A stretch of DNA of 64,000 bases from the NCBI RefSeq assembly GCF_029909975.1, contig NZ_CP094516.1, forward strand, positions 3,596,001-3,660,000, read 5' to 3'. The position numbers were made by a program, and so were the translations under genes. The stretch comes from Bradyrhizobium sp. ISRA430 (lineage in GTDB: Bacteria; Pseudomonadota; Alphaproteobacteria; Rhizobiales; Xanthobacteraceae). The notes under the pieces were generated by a model. The model saw only the letters and a program-made list of their open reading frames with translations, was not told the DNA's origin and made no database searches. Below are positions 1 through 64,000 of this stretch, one piece after another. Position 1 is the stretch's first letter, and each line of letters starts with the position of its first letter.

Positions 1-1092
1 CTCGTCGAGCTTCAGCTTGGCCATGCGTGACTGGTGGAACGCGTCGATCAACTCGCCGTAGACGTCGAGCTGGAGCTGCGCATGCGCGGCATTGCCGACC
101 CGCACCGGCTTCGCCGCCTCATAGCCGTCGAGCCAGCCCGCCTCCCATTCGAGCAGCCGCCTTTGGCCCCAAATGCCGTACATGATCTGCATGTTCGACG
201 GCGAGCCGGCCGCCGCGCGCAACAGCCAACTATGCCAGGCCGCGGCTTCCTCGGTGTAGCCCGAATTCATCAGCGCGAGCAGGGTGAAGGTGGCATCGCG
301 CAACCAGCAGAAGCGGTAGTCCCAGTTCCGCGTCCCGCCGAGCTTTTCCGGCAATGACGTGGTCGGCGCCGCGACGATGCCGCCGGTCGGACCGAAGGTC
401 AGTGCCTTCAGCGTGATCAGCGAGCGCACGATGAGATCGTGGTAGTCGCCATCCCGGCTGCACTGGCTGCACCAGCCGTTCCAGAAGGTCTCGGTCTCCT
501 GAAACGCGATCTCGGGATCGATCGGCTCGGGTACTGCGAGATGCGAGGGGCCATAGGTCAGCACGAAGGGCACGGTCGCGCCGGCCTTCACCTCGAATTC
601 GGCAACCGTCGTCAGATCCTTCCCCCTTGTCTCGACCGGCGTCCGCAGCACGGTCATGTCCTGGCCGCAGACGGCCAGCAATGCGCCGTCCTCGGTTCGC
701 CGTACCCAGGGAATGTCGGCGCCGAAGCCGAAGCGGATCACGAGCTGCATCCGCATCTTCACCATGCCATTGATGCCGCGCACCAGCCGCACGATGTCGG
801 ACGCCTTGCCCCGCGGCGGCATGAAATCGATCAGCGCGACGCTGCCGCTCTCGGTCTCGAAACGTGTCTCGAGGATCAGCGTGTTGCCGAGATAGCGCCT
901 CGACGTGTTCGTGGCAGGGTCATTTGGCGCGATCAGCCAGCGACCGTTCCTGTACGTCCCGAGGATAGCCGCAAAACAGGCGTCGGAATCGAAGGCCGGC
1001 CAGCACAACCAATCGATCGAGCCGTTGCGGCCGACCAGCGCCGCAGTCTCGCAGTCGCCGATCAGTGCGTAGTCCTCGATCCTCACCGACAA
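1..1092 (-). CDS. Glycoside hydrolase family 15 protein (glucoamylase/trehalase-like), 3' end outside window
   Basis: The minus-strand frame is open from the window edge and reads as the N-terminal 364 residues of a GH15 hydrolase. It begins SVRIEDYALIGDCETAALVG and continues NGSIDWLCWPAFDSDACFAA, the typical start of this family, with GGTRNWDYRFCWLRDA further on as the first part of the (alpha/alpha)6 catalytic barrel. Family members release glucose from alpha-glucans or split trehalose; the sequence does not decide between them. I chose TTG at 1092 because AGGATGG lies 7 bases upstream and an in-frame stop lies further upstream; GTG at 1086 is the alternative. It follows malQ by about 30 bases on the same strand and is probably cotranscribed with it. 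No signal peptide is seen, so it should be cytoplasmic. Confidence 0.88.
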   Translation of the reverse strand, partial: MSVRIEDYALIGDCETAALVGRNGSIDWLCWPAFDSDACFAAILGTYRNGRWLIAPNDPATNTSRRYLGNTLILETRFETESGSVALIDFMPPRGKASDIVRLVRGINGMVKMRMQLVIRFGFGADIPWVRRTEDGALLAVCGQDMTVLRTPVETRGKDLTTVAEFEVKAGATVPFVLTYGPSHLAVPEPIDPEIAFQETETFWNGWCSQCSRDGDYHDLIVRSLITLKALTFGPTGGIVAAPTTSLPEKLGGTRNWDYRFCWLRDATFTLLALMNSGYTEEAAAWHSWLLRAAAGSPSNMQIMYGIWGQRRLLEWEAGWLDGYEAAKPVRVGNAAHAQLQLDVYGELIDAFHQSRMAKLKLDE

Positions 1093-1122
1093 TTCGTTGC
1101 CATCCTGCGAAGGGACGGGAAC

Positions 1123-3084
1123 TCAACTCCCGCCGACTGACGAACGTTCCCGCGTCGCCGCCTTCAAAGCCGCGAGATCGACGCGTGAGGCAATCCTGTC
1201 GAGCGCAACCGGCAGCCGCTGGCGCCAGTTCGGGTGCTCATCGATCGTGCCGGGAATGTTGGGCTGGTCGATCACGCCCAGCAGATCTTCCAGCGATACC
1301 GCCAACAGCCGCGACGGCGTGCGCGACAGGAAGGTGAGCACCGAATAGAGATCGTTGGCGTGAATGCCGTTGACGCGCAGGATCTCGTCGAGCATGCCGA
1401 GCGCATGCCAGCGCGCCTCGTCGTTCTCACCGGGGTCGATTCCGAGCGAAAGCTTCATCTTCAGATCGCTGAAGGAGCGCCAGCCGGCATAAGTGCAGAG
1501 ATCGTGCGTGTTCAGCGTGACCAGCGCGTTGGGCCTGTAATGATCGACGTTGCGAAAATGACCGGCGTCGTCGCGCTCGAACATCATGACGAGATAGGAC
1601 CAGATGCCCCAGTCCTGCATGGTCTCACGGAAGCCTTCCGGCACGGTGCCGAGATCCTCGCCGATCACGATGCATTTGTGCCGCGCGCTCTCGCGCGCCA
1701 CCGCCGCCAGCAGCGCCTCGAACGGCATCTGCACATAGGCACCATTGTCCGGCTTGAAGCCGCGCGGCACCAGATAGAGCCGCTTCAGGCCGAGCACGTG
1801 ATCGAGCCGGATCGCGCCGGCATGGCGCATCGAGGCGGCCAGCATCGCGGCAAACGGCACGAAGGACTGCGCTTCCAGGCCCCCCGCATTGAAGCCGGCA
1901 AGACCCCAGTCCTGGCCGACGGTGTTGAGCACGTCGGGTGGCGCGCCGACGGCGAGATGGCGGGAAATCGCCATCTGCTCGTTCCAGGCATCGAAGCCGT
2001 TGGACTGCACGCCGACGGCAACGTCGAGATAGAGCCCGACCTTCATGCCGAGCTGGGTCGCAAGCACCTTGGCCGCCTGCAATTGCGACTCGGCGGTCCA
2101 TTGCGCGAATTCGACGAACTCAACCTCGCGCTTATCGGGACCATTGCGCAACTCGGCGAGTTTCGTCTCATCCGGCTGCCGCCATTCCCGCGGCCATTCC
2201 CACCAGGGGCCGGCGAAGCGATGCCGCAGCACCTCGAAGCAGGCAAAGCGTGACAATAGCGGTGCGCGCTCGGAGCGGAATGCCGCAAACTCCTGCCGGC
2301 GCGTTTCGCTCGCCTTCTTCACAAAACTGTCAAAGGCGGCGCGCAGGCCCCGCCATTTCAACGTCGCCATGTCGGCGTAGGGCACGCGGTCGCCTTCGCG
2401 CAGGCGCGCGGCAATCGCGGCAGCATCCGGGAGCAGGTCGGACGAAAACTCGGGGATTTTTTCAACGTCGATATAGAGCGGATTGAGGAACAGCCGGCTG
2501 TTCGGCGAATAAGGGCTGCAATCGCTCGGATGGTCGTCGAACAACACATGCAGCGGATTGAGGCCGACGCCGTCGGCGCCAAGCTGCCGGGCAAGCCGGA
2601 CGAGACCGGCAAGATCGGTGAAATCGCCGATGCCCCAATTGCGATCGGAACGAACACTGTAGAGCTGCACCGCGAGCAGCCAGCCACGATCGAAGTCGCC
2701 CCCAAAGGCGCGCTCGGGGGCCACGATCATCGGCACTTCTTCCGTCGCGCCGTCAGCATCGGTCAGTGTCAACCGGTGATAACCGGCCGGCAGACCGGCC
2801 GGCCAAGCAATCACCGGCTCGCGCGTTTCGCCTTGCGCGATTACGTTGAAATTGCCGGTGATTTTCCATTGCAGCGGCAACGCGCCGGTTGCCGTCAGTT
2901 CGGTACGTGCATTCGCCAGGGCGCGAACCACGACCGGCCCATGGGCGAAGCGGTAGACACGCTTCTCCGGCAGGGCGTCGAGGATGGATTTCAAGGCGTC
3001 GGGCGCAGTGACCCGCAGCTTTCCCAGGGCGTCGATGAATTCGGACTGGACGCCCTTGATTTCGGCTTGAGCTAAAAGATCCAT
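1123..3084 (-). CDS. malQ: 4-alpha-glucanotransferase (amylomaltase)
   Basis: A GH77 disproportionating enzyme of 653 residues that transfers maltooligosyl units between alpha-1,4-glucans in the cytoplasm. The first 130 residues are the N-terminal domain common in bacterial MalQ; the barrel follows with NWGIGDFTDLAGLV near residue 149. The catalytic set is intact: nucleophile D428 in AIRLDHVLGLKR, acid/base E476 in CIVIGEDLGTVPEGFRETM, and D528 in NTHDLCTYAGW. It is transcribed away from the glgE-like/treS/glgB row, with GH15 downstream. Its role would be to recycle short maltooligosaccharides left by GlgX and TreY/TreZ. A possible EcfG-type promoter lies about 80 bases upstream. Length and motifs are normal for the family. 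Confidence 0.95.
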   Translation of the reverse strand: MDLLAQAEIKGVQSEFIDALGKLRVTAPDALKSILDALPEKRVYRFAHGPVVVRALANARTELTATGALPLQWKITGNFNVIAQGETREPVIAWPAGLPAGYHRLTLTDADGATEEVPMIVAPERAFGGDFDRGWLLAVQLYSVRSDRNWGIGDFTDLAGLVRLARQLGADGVGLNPLHVLFDDHPSDCSPYSPNSRLFLNPLYIDVEKIPEFSSDLLPDAAAIAARLREGDRVPYADMATLKWRGLRAAFDSFVKKASETRRQEFAAFRSERAPLLSRFACFEVLRHRFAGPWWEWPREWRQPDETKLAELRNGPDKREVEFVEFAQWTAESQLQAAKVLATQLGMKVGLYLDVAVGVQSNGFDAWNEQMAISRHLAVGAPPDVLNTVGQDWGLAGFNAGGLEAQSFVPFAAMLAASMRHAGAIRLDHVLGLKRLYLVPRGFKPDNGAYVQMPFEALLAAVARESARHKCIVIGEDLGTVPEGFRETMQDWGIWSYLVMMFERDDAGHFRNVDHYRPNALVTLNTHDLCTYAGWRSFSDLKMKLSLGIDPGENDEARWHALGMLDEILRVNGIHANDLYSVLTFLSRTPSRLLAVSLEDLLGVIDQPNIPGTIDEHPNWRQRLPVALDRIASRVDLAALKAATRERSSVGGS

Positions 3085-3162
3085 TCGGCACGCAGTTTGC
3101 AGGCCACCCTTTTGCCGGGGGCATCGATTTTGATGAAGCGAAGGAAGACGTTAGTCAGGGGT

Positions 3163-3188
3163 AACTCGCAGACCGCACCTGCCGTTCC
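3163..3188 (-). promoter_or_regulatory. Candidate EcfG-type (general stress) promoter for malQ
   Basis: On the minus strand GGAAC (3188-3184) is followed after 17 bases by AGTT (3166-3163), close to the alphaproteobacterial EcfG pattern GGAAC-N16/17-CGTT. It would start transcription about 70 bases before the malQ ATG. A rightward GGAAC at 3194-3198 has GCTT after 16 bases, a poorer match, so control of the rightward operon by EcfG is less supported. Motif match by eye only. Confidence 0.4.
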
Positions 3189-3289
3189 CAGGCGGAACCA
3201 ATGACACACAAGCGGCTTTCTATATAGGTACCGAGCGTCGGTTCCCGACAAGGGAAGCGGGATCCTGTTTTGTTGTCAATGGCATCACC

Positions 3290-5236
3290 GTGAACAAGAC
3301 AATTCAAACCGTCGAGAGCGCCGCAGCCCGCAGCGCTTTCCTCATTGAGGACGTCTATCCGTTGATCGACGGGGGCCGCTTCGCCGTGAAGCGGATCGCG
3401 GGCGAGCGGGTCGAGGTCTGGGCCGACATCTACCGCGACGGCGACGCCGTGATCAGCGCCGCGCTGGTCTGGCGCCGCGAGCAGGATCGCGACTGGCGGC
3501 ACGAGCCGATGAGCCAGCACGGCAACGACCGTTGGTTCGGCGCGTTCGTCCCGACGGAGCCCGGGCTGTATCTCTATGCCGTCCAAGCCTGGACCGACGA
3601 ATTCGCCACCTGGCGTCATCGGCTGGAGCGGAAGCAGCTTTGCGGCGCCGACATCACGCTCGACGCGATCGAGGGCGCCGGCCTTCTGACCAAGGCGCAT
3701 GGCGTGCGGCGGGACGCCGCCTCGATCATCCTGAGACAATGCGAGGACTATCTTCAGACCGGCGAGGTCGCGCCGCTGCTCGCGGCCGAGCTGAGCGAGG
3801 CCATGGCCGAGAGCCAGTCGCGCCCCGACCTGACCCGCTCCCCGCTCTTCCCGCTGAGCGCCGAACGTGACAAGGCGCGGTTCAGCACCTGGTACCAGAT
3901 GATGCCGCGCAGCCAGAGCGCTGTGCCCGGTCGGCACGGCACGCTCAGGGACTGCATCGCGCGCGTGCCTGACATCGCCGCGATGGGATTTGACGTGCTC
4001 TACTTCACGCCGATTCACCCGATCGGCCGCACGCGGCGCAAGGGCCGCAACAATTCCCCGATCGCGACCGAACACGATCCCGGCTCGCCCTATGCCATCG
4101 GCGCTCCCGAGGGCGGGCATGATGCCCTGCATCCCGCGCTCGGCACGATCGAGGATTTCCGGGCGCTGATCGCAACTTGCCTCGAATATGGCGTGGAGCT
4201 CGCGCTCGATTTCGCGGTGCAATGCTCGCCGGATCATCCCTGGCTGAGGCAGCATCCGGAATGGTTCAAATGGCGGCCGGACCGCTCGGTGGGCACCGCG
4301 GAGGGCCCCTATCCCGATATCGTCATCCCCGACTTCGCCTGCGTCGACAGAATCGCGCTGTGGGGCGCGTTCCGCGATGCAATGCTGTTCTGGATCGATC
4401 ATGGTGTGACCATTTTCGCCATCGACAATCACGACACCGCGCCGCTCCCGTTCTGGGACTGGCTCATCCGCGACATCCGTCGCCGGCACCCCGAGGTCAT
4501 CCTGTTCGCAAAGACATTCACCCGACCGAAGCTGATGAAGGGGCTCGCAAAGCTCGGCTTCGCGCAGTCCTTCACCTACTTTCCCTGGCGCACCCAGAAG
4601 TGGGAGCTGGAGCAATATCTCGGCGAGCTCGTCAATTACCCGGAGCGGGATTTCTATCGCCCGAACCTGTTCGTCAACACACCTGACCTGTTGCCATATC
4701 ATCTGCAGAACGGTGAGACCTGGATGTTCAAGTCGCGCGTTGCGCTGGCAGCGACGCTGTCGGGCAATTATGGCATTTACAGCGGGTTCGAGCTCCTGGA
4801 ACACGGCGCCATTCCCGGCCGGGAGGAGTATCTCGATTCCGAGAAATACGAGATCCGGCAGCGCGACTGGAACCAACCCGGCAACATCAAGAGCTATATC
4901 GCCGAGCTCAATCGCATCCGCAGCGAAAACACCGCCCTTCAACAGACGGCCAATCTGCGGTTCCTCGGCATCGAGGACGGCGAAACGGTCGCGTTCGTGA
5001 AGCAGGCGGGTGATCCGGCCAGCACCGTCGTGGTAGTGGTCGCCCTCTCGCGCCGTGTGCGCGAATTCTGGCTGCCGCTGGGCGACGTCACGGTTGACGC
5101 CGGTGGGCAGCGGCACCACGTTGCGGTCCTCGAAAACCTCCTGACAGGCGAACAGTCCCGCATTGAATGGGGCGGGATCAGGTTGCGTATCGATCCTGAC
5201 CTTGATCCGGCGCTGCTGTTTCGCTGCCTGGCGTAG
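3290..5236 (+). CDS. GlgE-like maltosyltransferase homologue lacking catalytic residues
   Basis: 648 residues, GTG start, aligning over its whole length with GlgE (GH13_3; maltose-1-phosphate to alpha-1,4-glucan maltosyl transfer). Family marks kept are PIHPIGRT near 241, NNS at 254-256, the Asp-Asn of the nucleophile (IDN, D379-N380), TYFPWRTQKWELEQYL after 429, FVNTPD (D466) and EEYLDSEKYEIRQRDW. But the general acid/base Glu (E in SEAF/AEAF of known GlgE) is Lys408 (codon AAG at 4511-4513). The near-invariant Arg two residues before the nucleophile is Ala377. PHTK after the nucleophile is HDTA. The AENPPKKYQD loop that binds the donor phosphate is shortened to AEGPYPD (337-343). By sequence this should not act as a normal GlgE; a regulatory, glucan-binding or altered-substrate role is inference. 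First gene of the rightward operon, 11 bases before treS-mak. Confidence 0.85.
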   Translation: MNKTIQTVESAAARSAFLIEDVYPLIDGGRFAVKRIAGERVEVWADIYRDGDAVISAALVWRREQDRDWRHEPMSQHGNDRWFGAFVPTEPGLYLYAVQAWTDEFATWRHRLERKQLCGADITLDAIEGAGLLTKAHGVRRDAASIILRQCEDYLQTGEVAPLLAAELSEAMAESQSRPDLTRSPLFPLSAERDKARFSTWYQMMPRSQSAVPGRHGTLRDCIARVPDIAAMGFDVLYFTPIHPIGRTRRKGRNNSPIATEHDPGSPYAIGAPEGGHDALHPALGTIEDFRALIATCLEYGVELALDFAVQCSPDHPWLRQHPEWFKWRPDRSVGTAEGPYPDIVIPDFACVDRIALWGAFRDAMLFWIDHGVTIFAIDNHDTAPLPFWDWLIRDIRRRHPEVILFAKTFTRPKLMKGLAKLGFAQSFTYFPWRTQKWELEQYLGELVNYPERDFYRPNLFVNTPDLLPYHLQNGETWMFKSRVALAATLSGNYGIYSGFELLEHGAIPGREEYLDSEKYEIRQRDWNQPGNIKSYIAELNRIRSENTALQQTANLRFLGIEDGETVAFVKQAGDPASTVVVVVALSRRVREFWLPLGDVTVDAGGQRHHVAVLENLLTGEQSRIEWGGIRLRIDPDLDPALLFRCLA

Positions 5237-5247
5237 GGGCGCACGCC

Positions 5248-8200
5248 ATGAATGTTCTTTCCTCCGTCGACGTCAACAAGAAGATGGAAGCTGCCGAGAT
5301 CGTGGACGAGCTCTGGTACAAGGATGCCATCATCTATCAGCTCCACGTCAAGGCGTTCGCCGACAGCAACAATGACGGCATCGGCGACTTCACCGGGCTG
5401 ACCGAGAAACTGCCCTATCTCCAGGAGCTTGGCGTCACTGCACTGTGGCTACTGCCGTTCTATCCCTCGCCCGGCCGTGACGACGGCTACGACATCGCGG
5501 ACTACGGCGCGGTCAATCCCGATTTCGGGACGATGAAGGATTTCAAGCGTTTCATCCAGGAAGCGAAGCGGCGCGGCCTGCGGGTGATCACCGAGCTCGT
5601 CGTCAACCACACCTCCGACCAACACAAATGGTTCAAGCGCGCACGACGCAGCCATCCGGGCTCGAGCGCGCGGAACTGGTATGTCTGGAGCGACACCGAC
5701 CAGAAGTACCAGGGCACGCGGATCATCTTCACGGACACGGAGAAATCCAACTGGACCTGGGACACCGAGGCAGGCGCCTTCTACTGGCATCGCTTCTTCT
5801 CGCATCAGCCGGATCTCAACTTCGACAATCCGCGCGTGGTCAGCGCCATCATCCAGGTGATGAAGCGCTGGCTCGATGCCGGCGTCGACGGCTTCCGGCT
5901 TGATGCCATTCCCTATCTCTGCGAGCGCGAGGGCACTTCGAACGAGAACCTTCCCGAGACGCATACGATCATCAAGCGTCTGCGCCATGAGCTGGACGCC
6001 TACTCCAAGGGCAAGCTGCTGCTGGCCGAGGCCAATCAATGGCCCGAGGACGTGCAGGAATATTTCGGCCGCGGCGACGAGTGCCACATGGCCTATCACT
6101 TCCCGCTGATGCCGCGCATCTACATGGCCATCGCGCAGGAGGACCGCTTCCCGATCACCGACATCCTGCGTCAGACGCCGGACATTCCCGCGAGCTGTCA
6201 ATGGGCACTGTTCCTGCGCAACCATGACGAGCTGACGCTGGAAATGGTCACCGACGTCGAGCGCGACTATCTGTGGTCGACCTATGCCAACGATCCGCGC
6301 GCGCGCATCAATCTCGGCATCCGCCGGCGCCTGGCGCCGCTGATGGACAACGACCGGCGCAAGATCGAGCTGATGAACTCGCTGCTATTGTCCTTCCCCG
6401 GCACCCCGATCATCTATTACGGCGACGAGATCGGAATGGGCGACAACATCTATCTCGGCGACCGCAACGGCGTGCGCACGCCGATGCAGTGGAGCCCGGA
6501 CCGCAATGGCGGCTTCTCGCGCTGCGATCCCGCACGCCTCTACGCGCCGCTGATCATGGATCCCGTCTACGGCTACGAGTCGGTCAATGTGGAAGCGCAG
6601 TCGCGCAGCCTGTCGTCACTGCTCAGCGCCACCAAGCGGCTGATCTCGGTGCGCAAGTCGACGCTCGCCTTCGGTCGCGGCACCATGACATTCATCCGCC
6701 CCGCCAACCGCGCAGTGCTCGCCTATGTCAGGCAGTATCGCGACGAGGTGATCCTCTGCGTCGCAAATCTTTCGCGCGCAGCCCAAGCGACCGAGCTCGA
6801 CCTGTCACCGTGGAAGGACCGCATCCCGCAGGAAATGCTCGGCCGTACCCGCTTCCCGGCGATCGGCGAACTACCCTACATGATCACGCTCGGGCCTTAC
6901 GGCTTCTACTGGTTCCAGCTCCTGGAGCGCGACAAATCCGAGGCGGTGGTGCCGCGCGCGGTGCCGGAATTCGAAACGCTGGTGGTACCGGTCAACTCGA
7001 CCTGGGTCTCGCTGGCACGCGAACGCAGCGTGTTCGAGCGCGACGTCCTGCCGGGCTTTTTGTCGCGGACGCGGTGGTATCCGGAGCATAACCCCAAGCA
7101 GATCCGGCCTACGCTGACTTCGGCGGTGCCGTTCTGCGACATCGGTGACAACCGACCCTGGATCGCGTTCTTCGAGGCCACACAGCACGACACGTCTTCG
7201 CGTTACGTGCTGCCCATGCAGATCGAGTGGGTGCGCTTCGACCGCGAACGCTTCAACCCGAGGGCGCTCGCCGCCGTCCGCCAGGGCGCGCGCGAAGGCA
7301 CACTGCTCGACGTGGCCACCGACCAGATCTTCATCGGCCTGTTCCTGCGCAACCTGTCGCAGAATCTGGTGGTGGAGGAGAACAATCTGCGGCTGGAGTT
7401 CAAGTCGACCAGCCTGTTCGCCGACTACACAGTCAAGGAACCCGAACGCATCCGTACGATCGAGCAGTCGAACAGCACCGCCCTCGTCGACAACCAGTAT
7501 GTCGCCAAGATCTACCGCCAGCTCGAAAGCGGCATCAATCCCGAGATCGAGATCAACCGCTATCTGACCGAGGTCGCCCGCTTTGCCAACACGCCGGCAC
7601 TGCTCGGCAGCGTCGAGCTGGTCGAAGGCGATCAGCGCAGCGCGCTCGGCGTCCTGCACGCCTATGTCGAGAACCAGGGCGACGGCTGGGCCGTGACCGC
7701 ATCCCATCTCGACCGCTATATCGACGAGCAGCGTCTGCTGACGGCGAGCCAGATGTCCCACGACAGCCAGGAGCCTGCGTCCTACCTGCACCACCTGGTG
7801 CAGACCGGCCGGCGCCTCGCCGAGCTGCATATGGCGCTGGCTGACGCAAAGACCGGCGACCTTGCTCCCGAGCCGATCGACGCCATGCAGGTCAAGCACT
7901 GGATCTCCGATCTCAAGACCCGCGCCGACCGGCTTTGCGAGCTCCTGGCCGAGCATCGCGAGGCCCTCCGAGAGGCCGACCGCCCGCTGGTCGACCAGCT
8001 CGCGGCGGCGCGCGCGAACCTGTCCGACCGGCTGACGACGCTATTGCCATCGGACCTCAGCGGGTTGAACATCCGTCATCATGGCGACTTCCGCCTCGGG
8101 CAAACTCTGATCGTGAAGGACGATATCTTCATCATCGACTTCGATGGCAATCCGTACCTGCCGCTGGCCGACCGGCGGCGCAAGGCGCCAGCCGCGCGCG

Positions 8201-8544
8201 ACGTCGCCGGCCTGATCCGCTCGATCGAGCTTGCCGCAACCGCAGCCCTCCACCGCGCGCTCGCCGGGGCGCACGACGAGCAGGGCCGGCTTGCAGCCGC
8301 GCTCGGCGAATGGCGCGAGCGCGCGACAGCCACATTCCTGACCGCCTATCGGGAAGGCATGACAAACCGGCAGCTCTGGCCAAATGATCCGCAATCGGCG
8401 GACAGCCTGTTAAGGTTTTTCATACTTGATCACGCATTCGATGAGGTGGAGCATGAGCTGTCGCACCGGCCGGAGGGGCTCAACACACCTCTGACGGGGC
8501 TGCTTCGCATTCTGTCCAATCCCGAGAGCGAAGCACATGCCTAA
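5248..8544 (+). CDS. treS: Trehalose synthase fused to maltokinase
   Basis: A 1098-residue fusion. Residues 1 to about 550 are TreS (GH13), which interconverts maltose and trehalose: nucleophile D219 in [13 protein letters not shown], acid/base E261 in [14 protein letters not shown], and D327 in [15 protein letters not shown]. From about 600 to the end is maltokinase (Mak/Pep2), which makes maltose 1-phosphate from maltose and ATP. Its kinase core has [20 protein letters not shown], then HGDFRLGQ (945-952, catalytic D947) and IIDFDGNP (962-969). Compared with HGDLHLGQ and IDFEGEP in known Mak, His is Arg, Glu is Asp, and the second Glu is Asn. The fusion is common in proteobacteria. It overlaps the start of glgB by 8 bases, so the two are translationally coupled. 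Its usual partner GlgE, directly upstream, looks inactive, which leaves the fate of any maltose 1-phosphate unclear. Confidence 0.95.
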
Positions 8545-10684
8545 ACTGCCCGCCGAAGCCTACGCGATCATCGAGGGCCGCCACTCCGACCCCTTCCACT
8601 ATCTTGGACTGCACCCCGAAGGCGACAGAAGCGTGGTGCGCGCCTTCCTGCCCGAGGCCTCCAATGTCGAGGCGATCGGCGAGCACGGCGAGGTGGCAAA
8701 GCTCGACCGCGTTCACGACGCCGGCCTGTTCGTCGGTGCCCTCCCGAACGGCTCCAGGCATTATCAATTGCGCGCGAAGTTCGGCGACAGCGTCGTCGAG
8801 TTCGAGGACGCCTATCGCTTCCCGCCGATCCTGACCGACTTCGACCTCTACCTGCTCGGCGAAGGCACCCATCAGCGCCTCTACGACAAGCTCGGCGCGC
8901 ATCCGATGACGCTCGACGGCGTTGACGGCATCGGCTTCGTGGTGCTGGCCCCGAATGCGCGGCGCGTCAGCGTGGTCGGCGATTTCAATTTCTGGGACGC
9001 GCGGCGTCATCCCATGCGGGTGCGCGGCATCGGCTATTGGGAATTGTTCATTCCGCACGCCAAGCCGGGAGATCACTACAAGTTCGACATCGTCGGACCG
9101 CACGGCCACCAACTCCCGCTGAAATCCGATCCGCTGGCGTTCGCCACCGAGGTCCGGCCAAAGACGGCTTCCATCGTCTTCGACGAGGCGCATCTGCCGC
9201 GGCCGCGCCCGGCGCCCGACGGCATCAACGCGCTGTCGGCGCCGATGTCGATCTACGAGGTCCATCTCGGCTCCTGGCGGCGCAAGAACGGCAATGAATG
9301 GCTGACCTATCGCGAGCTGGCCGAACAGTTGCCGGCCTATGTCCGCGACATGGGCTTCACGCATGTCGAATTCCTCCCCGTGAGCGAGCATCCCTTCGAC
9401 GGCTCCTGGGGCTACCAGCCAACCGGCCTCTATGCACCGACCAGCCGGTTCGGCTCCCCGGACGACTTTGCCGCCCTCGTCGATGCCTGCCATCGCGAAG
9501 GCATCGCCGTGCTGCTCGACTGGGTGCCCGGCCACTTCCCCGACGATCCGCACGGGCTCGGCCATTTCGACGGCACCTCGCTCTACGAGCATGCCAATCC
9601 GCTTCAGGGCCGGCATCTCGACTGGGGCACGCTGATCTACAATTACGGCCGCACTGAAGTGATGAACTTCCTGGTGTCGAACGCGCTGTTCTGGCTGGAG
9701 CGCTACGCCATCGACGGCCTGCGCGTCGATGCGGTCGCCTCCATGCTCTACCTCGACTACAGCCGGCCGCCGGGCGCCTGGATTCCGAACCAGTATGGCG
9801 GGCGGGAAAACATAGAGGCGATCGCGTTCCTGCGCCGCTTCAACACCGAAGTGTTCGCCCGTTTCCCGCAGGCGACCACGGCGGCGGAGGAATCGACCGC
9901 ATGGCCACAGGTCTCGCGCCCGGTCGAATTCGGCGGGCTCGGCTTCGGCTACAAGTGGAACATGGGCTGGATGCACGACACGCTGAACTACATCAGCAAG
10001 GACCCGATCTACCGCAAGCATCATCACGGCGAGATCCTGTTCGGCCTGCACTATGCCTTCTCGGAGAACTTCATCCTGCCGCTGTCGCATGACGAGGTGG
10101 TGCACGGCAAGCGTTCGATCCTCGGCCGGATGCCCGGCGACGAGTGGCAGCGCTTTGCCAATCTGCGCACCTATTACAGCTTCATGTTCGGCCATCCCGG
10201 CAAGAAGCTCTTGTTCATGGGCGCGGAGATCGCACAAGGCAACGAATGGAATCACGACCAGTCGCTCGACTGGCATCTGCTCGAATACAAGAACCATTCC
10301 GGCATCCAGGCGCTGATCCGCGATCTCAACCGGCTCTATCGCGCGGTGCCGGCGCTGCACCAGATGGATTGCGACCAGGCCGGCTTCGAATGGCTGATCA
10401 CCGACGATGCCAACCGCAACACCTTCGCCTGGATGCGCAAGGGATTCGACGAACACTCGCGCTGTCTCGTGATCGTCAACTTCTCACCCAATGTCTATCG
10501 CAACTATCGCGTTCGCGTGCCGTTTGCCGGCAAGTGGAAAGAGGTGTTCAATTCGGACTCCGCCCATTACGGCGGCAGCAATGTCGGGAACGTCGGCGAG
10601 GTGCTCGCCGTTGACGGCAAGACGCCCGAGCTTCGCCTCACCATTCCGCCCCTGGCCGCGATCTTCCTCGTTCCGGAAAGCTGA
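8537..10684 (+). CDS. glgB: 1,4-alpha-glucan branching enzyme
   Basis: GH13 branching enzyme of 715 residues with the expected layout: N-terminal domains up to about 230 (including a CBM48-type domain with [20 protein letters not shown]), the barrel from IYEVHLGSW, and a C-terminal beta domain. The catalytic residues are nucleophile D398 in [11 protein letters not shown], Glu451/452 in AAEESTAWP, and D519 in [14 protein letters not shown]. It adds alpha-1,6 branches to linear glucan in the cytoplasm. The start overlaps the end of treS-mak, and glgX follows after 3 bases, so the genes form one transcription unit. No glgA or glgC is present in this window. Confidence 0.96.
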
Positions 10685-10687
10685 CCC

Positions 10688-12766
10688 ATGCGCCTGACCG
10701 CCGGATCGTCCGCACGCCTCGGTGCAAGCTGGGACGGACGCGGCACCAATTTCGCGCTGTTCTCCGCCAACGCGCAGAAGGTCGAGCTGTGCCTGTTTGA
10801 CAGCCAGGGCCGCCGCGAGCTCGAGCGCATCGAATTGCCAGAACGCACCGAGGACGTCTGGCACGGCTATCTCAATGACGTTTCGCCGGGCCAGCTCTAC
10901 GGCTATCGCGTGCACGGACCCTACGAGCCCGAGCACGGCCACCGCTTCAACGCCAACAAGCTGCTGCTCGACCCCTATGCCAAGCGGCTCGCCGGACGCC
11001 TGGTCTGGAGCGACGCGCATTTCGCCTACCGCACCGGCAGCCCGCGCTGGGACCTGTCCTTCGACCGCCGCGACAACGCGCGCGGCATGCCCAAGGCGGT
11101 CGTAGTCGACGAGACCTTTAACTGGGGCCGTCGCGAGAGCAGGCCTCACATCGCCTGGGAAGACACCGTCATCTACGAGGCTCACGTCAAAGGCCTGACG
11201 CAGAAGCGCGACGACGTGCCGCCGAACCTGCGCGGTACCTATGGCGGCCTGTCGTCGCCCGCGATGATCGAGCACTTGAAGCGGCTCGGCGTCACCACGG
11301 TCGAGTTGCTGCCGATCCACAGCTTCGTCGACGATCGTATCCTGGTGGAGAAGAAGCTCGCCAATTACTGGGGCTACAACACGCTGTCCTTCTTCGCGCC
11401 CGAGTCCCGCTACGCCCAGGACAATGCGCTCGACTCCTTCCGCACCACGGTCGCGCGCCTGCACGATGCCGGCATCGAGGTGATGCTCGACGTCGTCTAC
11501 AATCACACCGCGGAAGGCAATCATCTGGGGCCGACGCTGTGCTACCGCGGCATCGACAACGCCTCCTATTACTGGCTGAACCGCGAGAATCCGCGCTACT
11601 ACGACGACTTCACCGGCTGCGGCTCGTCGGTGAACATCACCCATCCGCGCGTACTTCAGATGGTGATGGATTCGCTGCGCTACTGGGTCGAGGTCTGCCA
11701 TGTCGACGGCTTCCGCTTCGACCTCGCCACCACGCTGGCGCGCGGCCCGAACGGCTATGATCGCGGCAGCTCGTTCCTGACCGCCATCCGGCAGGATCCG
11801 GTGCTAGCCACCGTCAAGCTCGTGGCCGAGCCCTGGGACCTCGGGCTCGGCGGCTACCAGGTCGGTGCATTCCCCTCGCAATGGTCGGAGTGGAACGACC
11901 GCTATCGCAGCGCCATGCGCCGCTACTGGAGTGGTGAAGGCAGCCTGATCGGCGACATCTCCAGCCGCATGACGGCGTCCTCCGACCTGTTCAACCACGA
12001 CGGACGGCGGCTGCGCGCCAGCATCAATCACATCACTGTCCACGACGGCTTCACGCTCGCCGACCTCTTCAGCTACAATGAGAAGCACAACGAGGCCAAT
12101 GGCGAGGACAATCGCGACGGCTCCAACGACAACCACAGCAACAATTGCGGTGTTGAAGGCCCGACCGACGATCCCAATATCCTCGGTCTGCGCCGCCAGC
12201 TCCGCAAGAACGTGCTGGCCTGCCTGATGTTGGCGCAGGGCGTGCCGCTGATCCTCGCCGGCGACGAGGTCGGCAACTCGCAATCCGGTAACAACAACGC
12301 CTATTGCCAGGACAACGAGATCGGCTGGATCGGCTGGGACAATCTCGGCAAGGAAGGCGAGGACATGGTCGATTTCGTCGCCCATCTTGCCGAAATCCGC
12401 CGGCGCTTCTCGCAGCTCCGCAGCCACCGCTGGCTCGATGGCCGTCCCACGGAGGGCTCATCCTATGGGGTCTTGTGGCTCACCCCGGCCGGCGAGGAGA
12501 TGAAGGAGAGCGACTGGAATTTCCCCGAAGGGCGCTTCCTCTCTTATGTGATGGGGCCGATGGAACCGGGCGGGCCTGCGATCTTTATTGTCCTGAACGC
12601 CGCGCCCGAAGAGATCGCATTCAAGTTGCCCAAGATGACCGAACACAAGAGCTGGCAGCAGATCCTGAACACGACTGAGGCCAAGCTGAACACGATCGAA
12701 TTCCAGCCCGGAAGCGACAGTAAGGCGCCGCCGCGCTCCGTGGTCGCCTTCGCGGGCGCGCTATGA
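10688..12766 (+). CDS. glgX: Glycogen debranching enzyme (isoamylase type)
   Basis: GH13_11 enzyme of 692 residues that hydrolyses alpha-1,6 branches of glycogen. It begins with a CBM48-like domain (GASWDGRGTNFALFSANAQK) followed by the catalytic barrel. Catalytic residues seen are D345 in DGFRFDLATTLAR, E381 in LVAEPWDLGLGGYQVG and D453 in ITVHDGFTLADLFSYNEKHN, the last followed by the NGEDNRDG stretch typical of GlgX/TreX. The stop overlaps the treZ start as ATGA. In this operon it would supply linear chains to TreY, as TreX does in archaea and actinobacteria. Length and motifs are ordinary. Confidence 0.95.
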   Translation: MRLTAGSSARLGASWDGRGTNFALFSANAQKVELCLFDSQGRRELERIELPERTEDVWHGYLNDVSPGQLYGYRVHGPYEPEHGHRFNANKLLLDPYAKRLAGRLVWSDAHFAYRTGSPRWDLSFDRRDNARGMPKAVVVDETFNWGRRESRPHIAWEDTVIYEAHVKGLTQKRDDVPPNLRGTYGGLSSPAMIEHLKRLGVTTVELLPIHSFVDDRILVEKKLANYWGYNTLSFFAPESRYAQDNALDSFRTTVARLHDAGIEVMLDVVYNHTAEGNHLGPTLCYRGIDNASYYWLNRENPRYYDDFTGCGSSVNITHPRVLQMVMDSLRYWVEVCHVDGFRFDLATTLARGPNGYDRGSSFLTAIRQDPVLATVKLVAEPWDLGLGGYQVGAFPSQWSEWNDRYRSAMRRYWSGEGSLIGDISSRMTASSDLFNHDGRRLRASINHITVHDGFTLADLFSYNEKHNEANGEDNRDGSNDNHSNNCGVEGPTDDPNILGLRRQLRKNVLACLMLAQGVPLILAGDEVGNSQSGNNNAYCQDNEIGWIGWDNLGKEGEDMVDFVAHLAEIRRRFSQLRSHRWLDGRPTEGSSYGVLWLTPAGEEMKESDWNFPEGRFLSYVMGPMEPGGPAIFIVLNAAPEEIAFKLPKMTEHKSWQQILNTTEAKLNTIEFQPGSDSKAPPRSVVAFAGAL

Positions 12767-14517
12767 GGCCCTCCTTCGGTGCAAGATCGACCAAAGACGG
12801 CGTGTCGTTCCGGCTCTGGGCGCCCGCCGCCAGACGCGTCGACCTCCTGCTCGACCGCCGACATGCCATGCGCCGGCGCGACGACGGCTGGTACGTGGCC
12901 GAGGTCCACGGCCTGACGGCCGGCAGCCGCTACAAATTCAGGATCGACGACGAGATCGACGTGCCCGATCCGGCCTCGGCCTTCCAGCCCGAGGACGTGT
13001 TCGGCCCGAGTGAGGTGATCGATCACGCAAGCTTCGCCTGGCGCGCAGATGCTTGGCGCGGCCGCCCTTGGGAAGAGACGGTCCTGATCGAGACCCATGT
13101 CGGCACCTTCACGCCGCGAGGCACTTACCGTGCCATGATCGACAAGCTCGATCATCTGGCCGGCACCGGCGTCACCGCGCTGGAGTTGATGCCGCTGGCC
13201 GATTTCGCCGGCCGCCGGGGCTGGGGCTACGACGGCGTGCTCTGGTACGCGCCCGACAGCGCCTACGGCCGCCCCGAAGACCTGAAGACGCTGATCGACG
13301 AGGCGCATCTGCGCGGCCTCATGGTGTTTCTCGATGTCGTCTATAATCACTTCGGCCCCGAGGGAAATTACCTCAGCCGCTACGCGCCGACCTTCTTCAC
13401 GGACGCGCACACGCCCTGGGGCAGCACGATCGACTATCGCGTGCCGCAGGTGCGGGCCTTCGCGGTCGAGAATGCGCTCGCCTGGCTCAGCGACTACCGT
13501 TTCGACGGCCTGAGGCTGGACGCCGCCAACCACATCATGGCGCTTCCCGGCGAGTCGTCGATGCTGCACGATCTCAGCGTCGCCACCGGCGAGCTCGCCA
13601 AGGCGACGGGGCGGCACATCCATCTCGTGCTGGAGAACGGCGACAACCGCGCGAGCCTGCTCGACGCCGCGCAGGAGCCGCCCAACGGCAAGTATCGCGC
13701 GCAGTGGAACGACGACTATCACCACGTCTGGCATGTGATGTTGACGGGGGAGCTCGCCGGCTACTACGCCGACTATCAGACGCCGCGCCTCGATCTTGCG
13801 CGCGCGCTGGCCTCGGGCTTCGTCTATCAGGGCGAGATCTCCGAATTCTGGGGCAACAAGCCGCGCGGCGAGCCGAGCGGCGCGCTGCCGCTGGCGACCT
13901 TCGTCAATTTCCTCCAGAACCATGACCAGATCGGCAACCGCCCGCTCGGCGACCGGCTCGAGAGCCTGGCATCGCCGCAAAAGGTCGAGGCCGCGCTCGC
14001 CGTCACGCTTCTCGCTCCCATGATACCAATGCTGTTCATGGGCGAGGAATGGGGCTCGACGGTGCCCTTCCCGTTCTTCTGCGATTTCCAGGGCGGGCTT
14101 GCAGATGCCGTGCGCAAGGGACGTCGGCAGGAATATGCCTGGGCTTACGAAAAATATGGCGACGAGGTCCCAGACCCGCTCGACCCAGCAACGCCGCAAT
14201 CGGCCGTGCTCGACTGGACGTCGCGCACGCCCGAGCAGCAGGCACGACTGGCTCTGGTGCGGGAGCTGCTCGCGCTTCGCCGCAGGGAGATCGCACCACG
14301 GCTGAAGGGCGCGGTCTTCGGCAACGCCGAGACCACCGACAATGGTCTTTTGACCGCACATTGGCGCATGGGGGACGGCGCGATGCTGCGCCTCACCGCC
14401 AATCTCTCGGACCACGAGATCACGCATTCCAGCGAGAGCGCAGGCACACCGATCTGGGGCAGTGCAGCCGGCGACCGCCTCCCGCCCTGGGCAGTGCACT
14501 GGCGTCTCGGAGGTTAG
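12763..14517 (+). CDS. treZ: Malto-oligosyltrehalose trehalohydrolase
   Basis: 584-residue GH13_10 enzyme that releases trehalose from maltooligosyl-trehalose, the second step of the TreY/TreZ route. The N-terminal domain begins FGARSTKDGVSFRLWAPAAR; the barrel has WGYDGVLWYAPDSAYG, nucleophile D253 in FDGLRLDAANHIM, acid/base E291 in HLVLENGDNRAS, and the conserved QNHDQIGNRPLGDRL. The ATG overlaps the glgX stop (ATGA), and treY starts one base after the TAG. The tail (SAAGDRLPPWAVHWRL) is normal. Cytoplasmic; no signal sequence. Confidence 0.95.
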   Translation: MRPSFGARSTKDGVSFRLWAPAARRVDLLLDRRHAMRRRDDGWYVAEVHGLTAGSRYKFRIDDEIDVPDPASAFQPEDVFGPSEVIDHASFAWRADAWRGRPWEETVLIETHVGTFTPRGTYRAMIDKLDHLAGTGVTALELMPLADFAGRRGWGYDGVLWYAPDSAYGRPEDLKTLIDEAHLRGLMVFLDVVYNHFGPEGNYLSRYAPTFFTDAHTPWGSTIDYRVPQVRAFAVENALAWLSDYRFDGLRLDAANHIMALPGESSMLHDLSVATGELAKATGRHIHLVLENGDNRASLLDAAQEPPNGKYRAQWNDDYHHVWHVMLTGELAGYYADYQTPRLDLARALASGFVYQGEISEFWGNKPRGEPSGALPLATFVNFLQNHDQIGNRPLGDRLESLASPQKVEAALAVTLLAPMIPMLFMGEEWGSTVPFPFFCDFQGGLADAVRKGRRQEYAWAYEKYGDEVPDPLDPATPQSAVLDWTSRTPEQQARLALVRELLALRRREIAPRLKGAVFGNAETTDNGLLTAHWRMGDGAMLRLTANLSDHEITHSSESAGTPIWGSAAGDRLPPWAVHWRLGG

Positions 14518-14518
14518 C

Positions 14519-17302
<2,784 letters not shown>

Positions 17303-17305
17303 ACT

Positions 17306-17623
17306 CTATCTTTTGTCGTCCTTGGTCAACAGCAATTGTCCGCGCTTGCGGATGGTGGCCTGCGCCATCTCGGCGAAGCGCTGCAACAGCCATGGCAGCA
17401 CCACCTCGACCCGGACATGATCGTCGGCAACGTCGATCTGGCCGCTCGCGATCTGCCCAAGCGCGCGAACGCGGAAGTTCATGCTGTCCCCGCTCCAGCG
17501 CTCTTCTTCGACCTGCATCACGGGAATGCTGGCCGCCGCACGACCGAGTCCGGATTTGAGCCGGCGCACCGCCTCCTCGCGGCCGAGACGGTGCGGAATT
17601 GAAACGACAAACGGTGCTGACAT
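17306..17623 (-). CDS. Polyhydroxyalkanoic acid system family protein
   Basis: 105 residues matching the PHA_gran_rgn family (small proteins encoded with polyhydroxyalkanoate genes and found on granules). It has the family start FVVSIPHRLGREEAVRRLKSGL, the central W-G sequence with FRVRALGQIASGQIDV, and VEVVLPWLLQRFAEMAQATI near the end. Such proteins are small and cytoplasmic or granule-associated; their biochemical role is not settled. It stands alone, convergent with treY, with no PHA synthase gene in the window. The link to carbon storage fits the glycogen genes next door, but this is only context. Confidence 0.82.
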   Translation of the reverse strand: MSAPFVVSIPHRLGREEAVRRLKSGLGRAAASIPVMQVEEERWSGDSMNFRVRALGQIASGQIDVADDHVRVEVVLPWLLQRFAEMAQATIRKRGQLLLTKDDKR

Positions 17624-17717
17624 GGTCCGCCCCGCGCTGAATGATCCTCACGTAGTCATGCCGACCGAAACGGCAAAGGTTCCAAGGAAATCGGCTCTGC
17701 GATCGCGTTTCACAACC

Positions 17718-17742
17718 GGAACGAACAAACTTGCGGCAAGTT
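17718..17742 (+). promoter_or_regulatory. Candidate EcfG-type promoter upstream of the DUF3309 peptide
   Basis: GGAAC at 17718-17722 is followed after exactly 16 bases by AGTT at 17739-17742, fitting GGAAC-N16-nGTT. It would give a transcript starting about 50 bases before the ATG at 17804. Match by eye only. Confidence 0.45.
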
Positions 17743-17803
17743 GCCCCCAGCGGAGGACAAGTGCAAGCGACCCTTTTTGACCAAGGGCTGGAGGAGATTT
17801 GGC

Positions 17804-17968
17804 ATGACGATCGGTACGATCATTCTGATCATTTTGATCATCGCCCTGCTCGGCGGCTTCAGCGGCATCGGCGGCGGCCCGTTCTACGGCACCGGCTATT
17901 ACGGCGGCGGCGGCCTTGGGCTTATCATCGTCATCCTGCTGATACTGCTTTTGCTGGGACGAATCTAG
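17804..17968 (+). CDS. DUF3309 family small membrane protein
   Basis: 54 residues: a hydrophobic N-terminal segment (MTIGTIILIILIIALLGG), a Gly/Tyr/Pro-rich linker (FYGTGYYGGGGLG) and a second hydrophobic segment ending LLILLLLGRI. This two-helix pattern with the LLGRI end is typical of DUF3309. The ATG at 17804 has GGAGGAG about 7 bases before it, so I prefer it to a longer frame starting at 17741. Function unknown. The upstream stress-type promoter motif suggests induction in the general stress response. A hairpin follows the stop and may end the transcript. Confidence 0.8.
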   Translation: MTIGTIILIILIIALLGGFSGIGGGPFYGTGYYGGGGLGLIIVILLILLLLGRI

Positions 17969-17983
17969 CCGCACACATGATCT

Positions 17984-18018
17984 CGTAGGGTGGGTTACGC
18001 TTCGCTAACCCACCTACG
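17984..18018. repeat. REP-like palindrome
   Basis: Near-perfect inverted repeat: CGTAGG(G)TGGGTTA and TAACCCACCTACG around a short CGCTTCGC loop. It lies between the DUF3309 gene and the end of ligD. Palindromes with this TGGGTTA core are scattered between genes in many proteobacteria. It may act as a bidirectional terminator, but there is no T-run. Confidence 0.75.
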
Positions 18019-18059
18019 AATTTCGCAAATACAACGCGAAGGGTGCTGTGCGGCGAGCC

Positions 18060-20753
18060 CTACTTCACCTTCGCCGTCAGCTTCTTCATCGCCGCCTTGA
18101 TCGACGTCGCCGCATCCTCGTATCCCTCCCATGCTTTCGAGCGCGCGAGCAAGCCAGGGACGGTGCGCAGCGTATATCGCTTCGGATCAAGATCGCTCTT
18201 CACCTGCGCCCAGGTCAGCGGCATCGAGACCGTGGCACCCGCGCGCGCACGCGGCGACAGCGGAGCCACTGCCGTCGACATGCGGTCATTGCGCAGGTAG
18301 TCGAGGAAGATCTTTCCATTGCGCAGCTTCTTCGACATATTGAGCAGGTAGCGCTCGGGATCGTTGTCGGCCATCCACCGGCAGATCCCTTGCGCGAAGG
18401 CCTTGGCCTCCTTCCAGCTCACCTTGTCGCGCGCGCCGTGCAGCAGCGGCACCACCACATGCAGGCCCTTGCCGCCGGTGGTCTTGCAAAAACTCTCCAT
18501 GCCGACATCGGCAAGCCGCTGCCGCATCTCCTTTGCCGCCGCGACGACGCCGGCGAAATCGACATCCGGCGCCGGATCGAGATCGAACACCAGACGGCCG
18601 GGCGTGTCATAAGCGTAAGGCGCGCAATTCCAGGGATGCAGCTCGACGCCCCCGATCTGCGCCACGGCCGCGAGCCCCTCGATGCGATCGATCTGCAAAT
18701 ACGGCTTGCGATCGCCGGAGACCTTTGCGAGCTCCAGCAGGTTCGAGGTCCCCTGCATGGCGTGGCGCTGGAAGAAGGACTCGCCCTTGATGCCATCGGG
18801 CGCCCGGATCAGGGAGCACGGCCGTCCCTTCAGATGCACGATCATCCACTCGCCGACGGCTTCGAGATAGCGCGCGAGGTCCAGCTTGGTGACCGGCTCG
18901 CCATCGCCGTCGTCGGGCCAGAGCTCCTTGTCCGGCTTGGAGATGACGACACCCATGACCTCGGCATTCTCTGCGGCCGGCTTCGACCGGACGCCGGATG
19001 TCGTCTTGGCGCGCGACTTCTTCCGTGCGCCGGGAGACGGCTCCGCCAGCTCTGTATCGACAGGGGTTTCGGCCTCGACCTCCTCGGCCGGCTTATCCTG
19101 CCGCAGGCCCTTGAACGCCGCCTGGCGGATGTTGCCGTCGGCGGTGAAGCCGGCAAACTCGATCTCGGCGACGAGCTCCGGCTTCAGCCAGTGCACGTCG
19201 CGACTCTTCTTCGGCGCGTTCTTGCCGCCGAAGGGACTCTCGTTAGAGGTCACCTCCTTGAGGAGCGGCATGATGCGCTTGACCTTGTCGGCGCCGAAGC
19301 CTGTGCCGACGATGCCGACAAAGGCGAGGTGATCACCACGATGCACGCCCGCCATCAGCGAGCGGAATTTGCCGTTCGTGGTCTTGTAGCCGCCGATCAC
19401 GACCTCATGGCCGGCGCGGCATTTCGACTTGGTCCAGCTCTCGGTACGGCCGGAGCGATAGGGTGCGTCGAGCCTCTTCGACACCACGCCTTCGAGCTCG
19501 AGCTTGCAGGCGGACCGCAGCACCGCGTCGCCCCCGCTCTCGAAATGCTCGACGAAGCGGATCTGTCCCGACTTCCTCTTGCGCGCCCCCAACAGCTCCT
19601 TGAGGCGGGCCTTGCGCTCGCCAAGCGGCAGCCGGCGAAAATCGAGCCCTTCTGCGAACAGGAGATCGAAGACGAAGAAGATGAGATCACCGGTCTTGCC
19701 GTCCGACAGCGCCGCCTGAAGCGAGGAGAAGTTCGGAGCGCCATTGTGGTCGAGCGCGACGATCTCGCCGTCGATCATCACGTCCGGCAGCGCACCGGCC
19801 TCCTTGACGATCGAGGTGAACTTGTCGCTCCAGTCCAGGCCCTTGCGGGTCTTCAGCGTCGCCTTGCCGTCCTCGACCCGAAGCTGCACGCGATAGCCGT
19901 CGAACTTGATCTCGTGACACCAGCCTTCGCCGGCCGCCGGACGCTCGACCGGCGTGCAGAGCTGCGGCGCGACGAAGTCCGGCATCTCCGAAACTTTCCT
20001 GACGTCCGCCGTCGTCGCCTTCCTTGCAGCCTTGCCACCTTTCAACGCCGTGCGGGGCGCCGGTTTGACGGTACGCCCCCTGGTTTCTTCGGCACGGTTG
20101 GAGTGCCACACCGCATCAGCCTTGCCTTTTGCGACCTTTGCGCCCTTTGCCAGCATGAACGGCTTGGGCGCGCGGCCCTTGCCTTCCGCAATCTGCTCCA
20201 TGGCGCGCCCGGAAGCGACCGACTTGTCCTCGTCGAGGATGTCGTTGTCGGCACCCTCGCGGACATATTCGTCGCGGTGCTTGATCAGCAGCCAGTTGGT
20301 GCGCTTTCCGCCGGTGCGATCGTTGCGCATGCGCACGAGAACCCAGCTCCCGTGCAGCTTGTCACCGTGCAGGGTGAATTTAAGGTCGCCCTTCTTGAAG
20401 CCGCCCTCGGGATCTTCGGATTCCCAATAGCCGCGGTCCCACAGCATGACCGTCCCGCCGCCATACTGGCCTTCCGGAATCGTGCCTTCGAAATCGCCAT
20501 AGTCGAGCGGGTGATCCTCGACCTCGACCGCCAGCCGCTTGTCGTGGGGATCGAGCGATGGTCCCTTGGTCACCGCCCAGGACTTGAAGACGCCGTCGAA
20601 TTCGAGACGAAAGTCGTAGTGCAGCCGCGTCGCATCGTGCTTCTGGATCACGAACCGCCGTTGCTTCGACGGCGCGACCGCCGTTTCACCCGACGGCTCC
20701 GGCGTGATCTCGAAATCCCGTTTCTTTCGGTAGGTGGAAAGGTTTCTCAGCAC
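18060..20753 (-). CDS. ligD: ATP-dependent DNA ligase D (phosphoesterase-ligase-polymerase)
   Basis: About 897 residues, the multifunctional NHEJ ligase in PE-LIG-POL order. The phosphoesterase part has [17 protein letters not shown] and [20 protein letters not shown]. The ligase core has the nucleotidyl Lys283 in EIKFDGYRV and [10 protein letters not shown] linker near 580-610 is rich in Lys/Ala/Glu. The primase-polymerase part starts [10 protein letters not shown] and has [13 protein letters not shown]. The same frame is open to an ATG at 20831, but I prefer GTG at 20753 because homologues start near STYRKKRDF and because a candidate promoter lies across 20820-20844. It works with Ku, encoded divergently next to it, to repair double-strand breaks. 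Confidence 0.92.
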
Positions 20754-20811
20754 GACCTGTCCCGCATGTTTCTCAGGCGCATTCAAGCCTATCACGACCT
20801 GTGTCCCACCC

Positions 20812-20836
20812 GGAACCAAAACCCGAAGCACGGGTT
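20812..20836 (+). promoter_or_regulatory. Candidate EcfG-type promoter for ku
   Basis: GGAAC at 20812-20816, 16-base spacer, GGTT at 20833-20836, about 40 bases before the ku ATG. It fits the alphaproteobacterial general-stress sigma factor pattern and interleaves with an identical-pattern site on the other strand. Confidence 0.55.
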
Positions 20837-20844
20837 GGAGTTCC
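20820..20844 (-). promoter_or_regulatory. Candidate EcfG-type promoter for ligD
   Basis: On the minus strand GGAAC (20844-20840), 16-base spacer, GGTT (20823-20820). Together with the plus-strand site the region is a mirror: GGAAC..AAACCC..GGGTT..GTTCC. If used, ligD translation must begin below 20815, which favours the GTG at 20753. Confidence 0.55.
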
Positions 20845-20874
20845 GAAAAAGCCCTGAAAACGCCGGAGATTGGA

Positions 20875-21759
20875 ATGGCTCCCCGCGCCTACTGGAAAGG
20901 GTCGTTGAAACTGTCGCTGGTCAGTTGCCCAGTCGCGCTCTATCCGGCCGCGACTGCAGCCCAGAAGACGCGGTTTCACCTTATCAACCGGGAGACCGGA
21001 AACCGGCTCAAACAGCAGATGGTCGATGCCGAGACCGGCGACGTCGTCGAAAGCGATCAGAAAGGGCGCGGCTACGAGCTGCGCAAGGGCAAGTATGTCG
21101 AGATCGAGCCGGAGGAGCTCGAGGCGGTCCAGATCGAAAGCAATCACACCATCGACATCGAGAGTTTCGTGCCGAGCGACGAGATCGACCAGCGCTACCT
21201 CAACCATCCCTATTACATCGCGCCCGACGGCAAGGCCGCGATCGACGCGTTTGCCGTGATCCGCGACGCCATGGAGAATCAGGATCGCGTCGCGCTCGCC
21301 AAGATCGTGCTTACCAACCGCGAGCATGTCATGGCGATCGAGCCGCTCGGCAAGGGCCTGCTCGGCACCACGCTGCGCTACCCCTACGAGCTGCGCGACG
21401 AGGACCAGTTCTTTGACGACATCAAGAGCCCCAAGATCACCAAGGACATGGTCGAGCTCGCCGGCCACATCCTGCACACCAAGACCGCGCATTTCGACCC
21501 AAGCAAATTCAAGGACGAATACGAGGACGCATTGAAGGCGTTGGTGAAGCGGAAGGCCGCGGGCAAGAAGATCGAACTTCCAGAGCCCGAGGAGCGGCCG
21601 AGCAACGTCGTGAGCCTCATGGATGCGCTGAAGCAGAGCTTGAAGGGGCGCGGTGGAGGACGGACGAGAGCCAAGTCCCATGCACGCCGCACCACCGGAC
21701 GGCATCGCAGCGCGAAGAAAGCGCACCGATCCACGGCCAGGCATCGCAAGGCGAGCTGA
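20875..21759 (+). CDS. ku: Non-homologous end joining protein Ku
   Basis: 294 residues beginning [20 protein letters not shown], the standard bacterial Ku start, with the Ku beta-barrel core containing [20 protein letters not shown] and [21 protein letters not shown]. The C-terminal tail after about 250 is very basic (many Lys, Arg and His), as in Ku proteins with a DNA-binding extension. Ku binds double-strand ends as a homodimer and recruits LigD. The ATG at 20875 has GGAGATTGGA before it; a longer frame upstream overlaps the ligD promoter and is unlikely. Divergent from ligD with a shared promoter region. Confidence 0.95.
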
Positions 21760-21765
21760 TAGAAT

Positions 21766-21845
21766 CGTCATTGCGAGCGCAGCGAAGCAATCCAGAATCG
21801 TTCCGCGGAGGGACTCTGGATTACTTCGCTGCGCTCGCAATGACG
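21766..21845. repeat. REP-like long palindrome, family A, copy 1
   Basis: Long inverted repeat: left arm CGTCATTGCGAGCGCAGCGA plus AGCAATCCAGA, right arm TCTGGATTACTTCGCTGCG plus CTCGCAATGACG, with about 16 bases between. It sits directly after ku. A second copy lies at 26098-26184. No ORF; likely a dispersed intergenic palindrome (REP/MITE-like). Confidence 0.85.
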
Positions 21846-21881
21846 ATGTTGAAGGAGATTCGCGCTCCAACCTCAGTCGTC

Positions 21882-21905
21882 ATGCCCGAGGCTTGACCCG
21901 GGCAT
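21882..21905. repeat. REP-like short palindrome (ATGCCCG...CCGGGCAT)
   Basis: ATGCCCG and CCGGGCAT arms with the intervening AGGCTTGAC, preceded by GTC and followed by CCATG. This unit resembles palindromes scattered between genes in Bradyrhizobium and Rhodopseudomonas. It lies just beyond the end of kdpE and may help terminate the kdp transcript. Confidence 0.65.
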
Positions 21906-21937
21906 CCATGTCCATCCCCGCGCGGTGACGGCTCGCC

Positions 21938-22627
21938 TCAGTCCCCCGCCTTCAACCGATACCCGATCCCCGTCTCTGTCAGCACGTATTGCGGACGCTC
22001 CGGGTCGGCTTCGATCTTCTGCCGGAGCTGACGGACATAGACGCGCAGGTATTGTGCATCGGTCAGCTCGTCCCAGAGCTCCTTAAGGAGAAGGCGATGG
22101 GTGAGCACCTTGCCGGCGTGCTGGACCAGCACGCGCAGGAGGTCGTACTCCTTCGGTGACAGCTTCACCTCGCGCTCGCCCAGCTTGACGATGCGGCGCA
22201 CGAGATCGACGGAGAGATCGCCGGTGCGGAACACCGGGCGCTCGCCCTTGACCTGGAGCTGGTGGCGCAGCGCCGCACGCAGGCGCGCCAAGAGCTCGTC
22301 CATGCCGAACGGCTTCGTAAGGTAGTCATCGGCGCCGAGATCGAGCGCCTGCACCTTGCCGGCCTCGTCGCCGCGGCTCGACAGCACCACGATCGGAACG
22401 TCCTCATTGCGGGCGCGAATGGTGCGCAACAGCTCGTGGCCCTGGATGTCGGGCAGGCCGAGGTCGAGGATGATCAACGCCGGCCCTTCAGTGAGCTTTT
22501 CCAGCGCGATTTTCCCGTTCGATGCCTCCAATATCTCATAGCCCTGCGTCGCAAGCCCCATCCGCAGCAATTTACGGATCGGCGGCTCGTCGTCGATGAC
22601 CAGGACCTTGATCGAGGCAGCACTCAT
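21938..22627 (-). CDS. kdpE: Two-component response regulator KdpE
   Basis: 229-residue OmpR-type regulator. The receiver domain (1-120) has acidic residues at IDDEPP, phospho-acceptor D55 in LIILDLGLPD and Lys in LTKPF; the winged-helix DNA-binding domain starts near 135 (SPKEYDLLRVLVQHAGKVL ... YVRQLRQKIE ... ETGIGYRL). KdpE activates the kdpFABC genes when KdpD senses K+ limitation or osmotic stress. Its start overlaps the end of kdpD by 4 bases, giving translational coupling. Last gene of the leftward kdp transcript. Confidence 0.96.
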   Translation of the reverse strand: MSAASIKVLVIDDEPPIRKLLRMGLATQGYEILEASNGKIALEKLTEGPALIILDLGLPDIQGHELLRTIRARNEDVPIVVLSSRGDEAGKVQALDLGADDYLTKPFGMDELLARLRAALRHQLQVKGERPVFRTGDLSVDLVRRIVKLGEREVKLSPKEYDLLRVLVQHAGKVLTHRLLLKELWDELTDAQYLRVYVRQLRQKIEADPERPQYVLTETGIGYRLKAGD

Positions 22628-25347
22628 GCGGCGGTATCCAATGCGTGGGCCTGTGCCGGAACAGGCAGACGGATGGTCAGGACGGCGCCGCTCCGGTCGC
22701 TGCGGTTGGCGGCCGAGATCGTGCCGCGCATCGCCTCGACGAAGCCGCGTGAGATGGCCAGGCCAAGCCCGGTGCCGGGACGGACATGATCCCCCTTCTG
22801 CACGCGATAGAACTTGTCGAATACACTCTCGAGCTCGTCGGGCGGGATGCCGGCGCCTTCGTCGGCGACCTGGAGGAGCACCTGATCCGTGTCGCGTTGG
22901 CTCCTGATCAAGATCGTGGTGTCCTGTGGCGAATATTTGGCTGCATTATCGAGCAGGTTGAACAGCACCTGCTCGAACAGCACCGCGTCGAGCTCGAGCA
23001 TCGGCAGATCGGCGGCCAGCAGCAGCTCGACTTTGTGCCCGGTGAGGATCTTGGCTGCCCGCCGCAGCGCACTGCCGACGATCTCGCCGAGATCGTGCAG
23101 CGCCGTGTTGGGCACGATGGCGCCGGATTCGAGCTTGGTCATGTCGAGGAGGTTGGCGATGAAGCGGTTGAGCCGCTCGGACTCGTCGATCACGGTGGCG
23201 AGCAGATCGCGCTTCTCGGTGGCGGAGAGCGCGCCGGCGAGATCGCGCATGGTCGAGGCCGCGCCCAGCACCGAGGCGAGCGGTGTCTTGAGATCATGCG
23301 AGATCGAGGTTAAGAGCGCCGAGCGCAGCCGCTCGGACTCGATGGTGCGCTTGACCCGGTCCATATCCTCGACCAGCAGCACGCGCTCGATCGCGAGCGC
23401 GCCCTGGTCGACCAGCGCGTCGAGCAGCCGACGCTGGTCCGGCGTCAGCAGCGGGCCGGTGCGGTCGTCGTCGATGCCGATGACGCCGATCGGCGCGCGC
23501 CCGGTGCGCATCGGCAGGAACAGCCGCCTGGCGCCCGGCAGCGTATCGGAGCCGCGGCCGGCGGGACGGTCGTTGCTCCAGGCCCAGTTGGCCGCCGCCA
23601 GATCGGCCTGGTCGAGCTGATCCTCGGGCGGATAGCCGGATTTCACCGCGAGCAGACCATCCTCCGGCAGCAGCAGCACCACGCGCACCTTCAGCATCAG
23701 CGCAGTCTGGTAGGCGGTGGCCCACAACACGTCGTCGAGCGTGCCGGTGCCGGCGAGCTTGCGGCTGAAGGCATAGAGCTGCTCGGTCGTCCTGATCCGC
23801 CCGATCGCGGTGTCGGCCTGCGTACGCACCCGTCCCGCAACGTTCGATACCAGCACCGCAATCAGCATGAAGAAGAAAAATGCCGCAACATTGGTCGGAT
23901 CGGTGATGGTGAAAGTGTAGACCGGCGGCAGGAAGAAGAAATTATAGGCGAGCGAGGCCGCGATGCTCGCCAGCAGCGACGGCCACAGGCCGTAGCGCAC
24001 AGCGACCGCCACCACCGCGGTCAGGAACACCAGGTCTACGTTTTCGACTCCAAACCGCGGCTTGATGACAGCCGCCACGGCAAGGCCGAGCGCAGTGATG
24101 CCAAGTGCCTTGAGATAGGGCAGCGCTTCGAATTGCTCGACGCGCGCCGCGGTCTGCACCGCCGTTTTCGGCGCGGGCCCGCCGGCGAGCTCGTCGCCCG
24201 GAATGACGTGAACGCTGATGTTGCCGGCTCGGCGGACGAGATCATGCACGACGGAGCCGCGCGTCATCTCGAACCAGCGCGAGCGCGTCGACTTGCCGAT
24301 CACGATCTGGGTGACGTTGTTGCTTTGCGCGAAGTTGATGACGTCGTCCGCGATGCGACGGCCGACGGCGGGAATGGTCAGCGCCTCGCCACCCAGCGAT
24401 TCGGCAAGCCGAAGCGTATCTGCCAGCCGGTCGCGCTCCTCGTCGGCGAGCTGCAGCGAGCGCCGGGTCTCGATCGAGATGGCGGTGAACGGCGCGTGCA
24501 GCCGGTCGGCCAGCCGCTTGGTGTAGCGCACGAGCCCGGCTGCGCGCGGATCCTCGCTGACGCAGACGAGGATGCGCTCGCCCGCAGCCCAGGGGCCAGC
24601 GATGGCATTCGCCTGCATGTGGGTGAGCAACTGCTCATCGACCCGCTCGGCCGTGCGCCGCAGCGCCAGCTCGCGCAGCGCAGTCAGGTTGCCCGGCGAG
24701 AAGTAATGCTCCAGCGCCCGCTCGGCCTGTTTGGGCACATAAACCTTGCCTTCCTTCAGCCGCTGGATCAGGTCGTCAGGCGTGAGGTCGATCAGCTCGA
24801 TCGCGTCCGCACGGTCGAACACCGAATCCGGCACCGTCTCGCGCACCCGCACATGGGTGATCTGGGCAACGACGTCGTTCAGGCTCTCGATGTGCTGGAT
24901 GTTGACGGCGGTGTAGACATCGATGCCGTGGGACAGCAGCTCCTCGACATCGAGGTAGCGCTTGGGATGACGGCTTCCGGCCGCATTCGTATGGGCGAGC
25001 TCGTCGACCAAAGCGAGCTGCGGCCGTCGCGCGATAACGGCGTCGAGGTCCATCTCCTCGATCATCTGGCCGCGATAGTCGAGCGTCTTGCGCGGGATCA
25101 CCTCAAGCCCGCGCAGCAGCGTCTCGGTCTCGGCGCGGCCATGGGTCTCGACGAAGCCGACCACGACGTCGATGCCCGCCTTGCGCTTGGTGTGGGCGCT
25201 CTGCAGCATCTCGTAGGTCTTGCCGACGCCGGGGGCGGCGCCGACGAAGATCTTCAGCTTGCCGCTCGCGCTCTCCTCGCGGCGCGCGGTTTCCAGCAGC
25301 GCCTCGGGCGAAGGACGTTGTTCGGGATCACGGCGCTCTCGGACCAT
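22624..25347 (-). CDS. kdpD: Sensor histidine kinase KdpD
   Basis: 907 residues from ATG 25347 (MVRERRDPEQRPSPEALL). Domains: N-terminal KdpD sensor with Walker A GAAPGVGKT at 36-44 and DELAHTNAAGSRHPKRYLDV; a USP-like domain with VIGKSTRSRWFE; about four membrane helices around 430-530 (GLWPSLLASIAASLAYNFFF); a GAF domain; then the histidine kinase with H684 in SISHDLKTPLASVLG and ATPase motifs DNAAKYSP and GTGLGLAISRGF. It senses K+ status and phosphorylates KdpE. The frame stays open to 25488, but that extension runs through a REP palindrome and is unlikely to be translated. Overlaps kdpE. Confidence 0.94.
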   Translation of the reverse strand: MVRERRDPEQRPSPEALLETARREESASGKLKIFVGAAPGVGKTYEMLQSAHTKRKAGIDVVVGFVETHGRAETETLLRGLEVIPRKTLDYRGQMIEEMDLDAVIARRPQLALVDELAHTNAAGSRHPKRYLDVEELLSHGIDVYTAVNIQHIESLNDVVAQITHVRVRETVPDSVFDRADAIELIDLTPDDLIQRLKEGKVYVPKQAERALEHYFSPGNLTALRELALRRTAERVDEQLLTHMQANAIAGPWAAGERILVCVSEDPRAAGLVRYTKRLADRLHAPFTAISIETRRSLQLADEERDRLADTLRLAESLGGEALTIPAVGRRIADDVINFAQSNNVTQIVIGKSTRSRWFEMTRGSVVHDLVRRAGNISVHVIPGDELAGGPAPKTAVQTAARVEQFEALPYLKALGITALGLAVAAVIKPRFGVENVDLVFLTAVVAVAVRYGLWPSLLASIAASLAYNFFFLPPVYTFTITDPTNVAAFFFFMLIAVLVSNVAGRVRTQADTAIGRIRTTEQLYAFSRKLAGTGTLDDVLWATAYQTALMLKVRVVLLLPEDGLLAVKSGYPPEDQLDQADLAAANWAWSNDRPAGRGSDTLPGARRLFLPMRTGRAPIGVIGIDDDRTGPLLTPDQRRLLDALVDQGALAIERVLLVEDMDRVKRTIESERLRSALLTSISHDLKTPLASVLGAASTMRDLAGALSATEKRDLLATVIDESERLNRFIANLLDMTKLESGAIVPNTALHDLGEIVGSALRRAAKILTGHKVELLLAADLPMLELDAVLFEQVLFNLLDNAAKYSPQDTTILIRSQRDTDQVLLQVADEGAGIPPDELESVFDKFYRVQKGDHVRPGTGLGLAISRGFVEAMRGTISAANRSDRSGAVLTIRLPVPAQAHALDTAA

Positions 25348-25393
25348 CAGGCGGCTTGCTATCAAATTACCAGTGCGCCCGCTCATCCCACCC

Positions 25394-25415
25394 CTCTCCC
25401 CGCAAGCGGGGAGAG
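25394..25415. repeat. REP-like palindrome (CTCTCCCCGC / GCGGGGAGAG)
   Basis: Perfect 10-bp arms around AA, between kdpC and kdpD. This is a common Bradyrhizobium intergenic palindrome. It lies just before the kdpD start and could form a strong hairpin in the kdp mRNA. Confidence 0.8.
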
Positions 25416-25471
25416 AGAGCAACGGGCATCGCCTAGAATTATAATCATCAGAGCACCGCGAGCCTAGACCA

Positions 25472-26077
25472 CTACTTCGCGGCAGCACGATCCAGTGAGA
25501 GATTCAGCGCCAGTACGTTGACCCGGGGCTCGCCGATCAGGCCGAGCAGGCGGCCCTCGGTGTGGGACGTCACGAGCTGCGTGACCTGATCCTCGGACAT
25601 ATTCCGCGCCTTCGCCACGCGCGGCACCTGGAATTGCGCCGCTTCCGGCGAAATGTTCGGATCGAGCCCGCTGGCGGAAGTCGTCACCAGGTCGACCGGC
25701 ACAGCAGCCTTCGGGTTCTCCGCCTTCAGCTTCGCCACATCTTCCTTCAGCCGGTCGGCCAGCGCCTTGCTGGTCGGGCCGAGGTTGGAGCCGCCCGAAT
25801 TGGCAGCGTTGTAGGGCGCTGGCACCGTCTTGGTCGCATCGTTCGGGTCCGGCGCCAGCGTCGCCGAAGGGCGGCCATGGAAATATTTGTCGTCCTTGAA
25901 CTTCTGCCCGATCAGGGCGGAGCCGACCACCTTGCCGTCCTTCTCGATCAGGCTGCCCCGCGCCTGCGCGGGAAAGAGCGCGCTGGCGATGCCGGTGATC
26001 GCGAGCGGATAGGCGAGGCCCGTGATGGCGGTCAGCGCCAGCAAGAGGACGATGGCGGGGCGGATTTCTCTGAGCAT
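25472..26077 (-). CDS. kdpC: Potassium-transporting ATPase subunit KdpC
   Basis: 201 residues. One N-terminal membrane helix ([23 protein letters not shown]) is followed by a periplasmic domain with [38 protein letters not shown] and [21 protein letters not shown], all family signatures. KdpC stabilises the KdpFABC complex and influences ATP affinity of KdpB. The ATG at 26077 has GGGAGAG upstream and begins [10 protein letters not shown], the usual start. Upstream of it a REP palindrome separates it from kdpB. Confidence 0.96.
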
Positions 26078-26097
26078 GATGTCTCTCCCAATTCTTT

Positions 26098-26184
26098 CGT
26101 CATTGCGAGCGAAGCGAAGCAATCCAGAAATCTCTCCGGTGGCGGCAGTCTGGATTGCTTCGTCGCTTCGCTCCTCGCAATGAC
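26098..26184. repeat. REP-like long palindrome, family A, copy 2, inside the kdp operon
   Basis: Left arm CGTCATTGCGAGCGAAGCGA plus AGCAATCCAGA, right arm TCTGGATTGCTTCG(TCG)CTTCGCTCC plus TCGCAATGAC. Same family as 21766-21845. It fills the kdpB-kdpC gap, ending 3 bases before the kdpB stop codon. Confidence 0.85.
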
Positions 26185-26187
26185 AGT

Positions 26188-28305
<2,118 letters not shown>

Positions 28306-28329
28306 GGAGGTCACTCCGAAAGAGCTGGC

Positions 28330-30033
28330 TCAGAAGACGTTGCCGGCATTCATCGCGAGATGCTCGACGATCGGGCCGAGCGCGAGCGCCGGGAAGAAGG
28401 TCAGGCCGCCAATGATCAGGATCACGCCCACGACGAGGCCAACGAACAGCCCGCCCGTGGTCGGGAAGGTACCAGCCGAGGGCGGGATAGACTTCTTGCC
28501 GGCCAGCGAACCGGCGATCGCCATGGCAGGAACGATCATGAAGAAGCGGCCCACGAACATCGCGCTCGCGAGCGTCAGGTTGTAGAACAAGGTGTTGCCG
28601 GTCAGGCCCGCGAAGGCGGAGCCGTTGTTGCCGGTGGCCGACGTGAAGGCGTACAGCACTTCGGTGAAGCCATGCGGGCCGGCATTCGCCATCGAGGCGG
28701 CCGCCGCAGGATACACCACGCCGACCGCGGTCCAGCCGAGATACATCAACGGCAACACCAGGATCGCGAGCATTGCCATCTTGACCTCGCGGGCCTCGAT
28801 CTTCTTACCGACATATTCCGGCGTGCGGCCGACCATGAGCCCTGCGACAAAGATCGCGAGGATGACGAACAGCAGCATGCCGTAGAGGCCGGCGCCGACG
28901 CCGCCGACGATGATTTCGCCAAGCTGCATGTTGATCAGCGGGATCATGCCGCCAAGTGCGGTGAAGCTGTCGTGCATGGCGTTGACCGCGCCGCAGGAGG
29001 CCGCCGTCGTGATCACGGCGAACAGGGAAGACGCGACGATGCCGAAGCGGACCTCCTTGCCTTCCATGTTGCCGCCGGTCAAACCAAGCGCCTGGAGCGT
29101 GGACGTGCCATCGGCTTCCGCCCAATAGGTGACGGTGACGCCGGCGACGAACAGCACACCCATCGCGGCCAGGATCGCCCAGCCCTGGCGCTGGTTACCG
29201 ACCATACGGCCGAACACGTTGGTCATGGCTACGCCGATCAGGAGGATCGACAGCATCTGCACGAAGTTCGACAGCGCGGTCGGATTCTCGAAAGGATGCG
29301 CCGCATTGGCGTTGAAGAAGCCGCCGCCATTGGTGCCGAGCATCTTGATCGCGACCTGAGAGGCGACCGGGCCGACCGCAATGGTCTGCCTGGCGCCCTC
29401 GAGCGTGGTCGCCTCGACAGAGTCACCAAGCGTCTGCGGCATGCCTTGCCAGACCAGGAACAGCGCGTAGACAACGCAGATCGGCAGCAGCACATAAAGC
29501 GTGGTGCGGGTGACGTCGACCCAGAAATTGCCGATCGTCCGCCTCGAGGCGCGCGAGAAGCCGCGGATCAAGGCCACTGCGAGCGCGATGCCGGTCGCCG
29601 CCGACAGGAAGTTCTGGTGCGTGAGGCCGAGCATCTGCGCGAGATAGGACACCGTGCTCTCGCCACCGTAATTCTGCCAGTTGGTGTTGGTGATGAAGGA
29701 GATCGCCGTGTTGAATGAGAGGTCTTCGGCGACCGCGGCCTGCCCGGCCGGATTGAACGGTAGCATGGCCTGAACCCGCATCACGCCGTAGATGATGAGA
29801 AAGCCGCCGACATGGAACAGCAGCATGGCGACCGTATAGGTCAGCCAATGCTGCTCGCGCTTCTCGTCAACACCGGAAATCCGGTAGAGTCCGGCTTCGA
29901 TCGGACGCAGCACCGGCGACACGAACGTCCACTCGCCGTTGAACACGCGCGTCATGTACCAGCCGAGCGGCTTGGCCAACGCGACGATGATGGAGCAATA
30001 GAGAATGATCTGGAGCCAACCGATCGCAGTCAT
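28330..30033 (-). CDS. kdpA: Potassium-transporting ATPase subunit KdpA
   Basis: 567-residue membrane protein that binds and conducts K+, related to the Trk/Ktr channel superfamily with about ten helices. The family selectivity-filter segments are seen: [49 protein letters not shown] and [13 protein letters not shown]. Start at ATG 30033 ([17 protein letters not shown]), as in homologues; a frame open further upstream overlaps a 34-codon ORF. kdpB follows after 24 bases. Confidence 0.97.
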
Positions 30034-30038
30034 GGAAA

Positions 30039-30143
30039 TCAACCCTTCAGGCTTGGTGCCCGGCATAGCAACGGCAGCAGCACCGCGAGCAGGCAGGCGA
30101 CGAGCACGGCATCCGCCAGCAACAATTTCACGACGAGCAGCAC
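30039..30143 (-). CDS. Possible 34-aa membrane peptide between kdpF and kdpA
   Basis: A 34-codon frame (GTG at 30143, TGA at 30041-30039) translates as one long hydrophobic stretch: [20 protein letters not shown], then [10 protein letters not shown] and a short basic tail. It begins two bases after the kdpF stop and ends five bases before the kdpA ATG, so it fills the gap exactly. No strong ribosome-binding site is seen, and it could be expressed by coupling to kdpF. No family recognised. It may be a chance frame in high-GC DNA. Confidence 0.35.
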
Positions 30144-30145
30144 GG

Positions 30146-30235
30146 TCAGAACTGCTCGGGCCGCAGCAGCGCGTAGGTGAGGTAGATCAGGAGGCCGAAC
30201 GAGACGGCGCCGGCGAGCGTATAATCGAAGATCAT
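30146..30235 (-). CDS. kdpF: K+-transporting ATPase subunit KdpF
   Basis: 29-residue single-helix peptide ([19 protein letters not shown] followed by [10 protein letters not shown]) with the conserved YLxxALLRPE(Q/K)F end of KdpF. It is a lipid-like stabiliser of the Kdp complex. GGAGCGG lies before the ATG. Position just upstream of kdpA supports the call. Confidence 0.9.
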
Positions 30236-30246
30236 GATCCGCTCCG

Positions 30247-30330
30247 TCACAGCCGTTCGCAGGCGTAGGTGTAGCCGATCGCCAGCGCGAAGAAGGCCGC
30301 AGCCAGCGCCAGCATCAGGACGTCCATCAT
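30247..30330 (-). CDS. 27-aa membrane peptide, first gene of the kdp operon
   Basis: A 27-codon ORF: MMDVLMLALAAAFFALAIGY then TYACERL. One hydrophobic helix with an acidic N-terminus and a Cys-Glu-Arg-Leu end. A clear GAGGAG sits about 8 bases before the ATG, and the stop is 11 bases before kdpF, so it looks genuinely translated. Similar short peptides ending in (A)CxRL occur next to kdpF in other proteobacteria to my recollection, but I know no function. It may be a further Kdp accessory peptide. Confidence 0.65.
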   Translation of the reverse strand: MMDVLMLALAAAFFALAIGYTYACERL

Positions 30331-30490
30331 TGGATTGCTCCTCGTTGCGCCCTGACGTTGGACGCAACCGCTTCTCGGGGATCCGGCCGGTGGCGGAAAG
30401 CGGAAGGGCTCCGCGATACAAGGCGTACAAGCCGGATTTTCACCGCGCTGAAGTGCCATCGCGGACATAGGTTTTCGAGATGGGGGCTAT

Positions 30491-30516
30491 GGCGAAGTTA
30501 TAGGAATTTCATAAAG
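30491..30516 (-). promoter_or_regulatory. Kdp-side copy of a paired 20-bp element (candidate KdpE site)
   Basis: Minus strand reads CTTTATGAAATTCCTATAAC then TTCGCC, about 160 bases upstream of the first kdp ORF. A nearly identical sequence lies at 30645-30670 on the plus strand. A/T-rich and T-leading, as KdpE operators tend to be, but no KdpE site is established for this group. Confidence 0.45.
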
Positions 30517-30547
30517 CTTGCGCCACAACGACGGCCTGGGGGTATGG

Positions 30548-30567
30548 GTCCCGGCCTTCGCCGGGAC
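30548..30567. repeat. REP-like hairpin (GTCCCGGC / GCCGGGAC)
   Basis: Perfect 8-bp arms around CTTC, preceded by GGTATGG. Same type as 39509-39528. It lies between the two 20-bp elements. Confidence 0.75.
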
Positions 30568-30644
30568 GACAGTGGAGAATGGGCGCGGCCGGTGCCTCCT
30601 TCCAGCACAATATTCGCACCTACGACACGACGCCCCATCCCACA

Positions 30645-30670
30645 CTTATGAAATCCCTATATCTTCCGCC
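30645..30670 (+). promoter_or_regulatory. Rightward copy of the paired 20-bp element
   Basis: Reads CTTATGAAATCCCTATATCT then TCCGCC, about 86 bases upstream of the ATG at 30757. It shares TTATGAAAT-Y-CCTATA-W-CTT with the kdp-side element in opposite orientation, suggesting one regulator or sigma factor serves both operons. Confidence 0.45.
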
Positions 30671-30756
30671 CTTCCCTCATCTCGTTTTCAAATGCCCATC
30701 CAGCCATCTTGGAGAGGCCGGCCGACTGACCGACGCCGAATTCCAGGAGGCCTGAC

Positions 30757-31215
30757 ATGACCACCGCTCTCCGACACTATGATCCGCTCGCGCTGAGCGA
30801 GGGGCTGCATCGTGCACATGCGATGACGCGGCCCTTGATGCTCGAAATCATCGACCACGCGTGCCGGCGCTTTCCGTCGCTCGGGCAGAGCGAGCGCATG
30901 ATGCGGCTGATCGATGCGGAGGCCTGGGCCGACGCTGCGTTGGCACTGATGGCGCTCGAGCTGCCGCTGTGGCAGGTCCGGCGCGTCGCCTATGACGATG
31001 GCGAATGGTACTGCGCTCTGTCGCGCGAACGCGAGTTGCCGGATTGGCTGGACGCCGCGATCGAAGCCCGTCACGCCGACCTGTCGCTCGCACTGCTCTC
31101 TGCTTTCGTCGAAGCGCAGGTATCGGCTGCGGACGTGCCGCAGCCCAGCGTTCCCTTGGTGCGCCCTGCGCCGGATCTACGGTATCAACCTCTCGTCTGC
31201 GACAATTTCGGCTAG
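30757..31215 (+). CDS. Hypothetical protein, 152 aa, kdp-divergent operon
   Basis: Soluble, mostly helical protein with no recognised domain. It contains HAMTRPLMLEIIDHACRRFP, a central stretch rich in Ala and Leu (EAWADAALALMALELPLWQV), a tryptophan/tyrosine patch DDGEWYCALSRE, and ends RYQPLVCDNFG. AGGAGG lies about 6 bases before the ATG. No signal peptide or membrane segment. Two tiny membrane ORFs follow it at 6- and 1-base spacing, so the three likely form an operon. Its promoter region shares a 20-bp element with the kdp operon, which suggests a role in ion or osmotic homeostasis; this is inference. Confidence 0.7.
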   Translation: MTTALRHYDPLALSEGLHRAHAMTRPLMLEIIDHACRRFPSLGQSERMMRLIDAEAWADAALALMALELPLWQVRRVAYDDGEWYCALSRERELPDWLDAAIEARHADLSLALLSAFVEAQVSAADVPQPSVPLVRPAPDLRYQPLVCDNFG

Positions 31216-31221
31216 GCCAAC

Positions 31222-31314
31222 ATGATCGCGCTCAAGATCATCATGCTGGTCGCGTTGATGGGCGCGTTGCAGCTCGGCCTGCGCATCACCGCGACCCCGA
31301 CCCCGGACGCCTAG
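31222..31314 (+). CDS. 30-aa predicted membrane peptide
   Basis: 30 codons: MIALKIIMLVALMGALQLGL followed by RITATPTPDA. One hydrophobic helix and a short polar tail. Starts 6 bases after the 152-aa gene and ends with TAG one base before the next ATG. No clear ribosome-binding site, so translational coupling would be needed. Codon choice (G/C third positions) matches real genes here. Confidence 0.45.
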   Translation: MIALKIIMLVALMGALQLGLRITATPTPDA

Positions 31315-31315
31315 C

Positions 31316-31444
31316 ATGCAGCTCCTCAAGGGAAATCTGGAGCACGCGATCACGGTCACCATCCTGACCATGACGCTGACCTTGATCTGGGGCGCCGTCC
31401 TGACGCTCGTGATCATGCTTCTGGCACGCGGGCTCGGGGTTTAG
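31316..31444 (+). CDS. 42-aa predicted membrane peptide
   Basis: 42 codons: MQLLKGNLEHAITVTILTMT then LTLIWGAVLTLVIMLLARGL and GV. A short amphipathic start and one long hydrophobic segment with a positive residue near its end. Starts one base after the preceding 30-aa ORF. The tight TAG-C-ATG junction and matching codon use support translation. Family unknown. Confidence 0.5.
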   Translation: MQLLKGNLEHAITVTILTMTLTLIWGAVLTLVIMLLARGLGV

Positions 31445-31575
31445 CCCCCCTCACCTCTTCGCTTCCAAGCAATCGGGCACCACCCGCTGTCGCGATACCG
31501 GCGTGAACCACCTATCCGGCGGAAAAGACCCGGCCGATCTGGCGCAACTTCACGGAACCGTGTAGAGCGGTTTCC

Positions 31576-32211
31576 ATGAGCAGCAGCAACGTCAACGTCG
31601 TCACCCACCCCCTGGTCCAGCACAAGCTCTCGCTGATGCGGGAGAAGGACCGCTCGACCAAGAGCTTCCGCGAAATCCTGAACGAGATCGGGATGCTGCT
31701 CTGCTACGAGGTGACGCGCGACCTGCCGCTGGAGCTGGTCGAGATCGAGACGCCGATCGCGCCGATGCAGGCGCCGAAGATCGCCGGCAAGAAACTCACG
31801 CTGGCGCCGATCCTGCGCGCCGGCGTCGGCTTCCTCGACGGTATGCTGGCGCTGATGCCCTCGGCGCGCATTGCTCATATCGGGCTCTACCGCGACCCCG
31901 ATACGCTGCAGGCAGTCGAGTATTACTTCAAGGCACCGCAGGATCTGTCCGACCGCACCGTGATCCTGATGGACCCGATGCTCGCGACCGGCAACTCGGC
32001 CTGCGCCGGGGCCTCCCTGCTCAAGGCGCGCGGTGCCCGCGACATCCGCTTCGTGTGCCTTCTTGCAGCACCGGAGGGCATCGCCAAGTTCCAGCGGGAG
32101 CACGCCGACGTGCCGATCTGGACCGCCGCGATCGACGAACGACTCAACGACCATGGCTACATCGTGCCGGGCCTCGGCGATGCCGGCGACCGAATGTTCG
32201 GCACCAAGTAG
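31576..32211 (+). CDS. upp: Uracil phosphoribosyltransferase
   Basis: 211-residue pyrimidine salvage enzyme that makes UMP from uracil and PRPP. Family motifs: [20 protein letters not shown] at the N-terminus, [13 protein letters not shown], the PRPP-binding loop [14 protein letters not shown] and the C-terminal [17 protein letters not shown] that contacts uracil. In many Upp the loop reads ATGGSA; here it is ATGNSA. Cytoplasmic. It appears to be a stand-alone gene, with the acyl-CoA-synthetase-like gene starting 33 bases later. Confidence 0.96.
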
Positions 32212-32244
32212 ACAGGTTTGCGCGATCGGGTTACTGCGGTAGCC

Positions 32245-33819
32245 ATGCGCCAGAATGATCGATCGCTGCAATCGCTGATCGGCACCGGATCCGCCGCCGA
32301 TGCCGCCTTCGTGTTCGACGGCACGCCGGTTTCGCGCGCGGAATTGTCCCGCAGGATTGACCAGACCGCTTCCTGGCTTGCGGCTCAGGGCATCGGCAAG
32401 GGCGACGTGGTCGCGGTCTGGCTGGTCAACCGGATCGAATGGGTCGCGCTTCTGTTCGCCGCCGCCCGCCTCGGCGCGATCGTTGCCGCCGTCAATACCC
32501 GCTACCGCAGCGCGGAGGTCGCCCATTTGCTCCGCCTGTCCGGCGCGAAGCTGATGGTCGTCGAGTCCGCCTTCCGCTCGATCGATTTCGCTTCCATTCT
32601 CGCCGATGTCGCCAAGGCCGACGTGCCCGAACTGCAGAAGCTTGCAGTGGTCGGCGCGGACGCGATCTCCGCGCAGTGGTCATGCGCGCGGTTCGATGCC
32701 TTCGACAAATCCTATCCGCCGATAGTGGCGCCGCAGGACGATGTCAATCTGCCGGTGCTGCTCTATACGACCTCGGGCACGACCAGGGGGCCGAAGCTGG
32801 TGGCGCATTCGCAAGCGACGCTCGCCACGCACGCGGTCTCCGTTGCCAAGGCGCTGGCGCTCTCGCCGCAGCGCCATTCGATGCTGGCGATGCTGCCGTT
32901 CTGCGGCACCTTCGGCATGACCGGCCTGCTCGCCTTCCTCGCCGGCGGCGTGACCATCCATGTACTCGACGCCTTCGAGGCGGCGCCGGCGTTGACGATC
33001 CTGGGCGAGCACGGCATCACCCACGCCTTCGGCTCCGACGAGATGTTCCGTCGCATCCTCGCGCTGACTGATGTGCCCCGGCCCTTCCCGCGCGTGGAAG
33101 TTCTCGGCTTCGCCGCGTTCCAGCCGGGCTGGCGTGAGCTCGCCGCGGAGGCCGAGGCGCGCGGGCTGCCGCTGTTCGGGCTCTACGGCTCGAGCGAGGT
33201 GCAGGCGCTGTTCTCGATCGGCCGCCCGAGCGACACTTTCGCCGACCGCATCGAGGGCGGAGGCTGGCCGATGTCGCCGGAAGCTTTGGTGCGCGTGCGC
33301 GACACCGAGACCGGCGCGCTCGCCACTCACGGCGTCTCCGGCGAGATCGAGATCAGCGCACCATCGCGGTTCCTCGGCTATTTCAACAATCCGGAGGCGA
33401 CGCGCGATGCGATCACGGCGGACGGCTTCTTCCGTACCGGCGACATCGGTCGGCTGCGCGGCGACGGTTCGTTCGTCTATGAGACCCGCGCCGGCGATGC
33501 CATGCGGCTCGGCGGTTTCCTGGTCGCGCCGGGCGAGATCGAGGACGAGCTCAAGGCCTGTGCCGACGTCGCCGATGCCCAAGTGGTCGCGGTCGATCTG
33601 AAGGGCCAGGCGCGTTGCGTCGCCTTTGTCATTCCGGCCGGAGAGCCGCCACAGCACGACGCACTGGTGGCGCGCCTGCGCGAGCGGCTCGCCGGCTACA
33701 AGGTCCCGGCACGGATCTATGTCGTGGATGCGTTCCCCGTCACCGACAGCGCCAATGGCGTCAAGATCCAACGCACCCGGCTTCGCACCATGGCGATGGA
33801 ACGGATTGCTTCCGAATAG
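32245..33819 (+). CDS. AMP-dependent acyl-CoA synthetase/ligase
   Basis: 524 residues of the ANL superfamily, which activates a carboxylic acid with ATP and CoA. Seen are the P-loop YTTSGTTRGPKLVAHSQ, LYGSSEVQALFSIG, the GEIEISAPSRFLGYFNNPEAT region, TGDIGRLRGDGSFVYETRAGD, and the C-terminal catalytic Lys region VKIQRTRLR. The A5 segment YGSSE lacks the usual YGxTE Thr, and the A10 Lys in NGVKIQ is present. I chose ATG at 32245 (MRQNDRSLQSLI) over a TTG further upstream. Substrate unknown. Downstream lies the end of the flagellar block. Confidence 0.85.
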   Translation: MRQNDRSLQSLIGTGSAADAAFVFDGTPVSRAELSRRIDQTASWLAAQGIGKGDVVAVWLVNRIEWVALLFAAARLGAIVAAVNTRYRSAEVAHLLRLSGAKLMVVESAFRSIDFASILADVAKADVPELQKLAVVGADAISAQWSCARFDAFDKSYPPIVAPQDDVNLPVLLYTTSGTTRGPKLVAHSQATLATHAVSVAKALALSPQRHSMLAMLPFCGTFGMTGLLAFLAGGVTIHVLDAFEAAPALTILGEHGITHAFGSDEMFRRILALTDVPRPFPRVEVLGFAAFQPGWRELAAEAEARGLPLFGLYGSSEVQALFSIGRPSDTFADRIEGGGWPMSPEALVRVRDTETGALATHGVSGEIEISAPSRFLGYFNNPEATRDAITADGFFRTGDIGRLRGDGSFVYETRAGDAMRLGGFLVAPGEIEDELKACADVADAQVVAVDLKGQARCVAFVIPAGEPPQHDALVARLRERLAGYKVPARIYVVDAFPVTDSANGVKIQRTRLRTMAMERIASE

Positions 33820-33825
33820 GGCCGA

Positions 33826-34737
33826 CTATTTCAGATAGCTTGCGAGATTCATGCTGAGAATCTTGGAGATGGCCGAATAAGACGCGGTGAGCTGCGCCTG
33901 ATAGGTCGAAAGCTGCGCCGTGATGGCGGCGACGTCGACGCCGGTGAGATCGCCCGACAGCGTCTCGGCGTAACTCTTGTAGTCGCTCTGGCGGGCGCTT
34001 GCGGTCTCGATCGAGGATGCCGCGCTGGACAGCCTTGCCTGTACCGCCGCAGTGTCGTCGAGCGCCGTGCCGGCGAGATCGAGCGCGCTGGAGATATCGG
34101 AGGATGACAGCGAGGTGCTGTTGGCCACGAACTTCAGGACCCGCATCACCTCCTCGAACGCGGAGTTGTCCGCGGTGACGCCGTAGGACACGGTTTCATC
34201 AGCGGCGACGCGTACCGAGGCAACCTCGTCATCACCATTATAGTAGCTGGTATCGGCCGTGGTCGTGGAGCCCGCGCCGGACGAGAAGCTCGTGAGATCG
34301 ACCGGCGCGGTGTCCGACTTGCCACCGGCGAAGACGTACTGGCCGTCATACTGAGTGTTCATGAGCGAGCCCATCTCTTCCAGCATCTGCTGCGCCGAAG
34401 AGATCACCGAGCTTGTCTCGGTCGCGCTGCCGGTCGAGGCGGCGCTGAGCTGGGAGCGGAGCTGGGTGATGATATCGGTCATCGAACCGACGGCCGAATA
34501 CATCACCTGCACCTTGCTGTCGGCGAGCGTCGCCGCGTCGATATAGGATTGCGCGCGCGTCACTGAGACTTGAAGGTTGACGACGTGCTGCGCGGTCGAG
34601 CCGTAACCGCCGAAGTCCGTCGAGATGACGCCGGAGGATTCCTGGATCTGCTCGTTGGCCATTACCGACTGCACGCGCAGCGCGTCGGCGATCATCGCGT
34701 TCGACTGGGCGAAGGTGGCGACACGCATCGCGACCAT
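33826..34737 (-). CDS. flgL: Flagellar hook-associated protein 3 (hook-filament junction)
   Basis: 303 residues with a flagellin-like N-terminal coiled domain (RVATFAQSNAMIADALRVQS) and C-terminal helical domain ending LSTYQAQLTASYSAISKILS. The middle is Ser/Thr/Ala-rich. FlgL joins FlgK to the filament and is exported by the flagellar type III system without a cleaved signal. AAGGAG stands 7 bases before the ATG. Last gene of the flgD-flgE-orf86-flgN-flgK-flgL row; flgK ends 11 bases before it. Confidence 0.88.
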   Translation of the reverse strand: MVAMRVATFAQSNAMIADALRVQSVMANEQIQESSGVISTDFGGYGSTAQHVVNLQVSVTRAQSYIDAATLADSKVQVMYSAVGSMTDIITQLRSQLSAASTGSATETSSVISSAQQMLEEMGSLMNTQYDGQYVFAGGKSDTAPVDLTSFSSGAGSTTTADTSYYNGDDEVASVRVAADETVSYGVTADNSAFEEVMRVLKFVANSTSLSSSDISSALDLAGTALDDTAAVQARLSSAASSIETASARQSDYKSYAETLSGDLTGVDVAAITAQLSTYQAQLTASYSAISKILSMNLASYLK

Positions 34738-34748
34738 GGCGCGGCTCC

Positions 34749-36524
34749 TTATGTCGACTGAACGGCGGTGAGCAGCGCCGAATACATGGAGTTGATGGCC
34801 TGGATCAGCGCGGAGGCCGCCGAATACTTGTTTTGCAGCGTGCTCAGCCGTGCCGATTCCTCGTCGAGGTTGACGCCAGATTGCGAGGACAGCGAGTTCG
34901 CATAGGTCGACTGCACAGTCTCCTTGGCCGTGTAGTTGGAGGACGCCTGCGACGACTTGCTGGCGACGTCAGCCACGATGGCCGAGGCGTAGTCGGCGAA
35001 TGACCCGGTGGTGGCGGCGAGCCCGCCGGTCGAGGTAAATGTCCGGGAGGCCGTCAGCGCGTTGTAGAAGGCGTTCACGACGCTGGCCGAGCCCGACGAC
35101 AGCACCGTGCTGCCGACGGTCAGGCTCGACGAGGAGTCCAGCGTCGCGAGCTGCAACCCGTTGGTGCCGGACAGGATGCTGCTGTTCACGGCGACGTCGG
35201 ATGCGCTCGTCCCCGTCACCAGGTCGTTGAGGCCAAAATATTCCGAAAACCCCTCGCCCGAGCTGCCGACCGAGCTCGTCATCTCGTTGATCGCGACGCC
35301 GTTGCCGGAACCAGTCGCGGTGACCGAGAGATGGCCATTTGCATCGACCGAAGCGGACAATCCGGATATGCCGTTGATGGCGGTGACGAGATCGCCGACC
35401 GTGGAATAGGACGACAGATCGAGATCGCCATAGGAGACGAGATTACCGCTCTGGTCGGTGACGGCGATACGCACCGTGCCGGTGGCGGAAAGCGCCGAGG
35501 CGCTAGTGACGTCGGTCGTCCCGGTCAGGCTGGTCGGCGCCGGCACCGAGGAGGCACTGTTGGAGACGCTGTTCATCGCAGACGCGAGCTGCTGCGCGAG
35601 TTGGTCGAGCTGGGATTGCGCCGCCGGCAGCGTCTTGTCACGCAGCGTGACCAGCGCTCCGATGTCGCCGCCTGTGATCTGCGAGGTTACATCGACGCCA
35701 TTCACGGTGATCGCGCTGAGCTCGCTCGACGACGAGCCCGCCGTGTAGGTGGTCGACGCCGTGACGTTGGCCGCGGCCGTGTAGCTGATCGTATGCGCCG
35801 TGCTGTCGACCAGCGCCTGGCCCGAGGTGGTGTAGATCTGGAGATCGCCGTTCGAGGCCGTGAAATAGCTGATGTTCATCTTGGAGGCTATGTCCTGGAG
35901 CGCCGTATTGCGCCGGTCCTCCAGGTCCGCGGTCGACTGGCCCGCCGCCGCCGTCTGCTTGATCTCAGCGTTGAGGTCCGCGATCTGCTGCAGGTCCGCA
36001 TTGACGTCGTCGATCGAGGACGCGATGTCCTGGTCCGCGTTGGCGCGCAGCTTCTGGATGCCGCTCGAGGTCTCCCGTAGCTGGCTCGCGACGTCGTCGA
36101 GCGCGCTGACGACGTTGGATTGCAGGGACGCGCTGCTCGGCGTGCTCGCCAGCGACGACAGGGCCGATTCCAGCGAAGCAATGCTGTTGGCGAGCGAGGT
36201 CCCGGTCGAGGAGCTGTCGGAGCTGGAGGTCGAGCCGTAGAGTTTTTCGAGCGACGTCAGATAGGTGTTGGTGGTGTCGGCCGCACCGAGATCGAAGGTC
36301 GCGCCGATCAGCGACTTCAGGAGCAGCTTGTCGACGGTCGAGGTGATGCCCGTCACGGTGACGCCGGTGCCGACGCCATTGGTAACGCTGCTCGACTGCG
36401 TTGCGGTCTTCTCGGTATAGCCTGTCGTGTCGGCGTTCGAGATGTTCGACGACGTCACGCTGATCTGCACCTGCGTGGCCGAAAGCCCGCTGAAGGCGAT
36501 CAACCGTGCGATGTCGAGCGACAC
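34749..36524 (-). CDS. flgK: Flagellar hook-associated protein 1
   Basis: 591 residues beginning (GTG at 36524) SLDIARLIAFSGLSATQVQI, then SSNISNADTTGYTEKTA, the axial-protein N-terminal motif; the C-terminus has SGVNLDEESARLSTLQNKYS and IQAINSMYSALLTAVQST, the FlgK signature. GGGGAGGAG lies about 8 bases before the GTG, so this start is preferred to an upstream ATG at 36581. The body is very rich in Ser, Thr, Ala and Gly, like the other axial proteins here. Confidence 0.92.
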   Translation of the reverse strand: MSLDIARLIAFSGLSATQVQISVTSSNISNADTTGYTEKTATQSSSVTNGVGTGVTVTGITSTVDKLLLKSLIGATFDLGAADTTNTYLTSLEKLYGSTSSSDSSSTGTSLANSIASLESALSSLASTPSSASLQSNVVSALDDVASQLRETSSGIQKLRANADQDIASSIDDVNADLQQIADLNAEIKQTAAAGQSTADLEDRRNTALQDIASKMNISYFTASNGDLQIYTTSGQALVDSTAHTISYTAAANVTASTTYTAGSSSSELSAITVNGVDVTSQITGGDIGALVTLRDKTLPAAQSQLDQLAQQLASAMNSVSNSASSVPAPTSLTGTTDVTSASALSATGTVRIAVTDQSGNLVSYGDLDLSSYSTVGDLVTAINGISGLSASVDANGHLSVTATGSGNGVAINEMTSSVGSSGEGFSEYFGLNDLVTGTSASDVAVNSSILSGTNGLQLATLDSSSSLTVGSTVLSSGSASVVNAFYNALTASRTFTSTGGLAATTGSFADYASAIVADVASKSSQASSNYTAKETVQSTYANSLSSQSGVNLDEESARLSTLQNKYSAASALIQAINSMYSALLTAVQST

Positions 36525-36546
36525 GACGTGACTCCTCCCCGGCTCG

Positions 36547-37008
36547 TCAGGCGCTGCGGCTGGTACCGCTGGAGACGGCACGCGCCGCGACGCGGCCGGA
36601 GGCGCCGTAAGGCGACACCGCCGCGATCTGCTCGCGGATCGCCTGCATGACGGCCTCGATCCGACGATTGCTCGCCTCGATCGCGGCGCGCAGGCGCGCC
36701 AAATTCTCGTCCATCGCCACGCGCAGCTTCAGGATCCGCTCCATGAGCTGTTCGCGCAGGAGTCGGTCGCGCACGTGAAGGCTGGTCTGCCCCGCTGCAC
36801 ATTCGGCGACCGTACGCTCGAACACCTCCGCCAGCCGGTTCTTCTCGTCGACCTGCTTGAGGCGCGAGGCTGGCAGGCCCTTGGCGAGCTCCGCATTCTC
36901 CTCCGCGACCAGCATGGTCAGGGTGTCGATGAGTGCGATCAGCGATTTGATCCGCGCGTCGCCTTCGACGGCGTTGATCCTCTTGGTTTGAGCTAGGGTC
37001 ATGGTCAT
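36547..37008 (-). CDS. FlgN-like flagellar export chaperone
   Basis: 153 residues, mostly helical and charged: IDTLTMLVAEENAELAKGLP then ASRLKQVDEKNRLAEVFER, the layout of FlgN-type proteins (a Leu-rich helix followed by KxxLxxxxE). FlgN chaperones FlgK and FlgL, the next genes downstream. The C-terminal 25 residues are Ala/Arg/Ser-rich and probably disordered. The call rests on length, helix pattern and position. Confidence 0.65.
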   Translation of the reverse strand: MTMTLAQTKRINAVEGDARIKSLIALIDTLTMLVAEENAELAKGLPASRLKQVDEKNRLAEVFERTVAECAAGQTSLHVRDRLLREQLMERILKLRVAMDENLARLRAAIEASNRRIEAVMQAIREQIAAVSPYGASGRVAARAVSSGTSRSA

Positions 37009-37017
37009 CGCCTTCTT

Positions 37018-37278
37018 CTAATTGTGCCGCCGGCCACGGCTGGTCTGCGCGTTGCGCAGGTAGGCGCCGATCGCGGTCGTCCGGACGCTTGCCTGCCGCA
37101 TCTCGCCCTCGATCGCCGCGCATTCCCTGAGCAGGCCATGGCGGGTGGTCTCGATATCGTCGAGCAGCGCGAGAAGCTCCTTGCGGTCGCTGCCCTCCAC
37201 GGTGGCGGCGCGCGCCACCAGCCTGCGCAGCCGCCGCAGCAATGCTTCGCCCGCGGCCTTTGCCATCTCACCGCGCAT
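37018..37278 (-). CDS. Small helical flagellar-cluster protein, 86 aa
   Basis: 86 residues, nearly all helical and charged: LLRRLRRLVARAATVEG, RKELLALLDDIETTRHGLL, RECAAIEGEMRQASVRTTAI. The start has GAGGTGAG before the ATG and lies 3 bases after the flgE stop; the FlgN-like gene begins 9 bases after its end. Another frame overlaps it, but codon bias favours this one. Its size and coil character suggest a second export chaperone or regulator; no family recognised. Confidence 0.6.
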   Translation of the reverse strand: MRGEMAKAAGEALLRRLRRLVARAATVEGSDRKELLALLDDIETTRHGLLRECAAIEGEMRQASVRTTAIGAYLRNAQTSRGRRHN

Positions 37279-37281
37279 CGC

Positions 37282-38547
37282 TCACCTCATCGCCGAGATC
37301 AAGGTGTCGTACATCTTGTTGACGGTCGAGATGACCTGGGAGGCGGCGGAATAGGCCTGCTGCGCCGAGATCATGCTCGAGAACTGGCTGCTGGTGTCGG
37401 TGGTCGATGATTCCAGCTCACTGCCGTAGATCGTGCCAGCACCGTTCTCGCCCGACGCCTGCAACGCGGCGTTGCCCGACGTCACGGTCGCGGAGTAGAT
37501 GCCGTCGCTGGACGCGGAGAGCCCATTCGGGTCGGCAAAGGTCGCCACCGCGATCTTGTAGATCGCGATCGTCTCGCCGTTGGAGTAGGTGGCGTCGACC
37601 ACGCCGTTCTTGCCGATCGAGATGCTGGACAGCTTGCCGTAAGACAGGCCGTCCGAATCGATGCTGGTGACGCTGACGGACGGCGTCGTCTCGCCCGAGG
37701 CATATTGCGTCAGGCCGTCGGTCTTGCCGGCGGTGCCGAGATCGAGCGTGATCGTGCTATCGGCGGCGCCGTCGATCCAGCCCGTCACCGCGACGGTGGC
37801 CGGATCCGGACTGGTGCTGGCGATCGAGCCGTCGCTGTTGAAGGTGATGTCGATGCTGCCGGAGGCGGTGCCCGTGGCGGTCGTCGTGTCTGAAGACGAG
37901 GTCAGATTGGCGAAGCTGGCGCTCCAGGTGTTGGAGCCGGTCTTGGTCCAGGTGATCTGCATCGTATTCGCCGCGCCGAGCGAATCGTAGACCGTCATCG
38001 AGCTGGTATAGGTGTCGCCGGTTGCGGCATCCGATGGCAGGTTGGCCGCGATCGTGGTCTTGGTGGTGGCGCTGCCGCTGGTCGAAGCGACCTGGGTGTT
38101 GATGGCCTCGAGATTGCTCGCCGACTGGCTGCCGACGACGTTGCCGTCCGCATCGGTGCGCCAACCCTCGAGGTAATAGCCGTTGTTCTCGAGATAGCCG
38201 GCATTGTTGATCGTGAAGGCGCCGTTACGGGTGTAGGACACGGTGCCGCCCGAGGTGGCGCTGGTCACGACGAAGAAGCCCGAGCCCTGGATCGCGACGT
38301 CGGTGGCGTTGGAGGTCGTAGCCAAGAGGCCCTGCTGGGTGATGTTGGCGCGGCCGGAAACGGTGACGCCGCCCGAGGCATAGGAGGTCGTGTTGCTCGA
38401 GGCGGTGACGAGCGCGTCGAACATCGCCGACGTGGTCTTGTAGGCGGTCGTATCGGAATTGGCGATGTTGTCGCTGATCATCGACAGGGACTGACTCTGG
38501 GCGCTGAGCGCCGAGATCGCCGAGGACAATGCACCGGTGAGACTCAT
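37282..38547 (-). CDS. flgE: Flagellar hook protein
   Basis: 421 residues. N-terminal axial motif LSSAISALSAQSQSLSMISD NIANSDTTAYK (with SDNIANSDTTAYK as the hallmark) and C-terminal SSMISAQQAYSAASQVISTV plus NKMYDTLISAMR. Between them is a central domain with GSGFFVVTSATSGGTVSYTR and NGYYLEGW, typical of FlgE/FlgF/FlgG proteins. FlgE polymerises into the hook; its length is near the usual range. flgD lies 30 bases upstream, as is common. Confidence 0.93.
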   Translation of the reverse strand: MSLTGALSSAISALSAQSQSLSMISDNIANSDTTAYKTTSAMFDALVTASSNTTSYASGGVTVSGRANITQQGLLATTSNATDVAIQGSGFFVVTSATSGGTVSYTRNGAFTINNAGYLENNGYYLEGWRTDADGNVVGSQSASNLEAINTQVASTSGSATTKTTIAANLPSDAATGDTYTSSMTVYDSLGAANTMQITWTKTGSNTWSASFANLTSSSDTTTATGTASGSIDITFNSDGSIASTSPDPATVAVTGWIDGAADSTITLDLGTAGKTDGLTQYASGETTPSVSVTSIDSDGLSYGKLSSISIGKNGVVDATYSNGETIAIYKIAVATFADPNGLSASSDGIYSATVTSGNAALQASGENGAGTIYGSELESSTTDTSSQFSSMISAQQAYSAASQVISTVNKMYDTLISAMR

Positions 38548-38577
38548 GATGAACTCCGAGGAAATCAGGACGTAAAA

Positions 38578-39243
38578 TCAGGAGGTGACGCCGATGATGT
38601 CGGCGGCGCTGACCGAGACGCCGTTCACGGTGAGCGATGGCGTCGAGGTCGAGGTGTCGATGCCGGTCACCGTGCCGGTGACGGTCGTGTAGTTGAGGAC
38701 CGAGTTGCCGGCGGAATCCGTCGCGGTCACCGAGATGGTGTACTGGCCGCCGTCGGAGAGCTGGTTGCCGGCGGAGTCCTGGCCGTCCCATGTGAAGCTG
38801 TTGGATCCGGCATCCCCCGTTCCGGTGCCGGTCCACACCGTACTGCCGGAAGAGTCCTTGACGCTGATCGAGACGTTCGAAGCGGCAGAGGACAGCGAAT
38901 AGCCGAACGTCGCCGAGCCGTTGCTCAGCGTGGAGGTGTCGGTCTTCGCCTCGACGGTATGGCCGATATAGTTCACCGAGTTGAGCGTCACGAGGCTCGA
39001 GAACGAGCTCGCCAGCGAAGAGAGGTTGGTATTGATCGACTGCTGCTGGCTGAAATTCGCGTAGGAAGTGAGCTGATTGATGAAGTCGGTGGTCGAGGTC
39101 GCGTTCAGCGGATCCTGGTTCTGCAGCTCGCTGACGAGCAGGCTCAGGAAGTCACTCGACGTCAGCGCAGACGCAGACGACGTGCTCGACGAGGACGTCG
39201 TGGTGGTAGCAGTCGAGACGGAGCTCGTTGCGGAAACGGTCAT
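38578..39243 (-). CDS. flgD: Flagellar hook assembly (capping) protein
   Basis: 221 residues. A long Ser/Thr-rich start is followed by the FlgD core SSDFLSLLVSELQNQDPLNA and TSTTDFINQLTSYANFSQQQ. The C-terminal half is a FlgD Ig-like fold with TWDGQDSAGNQLSDGGQYTI. FlgD caps the growing hook so that FlgE can assemble. I chose ATG at 39243 (MTVSATSSVS); the frame stays open further but runs into REP repeats. First gene of its row. Confidence 0.92.
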   Translation of the reverse strand: MTVSATSSVSTATTTTSSSSTSSASALTSSDFLSLLVSELQNQDPLNATSTTDFINQLTSYANFSQQQSINTNLSSLASSFSSLVTLNSVNYIGHTVEAKTDTSTLSNGSATFGYSLSSAASNVSISVKDSSGSTVWTGTGTGDAGSNSFTWDGQDSAGNQLSDGGQYTISVTATDSAGNSVLNYTTVTGTVTGIDTSTSTPSLTVNGVSVSAADIIGVTS

Positions 39244-39390
39244 CAAGCACTCCGGTTCTCGTGCGCCCGGTCGTGACGATGTCGGCGGGCGGCACTTGAA
39301 ATCTGTGTGCTGATGAAACGCGTGGGCCCGCAAATTCAGGCGCGGATTTGCGTAACGGATGCGAGCTGCACGCGATGCCTTCTCCTCGTC

Positions 39391-39528
39391 GTCCCGGACA
39401 AGCGCAGCGGAGCGGAGCGCCGATCCGGGACCCATAGCCACAGGATGCAGTTTTGGCGACGACTCGTGGTTACCAACCTCGCGCAACAACTGTGCCGTGT
39501 GGGTATGGGTCCTGGCTTTCGCCAGGAC
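39391..39528. repeat. Cluster of two REP-like hairpins upstream of flgD
   Basis: Two palindromes: GTCCCGG...CCGGGAC at 39391-39431 with AAGCGCAGCGGAGCGGAGCG between the arms, and GTCCTGGC/GCCAGGAC at 39509-39528 around TTTC. They fill most of the 394-base gap 39244-39637 between flgD and the next gene upstream; I see no ORF there. The flgD promoter must lie between them and the gene. Confidence 0.75.
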
Positions 39529-39637
39529 GACAGCGAGGACGAGTGGCCGTCGCGTCTCACTACGCGCAGGCGTGCGCGCGCATTCGATCGTTAAGGCGGG
39601 ACGGCGATCTGTGCATAGTCAGGACACGCCGGAACCT

Positions 39638-39910
39638 TTAGCTCCCGGCCGTCTCGCCCTCGGTGCGCGGCTCGGCGGCGTCGCTGTTCAATCTCTTCGC
39701 AGCGGCGACGACGCGATCGGCGAGGCCTGCGGGGGCCCGCACGGGGGACGCTTCGAGCGCGCGGCGTAAGGTGCGCGCCTCTTCCAGAAGCGCCTGCGCG
39801 GCGGCAGAGCGGGCGAGCAGTTCCTCTGCAGGCAGACGCCGGTCGTCGGGCCAGAGCGAGAGATCCTCGCCCAGCCGATCAATCAGGTCCTCAAACTCGA
39901 TGACGTCCAT
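39638..39910 (-). CDS. Small acidic hypothetical protein, LIDRLGEDLSLWP type
   Basis: 90 residues from ATG 39910: MDVIEFEDLIDRLGEDLSLW, then an Ala/Glu/Arg-rich helical part (EELLARSAAAQALLEEARTL) and a basic helix LADRVVAAAKRL. The LIDRxGxDLSxWP start is common in small alphaproteobacterial proteins, to my recollection often encoded beside ECF sigma factors. No sigma gene is adjacent, but one lies 3.3 kb away (43248-43943) beyond fliS-fliD-fliC. Frame and start are inferred from codon bias and that motif. Confidence 0.55.
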   Translation of the reverse strand: MDVIEFEDLIDRLGEDLSLWPDDRRLPAEELLARSAAAQALLEEARTLRRALEASPVRAPAGLADRVVAAAKRLNSDAAEPRTEGETAGS

Positions 39911-40083
39911 CGCCTGCCGGTCCCGTCTTCCGCGGCGCCCGTCATAAAGCATTGCGGGCGCGGCGGAAACCGGATTCCCGCGGGGCCCAGGCGCCAAAAG
40001 CGCCGGATGCACTGCGGAAAGCGTCCGAAACCGCGGCCCCAAACGACGGCCCTGCCCTTTCGGGGCCGGTGAGACCAGTGGCT

Positions 40084-40512
40084 TCAGCGCTTGCCGGCCG
40101 AATCGACCGGGCCCGCCTTGGCGCCCCGCACGGTCGCATCGACATGCTCCCAGGCCTCGCGAAGCTCTGTCAAGCCGGCAATGATGCGCCGGAAACTCTC
40201 GCGCGCATGCGGCCGGCCATAGGCCTTCAGGCTCGCCATGATGAGGGCGTTGTAGGTCTGGAACAGCCGCTCGGCCACCGCCCCGCCCTTGGCGAAATCG
40301 AGATTGTGGCTGAGCCCGCGCAGGATCGCGGTCGCCTTCATCAGGTGCTCGTGCCCCTCCTCGAAGCGCCGCGCCTCCTGCGCCGCAAGCGACTTCTGCA
40401 GGAAGGTGATCGTGCCACCGAGCAGCATCGACACCGCCTTCAGCGGCGGCACGGTGGTCGCGATTCCCCGATAGGCCTGATTGGCCATGTACGCCATCGG
40501 ATTATGCATCAT
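40084..40512 (-). CDS. fliS: Flagellin export chaperone
   Basis: 142-residue helical protein with the FliS start MANQAYRGIATTVPPLKAVS and MLLGGTITFLQKSLAAQEAR. It keeps flagellin unfolded and delivers it to the export gate. Its ATG overlaps the fliD stop by one base (TGATG), and fliD-fliC lie upstream in the same direction, the usual neighbourhood. Confidence 0.85.
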   Translation of the reverse strand: MMHNPMAYMANQAYRGIATTVPPLKAVSMLLGGTITFLQKSLAAQEARRFEEGHEHLMKATAILRGLSHNLDFAKGGAVAERLFQTYNALIMASLKAYGRPHARESFRRIIAGLTELREAWEHVDATVRGAKAGPVDSAGKR

Positions 40513-42203
40513 CAGTCACTCGAGCTGGAGTTGAGCAAGGCCTTGAGATAGGTGAGCGTGTTGTTGGCGCTCTCGATCGCGGCCTGATAATTCGCGTATT
40601 GCGTCTGGAGCTGCGTCTGGTAGGCGGACGCGGCGCTTTCGATATCGTCGACCTTCTGCTGGAGCTCGTTGTCGCGGTCCTGCAGGTTGGTGATCAACGT
40701 CTGCAATGCGCCCGTGCTCGACGAATAGGTCTTGGCGATCTGGTAGAGCTGCGTCGCGATGCCCGAGGTCGAGGTCACCGTGATCGATTGCGACGTCGTC
40801 CCCGAATAGGTGAAGGCCATGCCGGCATAGGCCGTTCCGGCGTTGCCGATGATCGTGGTGCCGCTGACCGTAAACAGCGAGGAATCGCCGCCGACCGAGG
40901 CCGAGGTGAGATTGCCGGAGGAATCGACGGTCAGGTCGAGCGTGAAGGATTGCGGCGAGGTTCCGGTGTTGACGACGCTGAGCTGGCTCGACGAGGTCTT
41001 GGTCTGCGCCGACAGCAGCGTGGTGACGCCGCTCAAATTGGTGTCGAGGATTTCCGACAGCGTCGAGGTGTCGAGCTCGAGCTCGTTTTTCTCGTTGAAG
41101 GACAGGCCGAGGTCGGCCATGGTCAGCCCGCCCACGGTGCTGTTGAGCGCGTTCTGGAGCGCATCCATGATGTCGCGCATGGTGCCATCGCCGAACAGCA
41201 CGGCGCTCGATGACGCCGTGCCGTCCGAATCGGTCGCCTGCTGGGCTATCACCGCATCACGAAAGGTGTTGTAGTTGGTGACGAAGGTCTCGACCGCAGA
41301 TTCGATCTGGCTGGTGTCGGGCTCGATGCTGATGTTCAATGTTGCTCCGTCGGGTGTCGCCTGGAGCAGGTTGAAGGTCACGCCGGTGAGCACGTCGGTG
41401 ATGTCGTTGGTATCCCGGGTCATCGAGATGCCGTCGAGGGAGAATTCGGCGGCCTGCGCTTCCTGCAGCACATCGGTGAAGGCACCAGAGCTGTCGGTGA
41501 CCCCGAGCTTGTTCAGGATGTCGTCGCCGGACGAGCTGGAATAGGTGATGTCGGCGGCATCCTCGGTTCCCGTCAGCACCATCTCGTAGGAACCGCTCGA
41601 CACCTGGACGATCGAGGCCTGGACATTGGTGGTCGCGGTCTGGGCATTGATGGCATCGACGATGTCCTGGAGCGACATCGTGCTGGTGATGGTGATGTCG
41701 GCAGTGCTTCCGCCCTCGAGGCCGAGCGAAAAGGCTCCGGAGTAGCCGAGCTCGGCGGTCTGGCTCGACTGCGAGGTCCCGACCACCTTCTGCGCGGTGG
41801 CGATCTGGCTGATCGTCAGCGTATGGTCGCCGGTCGCAGCACCGTTGCCGACCGACATCGACAGCGCGGAGGACGCACTCACATCGCCGGTCGAACTGAT
41901 CGTTGCCGCGCGAGTGGCAAAGGCGTTGGTCGCTAGTGAATTGACGACCGAGGTCGCGAGCGAGGAAAGCCCGCTGGACAGTGTCGAGAGGTCGGTCTGC
42001 AGCGCCTCGTAGGCGGAGACCTTGGCCTCGTTGTTGGTGATCGTGGTCGAGATCGTGGTCGCCTGGGCCAGCTTGGCATTCACCGCCGAGGTGATCAGCG
42101 CGCTCCAGTCGATGCTGGTCGACGTGGTGGTGCCGGTCGTGGTCACCGAGGAGGCGGTCGAACTGGTCGCCGCCGTGCTGGTACTTGAACTGACGCTGGT
42201 CAC
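40512..42203 (-). CDS. fliD: Flagellar hook-associated protein 2 (filament cap)
   Basis: 563 residues, GTG start. Motifs: SIDWSALITSAVNAKLAQAT, the HAP2 N-terminal helix TISTTITNNEAKVSAYEALQ, TLTISQIATAQKVVGTS, and the HAP2 C-terminal helices QTLITNLQDRDNELQQKVD and ALLNSSSSD end. FliD caps the filament and helps flagellin to polymerise. Ser/Thr-rich like its neighbours. fliC lies 78 bases upstream with a strong hairpin between. Confidence 0.9.
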   Translation of the reverse strand: MTSVSSSTSTAATSSTASSVTTTGTTTSTSIDWSALITSAVNAKLAQATTISTTITNNEAKVSAYEALQTDLSTLSSGLSSLATSVVNSLATNAFATRAATISSTGDVSASSALSMSVGNGAATGDHTLTISQIATAQKVVGTSQSSQTAELGYSGAFSLGLEGGSTADITITSTMSLQDIVDAINAQTATTNVQASIVQVSSGSYEMVLTGTEDAADITYSSSSGDDILNKLGVTDSSGAFTDVLQEAQAAEFSLDGISMTRDTNDITDVLTGVTFNLLQATPDGATLNISIEPDTSQIESAVETFVTNYNTFRDAVIAQQATDSDGTASSSAVLFGDGTMRDIMDALQNALNSTVGGLTMADLGLSFNEKNELELDTSTLSEILDTNLSGVTTLLSAQTKTSSSQLSVVNTGTSPQSFTLDLTVDSSGNLTSASVGGDSSLFTVSGTTIIGNAGTAYAGMAFTYSGTTSQSITVTSTSGIATQLYQIAKTYSSSTGALQTLITNLQDRDNELQQKVDDIESAASAYQTQLQTQYANYQAAIESANNTLTYLKALLNSSSSD

Positions 42204-42231
42204 TTTGCTGCCCGCTTCATCCCAGTGAGAA

Positions 42232-42256
42232 CCGGGCCGGCCTCAGGCCGGCCCGG
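42232..42256. terminator. Strong hairpin after fliC
   Basis: Perfect 11-bp stem CCGGGCCGGCC / GGCCGGCCCGG with loop TCA, 26 bases beyond the flagellin stop. No T-run on the minus-strand side. It may attenuate transcription into fliD or protect the 3' end of abundant fliC mRNA. Confidence 0.6.
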
Positions 42257-42281
42257 CATGACGGTCGCTAGGCCAAGGGCC

Positions 42282-43106
42282 TTAGCCAAGCAGCTTGAGC
42301 AGATATTGCGGCATCTGGTTCGCTGCGGATTCGGCCGACACCGCCGCCTGGGTCTTCACTTCGGCCGAAGACAGCTTGGCCTGCTCGGCCGCGATGTCGA
42401 CGTCCTTGATCGCGGAGTTCGCGGCCTGCAGGTTCTGGGTCTGGGTCGAGATCGAGTCGGAGGAGAAATTGAACCGCGACTCCTGCGCGCCGATGCTGGC
42501 GCGGGCGGCCGAGACCGTATCGATCGCGGTGTCCAGCGCGGTCAGCGCCGAGGTCGCATCCGACAACGTGCTGACGTCAAGCGAGGACACGCCGAGCGAG
42601 GACGCCGTGAGGCTGGTCAGCGTGATGGTGATGGTGTCCGAGCCGGAGGAGCCGACCAGCACCGAGACGCCGGAGGCGAACACGCTGGAGCCGTCGAGCA
42701 GGCTCTGGCTGGAATAACGCGTGCCGCTCGCGATCGAATCGATTTCGCTCGTAAGCTGCGAGAATTCCGAGTTGATGTAGGCGCGGCTGGAATCGGTCGT
42801 GGTGCCCGAGGCGGACTCCGAGGCCAGCGACTTCATGCGGGCCAGGATGTCGGAGATGTTCGAAGCGCCGCCGTCGGCGGTCTGGAGGATCGCGGTCGCC
42901 TGCGAGGCGTTGGTCGCGGCCTGCTGCAGCGTGGTGACGTCAGACGAGATGCGGGTGGAGATCGCAAGGCCTGCGGCGTCGTCGGAGGCCGAGGTGATGC
43001 GCGAACCGCTCGACAGTTTTGCGAGCGAGCTGCTCTCCTGCGCGGAATTGATGTTGAGATAGCGGACCGCGGAGTTCGCGGCGGTGTTGGTATTGATTGC
43101 AGGCAT
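42282..43106 (-). CDS. fliC: Flagellin (short)
   Basis: 274 residues with the conserved flagellin ends: NTNTAANSAVRYLNINSAQE, SGSRITSASDDAAGLAISTR at the N-terminus and NLQAANSAIKDVDIAAEQAK, QAAVSAESAANQMPQYLLKL at the C-terminus. The variable middle is very short, so the filament would lack bulky outer domains. The LLKLLG end is normal. AGGAG stands about 7 bases before the ATG. The short size is close to the small lateral-type flagellins of Bradyrhizobium rather than its large polar flagellins; that assignment is tentative. Confidence 0.93.
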   Translation of the reverse strand: MPAINTNTAANSAVRYLNINSAQESSSLAKLSSGSRITSASDDAAGLAISTRISSDVTTLQQAATNASQATAILQTADGGASNISDILARMKSLASESASGTTTDSSRAYINSEFSQLTSEIDSIASGTRYSSQSLLDGSSVFASGVSVLVGSSGSDTITITLTSLTASSLGVSSLDVSTLSDATSALTALDTAIDTVSAARASIGAQESRFNFSSDSISTQTQNLQAANSAIKDVDIAAEQAKLSSAEVKTQAAVSAESAANQMPQYLLKLLG

Positions 43107-43247
43107 CGAAGGCTCCTGTGCTGATGGGCAAGACGTGCCGCATCGTGGAAGACGATTGACGACGCGGACCGCAGCCCCGTCCGTTCGCTCAAACGACAGA
43201 GCGCAACCAGATCAGGCGGGAAAACTTTCTAGGGCGCGATTTTATGG

Positions 43248-43943
43248 TTAGCAGTCGGTAAACGCGGTGCGGATGTCGCGTTCGTGCCTGCGCAGGAGTT
43301 GACGAAGCTGCTGGCGGCCGCGCTTGAGCAGCGACTCCACCGCGGCCACCGTCGTCTCCATCACCTGCGCGATCTCGCCGTTGCTCATGTTCTCGTGGTA
43401 CGACAGGATCACTGCGATGCGCTGCTGCTCGGGCAGGCGCTGCATTGCCAGCTCCAGCATGTCGTTCAGCTCGTTGCGCTCGATGATCTCTGCGGCATCG
43501 GGCTGGCCGTCGGCGACTTCCGGCACCGTCTCGACATTCTCGGTGCGCGGCTTGCGGCGCAGGTCGATGCAGCGGTTGGAGATGACGCGATAGAGCCAGG
43601 TCGAGAATTTTGCGCGGCCGTGCTGCCAGCGGCCGCGATGGCTCCAGACCTTGAGCATGGTGTCCTGCACGACATCTTCGGCGTCCGCTACGTTGCCGAT
43701 GATGCGCAGCGCGATCGCGTAGGCGCGATCGATATGCCGCTCGACCAGCATGCGGAACGCCGCCTCATCGCCGGTGGCAAGCCTGTCTAGGAGCTCGCTG
43801 TCCTCGTCGAAGATGATGTCTGCGACCGGCGGGTTGTCCGGCGCGAGCGTCGCTGATGGCATCACCGGCACGATCGCATCAACCGGCACCGTCGTCGCGA
43901 CCTCGGCCTCGGCGGGAGCCCAGACATCCGCAATGTAACTCAT
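43248..43943 (-). CDS. RNA polymerase sigma factor, ECF type
   Basis: 231 residues. After an N-terminal Ala/Val/Pro-rich extension of about 50 residues come region 2 (LVERHIDRAYAIALRIIGNV, DAEDVVQDTMLKVW, FSTWLYRVISNRCIDLRRKP) and region 4 (LPEQQRIAVILSYHENMSNG, VESLLKRGRQQLRQLLRRHE). The start ATG at 43943 has GGAG about 9 bases upstream. No membrane anti-sigma factor lies beside it. Located at the edge of the flagellar row, it could control flagellar or surface genes; this is positional inference only. Confidence 0.88.
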   Translation of the reverse strand: MSYIADVWAPAEAEVATTVPVDAIVPVMPSATLAPDNPPVADIIFDEDSELLDRLATGDEAAFRMLVERHIDRAYAIALRIIGNVADAEDVVQDTMLKVWSHRGRWQHGRAKFSTWLYRVISNRCIDLRRKPRTENVETVPEVADGQPDAAEIIERNELNDMLELAMQRLPEQQRIAVILSYHENMSNGEIAQVMETTVAAVESLLKRGRQQLRQLLRRHERDIRTAFTDC

Positions 43944-44455
43944 CCCGCAATCTCCAACCCGCAATGCCGGCGGCGCACATGCCACGCGGCTTCCACGCGT
44001 TGAACGCGGCACGAAAGCAATCCAGGCGGAACATTTTCATTATTTTTCAAGATGTTATCAGGAATCTTTTGCCGGGCGACGGGCAATAATTGCCGACAGC
44101 GCGAGTTTTTCGCGTTCGTCCTGCAATCATCGACTTCGTCTCGCACCATTGCGGATCATCCATCCCGAACAGATGTGCTCTTTTGAAAACGCTGACATTA
44201 CGCGGCACCAGGTGATCGAGCGCAGCACGCGCATCGCGCGCTAGGGGATCAATTGTGTCCGAGTGTGAATGAACGCGAGACCGCTTTCGCACTCGGCAAT
44301 TTTTTCCGAATCACCTTTTTCGAACCTAGCGATTTTTTTGAATCTGTCAGTCGCGGCGAGCGCGATTTTGAATCGCGCGTGAACTTTTTTCATCGTCGCG
44401 GCGCCTGAGTTCGCTTGCGCGCACGTTAATCGCGTATTGGGCGGGGAATCTTGAC
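43944..44455. other. 512-base intergenic region, lower GC
   Basis: The gap between the divergent sigma factor and HAD genes. It is clearly richer in A/T than its surroundings, with T-runs (TATTTTTCAAG, TTTTTTTG). Apart from one terminator-like hairpin at 44251-44305 I see no convincing ORF; frames on both strands have poor codon bias. It must contain two divergent promoters and may encode a small RNA. Confidence 0.6.
44251..44305 (+). terminator. Terminator-like hairpin with T-run
   Basis: Arms AATTG-(TGT)-CCGAGTG and CACTCGG-CAATT (12 pairs with a 3-base bulge) enclose about 24 bases and are followed directly by TTTTTT. On the plus strand this looks like an intrinsic terminator, though the nearest known plus-strand gene starts only downstream. 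Confidence 0.4.
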
Positions 44456-46870
44456 ATGACGATCGCGACGGCCGACGCAAAATGTCGGACGCAAAATGTT
44501 TCTGCTTGGTCATTCGATGTTTTCGATACGTTTCTCGTTCGCGCCTGTGCGACACCGGATGGCGTATTTGAAAGGACTTACCAGCTATCGAGCGTTTCGC
44601 GATCTTGTCCGAATGTTTCCGCGAGTTTCGTTCAGCATCGAATCCAGGCCGAAGCGCGGGCACGCAAGGCAGTGAAGGACAAGCGCGGCGCGAGCGAAGT
44701 CCACATCGGCCAAATCTATTCCTTTTTTCCGTTCAGGCTGTTCGGGCTCGCGCGCCGCGACCTGAACGCTCTGGTCGAGGCCGAGTTCGACGCGGAGCTC
44801 GAGCTCTGCCGCGCCAATCCCGACATGTTGCGGCAATATCTGGACATGAAACGTGCCGGGCACCGCGTCGGATTCATCTCCGACACGTATTGGGACTCCG
44901 ACCGGCTGGCGCGGCTGTTGCGGGCTTGCTGGCCCGGCCTGACATGGGACTTCCTCTACGCCTCCTGCGACCATGGCAGCAGCAAGAGCGAAGCCCTGTT
45001 CGCAATATATCTGTCCGAGCAGGGCGTCGACGCCGCCACCTCCTTTCACGTCGGCGACAACGAGCAGGCCGACATCAAGGGCGCTCGGCGCCACGGCATT
45101 CGCCCACGCTACTATCCGCAGGCCACGCCGCAACTGGCGTCGACGTTTCAACGTGAGACCGCGCTGCTCGATTTGCTCTGCCAGAGCGCGCCGTCACGGT
45201 TAGATGATGGTGCGCGCACCTTGCGCCGCATGGTGGCCGCGCGCAGCGCCGAAAAGTCGCTCGCCTTCCATCTCGGGCTCACCGTCCTCGGACCGGTGAT
45301 GACGGCTTTCGACGCCTTTGTGGCGCGGCGTTGCGAAGAGGTCGCGGGCCCCGGCCGGCAGGTTGCCCTCGGCTTCCTCGGCCGCGACGGCTTTCTGTCG
45401 CACCGGATCTGGCAGAACCTGCACGGCGCGGCTTCTACCTATCTCGAGATCAATCGCCGCGTCGGCCTGATCGCCTCGGCCGACACGATACAGCCGCTCA
45501 TCGATCTCCTCAGCAAGGTCTTCAAGATCGACGCGCCGACCTTCCACGACATGATGAGGATCACGTCACCGAAAGTCGCGACGTTCTTTGCAAACTTTCC
45601 CGGCGGGATCGCCACCGGCGAAGAGCTCGCAGCCGCCCTTCCCGACCTGATGGACGCCGATGAAATCGTCGCGCTCGCTGCAGCCCTGCGCGCACGGCTA
45701 CTCGCCCATCTCCGTCATGCGATCCCCGGCTTCGACGATTGCACCGATCTCGTGCTCGCCGATCTCGGCTATTCCGGCAGCGTGCAGAAGGCGCTGCGCC
45801 ACGTCTTCGACCAGGAGAGCATCAACATCCGCCTGCACGGCGCCTATCTGATCTCACTCGACGATGCCTTCGACGATGTCGCCGAGAACGACAGCGCGCA
45901 AGGCTTCATCTCCGACCTCGTGGTCACGCCGCATGTCAAGCGCATGCTGATCCGCAACATTGCGCTGCTTGAGCAGGCCTGCTGCTCGGCCGATGGTTCG
46001 GTGCGGGACTACGAAGGCGGCACGGTGCTGCGCGAGATCAATCCGCGCCCCGCGAGCCAGATTGCGCTTGCCGCGGAGGTCCAGGCCGGCGCGCTGGCCT
46101 TTGCGCAAAACGCCGCGGGCGTCGCGGCCGACTATGGCTTGCATCCGTACGCCACGCCCAACGTCGCAGCGCGCTGGTCGGCGGCGACGCTGGCGCGGCT
46201 TCTGCTTCTGCCGGACGAGGACGAGCTGGCGCTGCTCGGCGGATTCAAGCACGACGTCAATCTCGGCACGCATGCGCTTGCACCGATGCTCGACGCCGGC
46301 TTCGTCCGCGACCAGATCACCGCGCGCGGCCTCTCCGCCGCCTGCACGTCGGCCGCGCCGCCGATGTGGCTCGCGGGCAGCTTTGCGCACCTGTCGCCGT
46401 CCTACGGCTATCTCTATGTGCTGTTCGGCGCCAACCGCCTGCCAGCCGACGTCTTCGAGGAAAGCCCCTGCGGCTCGGTTCAGATTGGACTGTTTCGCGC
46501 CGGCGGCGATGCGGCGCTGGAGACGGTGACCATCCATCGCACCGGCCTCGGCGAGTTGCGGCTGCGCATTCCCCTCTCGCGCGCCATGGCGATCGCCATG
46601 ATCGCACTGCCGCTGGGGAAATTCGCAGCCCAAGGCCTTCTCCACGGCGTGACCGTGCAGCAGGGCGACGATGTTCGCGACGCCGCCGAGAGCCAGGACG
46701 TAGTCGGCATCGCCGACGCCAGCCTGGTCTATGCCGGCATGCGGCGGACCGGCGCGCACTATCGCGCCGAGACCGAGGACGGCTGCCTGCTGATCCCGGT
46801 CGTCCCGATGACACAGGACTTCGCGGTCTATTCCGTTGCGATCACGCCGCTCGGCACCAGCCTGAAATAG
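44456..46870 (+). CDS. Large HAD-superfamily protein (COG5610-like)
   Basis: 804 residues. N-terminal HAD-type domain: SFDVFDTFLVRA (nucleophile candidate D21; the +2 position is Phe, as in phosphonatase-like HADs), RVGFISDTYWDSDRL as motif II, and SFHVGDNEQADIKGARRHGI as motif III. The rest has a segment LGFLGRDGFLSHRIWQNLHG and VLADLGYSGSVQKALR, seen in HAD proteins of polysaccharide loci. Such proteins occur beside surface-glycan genes; no precise reaction is known to me. First of three same-direction genes (next at 66 and 13 bases) beside the flagellin cluster, which suggests glycan or flagellin modification. Confidence 0.7.
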   Translation: MTIATADAKCRTQNVSAWSFDVFDTFLVRACATPDGVFERTYQLSSVSRSCPNVSASFVQHRIQAEARARKAVKDKRGASEVHIGQIYSFFPFRLFGLARRDLNALVEAEFDAELELCRANPDMLRQYLDMKRAGHRVGFISDTYWDSDRLARLLRACWPGLTWDFLYASCDHGSSKSEALFAIYLSEQGVDAATSFHVGDNEQADIKGARRHGIRPRYYPQATPQLASTFQRETALLDLLCQSAPSRLDDGARTLRRMVAARSAEKSLAFHLGLTVLGPVMTAFDAFVARRCEEVAGPGRQVALGFLGRDGFLSHRIWQNLHGAASTYLEINRRVGLIASADTIQPLIDLLSKVFKIDAPTFHDMMRITSPKVATFFANFPGGIATGEELAAALPDLMDADEIVALAAALRARLLAHLRHAIPGFDDCTDLVLADLGYSGSVQKALRHVFDQESINIRLHGAYLISLDDAFDDVAENDSAQGFISDLVVTPHVKRMLIRNIALLEQACCSADGSVRDYEGGTVLREINPRPASQIALAAEVQAGALAFAQNAAGVAADYGLHPYATPNVAARWSAATLARLLLLPDEDELALLGGFKHDVNLGTHALAPMLDAGFVRDQITARGLSAACTSAAPPMWLAGSFAHLSPSYGYLYVLFGANRLPADVFEESPCGSVQIGLFRAGGDAALETVTIHRTGLGELRLRIPLSRAMAIAMIALPLGKFAAQGLLHGVTVQQGDDVRDAAESQDVVGIADASLVYAGMRRTGAHYRAETEDGCLLIPVVPMTQDFAVYSVAITPLGTSLK

Positions 46871-46936
46871 TGCGCCTGATCGCGCCTCCCCGGCCGTTGA
46901 AAACCAGGGGCCGGCACGACGCGAGGGGGCACGGAA

Positions 46937-48256
46937 TTGACCGACGAGACGCACGCAAACCTTGATCGTCTGCTGCAATCCGGCGGCATCCGGCTTGGCC
47001 GAGCCCAACGCGATCGCCTGATCTGGCTGGTCGGCCAGTACGGTACGCCAACGCTGGATGCTAGCCCTGGGGGACGACACAGCGGCGTCGTCATCCTGAA
47101 GGAGCCGCCCAGCGGCGCGGCGGCCGAGCTGTTCTACCGTGCGCTCACCCCTAGCTGCGCCGTCGTCATACCCAGAAGCGAAAATCCGGGCTTCGATTTC
47201 CTCAAGTCCAAGCTGACCGAATTCGGCACAGTCGGCCCCTGCGGTGCGGACGGTCCGCACGAGATGTGGTGGGGCGGTATCGGCTGGTCGAAATTCCTGA
47301 CCGCTGCCGATGCCTCCGCCGTCCAGCCGCGCATCGTTTCCTGCTATCCGCGCGGCACCGACGAGAACCGATCGCTCGCCCTGAGGCAGTCGCTCGAGCG
47401 CTTGCGGCTCGACAGTCATATCGAAGCAATCGAGACCCAGCTCGACGACCGCATCCTCTGCTTCGAGAAGGCCGAGTTCATGGTGCGGATGTGGAACAAA
47501 TATCGCGAGCCGCTGCTGCTCATCGAGGCGGACGCCATATTGCGCGAGACACCGCTGCTGCCGTCCTTCCTCGGCTGCGACGTCGCGCTGCATAAATGGA
47601 ACCGCTGGGAGATGTCGGCACGCACGCTCTATCTCGGCCGCACCAATCACGCCGAGCGCCTGCTCCGCACCTGGCAACACCTCGCCGCGTCCTATCCCGC
47701 GATCTGGGACGGCTATCTGCTCGACCAGGCCTGGAGCCTCACCTCGTCGCAGGTGCCGCTCGACACCGTGTGGCTGCCGCGGTGCTATCACGCGCTCAAG
47801 GGCGATCTCGGCGCGAGCCGCGCCGTCATCCTGCACGACCGGCAGACGACGACGCTGGAGCTCGGGCCCGATCCCGGCTTCGCCGGCCTCGTGCGCACCG
47901 CTCGCCGCGCCGGCCGCACCGGCGCCCGCGACGCCTTTATTGTGATGACCTCGAAGGCCGAAGCCGGCAACGGCATCGCCGTGATCCTGCGCGACATCTC
48001 AGCCACCGATGCGACCGCAGTTGCGGCGACGGTCGAAGCGGTGACTGGCGCCTACGCCGCCGATTGCGGCGGATACGGTCGGCTCGAGCTGTCGCTGTGC
48101 GCCTGGCAGGAGGACGTCGGCGCCGCGCGCGAAGCCGCCGCTCAGGCGCGCTACCGCATCCTGGAGATCTCGCCGGGCCAGCGCATCGCCAACGATTTCT
48201 TCGCCGCCCACACCTCCGACGATGCGGTCATGACCGCGCGCCACCTTTTCCCCTGA
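46937..48256 (+). CDS. Putative glycosyltransferase-like protein
   Basis: 439 residues, TTG start with GAGGGGG about 9 bases upstream. No domain is certain. The middle has PLLLIEADAILRETPLLPS, like the nucleotide-sugar metal site of GT-A enzymes although the Asp-X-Asp is EAD, and WDGYLLDQAWSL, typical of small GTs that copy a partner's chain position. Also GIGWSKFLTAADASAVQPRI. The C-terminal 100 residues look like a separate domain. Together with the HAD and formyltransferase-like neighbours it suggests a sugar-modifying set. Assignment is tentative. Confidence 0.5.
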   Translation: MTDETHANLDRLLQSGGIRLGRAQRDRLIWLVGQYGTPTLDASPGGRHSGVVILKEPPSGAAAELFYRALTPSCAVVIPRSENPGFDFLKSKLTEFGTVGPCGADGPHEMWWGGIGWSKFLTAADASAVQPRIVSCYPRGTDENRSLALRQSLERLRLDSHIEAIETQLDDRILCFEKAEFMVRMWNKYREPLLLIEADAILRETPLLPSFLGCDVALHKWNRWEMSARTLYLGRTNHAERLLRTWQHLAASYPAIWDGYLLDQAWSLTSSQVPLDTVWLPRCYHALKGDLGASRAVILHDRQTTTLELGPDPGFAGLVRTARRAGRTGARDAFIVMTSKAEAGNGIAVILRDISATDATAVAATVEAVTGAYAADCGGYGRLELSLCAWQEDVGAAREAAAQARYRILEISPGQRIANDFFAAHTSDDAVMTARHLFP

Positions 48257-48269
48257 CGGACGACACACG

Positions 48270-48806
48270 ATGCTGAACACCATCATCCTGCTCACCAACA
48301 CCGTGCAACAGCAGCAGCCGCTCGCCAACCTGCTCCGCGAGCACAATCTCAATCTGTCCTTCTGTTCGGCGCTGCGCGCCCGGGACCTCACCGCAATCTC
48401 GCCTGAAGTCCTGCGCAACGCGCGCCTGGTGTCCTTTGCCAACGATATCGCCGTCTCCGAAAAGTTCCTACTCCGGCTCGGCCATGGCGCCTACAGGTTC
48501 TACACGGCGCCGACGCAATATCCGGGCTTGCCGCCAGCGCCCGACGAGAGCGACGACGATCCGCGCTGCATCTCCGTGATCGCGCAGTCGATGACGATCT
48601 GGCCGGATTTCAGGAAGGTGGTCGGGCTCGAGACCGTGACGATTCCGGAAGGAACTGATATCGCCGAGCGCGACCGGCTGGTCTTCTCGCGGCTTGCCCA
48701 TCTGTTCTGGCGGATGTCGGGCATGATCGCGGTCGAGGCCGCGGATCTTCCTGGCATCATCGACGCCGGCGAGAGCCAGCGGCCATCACTCGCGATGATG
48801 AACTGA
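48270..48806 (+). CDS. Formyltransferase-like protein with altered active site
   Basis: 178 residues. The start MLNTIILLTNTVQQQQPLAN LLREHN and the segment ARLVSFANDIAVSEKFLLRL-GHGAYRFYTAPTQYPGLPPA resemble the N-terminal half of small formyltransferases, in which the loop normally reads YNFHPGPPxYPG. Here His is replaced (YRFYTAPTQYPG), so normal formyl transfer is doubtful. It ends in a Met-rich tail, and its last 21 bases overlap the convergent CoA-transferase gene. The family call is by eye and weak. Confidence 0.45.
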   Translation: MLNTIILLTNTVQQQQPLANLLREHNLNLSFCSALRARDLTAISPEVLRNARLVSFANDIAVSEKFLLRLGHGAYRFYTAPTQYPGLPPAPDESDDDPRCISVIAQSMTIWPDFRKVVGLETVTIPEGTDIAERDRLVFSRLAHLFWRMSGMIAVEAADLPGIIDAGESQRPSLAMMN

Positions 48807-50030
48807 CGCCGCCAACGCGTCGCGGTGCTCGGGGGCGGCGATCGCGATCATGCGGCGCGCGCGCTCGGCAAGGCCGCAGCCGCGCAGCTCGGCAATGCCC
48901 CATTCGGTGACGATGGCATCGACGTCGGCGCGCGGCGTCGTCACCGTCTCGACATTGGCGACGATGCGGCTGGTGCCGTCGGACGCGGTTGCCGGCAGCG
49001 CGATGATCGCCCTGCCCCCAAGAGACGCGTTGGCGCCGCGCACGAAATCGAGCTGCCCGCCGATCGCGCCGATCGCAACGCCATTCAGCGTCTCGGAATT
49101 GACGGCGCCGTCGAGCCCGACCTGAAGAGCCGAGTTGATCGCGACCAGCCGGTTGATCCGCCCCAGCACGCTCTGGCCGTGCGTGTAGGACGTCGGCCGT
49201 ACGGCGACCTCCCGGTTCTGGTGAACGAAGCGATAGAGCCGCGCTGTCCCGATCACCTGGTTGGTGACGGTGATCCCGTCATCGATGCCCTTCTCCGCAT
49301 TCGTCACCGCACCGCGCTCGATCAAATCGACCACGGCGTCGTTGATCAGACCGGAATGAATGCCGAGGTTGCGTGCATGGGAGAGCGAGGACAGGATTGC
49401 GTCCGGGATCCGCCCCACCCCGAACTGGAGCGTGCTGCGGTCGGAAATCAGGCTCGCCGCATGCGCCGCAATCCGCCGCGAGACGTCGTCGAGCGGTGTT
49501 GAGGGCAGTTCGACGGGAGGGCGGCGGGCAGCCACGCGCACATGGATCGGCACGTTCGCTGGCCAGTCCGCGCCGAGTGTGAAGGGCGCATCCGGATTGA
49601 TCTCGGCGATGACGAGGCGCGCCCCGCGCGCGGCGTCGATGACATAGTCGTTGGAGAGGCTCGCGCTCAGCCCGCCGTCGGCGGCTTCGGCGAGCTGCAC
49701 CAGCACCACATCGGCTCGGTGACGGCGCGCGGCGAAATCGGCGCAGAAGGCACTGTAGTTGCCCGGGATCACATCGAGCCGCCCGGCTCTCGCGAGCCGC
49801 CGCGCATTGCCAATCACGCCATAGCTCAGGAACGACACGTTGGGCGTGCAGGCCGAAAAGGTTTCCGAGAACAGCGGGCCGACCATCATGCGAAAGGCCG
49901 GAAGCTGCGCAGCCTGCGCGACGAATGCTTCGGTCAAGGTGACGGGCTCCGCGGTCGCCTGCCCGCACACCACGAGGTCGCCGTCTTGGATCAGGCCGGT
50001 AAAATCGATCGGCGCTGGTTCTGCCGGCAT
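48786..50030 (-). CDS. Acetyl-CoA hydrolase/4-hydroxybutyrate CoA-transferase family protein
   Basis: 414 residues of family I CoA-transferases. Seen are FGVGRIPDAILSSLSHARNL GIHS (CoA-binding part), GVIGNARRLARAGRLDVIPG NYS, and the C-terminal core VAINSALQVGLDGAVNSETL, GAIGGQLDFVRGANASLGG. The family moves CoA between short-chain acids; members include the itaconate CoA-transferase RipA. It starts 6 bases after the acyl-CoA ligase gene, in one leftward run with the acyl-CoA dehydrogenase and TRAP genes. Substrate inferred from context only. Its 3' end overlaps the convergent 178-aa gene by 21 bases. Confidence 0.83.
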   Translation of the reverse strand: MPAEPAPIDFTGLIQDGDLVVCGQATAEPVTLTEAFVAQAAQLPAFRMMVGPLFSETFSACTPNVSFLSYGVIGNARRLARAGRLDVIPGNYSAFCADFAARRHRADVVLVQLAEAADGGLSASLSNDYVIDAARGARLVIAEINPDAPFTLGADWPANVPIHVRVAARRPPVELPSTPLDDVSRRIAAHAASLISDRSTLQFGVGRIPDAILSSLSHARNLGIHSGLINDAVVDLIERGAVTNAEKGIDDGITVTNQVIGTARLYRFVHQNREVAVRPTSYTHGQSVLGRINRLVAINSALQVGLDGAVNSETLNGVAIGAIGGQLDFVRGANASLGGRAIIALPATASDGTSRIVANVETVTTPRADVDAIVTEWGIAELRGCGLAERARRMIAIAAPEHRDALAASVHHRE

Positions 50031-50036
50031 TTTCGG

Positions 50037-51590
50037 CTAGTCCATCGGCGCAAGGCGCGCGGAGGACTCGTTCAGGAGCGTGCGTAGCTCCGTCTTCACG
50101 ATCTTGCCGTAGCTGTTCTTCGGCAGCTCGCCGGTGACGTAATAATGCTTCGGTCGCTTGAAACGCGCGATCCAGGCATTGCAGATCTGATCGAGCTCGC
50201 TCCGCGTTACGCTCTTGCCTGTCACGGGAACGACGACGGCCACGACCTCCTCGCCCCATTCCGGATGCGGCCGGCCGATAACGGAGACCTCGGCAACGGC
50301 CTCGTGCCGCAGCAATACCTCCTCGACCTCGCGCGGATAGATGTTGGTGCCACCGGAGATGATGACGTCCTTGGAGCGGTCCTTCAGCGTGAGGAATCCG
50401 TCCGCATCGAACGCGCCCATGTCGCCGGTGTAGAGCCAGCCGTCGCGCAGGGTGTTCGCGGTGGCCTCCGGATTCTGCCAGTAGCCGGACATCACGGTAT
50501 CGCCCCGTACGATGATCTCGCCGATCTCGCCCGGCGCGACATCCCGCCCCGCCTCGTCCACGGTGCGGACCTGCACGACACCCTGCGCGATGCCGACCGA
50601 CGCCAGGCGTTCTTGGTGGCGCGGATGCCCGGCATCGACATGCATCGACTTGGGCAGATAGGTGATCGTCATCGGGGTCTCGCCCTGACCATAGATCTGC
50701 GCGAGCTTCGGCCCAAACACCGCGAGTGCCGCCTTGCAATCGGCGACATACATCGGGCCACCGCCATAGATGATGGTCTTCAGCCCCGGCGCGCTCGCGC
50801 CTGCCGCTTCCGCGGCGACCGTCAGGCGCCGCACCATGGTGGGCGCGGCGAAGAAGGAGATGTCGTCGCGCTTCGCCGTCAGCTCCAGAATCTCGTCCGG
50901 CTCGAAGCGACCGCTCTCTGGAACCACTTGCGCGCCCATGCCGAGCACATGCGGCACCATGTAGAGCCCGGAGCCGTGCGACATCGGCGCGGCGTGCAAG
51001 AGCGACTCGCCAGGGGCGATGGGGTTGATCTCGGCGAGATAGTTCAGCGCCATGGCGAGCAGGTTGCGATGGCTCAGCACCGCGCCCTTCGGCCGGCCTG
51101 TGGTGCCGCTGGTGTAGAAAATCCAGGCGGGATCGGTGATCCCGACATCGGCGATGGCGATGCCGTCGGCCTTCTCAAAGCTGCGATGCTCGGCTGAGCC
51201 GATCTCGATGACGTGCGGTTTGCGCGCGCCGAGCGCCAACGCCTCTGACGCAACGCTCGCCATGTCCTCGGTCACGAAGACGACCGCTGCGCCCGAATTG
51301 TCGAGGATAAACGCAACTTCGCGCGGATGCAGCTTTGCGTTGATGGGAACGGCGACCAGGCCGGCATGCCAGCATGCATAGAGGCAGGCGACATAGTCCG
51401 GCACGTTCTTCATCAGAAGCGCAACGCGGTCACCTTTGGCAAGGCCAAGGCGCTGTTGCATCGAGGCGGCCAGCGAGGCCACCGTCGCGGCGAGCCGGCC
51501 GTAATCGGCGACCGGCGTCAGTCCCTTGAATAGCGCCGGCGCGGAGGCGTCGGCTCTGGCGGCACGAAGCAGATGATGAGCGAGGTTCAT
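50037..51590 (-). CDS. AMP-dependent acyl-CoA ligase
   Basis: 517 residues, ANL superfamily. P-loop YTSGTTGRPKGAVLSHRN, A5 motif IYGQGETPMTITYLP, GYWQNPEATANTLRDGWLYTGD, A8 KDVIISGGTNIYPREVEEVL, and the A10 Lys in KNSYGKIVKTEL are all present, so it should be active. It activates a carboxylic acid to its CoA thioester. I chose ATG at 51590 (MNLAHHLLRAARADASA); the frame continues upstream inside the acyl-CoA dehydrogenase. The family resembles malonyl- and long-chain-type ligases; the acid is not decided by sequence. Confidence 0.9.
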   Translation of the reverse strand: MNLAHHLLRAARADASAPALFKGLTPVADYGRLAATVASLAASMQQRLGLAKGDRVALLMKNVPDYVACLYACWHAGLVAVPINAKLHPREVAFILDNSGAAVVFVTEDMASVASEALALGARKPHVIEIGSAEHRSFEKADGIAIADVGITDPAWIFYTSGTTGRPKGAVLSHRNLLAMALNYLAEINPIAPGESLLHAAPMSHGSGLYMVPHVLGMGAQVVPESGRFEPDEILELTAKRDDISFFAAPTMVRRLTVAAEAAGASAPGLKTIIYGGGPMYVADCKAALAVFGPKLAQIYGQGETPMTITYLPKSMHVDAGHPRHQERLASVGIAQGVVQVRTVDEAGRDVAPGEIGEIIVRGDTVMSGYWQNPEATANTLRDGWLYTGDMGAFDADGFLTLKDRSKDVIISGGTNIYPREVEEVLLRHEAVAEVSVIGRPHPEWGEEVVAVVVPVTGKSVTRSELDQICNAWIARFKRPKHYYVTGELPKNSYGKIVKTELRTLLNESSARLAPMD

Positions 51591-51621
51591 GGCGATCCTG
51601 CCGAACGATCCGCGGGCAAGA

Positions 51622-52788
51622 TTAGTACGATTTGGCGAGGCCGAGCACCTTTTCGGCGATAAAGCTGAGCGCGAGCTGCGGGCTGACCGGCGCAATGCGC
51701 GGGATCAGGATCTCGCGCAAATAGCGCTCGACGTGGAACTCCTTGGCATAGCCGAAACCGCCATGGGTCATCACCGCCTGCTCGCAGGCCGAGAAGCCGG
51801 CTTCACCCGCGAGATATTTTGCAGCATTGGCCGCGGCGCCGCAGGGCATGCCCTTGTCGTACTGCCAAGCCGCCGACATAACCATCAGCCAGGCCGCCTC
51901 GAGCTCGACCCAGTTCACCGCGAGTGGATGCTGGATGCCCTGGTTCTTGCCGATCGGACGGTTGAACACCACGCGCGTCTTGGCGTACTCGGTTGCGCGC
52001 GACAGCGCGAGCTTGCCGAGCCCGACCGCTTCCGCCGCGATCAGGATGCGCTCGGGATTCATGCCCTCAAGGATGTATTCGAAGCCGCGGCCCTCTTCGC
52101 CGATGCGGTCCTCCATCGGGATCTCGAAATCCTCGAAGAACAGCTCGTTGGAATCGACGATCTTGCGGCCCATCTTCTCGATCTCGTGGACCTTGATCTC
52201 CTTGCGATCGAAATCGGTGTAGAACAGGCTGAGGCCGTGGGTGGGCGAACGCACCTCCTCCAGCGGCGTGGTGCGCGCCAACAGCAGGATCTTGTGCGCG
52301 ACCTGCGCGGTCGAGATCCACACCTTCTGGCCGTTGACGATATAGCGATCGTTCTTGGCGACCGCACGGGTCTTGAGCTGCGTGGTGTTGAGGCCGGTGT
52401 TGGGCTCGGTGACGGCGAAGCACGCCTTCTCGCGACCCTCGACCATCGGCGGCAGCATGCGTTTGCGCTGCTCCTCGGTGCCGAACACGACGACCGGGTT
52501 GAGTCCGAACACGTTGATGTGCACCGCGGATGCGCCGGACATGCCGGCACCGGATTCGGCGATCGTGCGCATCATGATCGCGGCCTCGGTGATGCCGAGG
52601 CCGGAGCCGCCATATTCCTCCGGCACGCAGATGCCTAGCCAGCCGGCGTCGGCCAGCGCCTTGTGGAAGTCGTGCGGGAAGCCGCCGTCGTGGTCTTTCT
52701 TCAGCCAGTAGGCATCGTCGAAGCCTTCGCAGATCTTGGCGATGGCGTCGCGAATGGCTTCCTGCTGATCGGTGAGCGCGAAATCCAT
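51622..52788 (-). CDS. Acyl-CoA dehydrogenase
   Basis: 388-residue FAD enzyme. Motifs: CVPEEYGGSGLGITEAAIMM, FAVTEPNTGLNTTQLKTRAV, the catalytic-base region MTHGGFGYAKEFHVERYLRE and the C-terminal IAPVSPQLALSFIAEKVLGL. It removes hydrogens from an acyl-CoA alpha,beta bond, here probably of a short dicarboxylyl-CoA. Lies between the TRAP dctM gene and the acyl-CoA ligase, with 43- and 32-base gaps, in one leftward run. Confidence 0.93.
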   Translation of the reverse strand: MDFALTDQQEAIRDAIAKICEGFDDAYWLKKDHDGGFPHDFHKALADAGWLGICVPEEYGGSGLGITEAAIMMRTIAESGAGMSGASAVHINVFGLNPVVVFGTEEQRKRMLPPMVEGREKACFAVTEPNTGLNTTQLKTRAVAKNDRYIVNGQKVWISTAQVAHKILLLARTTPLEEVRSPTHGLSLFYTDFDRKEIKVHEIEKMGRKIVDSNELFFEDFEIPMEDRIGEEGRGFEYILEGMNPERILIAAEAVGLGKLALSRATEYAKTRVVFNRPIGKNQGIQHPLAVNWVELEAAWLMVMSAAWQYDKGMPCGAAANAAKYLAGEAGFSACEQAVMTHGGFGYAKEFHVERYLREILIPRIAPVSPQLALSFIAEKVLGLAKSY

Positions 52789-52830
52789 GTTCTTGATCTC
52801 CTTGATTGGAGCCGCGGCGGCCCGGACGTG

Positions 52831-54120
52831 CTAGCGTCCCATCTGCGAGGGCAGCCAGAGAATGATCGAGGGAAACGCCACCAGGATCGCGATCGCGATC
52901 AGGTGCGCGATGAAGTGCGGGAAGGTGCCATGGAACACCTCCGCCACGGGCCGCTTGGCATAGCGGGCGACGATGAAGCAGTTCAGCCCGACCGGCGGCG
53001 TGATCATGCCGACCTCGGCGGTGACGATCTTGATGACGCCGAACCAGATCGGATCGAAGCCGAGCGTCTTGATCAGCGGCAGCACGATCGGCACGGTCAG
53101 CACCAGGATCGCGATCTGGTCCATGAAGGAGCCGAGCACGATATAGCCGCACAGGATCAGCGTGATGATCACCCAGCGCGAGGTCGGCAAGCTACCGATC
53201 CAGGCGACGAGGTCCTGCGTGACGTGGGTGAGCGTGAAGAAGTAGCCGAAGATCGAGGCGCCGACCAGGATCATGATGATCATGCAGGTGCCGTGGCAGG
53301 CGCGCAACAGCGTCTTGTAGAGGGACGACGGCGTGATCTTGCCCTTGACGATCGCGAGCAGGAAGGCGCCGAACGCGCCGAAGGCCGAGGCCTCCGTCGG
53401 CGTCGCAACGCCGAGATAGATCGTGCCTGTCACGATCGAGAACAGCACAACCATCGGCGAGACCTGCCACAGCAGCGCGAACTTCTCGCGCCATGGCACC
53501 GACTTGGCGGCGGGCGCGCGCGAGGGATCCTGCCAGACCAGGAAATAGATCGTGGCCATGATGGTGATGGTGACGAGGATCGCCGGGATGATGCCGCTGA
53601 TCAGGAGCTTGCCGATGTTCACCTCGGCGAGCAGGCCGAAGATGACGAGCGCCACGCTGGTCGGAAGCAGCATCGACAGCGTGCCGGAGATGGCGACGAC
53701 ACCGGCCGCCATCTTCGGCTCGTAACCCTGGCGGATCATCGCGGGGAGGCTGGTCGAGGACAGCGTCGCCGCTGATGCCGTCGAGGTGCCGCAGATCGCG
53801 CCAAAGCCGGCGCCGGCGAGCGCCGTCGCCATGCCGAGCCCGCCCGGAACGCGGCCGACCCAGGCCGATGCCGTCTTGAACAGATCATCCGCGACACCCG
53901 ACAGCAGCACGAGGTCGGCCATCAGCAGGAACATCGGGATGGTGATCAGCTCGTAAGACGAGACGGTCGAGAGCGGAGCCGTCTGCAGGATGCCTGACAG
54001 CGTCGCAAAGCCGCCGACCATGACGAGGCCGACCGAGCCGGCAAAGGCCATCGCGAAGCCGACGGGCGTGCCGAGTGCGAGCAGGGCAAAGAGAAGGGCG
54101 AGAACGATGAGAGGAGTCAT
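52831..54120 (-). CDS. dctM: TRAP transporter large permease
   Basis: 429 residues, about 12 membrane helices, the ion-driven permease of a TRAP (DctPQM) carrier. It starts MTPLIVLALLFALLALGTPV GFAMAFAGSVG. Family landmarks: GAICGTSTASAATLSSTSLP, LAGAGFGAICG, GVATPTEASAFGAFGAFLLA and TPPVGLNCFIVARY. Together with dctQ (12 bases upstream) and dctP it takes up a carboxylate from the periplasm. Confidence 0.95.
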   Translation of the reverse strand: MTPLIVLALLFALLALGTPVGFAMAFAGSVGLVMVGGFATLSGILQTAPLSTVSSYELITIPMFLLMADLVLLSGVADDLFKTASAWVGRVPGGLGMATALAGAGFGAICGTSTASAATLSSTSLPAMIRQGYEPKMAAGVVAISGTLSMLLPTSVALVIFGLLAEVNIGKLLISGIIPAILVTITIMATIYFLVWQDPSRAPAAKSVPWREKFALLWQVSPMVVLFSIVTGTIYLGVATPTEASAFGAFGAFLLAIVKGKITPSSLYKTLLRACHGTCMIIMILVGASIFGYFFTLTHVTQDLVAWIGSLPTSRWVIITLILCGYIVLGSFMDQIAILVLTVPIVLPLIKTLGFDPIWFGVIKIVTAEVGMITPPVGLNCFIVARYAKRPVAEVFHGTFPHFIAHLIAIAILVAFPSIILWLPSQMGR

Positions 54121-54132
54121 GAGTACCCGCCG

Positions 54133-54687
54133 CTATTCAAAGGTTCGCGCTTCGCCGACGCCCGTGACCGGCGGCAGCGGATAGAGATCGCGGCCGCTGA
54201 CGAGGCTCAGAAAATTGCCGACGAGCTGCAGCGCGAGCCGCAGCACCAGCACGCCACAGCCAAACGGCACCAGCGCCGCCGAGATCCAGGTCGGCCAGGG
54301 AATCGCGCCCGAGAGAACGTCGTGCTGCTCATAGTTCTCGAGCGCGCGCTCGAAGCCGACCTTGCAGATCAGGACGAACACGAACAGGCCGGTCAGTGCG
54401 GTGATGATCTCGGACAGCCGCCGCCCCGCCGGCGAGAAGCGCGACAGGAGGATGTCGACGCCGACATGAGCATGTTCACGCAGGGCGTCCGACAGCGTGA
54501 AAAAGAACACGCCAGCGAGGAGATAGAGCCCGATCAGGTCATAGGTGAAGGAGAACGGGCGGTTCAGCGCGTAGCGCATGAACACGTCGGTCACGACAAG
54601 CACCATGATCACGAACAGGAACACCACCGCGATCACCGTCAGCGCGCGTTCCAGCGCGCCGAGCACATCTGCTGCCCGCTTGATCAC
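54133..54687 (-). CDS. dctQ: TRAP transporter small permease
   Basis: 184 residues from GTG at 54687, which has GGGAGA about 8 bases upstream. Four membrane helices; DctQ motif VTDVFMRYALNRPFSFTYDL IGLY and HAHVGVDILLSRFSPAGRR. The frame is open to 54813, but that part overlaps dctP and lacks conservation. Works with DctM as the membrane unit of the transporter. Confidence 0.88.
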   Translation of the reverse strand: MIKRAADVLGALERALTVIAVVFLFVIMVLVVTDVFMRYALNRPFSFTYDLIGLYLLAGVFFFTLSDALREHAHVGVDILLSRFSPAGRRLSEIITALTGLFVFVLICKVGFERALENYEQHDVLSGAIPWPTWISAALVPFGCGVLVLRLALQLVGNFLSLVSGRDLYPLPPVTGVGEARTFE

Positions 54688-54719
54688 CTTTGGCGTCTCC
54701 CTTTGGCCGTGTCGTGCTA

Positions 54720-55751
54720 TCAGTTCTTCTTGTCGCCGGAAGCGAGCAAGCCGTCGAACTCCTTCAGCGCGGCGGAGGCCTGCTTGCCACGGCTGTCGAG
54801 ACCGCTCGCCCATTCCTGGCCGACGCCCTTCAGCTTGTCCCTCATCTCGGCGCGCTTCGCCTCAGGCAGCGGATCGAAGCTGACGCCCTCATCCTGGAGG
54901 TGCTTCTTGGTCGCGTCCGTTTCCTTGTCGACCTGGGCGCAGGCGGTCGGCTCGATCGCTTCGGAGGCCTCGTTCATCGCCTTCTTCACGTCGTCCGGCA
55001 GCTTGTCCCAGACCGACTGGTTGATGGAGTAGGCGACGATGAAGCTGCCGAAGCTGACGCCCTCGGTCGCATGCTTGACCAGCTTGTCGAGGCCGTAGGC
55101 GACGACGCTCTCCATCGGAAAGAGCAGACCATCCATCGTGCCGCGCGATAGTGACTCATAGGCATCGGGCGCGGCCATGCGCACCGGAACGGCGCTGAGC
55201 GCACGCAGCGTCAGGTCCTGCGCGCCGCCGGTGGTGCGCAGCTTCAGGCCCTGCATGTCCTTCGTCGCCTCGACCTTCGCCTTGGCGGTCCATACCTGAT
55301 AGGGCGGCAGCACCACGGCCATCAGCAGCTTGATCTTGTTCGGCGCATATTCCTGCTTGGCCAGCACGCCTTCGCGGGCCGTCTTCCAGTAGGCCAGCGT
55401 GCCCTGGCAGCTCGTCTCGAACGCACCCGGCAATTGCGCGACTTCCGACAGCGGCATCTTGTCCGAGACATAGGACGGGCCGATGTAGCCGATATCGACA
55501 ACGCCGGACTGGGTCAGCCGCAGCATGTCGGCGGCCTTGCCGATCTGCTGGTTCGGATAATAGGTGAAGGTCACCGCGCCGTTGGTGCGCTTGGTAACGT
55601 CGTCCATCCACGGCTTGAGCATCAGGCGGACGAGATAGTGGCCGGCCGGGAAGGAGTCGGCGACTTTCAGCTCCAGCGCCTTCGCCGACATCGTCGAGAC
55701 CGGCAGCGACAGTGCGAGCGCCGAAACAGCCCAGGCCAATTTCTTCTTCAT
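54720..55751 (-). CDS. dctP: TRAP transporter solute-binding protein
   Basis: 343-residue periplasmic protein with a Sec signal peptide (MKKKLAWAVSALALSLPVST then MSAKALE, cleavage near 25). Motifs of the DctP family: LKVADSFPAGHYLVRLMLKP, TYYPNQQIGKAADMLRLTQS, VVDIGYIGPSYVSDKMPLSE and LKLRTTGGAQDLTLRALSAV P. AAGGAG precedes the ATG. The C-terminus has Lys/Asp-rich helices. Ligand unknown from sequence; context suggests a C4-C6 dicarboxylate such as itaconate. First gene of the leftward catabolic run. Confidence 0.93.
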   Translation of the reverse strand: MKKKLAWAVSALALSLPVSTMSAKALELKVADSFPAGHYLVRLMLKPWMDDVTKRTNGAVTFTYYPNQQIGKAADMLRLTQSGVVDIGYIGPSYVSDKMPLSEVAQLPGAFETSCQGTLAYWKTAREGVLAKQEYAPNKIKLLMAVVLPPYQVWTAKAKVEATKDMQGLKLRTTGGAQDLTLRALSAVPVRMAAPDAYESLSRGTMDGLLFPMESVVAYGLDKLVKHATEGVSFGSFIVAYSINQSVWDKLPDDVKKAMNEASEAIEPTACAQVDKETDATKKHLQDEGVSFDPLPEAKRAEMRDKLKGVGQEWASGLDSRGKQASAALKEFDGLLASGDKKN

Positions 55752-55840
55752 TTGCTTCTCCTTGACGCGTCCCCACGCCGGGGCGGCAGCCCGCTGCCGC
55801 CGAACGCCGGCCCTCACTCCATTTTCTTGCTTGAGAGAAA

Positions 55841-55856
55841 TGTACATATATGTGAA
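55841..55856 (-). promoter_or_regulatory. Operator-like box facing dctP
   Basis: Minus strand TTCACATATATGTACA, about 90 bases before the dctP ATG. It shares CACATATATG with a box at 55947-55962 in the other direction. The core CATATATG is itself palindromic. A candidate site for the IclR protein encoded at 58564-59307. Confidence 0.5.
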
Positions 55857-55868
55857 TTTCTATGTCAA

Positions 55869-55883
55869 GCATATGAACTATGC
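55869..55883. promoter_or_regulatory. Inverted repeat GCATA-N5-TATGC in the divergent promoter region
   Basis: GCATA (55869-55873), TGAAC, TATGC (55879-55883), with a further TATGC at 55891-55895. It lies between the two CACATATATG boxes. It may be a regulator site or part of a promoter. Confidence 0.35.
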
Positions 55884-55946
55884 ATGGAGCTATGCGTCCT
55901 GGCGTGGAGCAGCGCAAATTGACATCCGCGTTCTATGAACTCTAAC

Positions 55947-55962
55947 TCCACATATATGAATA
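55947..55962 (+). promoter_or_regulatory. Operator-like box facing the CaiB-type gene
   Basis: TCCACATATATGAATA, ending 17 bases before the ATG at 55979, so a bound protein would block initiation. Pairs with the box at 55841-55856. Confidence 0.5.
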
Positions 55963-55978
55963 ACTCCGACGAGGCCTT

Positions 55979-57181
55979 ATGGGACCGCTTGCCGGCATCA
56001 CCATTCTCGACCTGACCAGCGTGCTGATGGGGCCCTACGGCACCCAGGTGCTGGCGGACATGGGCGCTGACGTGATCAAGGTCGAAAGTCCCGAGGGCGA
56101 CATCGTTCGCCAGATAGGTCCCGGCCGCACGCCCGGCATGGGCGGGATGTTCCACAACGCCAATCGCGGCAAGCGCAGCATCGTGCTCGATCTCAAGAAG
56201 CCGGAAGGGCGCGATGCGCTGCTGCGGCTCGCCAGGCGCGCCAACGCGCTCGTCTATAACGTGCGCCCGCAGGCGATGGCCCGGCTCGGCCTCGATTACG
56301 AAACGCTCGCCGCGAACAATCCCGCCCTCGTCTATGTCGGCGCGTTCGGCTACGGCCAGTCCGGCCCCTATGCGGCAAAGCCCGCCTACGACGACCTGAT
56401 CCAGGGTGCGGCCACCGTCCCGACGCTGCTCGCCGCTGCCGGCGACGGCACGCCGCGTTACGTTCCCGTCACCATCGCCGACCGCATCGTCGGCCTGATG
56501 ATGGTCAACGCGATCATGGGCGGGCTGTTGCACCAGCAGCGCACCGGCGTCGGCCAGCGCATCGACGTGCCGATGTTCGAATCGATGGCCGAGTTCGTGC
56601 TGGTCGATCATCTCGGCGGCCTCACCTACGATCCGCCGCTCGACCATGGCGGCTATGCCCGCCTGCTCTCGCGCTATCGCCGCCCCTACCAGACCAGCGA
56701 CGGCTATCTCTGCGTGCTCATCTACAACGACAAGCACTGGCGCAGCTTCTTCGAGGCGATCGGACGGCCGGAATTTTTGCAGCAGCCGCGCTTTGCCAAC
56801 CACGCCGCGCGCACCAAGCACATAGACGAGATCTACGAGGAGATCGGCCACATCTTCCTCACCCGCACGAGCGCGGCGTGGCGCGAGCTTCTGGAGCGCG
56901 CCGACATTCCGGTGATGCCGATGCATACGCTGGAGACGATTTTGGACGATCCCCATCTCAAAGCGGTCGACTTCTTCACGACAGTGGATCATCCCGCGGA
57001 AGGCCGCATCCGCCAGATGCGCGTGCCCTCCACCTGGAGCGTCACGCAGCCGGAGCCGGCCGGCCCCGCGCCGATGCTCGGCCAGCACGGCCGCGACATT
57101 TTGCACGAAGCCGGCTTCTCGGCGGACGAGATCAAGCAACTCGCAGAGCAAAAAGCAGTTCACCTAGCGGCGCCGCCTTAA
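55979..57181 (+). CDS. CaiB/BaiF-type (family III) CoA-transferase
   Basis: 400 residues. Starts GPLAGITILDLTSVLMGPYG TQVLADMGADVIKVE, the family III hallmark, with the catalytic Asp168 in TIADRIVGLMM at the expected place (D169 in formyl-CoA transferase). It forms enzyme-bound CoA esters and interlocked dimers. In Pseudomonas the itaconate CoA-transferase (Ict) is of this family; with the following MaoC and CitE genes this points to itaconate or a related dicarboxylate. Substrate not provable by sequence. First gene of the rightward catabolic run. Confidence 0.9.
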   Translation: MGPLAGITILDLTSVLMGPYGTQVLADMGADVIKVESPEGDIVRQIGPGRTPGMGGMFHNANRGKRSIVLDLKKPEGRDALLRLARRANALVYNVRPQAMARLGLDYETLAANNPALVYVGAFGYGQSGPYAAKPAYDDLIQGAATVPTLLAAAGDGTPRYVPVTIADRIVGLMMVNAIMGGLLHQQRTGVGQRIDVPMFESMAEFVLVDHLGGLTYDPPLDHGGYARLLSRYRRPYQTSDGYLCVLIYNDKHWRSFFEAIGRPEFLQQPRFANHAARTKHIDEIYEEIGHIFLTRTSAAWRELLERADIPVMPMHTLETILDDPHLKAVDFFTTVDHPAEGRIRQMRVPSTWSVTQPEPAGPAPMLGQHGRDILHEAGFSADEIKQLAEQKAVHLAAPP

Positions 57182-57223
57182 GCGGACGCCGCCCAGAATC
57201 GCAACGACAGGGAGGAAGCCGCG

Positions 57224-57676
57224 ATGGCCGGACTTTATTTCGAGGACTTTTCCGTGGGCCAGGAGTTCAGGCATCCGCTGACCCGAACCGTCACGGAGAT
57301 GGACAACACCATGTTCAGCCTGCTGACGCTCAATCCGCAGCCGCTGCACATCGATGCGCATTTCTCTGAAAAGACCGAGTTCGGGCAGCGCATTTTCAAC
57401 AGCCTTTATACCCTCGGCATCATGATCGGCATGACGGTCTATGATACGACCCTGGGTACCACCGTCGCCAATCTCGGCATGACCGACGTCACCTTTCCGA
57501 AGCCGGTCTTCCATGGCGACACGTTGCGGGCGACGACGAAGGTGCTCTCTGTGCGGGAATCCAAATCGCGCCCCAAGGCGGGCATCGTCGAGTTCGAGCA
57601 CCACGCCTACAACCAGAACGACGAGATCGTCGGCAAATGCCGCCGCATGGCGATGATGCACAAGAGGCCGGTCTGA
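57224..57676 (+). CDS. MaoC-family (R)-specific enoyl-CoA hydratase
   Basis: 150-residue hot-dog fold hydratase. Motifs: LTLNPQPLHIDAHFSEKTEF G with the likely catalytic Asp44/His42 pair, and FGQRIFNSLYTLGIMIGMTV. It hydrates an unsaturated acyl-CoA. Similar small proteins act as itaconyl-CoA (Ich) or mesaconyl-CoA hydratases beside CitE-type lyases. Its stop overlaps the next start by one base (TGATG), so the two are coupled. GGAGG lies before the ATG. Confidence 0.88.
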   Translation: MAGLYFEDFSVGQEFRHPLTRTVTEMDNTMFSLLTLNPQPLHIDAHFSEKTEFGQRIFNSLYTLGIMIGMTVYDTTLGTTVANLGMTDVTFPKPVFHGDTLRATTKVLSVRESKSRPKAGIVEFEHHAYNQNDEIVGKCRRMAMMHKRPV

Positions 57677-58527
57677 TGCGTTCGATGCTGTTCGTGCCGG
57701 GGGATTCCCCGCGCAAATTCGAGAAGGCGAGCGAGGGCAACGCCGACGCGCTGATCATCGACCTCGAGGACTCCGTCGTCACCGAGAAGAAAGACGAGGC
57801 GCGCACGCTGACGCTTGAGATGCTGAAGGGCCGGCGCGGCCCGCACCAGCTCTATGTCCGCGTCAATGCACTCGACACCGGCATGACGCTCGCGGATCTC
57901 GCCGCGGTGATGCCGGGGGTGCCCGACGGCATCGTGCTGCCAAAATCGCGCGGCGGCGACGACGTACGCCAGGTCGCGACCTGGCTCGAAGCCTTCGAGG
58001 CGGCGGCCGGCACCACAGTCGGCTCGACCCGAATCGTCTGTGTCGCAACCGAAACCGCCGCATCGATCTTCGGGCTTGGCACCTACAAGGACTGCTCCCC
58101 GCGCCTCGCCGGATTGATGTGGGGCGCGGAAGACCTGTCCGCCTCGCTCGGCGCCACCGAGAAGGCCTCGGGCGGCGTCTTCCACAGCCCCTATCGCCTC
58201 GCGCGCGACTTGTGTCTGATGGCGGCGGCAGCGGCCGAGGTCGCGCCGATCGACACTGTCTATACCGACATCGACAATCTCACAGGACTCGAGCAGGAAA
58301 CACGCGCCGCGCGGCGCGACGGCTTCTCCGCAAAGGCGCTGATCCACCCCAAGCATGTCGACATCGTCAATGCGGCATTCGAGCCGACCGAAGCCGAGCG
58401 CACCTGGGCGGAGAGGGTGATTGCGGCGTTCGCGAGCAATCCGAACTCCGGCACGCTGCGCCTCGATGGCATGATGATCGACAAGCCGCATCTTCGCGCC
58501 GCGAAGAAGATCCTCGGTCAGTCATAG
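57676..58527 (+). CDS. CitE-like (HpcH/HpaI family) acyl-CoA lyase
   Basis: 283 residues. Begins RSMLFVPGDSPRKFEKASEG NADALIIDLEDSV, the CitE signature with the metal/CoA residues, and has VRVNALDTGMTLADL, GIVLPKSRGGDDV, CVATETAASIFGLG and GLMWGAEDLSASLG. The family includes L-malyl-CoA, beta-methylmalyl-CoA and (S)-citramalyl-CoA lyases; here cleavage of citramalyl-CoA to acetyl-CoA and pyruvate would complete itaconate breakdown. The start overlaps the end of the MaoC gene; an upstream ATG lies inside that gene and is less likely. Confidence 0.9.
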   Translation: MRSMLFVPGDSPRKFEKASEGNADALIIDLEDSVVTEKKDEARTLTLEMLKGRRGPHQLYVRVNALDTGMTLADLAAVMPGVPDGIVLPKSRGGDDVRQVATWLEAFEAAAGTTVGSTRIVCVATETAASIFGLGTYKDCSPRLAGLMWGAEDLSASLGATEKASGGVFHSPYRLARDLCLMAAAAAEVAPIDTVYTDIDNLTGLEQETRAARRDGFSAKALIHPKHVDIVNAAFEPTEAERTWAERVIAAFASNPNSGTLRLDGMMIDKPHLRAAKKILGQS

Positions 58528-58563
58528 ATCAGGGTAACGCGTCGCGACAGACGGGATCGGATC

Positions 58564-59307
58564 ATGATCGTTCGCCAAGCCGCAAACGTCCTGGAGATCA
58601 TGGAGTTCTTCGCGCAAGTGAGGAAACCGGCGACGCTTGCGGAGATCGCAGATCATTTCGGCTGGCCGCGTTCATCGACCTTCAACCTGCTCGCGACGCT
58701 GTCGGAGAAGGGCTATCTCTATGAGCCGCGGCCGCGCGCCGGCTTCTATCCGACGCCGCGGTGGCTGGCGATGGCGCGCATGATCTCGGAGGTCGAGCCG
58801 CTACCGCCCTGGACGCATACGCTGGTCGCCGATCTCTCCGCGGAGACCGGCGAGACCGCCTCGATCGTGGCGCCGGCCGGCGTGATGGCGGTGTTCATCG
58901 ACGTCGTCGAGTCCAAGGCGGCGATCCGCTATTTCGCGACCATCGGCCACCGCGTGCCGATCCACGCCACGGCCAGCGGCCGTGCATTGTTGTTGCAGTA
59001 CTCGCAGGAGGAGCGCGACTCGGTCTATCGCAAGATCGAATTCAAACAGTACGGCCCGTCGACGCCGATCAGCATCGAGGCGGTGGAAGCGGAGCTGCGC
59101 AACTCGATCGAACGTGGCTATTGCCAAAGTTTTGGCGATTACAGCCGCGACCTCGCGGGCGCCGCGATTCCGCTGCCGATCGGCGACCGCCGCCTCTCCG
59201 TCGTCGTCGCTGGCCCCGAATTCCGGATCGGCCCGAAGGTCGGCGAAGTCGCCGCGCTGATTGCGCGGACGGTCGATCGGCTGCGGCCGAAGACCACCGC
59301 GGCTTAG
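58564..59307 (+). CDS. IclR-family transcriptional regulator
   Basis: 247 residues. Winged helix-turn-helix at about 20-60 (KPATLAEIADHFGWPRSSTF NLLATLSEKGYL), then the effector-binding domain (IVAPAGVMAVFIDVVESKAA I, ATIGHRVPIHATASGRALLL, GYCQSFGDYSRDLAGAAIPL). It lies 36 bases after the CitE-like gene in the same direction and is the only regulator nearby. It probably represses or activates the two divergent catabolic operons via the CACATATATG boxes. The effector would be a pathway acid; not visible in the sequence. Confidence 0.93.
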   Translation: MIVRQAANVLEIMEFFAQVRKPATLAEIADHFGWPRSSTFNLLATLSEKGYLYEPRPRAGFYPTPRWLAMARMISEVEPLPPWTHTLVADLSAETGETASIVAPAGVMAVFIDVVESKAAIRYFATIGHRVPIHATASGRALLLQYSQEERDSVYRKIEFKQYGPSTPISIEAVEAELRNSIERGYCQSFGDYSRDLAGAAIPLPIGDRRLSVVVAGPEFRIGPKVGEVAALIARTVDRLRPKTTAA

Positions 59308-59317
59308 GACCGTAGCC

Positions 59318-59734
59318 TCATTCGAATCCCTGAACCGGCGGCGTCGAAGTCTGCGCCGGCACCGCCGGAGCAGCTTGAACGGGCTCCGCCGCGGGCGCGG
59401 CCTGAGCCGGCGGATTGCCGGCAGTTCTCATCTGGCCATTGGCCTGCATCGCCTCACGCGTGGGCTGTGGCGCGCTGGTAGGGATTGCGCGGCTCGACTC
59501 GCGACGTGGCGGCTGCCGGTGTCTCGCCGACCGCGAACCTCTCACACCCCATGACCGGGCGATGGAAGGCCCGGCGGTGTAGCCGACCAATGCTCCGGCG
59601 ACGGCACCGACCGGGCCCAGCACGATGGCGCCGGACACCGCTCCCAGCGCAGCATCGCCCGCGCGTTCCTGCGCAAAGGCGCTCGCGGGCACGCAGGCCA
59701 GCATCACGACGGCGGTAATCAGAGCTTTGTTCAT
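59318..59734 (-). CDS. Exported glycine-zipper protein, 138 aa
   Basis: Sec signal peptide MNKALITAVVMLACVPASAF with AQ at the cut; then a glycine-zipper stretch GAVSGAIVLGPVGAVAGALV GYTAGPS, and a Pro/Ala/Gln-rich disordered tail with repeated QAAPA. I chose ATG at 59734 because GAGGGAGG is just upstream. The zipper suggests membrane or envelope association. Function unknown. Its stop is 10 bases from the end of the IclR gene (convergent). Confidence 0.7.
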   Translation of the reverse strand: MNKALITAVVMLACVPASAFAQERAGDAALGAVSGAIVLGPVGAVAGALVGYTAGPSIARSWGVRGSRSARHRQPPRRESSRAIPTSAPQPTREAMQANGQMRTAGNPPAQAAPAAEPVQAAPAVPAQTSTPPVQGFE

Positions 59735-59890
59735 CGAAGCGCCTCCCTCACGGGAGATCACTCTTACTCAAATATGGCGGCAGGAAGTTTGTTTGTCGCC
59801 CAACAAGCGGCAACGGCCTGCGGAACTCCGGCAATTCAAAGGCCTCCGCCGTGAACCGTGGTTCCGGCGGAGGCTGATCCGCAACGCCGA

Positions 59891-60682
59891 TTAGACGATC
59901 TTGATCGACATGTCCGGCAGGCCCTCGAGCTTGCACAGGAGCACGTCGCCCTTCACGACGGGGCCGACGTTTTCCGGCGTGCCGGAATAGATGATATCGC
60001 CGGCCTTGAGCTCGAAGGCTTCCGAGAGCTTCGAAATCTGCTCGGCGACGCTCCAGATCATCTTGCTGAGATCCGAGCTCTGCCGCACGGTCCCGTTCAC
60101 CGCCAGCGAAATCGCGCCTTTCTCGAAATGGCCGGTCTTGCTCACCGGATGAATCGGGCCGATCACCGCGGCATGGTCAAAGCTCTTGCCGATCTCCCAA
60201 GGCTTCTTCTCCGCGGCCATGCCGTTCTGGAGATCGCGCCGGGTCATATCGAGGCCGAGCGCGTAACCGTAGACATGGTCGAGCGCCTTCTCCGGCGGAA
60301 TGTTGGTGCCACCGGACTTCAGTGCGGCGACCAGCTCGACCTCGTGATGATAATTCTTGGTCAGCGACGGATAAGGATGATCGGCAACCTGGCCGATCGC
60401 GACGTTCTGGATCGCGTCGGTCGGCTTCTGGAAGAAGAAGGGCGGCTCGCGGTTCGGATCCGAGCCGCGCTCGATCGCATGCGCCGCATAGTTGCGCCCG
60501 ATGCAGTAGATGCGGCGGACCTGGAACACACTTGTCTCGCCGACGATCGGGATCGCGACCATCGGCACCGGGAAGATCGGCTTCGGCCCGGCCTGCGCCG
60601 CGGCTGGTGCCGCTTCGGCGATGCCCGCCGCGGTCATCGCGGCTGCGGCAGTGAGCAGGTTGCGTCGAGAGGTCTTTGTCAT
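59891..60682 (-). CDS. Fumarylacetoacetase-family protein with Tat-like signal peptide
   Basis: 263 residues. The start MTKTSRRNLLTAAAAMTAAG has Ser-Arg-Arg-Asn-Leu-Leu followed by an Ala-rich hydrophobic core, then AEAAPAAAQAGP as a probable cut region. The rest is the FAH C-terminal fold: IYCIGRNYAAHAIERG, the metal-binding YHHEVELVAALKSGG, GLDMTRRDLQ, KSFDHAAVIGPI, and IIYSGTPENVGPVVKGD. FAH enzymes cleave acylpyruvates or hydrolyse related compounds and are usually cytoplasmic; export would be unusual. Next gene on the same strand is the cytochrome-like protein. Confidence 0.85.
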   Translation of the reverse strand: MTKTSRRNLLTAAAAMTAAGIAEAAPAAAQAGPKPIFPVPMVAIPIVGETSVFQVRRIYCIGRNYAAHAIERGSDPNREPPFFFQKPTDAIQNVAIGQVADHPYPSLTKNYHHEVELVAALKSGGTNIPPEKALDHVYGYALGLDMTRRDLQNGMAAEKKPWEIGKSFDHAAVIGPIHPVSKTGHFEKGAISLAVNGTVRQSSDLSKMIWSVAEQISKLSEAFELKAGDIIYSGTPENVGPVVKGDVLLCKLEGLPDMSIKIV

Positions 60683-60741
60683 GGTTCTTTTCCGTTGCTT
60701 GGCCGCCCGTTAGCGGCGCGGTTATTCATAGGGCCAAACGT

Positions 60742-62901
60742 TCAATGGGCCAATGGATTTGGCCGCATCTGCACCTTGTAGACTTTGGGCGAGGCCTCCT
60801 TGCCGCCCTCTCCGTGGAAACTGGCGCGCGTTCCCGTCGTGGTCCACAAGCCGCGGCCTTTCCAGCCGGTGTCGGGATCATCGATCCGGCCATCGACATT
60901 CTTGGTGAAGAAGCCGAGCGGATATGGATTGCGCATGTTCACGAACTGGTCGTTGACCAGTGCGAGCAGCGACTCGCTGCCGTTGGCGCTTGCGATCGGC
61001 ACGTTGGCGCCGAGTCCGAACGTGTTGTACCGATCCACCCAGACATAATAGGCGTGGTTGGCACTGCCGCCGGCATCGAGTCCCCTGAACTGCGGTCCGG
61101 GCATGCGCCAGGTCTTCCACCCCTCCGGACACTGCTTGCCGTCGGCCGTCGTCGGTCCGTTCAGCGGACCTTTGCACAGCTTGCGATCGAAGCGTGCGAG
61201 ATGTCCGCTGGACAACACCGTCCACACCACGCCGTCCAGCCCGATGTCGAGGCCGCGCGGACCGAACGTGCCCTCCGGCGGCTGATACACTTCGGCCAGT
61301 GCGGTGTTGGCCGGGTCGGGTCCGGGCGTCACGCGAACGATGTAGCCGGGCTGATCGATGCGGGAGAAACCGCGGTCCATCGCCTGGCCCCAGATCGTAT
61401 CGTCGACCGGGCTCGGCATGATGCCGTAGAAGGATGCGGCGATGCGCTTGTCCTTGGTCGGATCGACGGGATCCTTGTGCTCGACATAGGCATCGCGCTT
61501 GCCATTGCCATTGGTGTCGATGATCAGCGGCGTCCAGCCCTGCGATTTCACGTCGTCGAGAGTCTCACGATATTGTTTGGTGTTGAGCCAGCCGACGATG
61601 CCGCCGCCGAGGCCGGGACCGCCGGAGCTGGTCCACAATGTCTGGTTGGCATCGTCGTCGAAATAGAGGTGATGGGTCGTGAAGCAGGTGTTGATCAGGT
61701 CCCATTTGCCCGTCGCGGGATCGAAGCGCGACAATTGGCGCAATGATGTCGCTTGCGGCGCCACCTTCGCCGACGGCAGATCCGATCCCTGCTTGCAGTA
61801 GTCGGGATTGGCCGGCGGACGCAGACGCGCGGTGAACCAGACCTTGCCCTGCTCGTCCATCATGACGTTATGGATGCTGGTGTGGCCATCCCAGATCGGT
61901 TCGTCCCCCCAATAGGCCGAGGGTCCGCGCGGGGCATCGGTCGACGATGGCGTGTTCGGATCGAGATAGGGATGCTTGATGGTGCCGGCGACGTTCTTCA
62001 CGGGATCGAGCGTCGGCACGAGATCGGAGCTCTCTTCCGACGATCCGTAGATCAGGCCATTGGCGTTGACGCGCGGGTTGCGCTTGTCGGTCGAGATCGC
62101 ATCGTGCTGATAGCGCGTCGGCGCGGCCCAGTCCCACATCGTGAAGACGACATTGCGCTCGATGCCCTTAGGCCGCTCGGGCTTGTCGAACGGCAATTCG
62201 CCGGCCGCAATACGGTCGGTCCATTTCGAAAAGAGATCATAGACCTTCTCCGGGCCCATGCTGGCCAGCACCGTCGCCATGTATTCCTGCGCCTGGCCGG
62301 CCTGGGTGCGCATCGCCCATGCGGTGTGGGAGTCATAGCCCTCGGTGAACGCCTTCGGGATTTCGCGGATGCCGCGCGTGCCGAGCGCGTGGCAGGATTG
62401 GCACATGTTCTTGACCGTATCGACCCACTGGGCCTGCGACTTCATGGTCTCCGGCATCTTGTTGCCCTTGTCGCCGGTGCCCGGAAACTCCTCGGGCCTG
62501 GGGATGTCGAGCAGCGAATACCAATACATGCCGGGATAGTTCTGTGCGTCCTGCTTGGGCGAGGCCTGGGCGGCCTTGAAGTCCATCACCTTGCCTGGAC
62601 GAGCGTCCTGCTGCGCCGTGTCTTGCAGGCCGTAGCCGCGGACCCAGACCTTGTAGTTGGCCGCGGGAAGGTCCGGGATGACGAACCGGCCCTGATCGTC
62701 GGTGACCACCACCTTCGCGTATTTGGTTGGCAGGTCCCTGGTCTCGGCAATCACCCAGACCCCGGCCTCCGCGCCCTTGTCGCTGGTCACCTGCCCGCCG
62801 ATGTCATTGGCGGATATCTCGACAGTCGCCGCCATCGCGGCACCGGCATGCAACAGCGCCGTCGCGCCGAGATAGCCGGCAAGCATTCGCCTCAAGCTCA
62901 T
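60742..62901 (-). CDS. Exported one-heme c-type protein with carboxypeptidase-regulatory-like domain and propeller-like region
   Basis: 719 residues. Signal peptide MSLRRMLAGYLGATALLHAG AAMAA; residues about 30-100 form a carboxypeptidase regulatory-like beta sandwich (TDDQGRFVIPDLPAANYKVW VRGYG). A single heme motif CQSCH lies at 167-171, in a helical segment (QWVDTVKNMCQSCHALGTRG). From about 250 on there are repeated WD-like strands (VWFTARLRPP, TLWTSSGGPG, VWTVLSSGHLARFD), suggesting a beta-propeller of the lyase/SMP-30 type. Likely periplasmic and redox-active; natural substrate unknown. Such genes are frequent in Bradyrhizobium. The FAH gene follows downstream. Confidence 0.8.
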   Translation of the reverse strand: MSLRRMLAGYLGATALLHAGAAMAATVEISANDIGGQVTSDKGAEAGVWVIAETRDLPTKYAKVVVTDDQGRFVIPDLPAANYKVWVRGYGLQDTAQQDARPGKVMDFKAAQASPKQDAQNYPGMYWYSLLDIPRPEEFPGTGDKGNKMPETMKSQAQWVDTVKNMCQSCHALGTRGIREIPKAFTEGYDSHTAWAMRTQAGQAQEYMATVLASMGPEKVYDLFSKWTDRIAAGELPFDKPERPKGIERNVVFTMWDWAAPTRYQHDAISTDKRNPRVNANGLIYGSSEESSDLVPTLDPVKNVAGTIKHPYLDPNTPSSTDAPRGPSAYWGDEPIWDGHTSIHNVMMDEQGKVWFTARLRPPANPDYCKQGSDLPSAKVAPQATSLRQLSRFDPATGKWDLINTCFTTHHLYFDDDANQTLWTSSGGPGLGGGIVGWLNTKQYRETLDDVKSQGWTPLIIDTNGNGKRDAYVEHKDPVDPTKDKRIAASFYGIMPSPVDDTIWGQAMDRGFSRIDQPGYIVRVTPGPDPANTALAEVYQPPEGTFGPRGLDIGLDGVVWTVLSSGHLARFDRKLCKGPLNGPTTADGKQCPEGWKTWRMPGPQFRGLDAGGSANHAYYVWVDRYNTFGLGANVPIASANGSESLLALVNDQFVNMRNPYPLGFFTKNVDGRIDDPDTGWKGRGLWTTTGTRASFHGEGGKEASPKVYKVQMRPNPLAH

Positions 62902-62965
62902 CGTTTTCTCCCATTCGTTCTACGTTTCGTCCGAGCCTCTTGGCAGGCTTATTCGGACTCGTCTC

Positions 62966-63208
62966 TCATGGTTTGAGCCGGTCGAAAAACTCTCGAACAA
63001 TTCGCGCGCAAACGTCGCTCGGCACGCTGAATGGTTGTTGCATCACACGGCCATCAACTTGCCGACCTCATCAAGTCGTTCGAGATCGCCGATCTGTTCT
63101 ATCAGCTTTTCGGCTCGGTCGGCACCCAGCACCGGCGCGCCCTTGCGATGCCGTCACGGCGGCGGTTGCGACTGCGGATTGCAGGAAACGTCGGCGCGAC
63201 GGCTTCAC
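62966..63208 (-). pseudogene. Broken ORF with Tat signal (frameshifted small gene)
   Basis: On the minus strand GAGGAGAAA is followed by GTG at 63208 and the strong Tat-type start KPSRRRFLQSAVATAAVTAS Q, but this frame soon turns to low-quality sequence and stops at 63073-63071. The next frame carries LGADRAEKLIEQIGDLERLD EVGKLMAV to a TGA at 63045-63043, and a third frame starting in that TGATG reads MQQPFSVPSDVCARIVREFF DRLKP to 62966. Joined, the pieces would look like one Tat-exported helical protein of about 80 residues. Two frameshifts, or sequencing errors, would explain this. It fills most of the gap 62902-63219. Confidence 0.4.
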
Positions 63209-63219
63209 TTTCTCCTCGA

Positions 63220-64000
63220 TCAGGCCGGGACCGACATCTTTGCGATATCAGCCGCATTCGGCAGATGCTCGAGATTCCAGCAGGCATCCATGATCCGCCG
63301 GGTCGCCGCGGCCGGAAGGATGCCGTCGGCAAGGTCGGAGAACTTGGTCTCGAGCTGCTTGTCGGTCATCGGCACCTCGAAGCTGCCGATCGCGTGTTCG
63401 ATATAGCGGTTCAGCTTGCGCCCGTCCTTGAGCACGATTGTCAAGTCGACCTGCTCCGGCTTGATGCCAGGGGTAATGACCGGAATCACCTGGTCACGCA
63501 GCGCGACCACGGTCGGATCCGTCACGGCACGGTCGCTGAATTGCTTCTCGCCGCCGGCGCCCTCGACGATCGCAACCGCGACCGCGTGATAGACGCTGAA
63601 CTTGCCCTCGAGGCCTTGATGCGGCGTCTTCTTGCCGGTGAGCTCGAGCACGAGCGGATGGACCTTCAAATCGACACGCTCGATCTGATCGGCGGTCAGC
63701 TTGTTCTGGTTGCGAAGCTGGATCGCGGCGTCGATCGCCGGATGCAAGACGATTCCGCAGGCGAACGGCTTGTAGGTATTGAGTGCGGCCTCGTAGCGCT
63801 TGCCGAGGTCGCCCAGGATCTCGCCATAGTCCTGCTTGGTGCTGATCGTGTTGGCCCAGCCGCGCTTGGCCTCGATCATCGCGCCTGACGAGGTGAAATT
63901 CTTCGACGCCAGGATCGCCGCGAAGATGCCGTTCGCAGCGGCGCGGCCAGGATTGAAGCTCTTGTTCATCGAGCCGAAGGATTCGCGCAGACCCACCGGC
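63220..64000 (-). CDS. MmgE/PrpD family protein, 5' end outside window
   Basis: 260 codons of the C-terminal part of an MmgE/PrpD protein (2-methylcitrate dehydratase-like). Seen are VGLRESFGSMNKSFNPGRAA ANG, SFKPFACGIVLHPAIDAA-type YKPFACG, KVHPLVLELTGKKTP, GKFSVYHAVAVAIVEG and LTIVLKDGRKLNRYIEHAIG. The frame is open to the window edge, so the gene begins beyond 64000. Family members dehydrate or isomerise small tricarboxylic or dicarboxylic acids. A PrpD homologue also belongs to the P. aeruginosa itaconate locus (PA0881), so this one may be linked to the catabolic cluster 5-15 kb to the left. Confidence 0.85.
   Translation of the reverse strand, partial: PVGLRESFGSMNKSFNPGRAAANGIFAAILASKNFTSSGAMIEAKRGWANTISTKQDYGEILGDLGKRYEAALNTYKPFACGIVLHPAIDAAIQLRNQNKLTADQIERVDLKVHPLVLELTGKKTPHQGLEGKFSVYHAVAVAIVEGAGGEKQFSDRAVTDPTVVALRDQVIPVITPGIKPEQVDLTIVLKDGRKLNRYIEHAIGSFEVPMTDKQLETKFSDLADGILPAAATRRIMDACWNLEHLPNAADIAKMSVPA

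Follow-up and report, generated by a model that had tools for sequence, protein, structure and literature searches.

The window analysed here, a stretch of 64,000 nucleotides from Bradyrhizobium sp. ISRA430, encodes a full-length homologue of GlgE whose catalytic centre has been remodelled and which, judging from the residues replaced, has very likely lost the old reaction, the making of glucan from maltose 1-phosphate (M1P). Next to it lies a treS-mak fusion gene whose maltokinase (Mak) half is also lesioned, and the coupling of this lesion to the change in GlgE appears to be a new observation. On balance, the explanation we favour is that the M1P branch has been abandoned and that GlgE has been kept as a non-catalytic, probably glucan-binding pseudoenzyme. 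The case is built on sequence comparison, which shows that the substitutions arose once and became fixed, that lesions in Mak go with them and that the gene is under selection. The features of the locus are as follows (window coordinates, strand, description):

1123..3084, − strand: malQ, divergent from glgE
3290..5236, + strand: GlgE homologue with remodelled catalytic centre (K408 type), 648 aa, GTG start
4040..4087, + strand: −2 subsite residues K251, N255 and S266, retained (residue roles from the part of PMC4526890 available)
4298..4318, + strand: donor (phosphate) loop AEGPYPD, residues 337-343, replacing AENPPKKYQD in the sequence alignment
4316 and 4844-4849, + strand: further −2 subsite residues retained, D343 and K519/Y520, respectively
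4418..4441, + strand: A377-I-D379-N-H381-D382-T-A384, with the catalytic Arg replaced by Ala, the nucleophile Asp kept and PHTK replaced by HDTA
4511..4513, + strand: Lys408, in the place of the acid/base Glu (E423 of S. coelicolor)
4685..4687, + strand: Asp466 (D480 of S. coelicolor), retained
5248..8544, + strand: treS-mak fusion, 1098 aa, TreS half with intact catalytic motifs and Mak half with a lesioned maltose site (TIGR02456, 909 bits; TIGR02457, 605 bits)
8092..8151, + strand: Mak lesions R949 (His307), D966 (Glu324) and N968 (Glu326), with D947 (Asp305) and D964 (Asp322) retained
8431..8478, + strand: Mak lesions H1062 (Lys413), D1065 (Tyr416), H1069 (Tyr420) and G1077 (Trp) (mutagenesis in the part of PMC4306142 available)
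8537..10684, + strand: glgB, branching enzyme, same operon
10688..12766, + strand: glgX, debranching enzyme
12763..14517, + strand: treZ
14462..17302, + strand: treY

Elsewhere the window holds the KdpD sensor kinase gene, the KdpB and KdpA potassium pump genes and flgK (22624-30066 and 34749-36581, − strand).

GlgE is known as an alpha-1,4-glucan:maltose-1-phosphate maltosyltransferase of family GH13_3, as in S. coelicolor GlgEI (3zss) and the mycobacterial enzymes (4u33, 5cgm). The window protein is homologous to these and keeps their fold, the N/S domain included; the structure model used was computed from 89 sequences (pLDDT 88), an earlier model from 29 sequences (pLDDT 60) having been discarded. 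It differs from them in lacking the acid/base Glu and the catalytic Arg, in its shortened loop, in having HDTA for PHTK and in its lesioned partner kinase. The open reading frame described in the earlier note is real, and the residues which that note had read, namely a kept nucleophile D379 with K408 for Glu, A377 for Arg and HDTA for PHTK, were all confirmed by the alignment to S. coelicolor GlgEI on which the numbering is based. In this alignment Arg392 corresponds to Ala377 (codon 4418-4420), Glu423 to Lys408 (codon 4511-4513) and PHTK 396-399 to HDTA 381-384, while Asp394, Asp480, Gln324 and Asn395 are unchanged as D379, D466, Q311 and N380. The donor loop is indeed shortened as the note had claimed, by deletion of Lys355 and Lys356, but the letters it gave are those of the canonical loop; in the window protein Asn352 has become Gly339, Tyr357 is kept as Tyr341 and Asp359 is also retained. 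The −2 residues Lys264, Asn268, Ser279, Asp359, Lys534 and Tyr535 are all present.

The catalytic trio is therefore incomplete, with Asp379 and Asp466 present and Lys408 in place of Glu. In the available part of PMC5076824, Glu423 of GlgEI is described as the acid/base, mutation of which abolishes activity. The phosphate ligands, given together with the −2 contacts in the part of PMC4526890 available, are N395, K355, N352 and Y357, and this pocket is likewise incomplete in the window protein, N352 being replaced by Gly and K355 deleted, with Y357 and N395 present. The acceptor His397 has also gone, and the Arg that precedes the nucleophile invariantly in GH13 is replaced, by Ala in 207 of 210 K-type sequences (interrupted or short rows of <600 aa being excluded from this count of unique sequences). 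On the alignment, the donor site thus has its maltose-holding half intact and its phosphate-holding and proton-shuttling half gone. The protein is related to an active enzyme but has lost catalytic residues, as the term pseudoenzyme implies. A search for a second, intact glgE, advised in the earlier note, gave no other GlgE match in the 8.56-Mb genome.

The distribution of this form was examined in 117 genomes of the genus, 94 of which gave a match. The Lys408 form (K type) was found in 60, a canonical GlgE at 67-70% identity in 15, a GlgE with an altered donor loop (EHPPQRWDD) in 11, a canonical 60% GlgE at another locus in four (in G110 in two pieces), a degenerate GlgE in one (L065) and no GlgE in 26, the matches in three of these being weak and of amylase type. 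Direct reading showed Lys408 in 60/60 K-type genomes of the lineage, with open frames in 59/60, so that a sequencing or assembly error at 4418-4513, which the earlier note had named as a threat to its reading, is ruled out. In one K-type genome, G078 (L066), glgE and treS-mak are both interrupted, either by real decay or by assembly error. Among the best 80 of 277 named loci, a set biased to near relatives and overlapping with the genus genomes so that the counts are not independent, 78 were K type, under 28 species names (e.g. japonicum, diazoefficiens, yuanmingense and liaoningense). DNA exactly matching a pattern for FAxDNHD(S/T)AP, by which some K types are missed, was present in 52 of 391 family genomes, all of them in this genus out of 47, and the best 120 outgroup GlgE sequences listed were all canonical at nine sites, including the Arg.

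As the K type is defined by Lys408, its occurrence in 210/210 sequences is true by definition; independently of the definition, every K type is ≥73.7% and every other Bradyrhizobium GlgE compared ≤73.1% identical to the window protein. The earlier note had raised the case of active relatives with the same Lys and Ala, and every relative read from outside the clade (≤73.1% identical) was found to have Arg and Glu. In a 66-row tree the 20 K-type rows formed one clade (100/100) on a long stem (0.16 changes per column), placed among the canonical Bradyrhizobium GlgE sequences next to L148/P0121 and P0120 (97/91, 100/99). By this tree the K type arose once, within canonical GlgE, and several origins are not needed. 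The nearest canonical neighbours (L148/P0119, 73% identical, with P0120 and P0121) have, unlike the window protein, canonical catalytic and phosphate residues, and the Mak of L148 is intact; operon and gene order at L148 are the same as at other canonical and K-type loci.

Other states of GlgE were seen within the genus. In a second Bradyrhizobium clade (L050-L060, 11 loci) GlgE retains Arg, Glu and PHTK (10/11), with the phosphate loop changed to AEHPPQRWDD (N352H, K355Q, Y357W), which looks like a parallel exit from M1P through other residues. In L065 (G083), GlgE has RADNPQAKP and a degenerate loop with Arg and Glu retained, and its Mak shows Ser136Arg, Tyr416Ala and other changes, an apparent further decay of both proteins as judged from their residues. 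Four genomes (L061-L064 in G054, G103, G052 and G110) carry glgE and mak in a cluster of their own, with a glgX on the opposite strand; it encodes the canonical 60% GlgE and an intact Mak, and in the same genomes glgE is missing from the main treS-mak locus, the Mak of which is lesioned.

The changes in the K type are not randomly placed. At 178 positions conserved in ≥95% of 23 canonical Bradyrhizobium and 24 outgroup GlgE sequences, the K-type majority residue differed at 23, and 13 of these lie within three residues of the −1, phosphate or catalytic residues (32 such conserved sites; 4.1 expected; hypergeometric P 7e-6). Near the −2 subsite only 1 of 21 conserved sites was changed, and five canonical subclades taken as a control had changed 5, 0, 0, 0 and 4 conserved sites. 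The statement of the earlier note that the changes cluster at the M1P site therefore stands, but not that all of them do, since 10 of the 23 lie elsewhere. When conservation was measured on 129 K-type sequences thinned to 95% identity, the new residue was 97-100% conserved at 13 of the 23 changed sites (Q203, V226, T296, A377, H381, D382, A384, L405, F406, K408, T409, F428 and P432) and in 46-91% only at the other 10. Positions of the donor site were ≥95% conserved within the K type in 13 of 16 cases vs 364/648 overall (P 0.03), compared with 16/16 in canonical GlgE. The nucleophile D379 is present in 207/210 unique sequences and 58/60 genomes and D466 in 210/210, with some variation at the −2 subsite (N255 in 195/210, S266 in 191/210). 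Taken together, these alignments show a new pocket that is altered yet constant at its core and somewhat relaxed in its surroundings.

The K-type sequences in which Asp379 is lost are L242 (G008; Val), L248 (G026, the same genome as L139; Ala), P0078 (Ala) and P0118 (Gly), all of which retain NHDTA and Lys408 despite this loss. Glu203Gln and Thr411Ala (window numbering), at two residues conserved in canonical GlgE, are found in the majority of K-type sequences and also in the majority of the altered-loop clade, and are thus parallel changes.

Over many species K-type GlgE is under purifying selection with its frame open: the pairwise dN/dS in a random sample of 45 K-type loci was 0.151, vs 0.124 for canonical GlgE. 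Relative to GlgB in the same genome pairs, the dN of GlgE was 2.52 in the K type vs 1.32 in canonical GlgE, and this faster rate, together with the varying N255 and S266 and the 10 less conserved changed sites, points to partial relaxation.

The earlier note had missed the lesion in the maltokinase half. According to the part of PMC4306142 available, Asp305 of Mak is the putative base, Asp322 binds magnesium, Ser136 and Asn137 belong to the phosphate loop and His307 lies in the proposed maltose pocket; mutants of Lys413, Tyr416 or Tyr420 are practically inactive, and at the equivalents of N137 and D322 activity is lost and at S136 drastically lowered. In 87/87 K-type loci Arg stands for His307 and Asp for Glu324, and Tyr416 has been lost; 80/87 have also lost Lys413, with Tyr420 retained in 82/87, Ser136 in 76/87 and Asn137 in 86/87. 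His307 to Arg and the loss of Tyr416 were seen in 60/60 K-type genomes of the genus (nine loci and the window plus 50 further genomes). With His, Asp and His for Lys413, Tyr416 and Tyr420, the window kinase does not have the residues of a maltokinase able to make M1P. It was nevertheless not taken to be simply dead, as D305, D322, K149 and mostly S136 and N137 remain and only the maltose side is lost; because these ATP-side residues are retained, K-type Mak could have a new substrate rather than none. In the altered-loop group the ATP side is hit, Ser136 being Pro in 11/11 and Asn137 His in 10/11.

Across the loci the states of the two proteins go together. For seven Mak residues taken from the literature (Lys413, Tyr416, Tyr420, N137, S136 and D322 plus the putative base D305), all were intact in 34/34 loci with canonical GlgE (17 + 4 + 13) and at least one was changed in 126/126 loci with an altered or absent GlgE (87 + 11 + 1 + 27), with two to four changed in 87/87 K-type loci and at least one in the other 39/39. 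A cross-table on a TreS+GlgB tree of 71 of the 160 loci (11 K-type representatives; 5/13 outgroup and 26/27 GlgE-less loci passing a length filter) gave 22 with both intact, 49 with both not and none mixed, for Mak residues that were partly chosen after the data had been seen, the seven-residue set being that of the paper. Relatedness explains much of this count, since only three independent co-changes lie on well-supported branches (sign test p 0.25, under-powered). In the 27 loci that lack glgE (L183-L209; the treS-mak locus read in 23 of the 26 GlgE-less genomes plus the four genomes with GlgE elsewhere), the operon is the same and TreS is 88-92% identical to that of L148, with Ser136 and Asn137 of Mak lost in 27/27, Asp305 in 4 and Asp322 in 3; the fused kinase is degenerate and seems to persist as a dead domain. 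Of 117 K-type loci, 115 have intact catalytic motifs in TreS, and the remaining two (L066 and L099) have interrupted treS-mak genes or misread frames.

In the explanation we favour, one Bradyrhizobium lineage would have dropped the M1P branch: the maltose site went from the Mak half of TreS-Mak, and from GlgE went the phosphate pocket, the catalytic Arg and the acid/base Glu. The operon and its surroundings still encode TreS, TreY, TreZ, GlgB, GlgX and MalQ, leaving trehalose, maltose and glucan interconvertible without M1P, and glycogen could be made through the glgC and glgA genes that adjoin each other elsewhere in the genome (3296376-3299026). Without a maltokinase the operon would yield no M1P, and GlgE without phosphate site, acid/base and Arg would be unable to use it. 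Loss of GlgE leads to M1P accumulation in other bacteria (PMC4526890, available part), as does deletion of glgE in P. aeruginosa (PMC8084333, available part), which may be why the GlgE and Mak steps change together. Purifying selection has retained the altered GlgE, in which the −2 maltose subsite, Asp379 and Asp466 are wholly or for the most part preserved and new near-fixed residues surround the −1 site (A377, H381, D382, A384, L405, F406, K408, F428 and P432); a protein kept intact in this way probably does another job. Most likely the old donor groove would hold the end of a maltosyl unit or an alpha-glucan, and the protein would bind glucan, act as a scaffold or sense glucan in partnership with the enzymes of the operon. 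A laboratory counterpart of this proposed state is E423A GlgEI of S. coelicolor, which has likewise lost the acid/base and in whose crystal malto-octaose was bound across the donor and acceptor sites (PMC5076824, available part); that mutant carries a single designed change, whereas in the window protein the Arg and two phosphate ligands are missing as well. With the kept −2 subsite, this makes an alpha-glucan-binding pseudoenzyme the simplest role by analogy. We infer the loss of the GlgE and Mak activities, glucan binding and the partner role of GlgE.

Two GlgA types were found in the genome (G000:C1:3297605-3299026 and 2678238-2679635). The higher-scoring type (E <1e-155) occurs in 58/60 K-type and 11/11 altered-loop genomes, and in 2/15 canonical-GlgE and 7/26 GlgE-less genomes, on a visual reading of the best E value for each genome. 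The second GlgA could give redundancy, but is confounded by relatedness and suggestive only as a cause of the change in GlgE.

Among the points that weigh against a non-catalytic, glucan-binding GlgE, D379 is kept more than a pure binder obviously needs (207/210; 58/60), and a GlgE-type partner is not needed across the genus, given that 26/117 genomes have none. In one rival reading the protein would be a new enzyme, whose pocket of D379, N380, H381, D382, K408 and D466 would catalyse a different reaction at the end of a glucan or maltosyl unit, the donor or leaving group being a different one, with Lys408 and His381/Asp382 perhaps as a new acid/base pair. Twelve new residues that are 97-100% conserved (Q203, T296, A377, H381, D382, A384, L405, F406, K408, T409, F428 and P432), D379 in 207/210 and D466 in 210/210, and a GlgE retained in 60/60 genomes of the lineage fit this reading, which we nonetheless hold to be unlikely: the nucleophile has been lost in three of 210 unique sequences and two of 60 genomes (Val, Ala), the rate relative to GlgB is raised and there is no candidate substrate. 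We know of no GH13 enzyme with Lys as acid/base. A more general proposal, put forward tentatively, is that a single conversion of GlgE in the common ancestor of the lineage of Bradyrhizobium japonicum type gave it a charge-swapped centre and a new, selected function on an alpha-glucan or maltosyl end, as a reaction or as a sensor or scaffold of glycogen state, with its partner kinase re-tooled in the same lineage. The alternatives left by the earlier note, a maintained pseudoenzyme or an enzyme with a new reaction, are what the evidence allows, and one origin, 59/60 open frames, a dN/dS of 0.15 and the near-fixed residues speak for maintenance; the Mak lesion in turn makes loss of the M1P branch likelier than a new reaction that uses the same donor.

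The raised rate also suits slow decay, by which M1P synthesis would have been lost first and GlgE would be a functionless remnant held by folding constraints or operon polar effects. Mak lesioned in all 60 genomes, a GlgE absent from 26/117 genus genomes, a GlgE dN relative to GlgB about twice canonical and parallel damage in two other lineages (the altered-loop loci L050-L060; L065) are consistent with such decay. A decaying protein that is not fused to another would be expected to drift and break, whereas 59/60 frames are open at a dN/dS of 0.15, 13 new residues are near-fixed across a lineage diverged to 74% identity and the −2 subsite has changed less than the −1 site, so that we regard a mere remnant as rather improbable. 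Least credible is a working GlgE with its acid/base replaced by Lys408 or a neighbour, which would be in keeping with the retained nucleophile, Asp480 equivalent and −2 subsite; the acid/base, the catalytic Arg, two of the four phosphate ligands and the acceptor His397 are all gone, and all genomes read from the lineage have lesions in the kinase that makes M1P.

Pseudoenzymes of GH13 are known in rBAT and 4F2hc, the heavy chains of amino-acid transporters, which keep the amylase fold without catalysis; they differ from the window GlgE in being animal membrane proteins with an unrelated role and partners. No description of a GlgE pseudoenzyme or of the change in Bradyrhizobium GlgE was found in the full-text literature searched, a coverage that most subscription journals fall outside, and the part of a 2024 review available contains neither 'rhizob' nor 'Bradyrhizobium'.

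Since the defining catalytic and phosphate features have failed, the window GlgE should not be filed as a maltosyltransferase. Several such proteins bear the database names of maltosyltransferases or starch synthases (among the best 120 of 8000 proteins, a set biased to near relatives), and models of trehalose and glycogen metabolism in soybean symbionts that rely on GlgE would therefore be wrong. GlgE is studied as a tuberculosis drug target, since blocking it poisons cells with M1P; Bradyrhizobium shows an exit from the pathway in which GlgE and the kinase that makes its substrate have been altered together and a 'dead' GlgE has been kept in one lineage. As the genus holds canonical, loop-altered, Lys-type and absent states of GlgE side by side, the order of loss, the toxicity rule and a non-catalytic role for an amylase fold become testable with close relatives.
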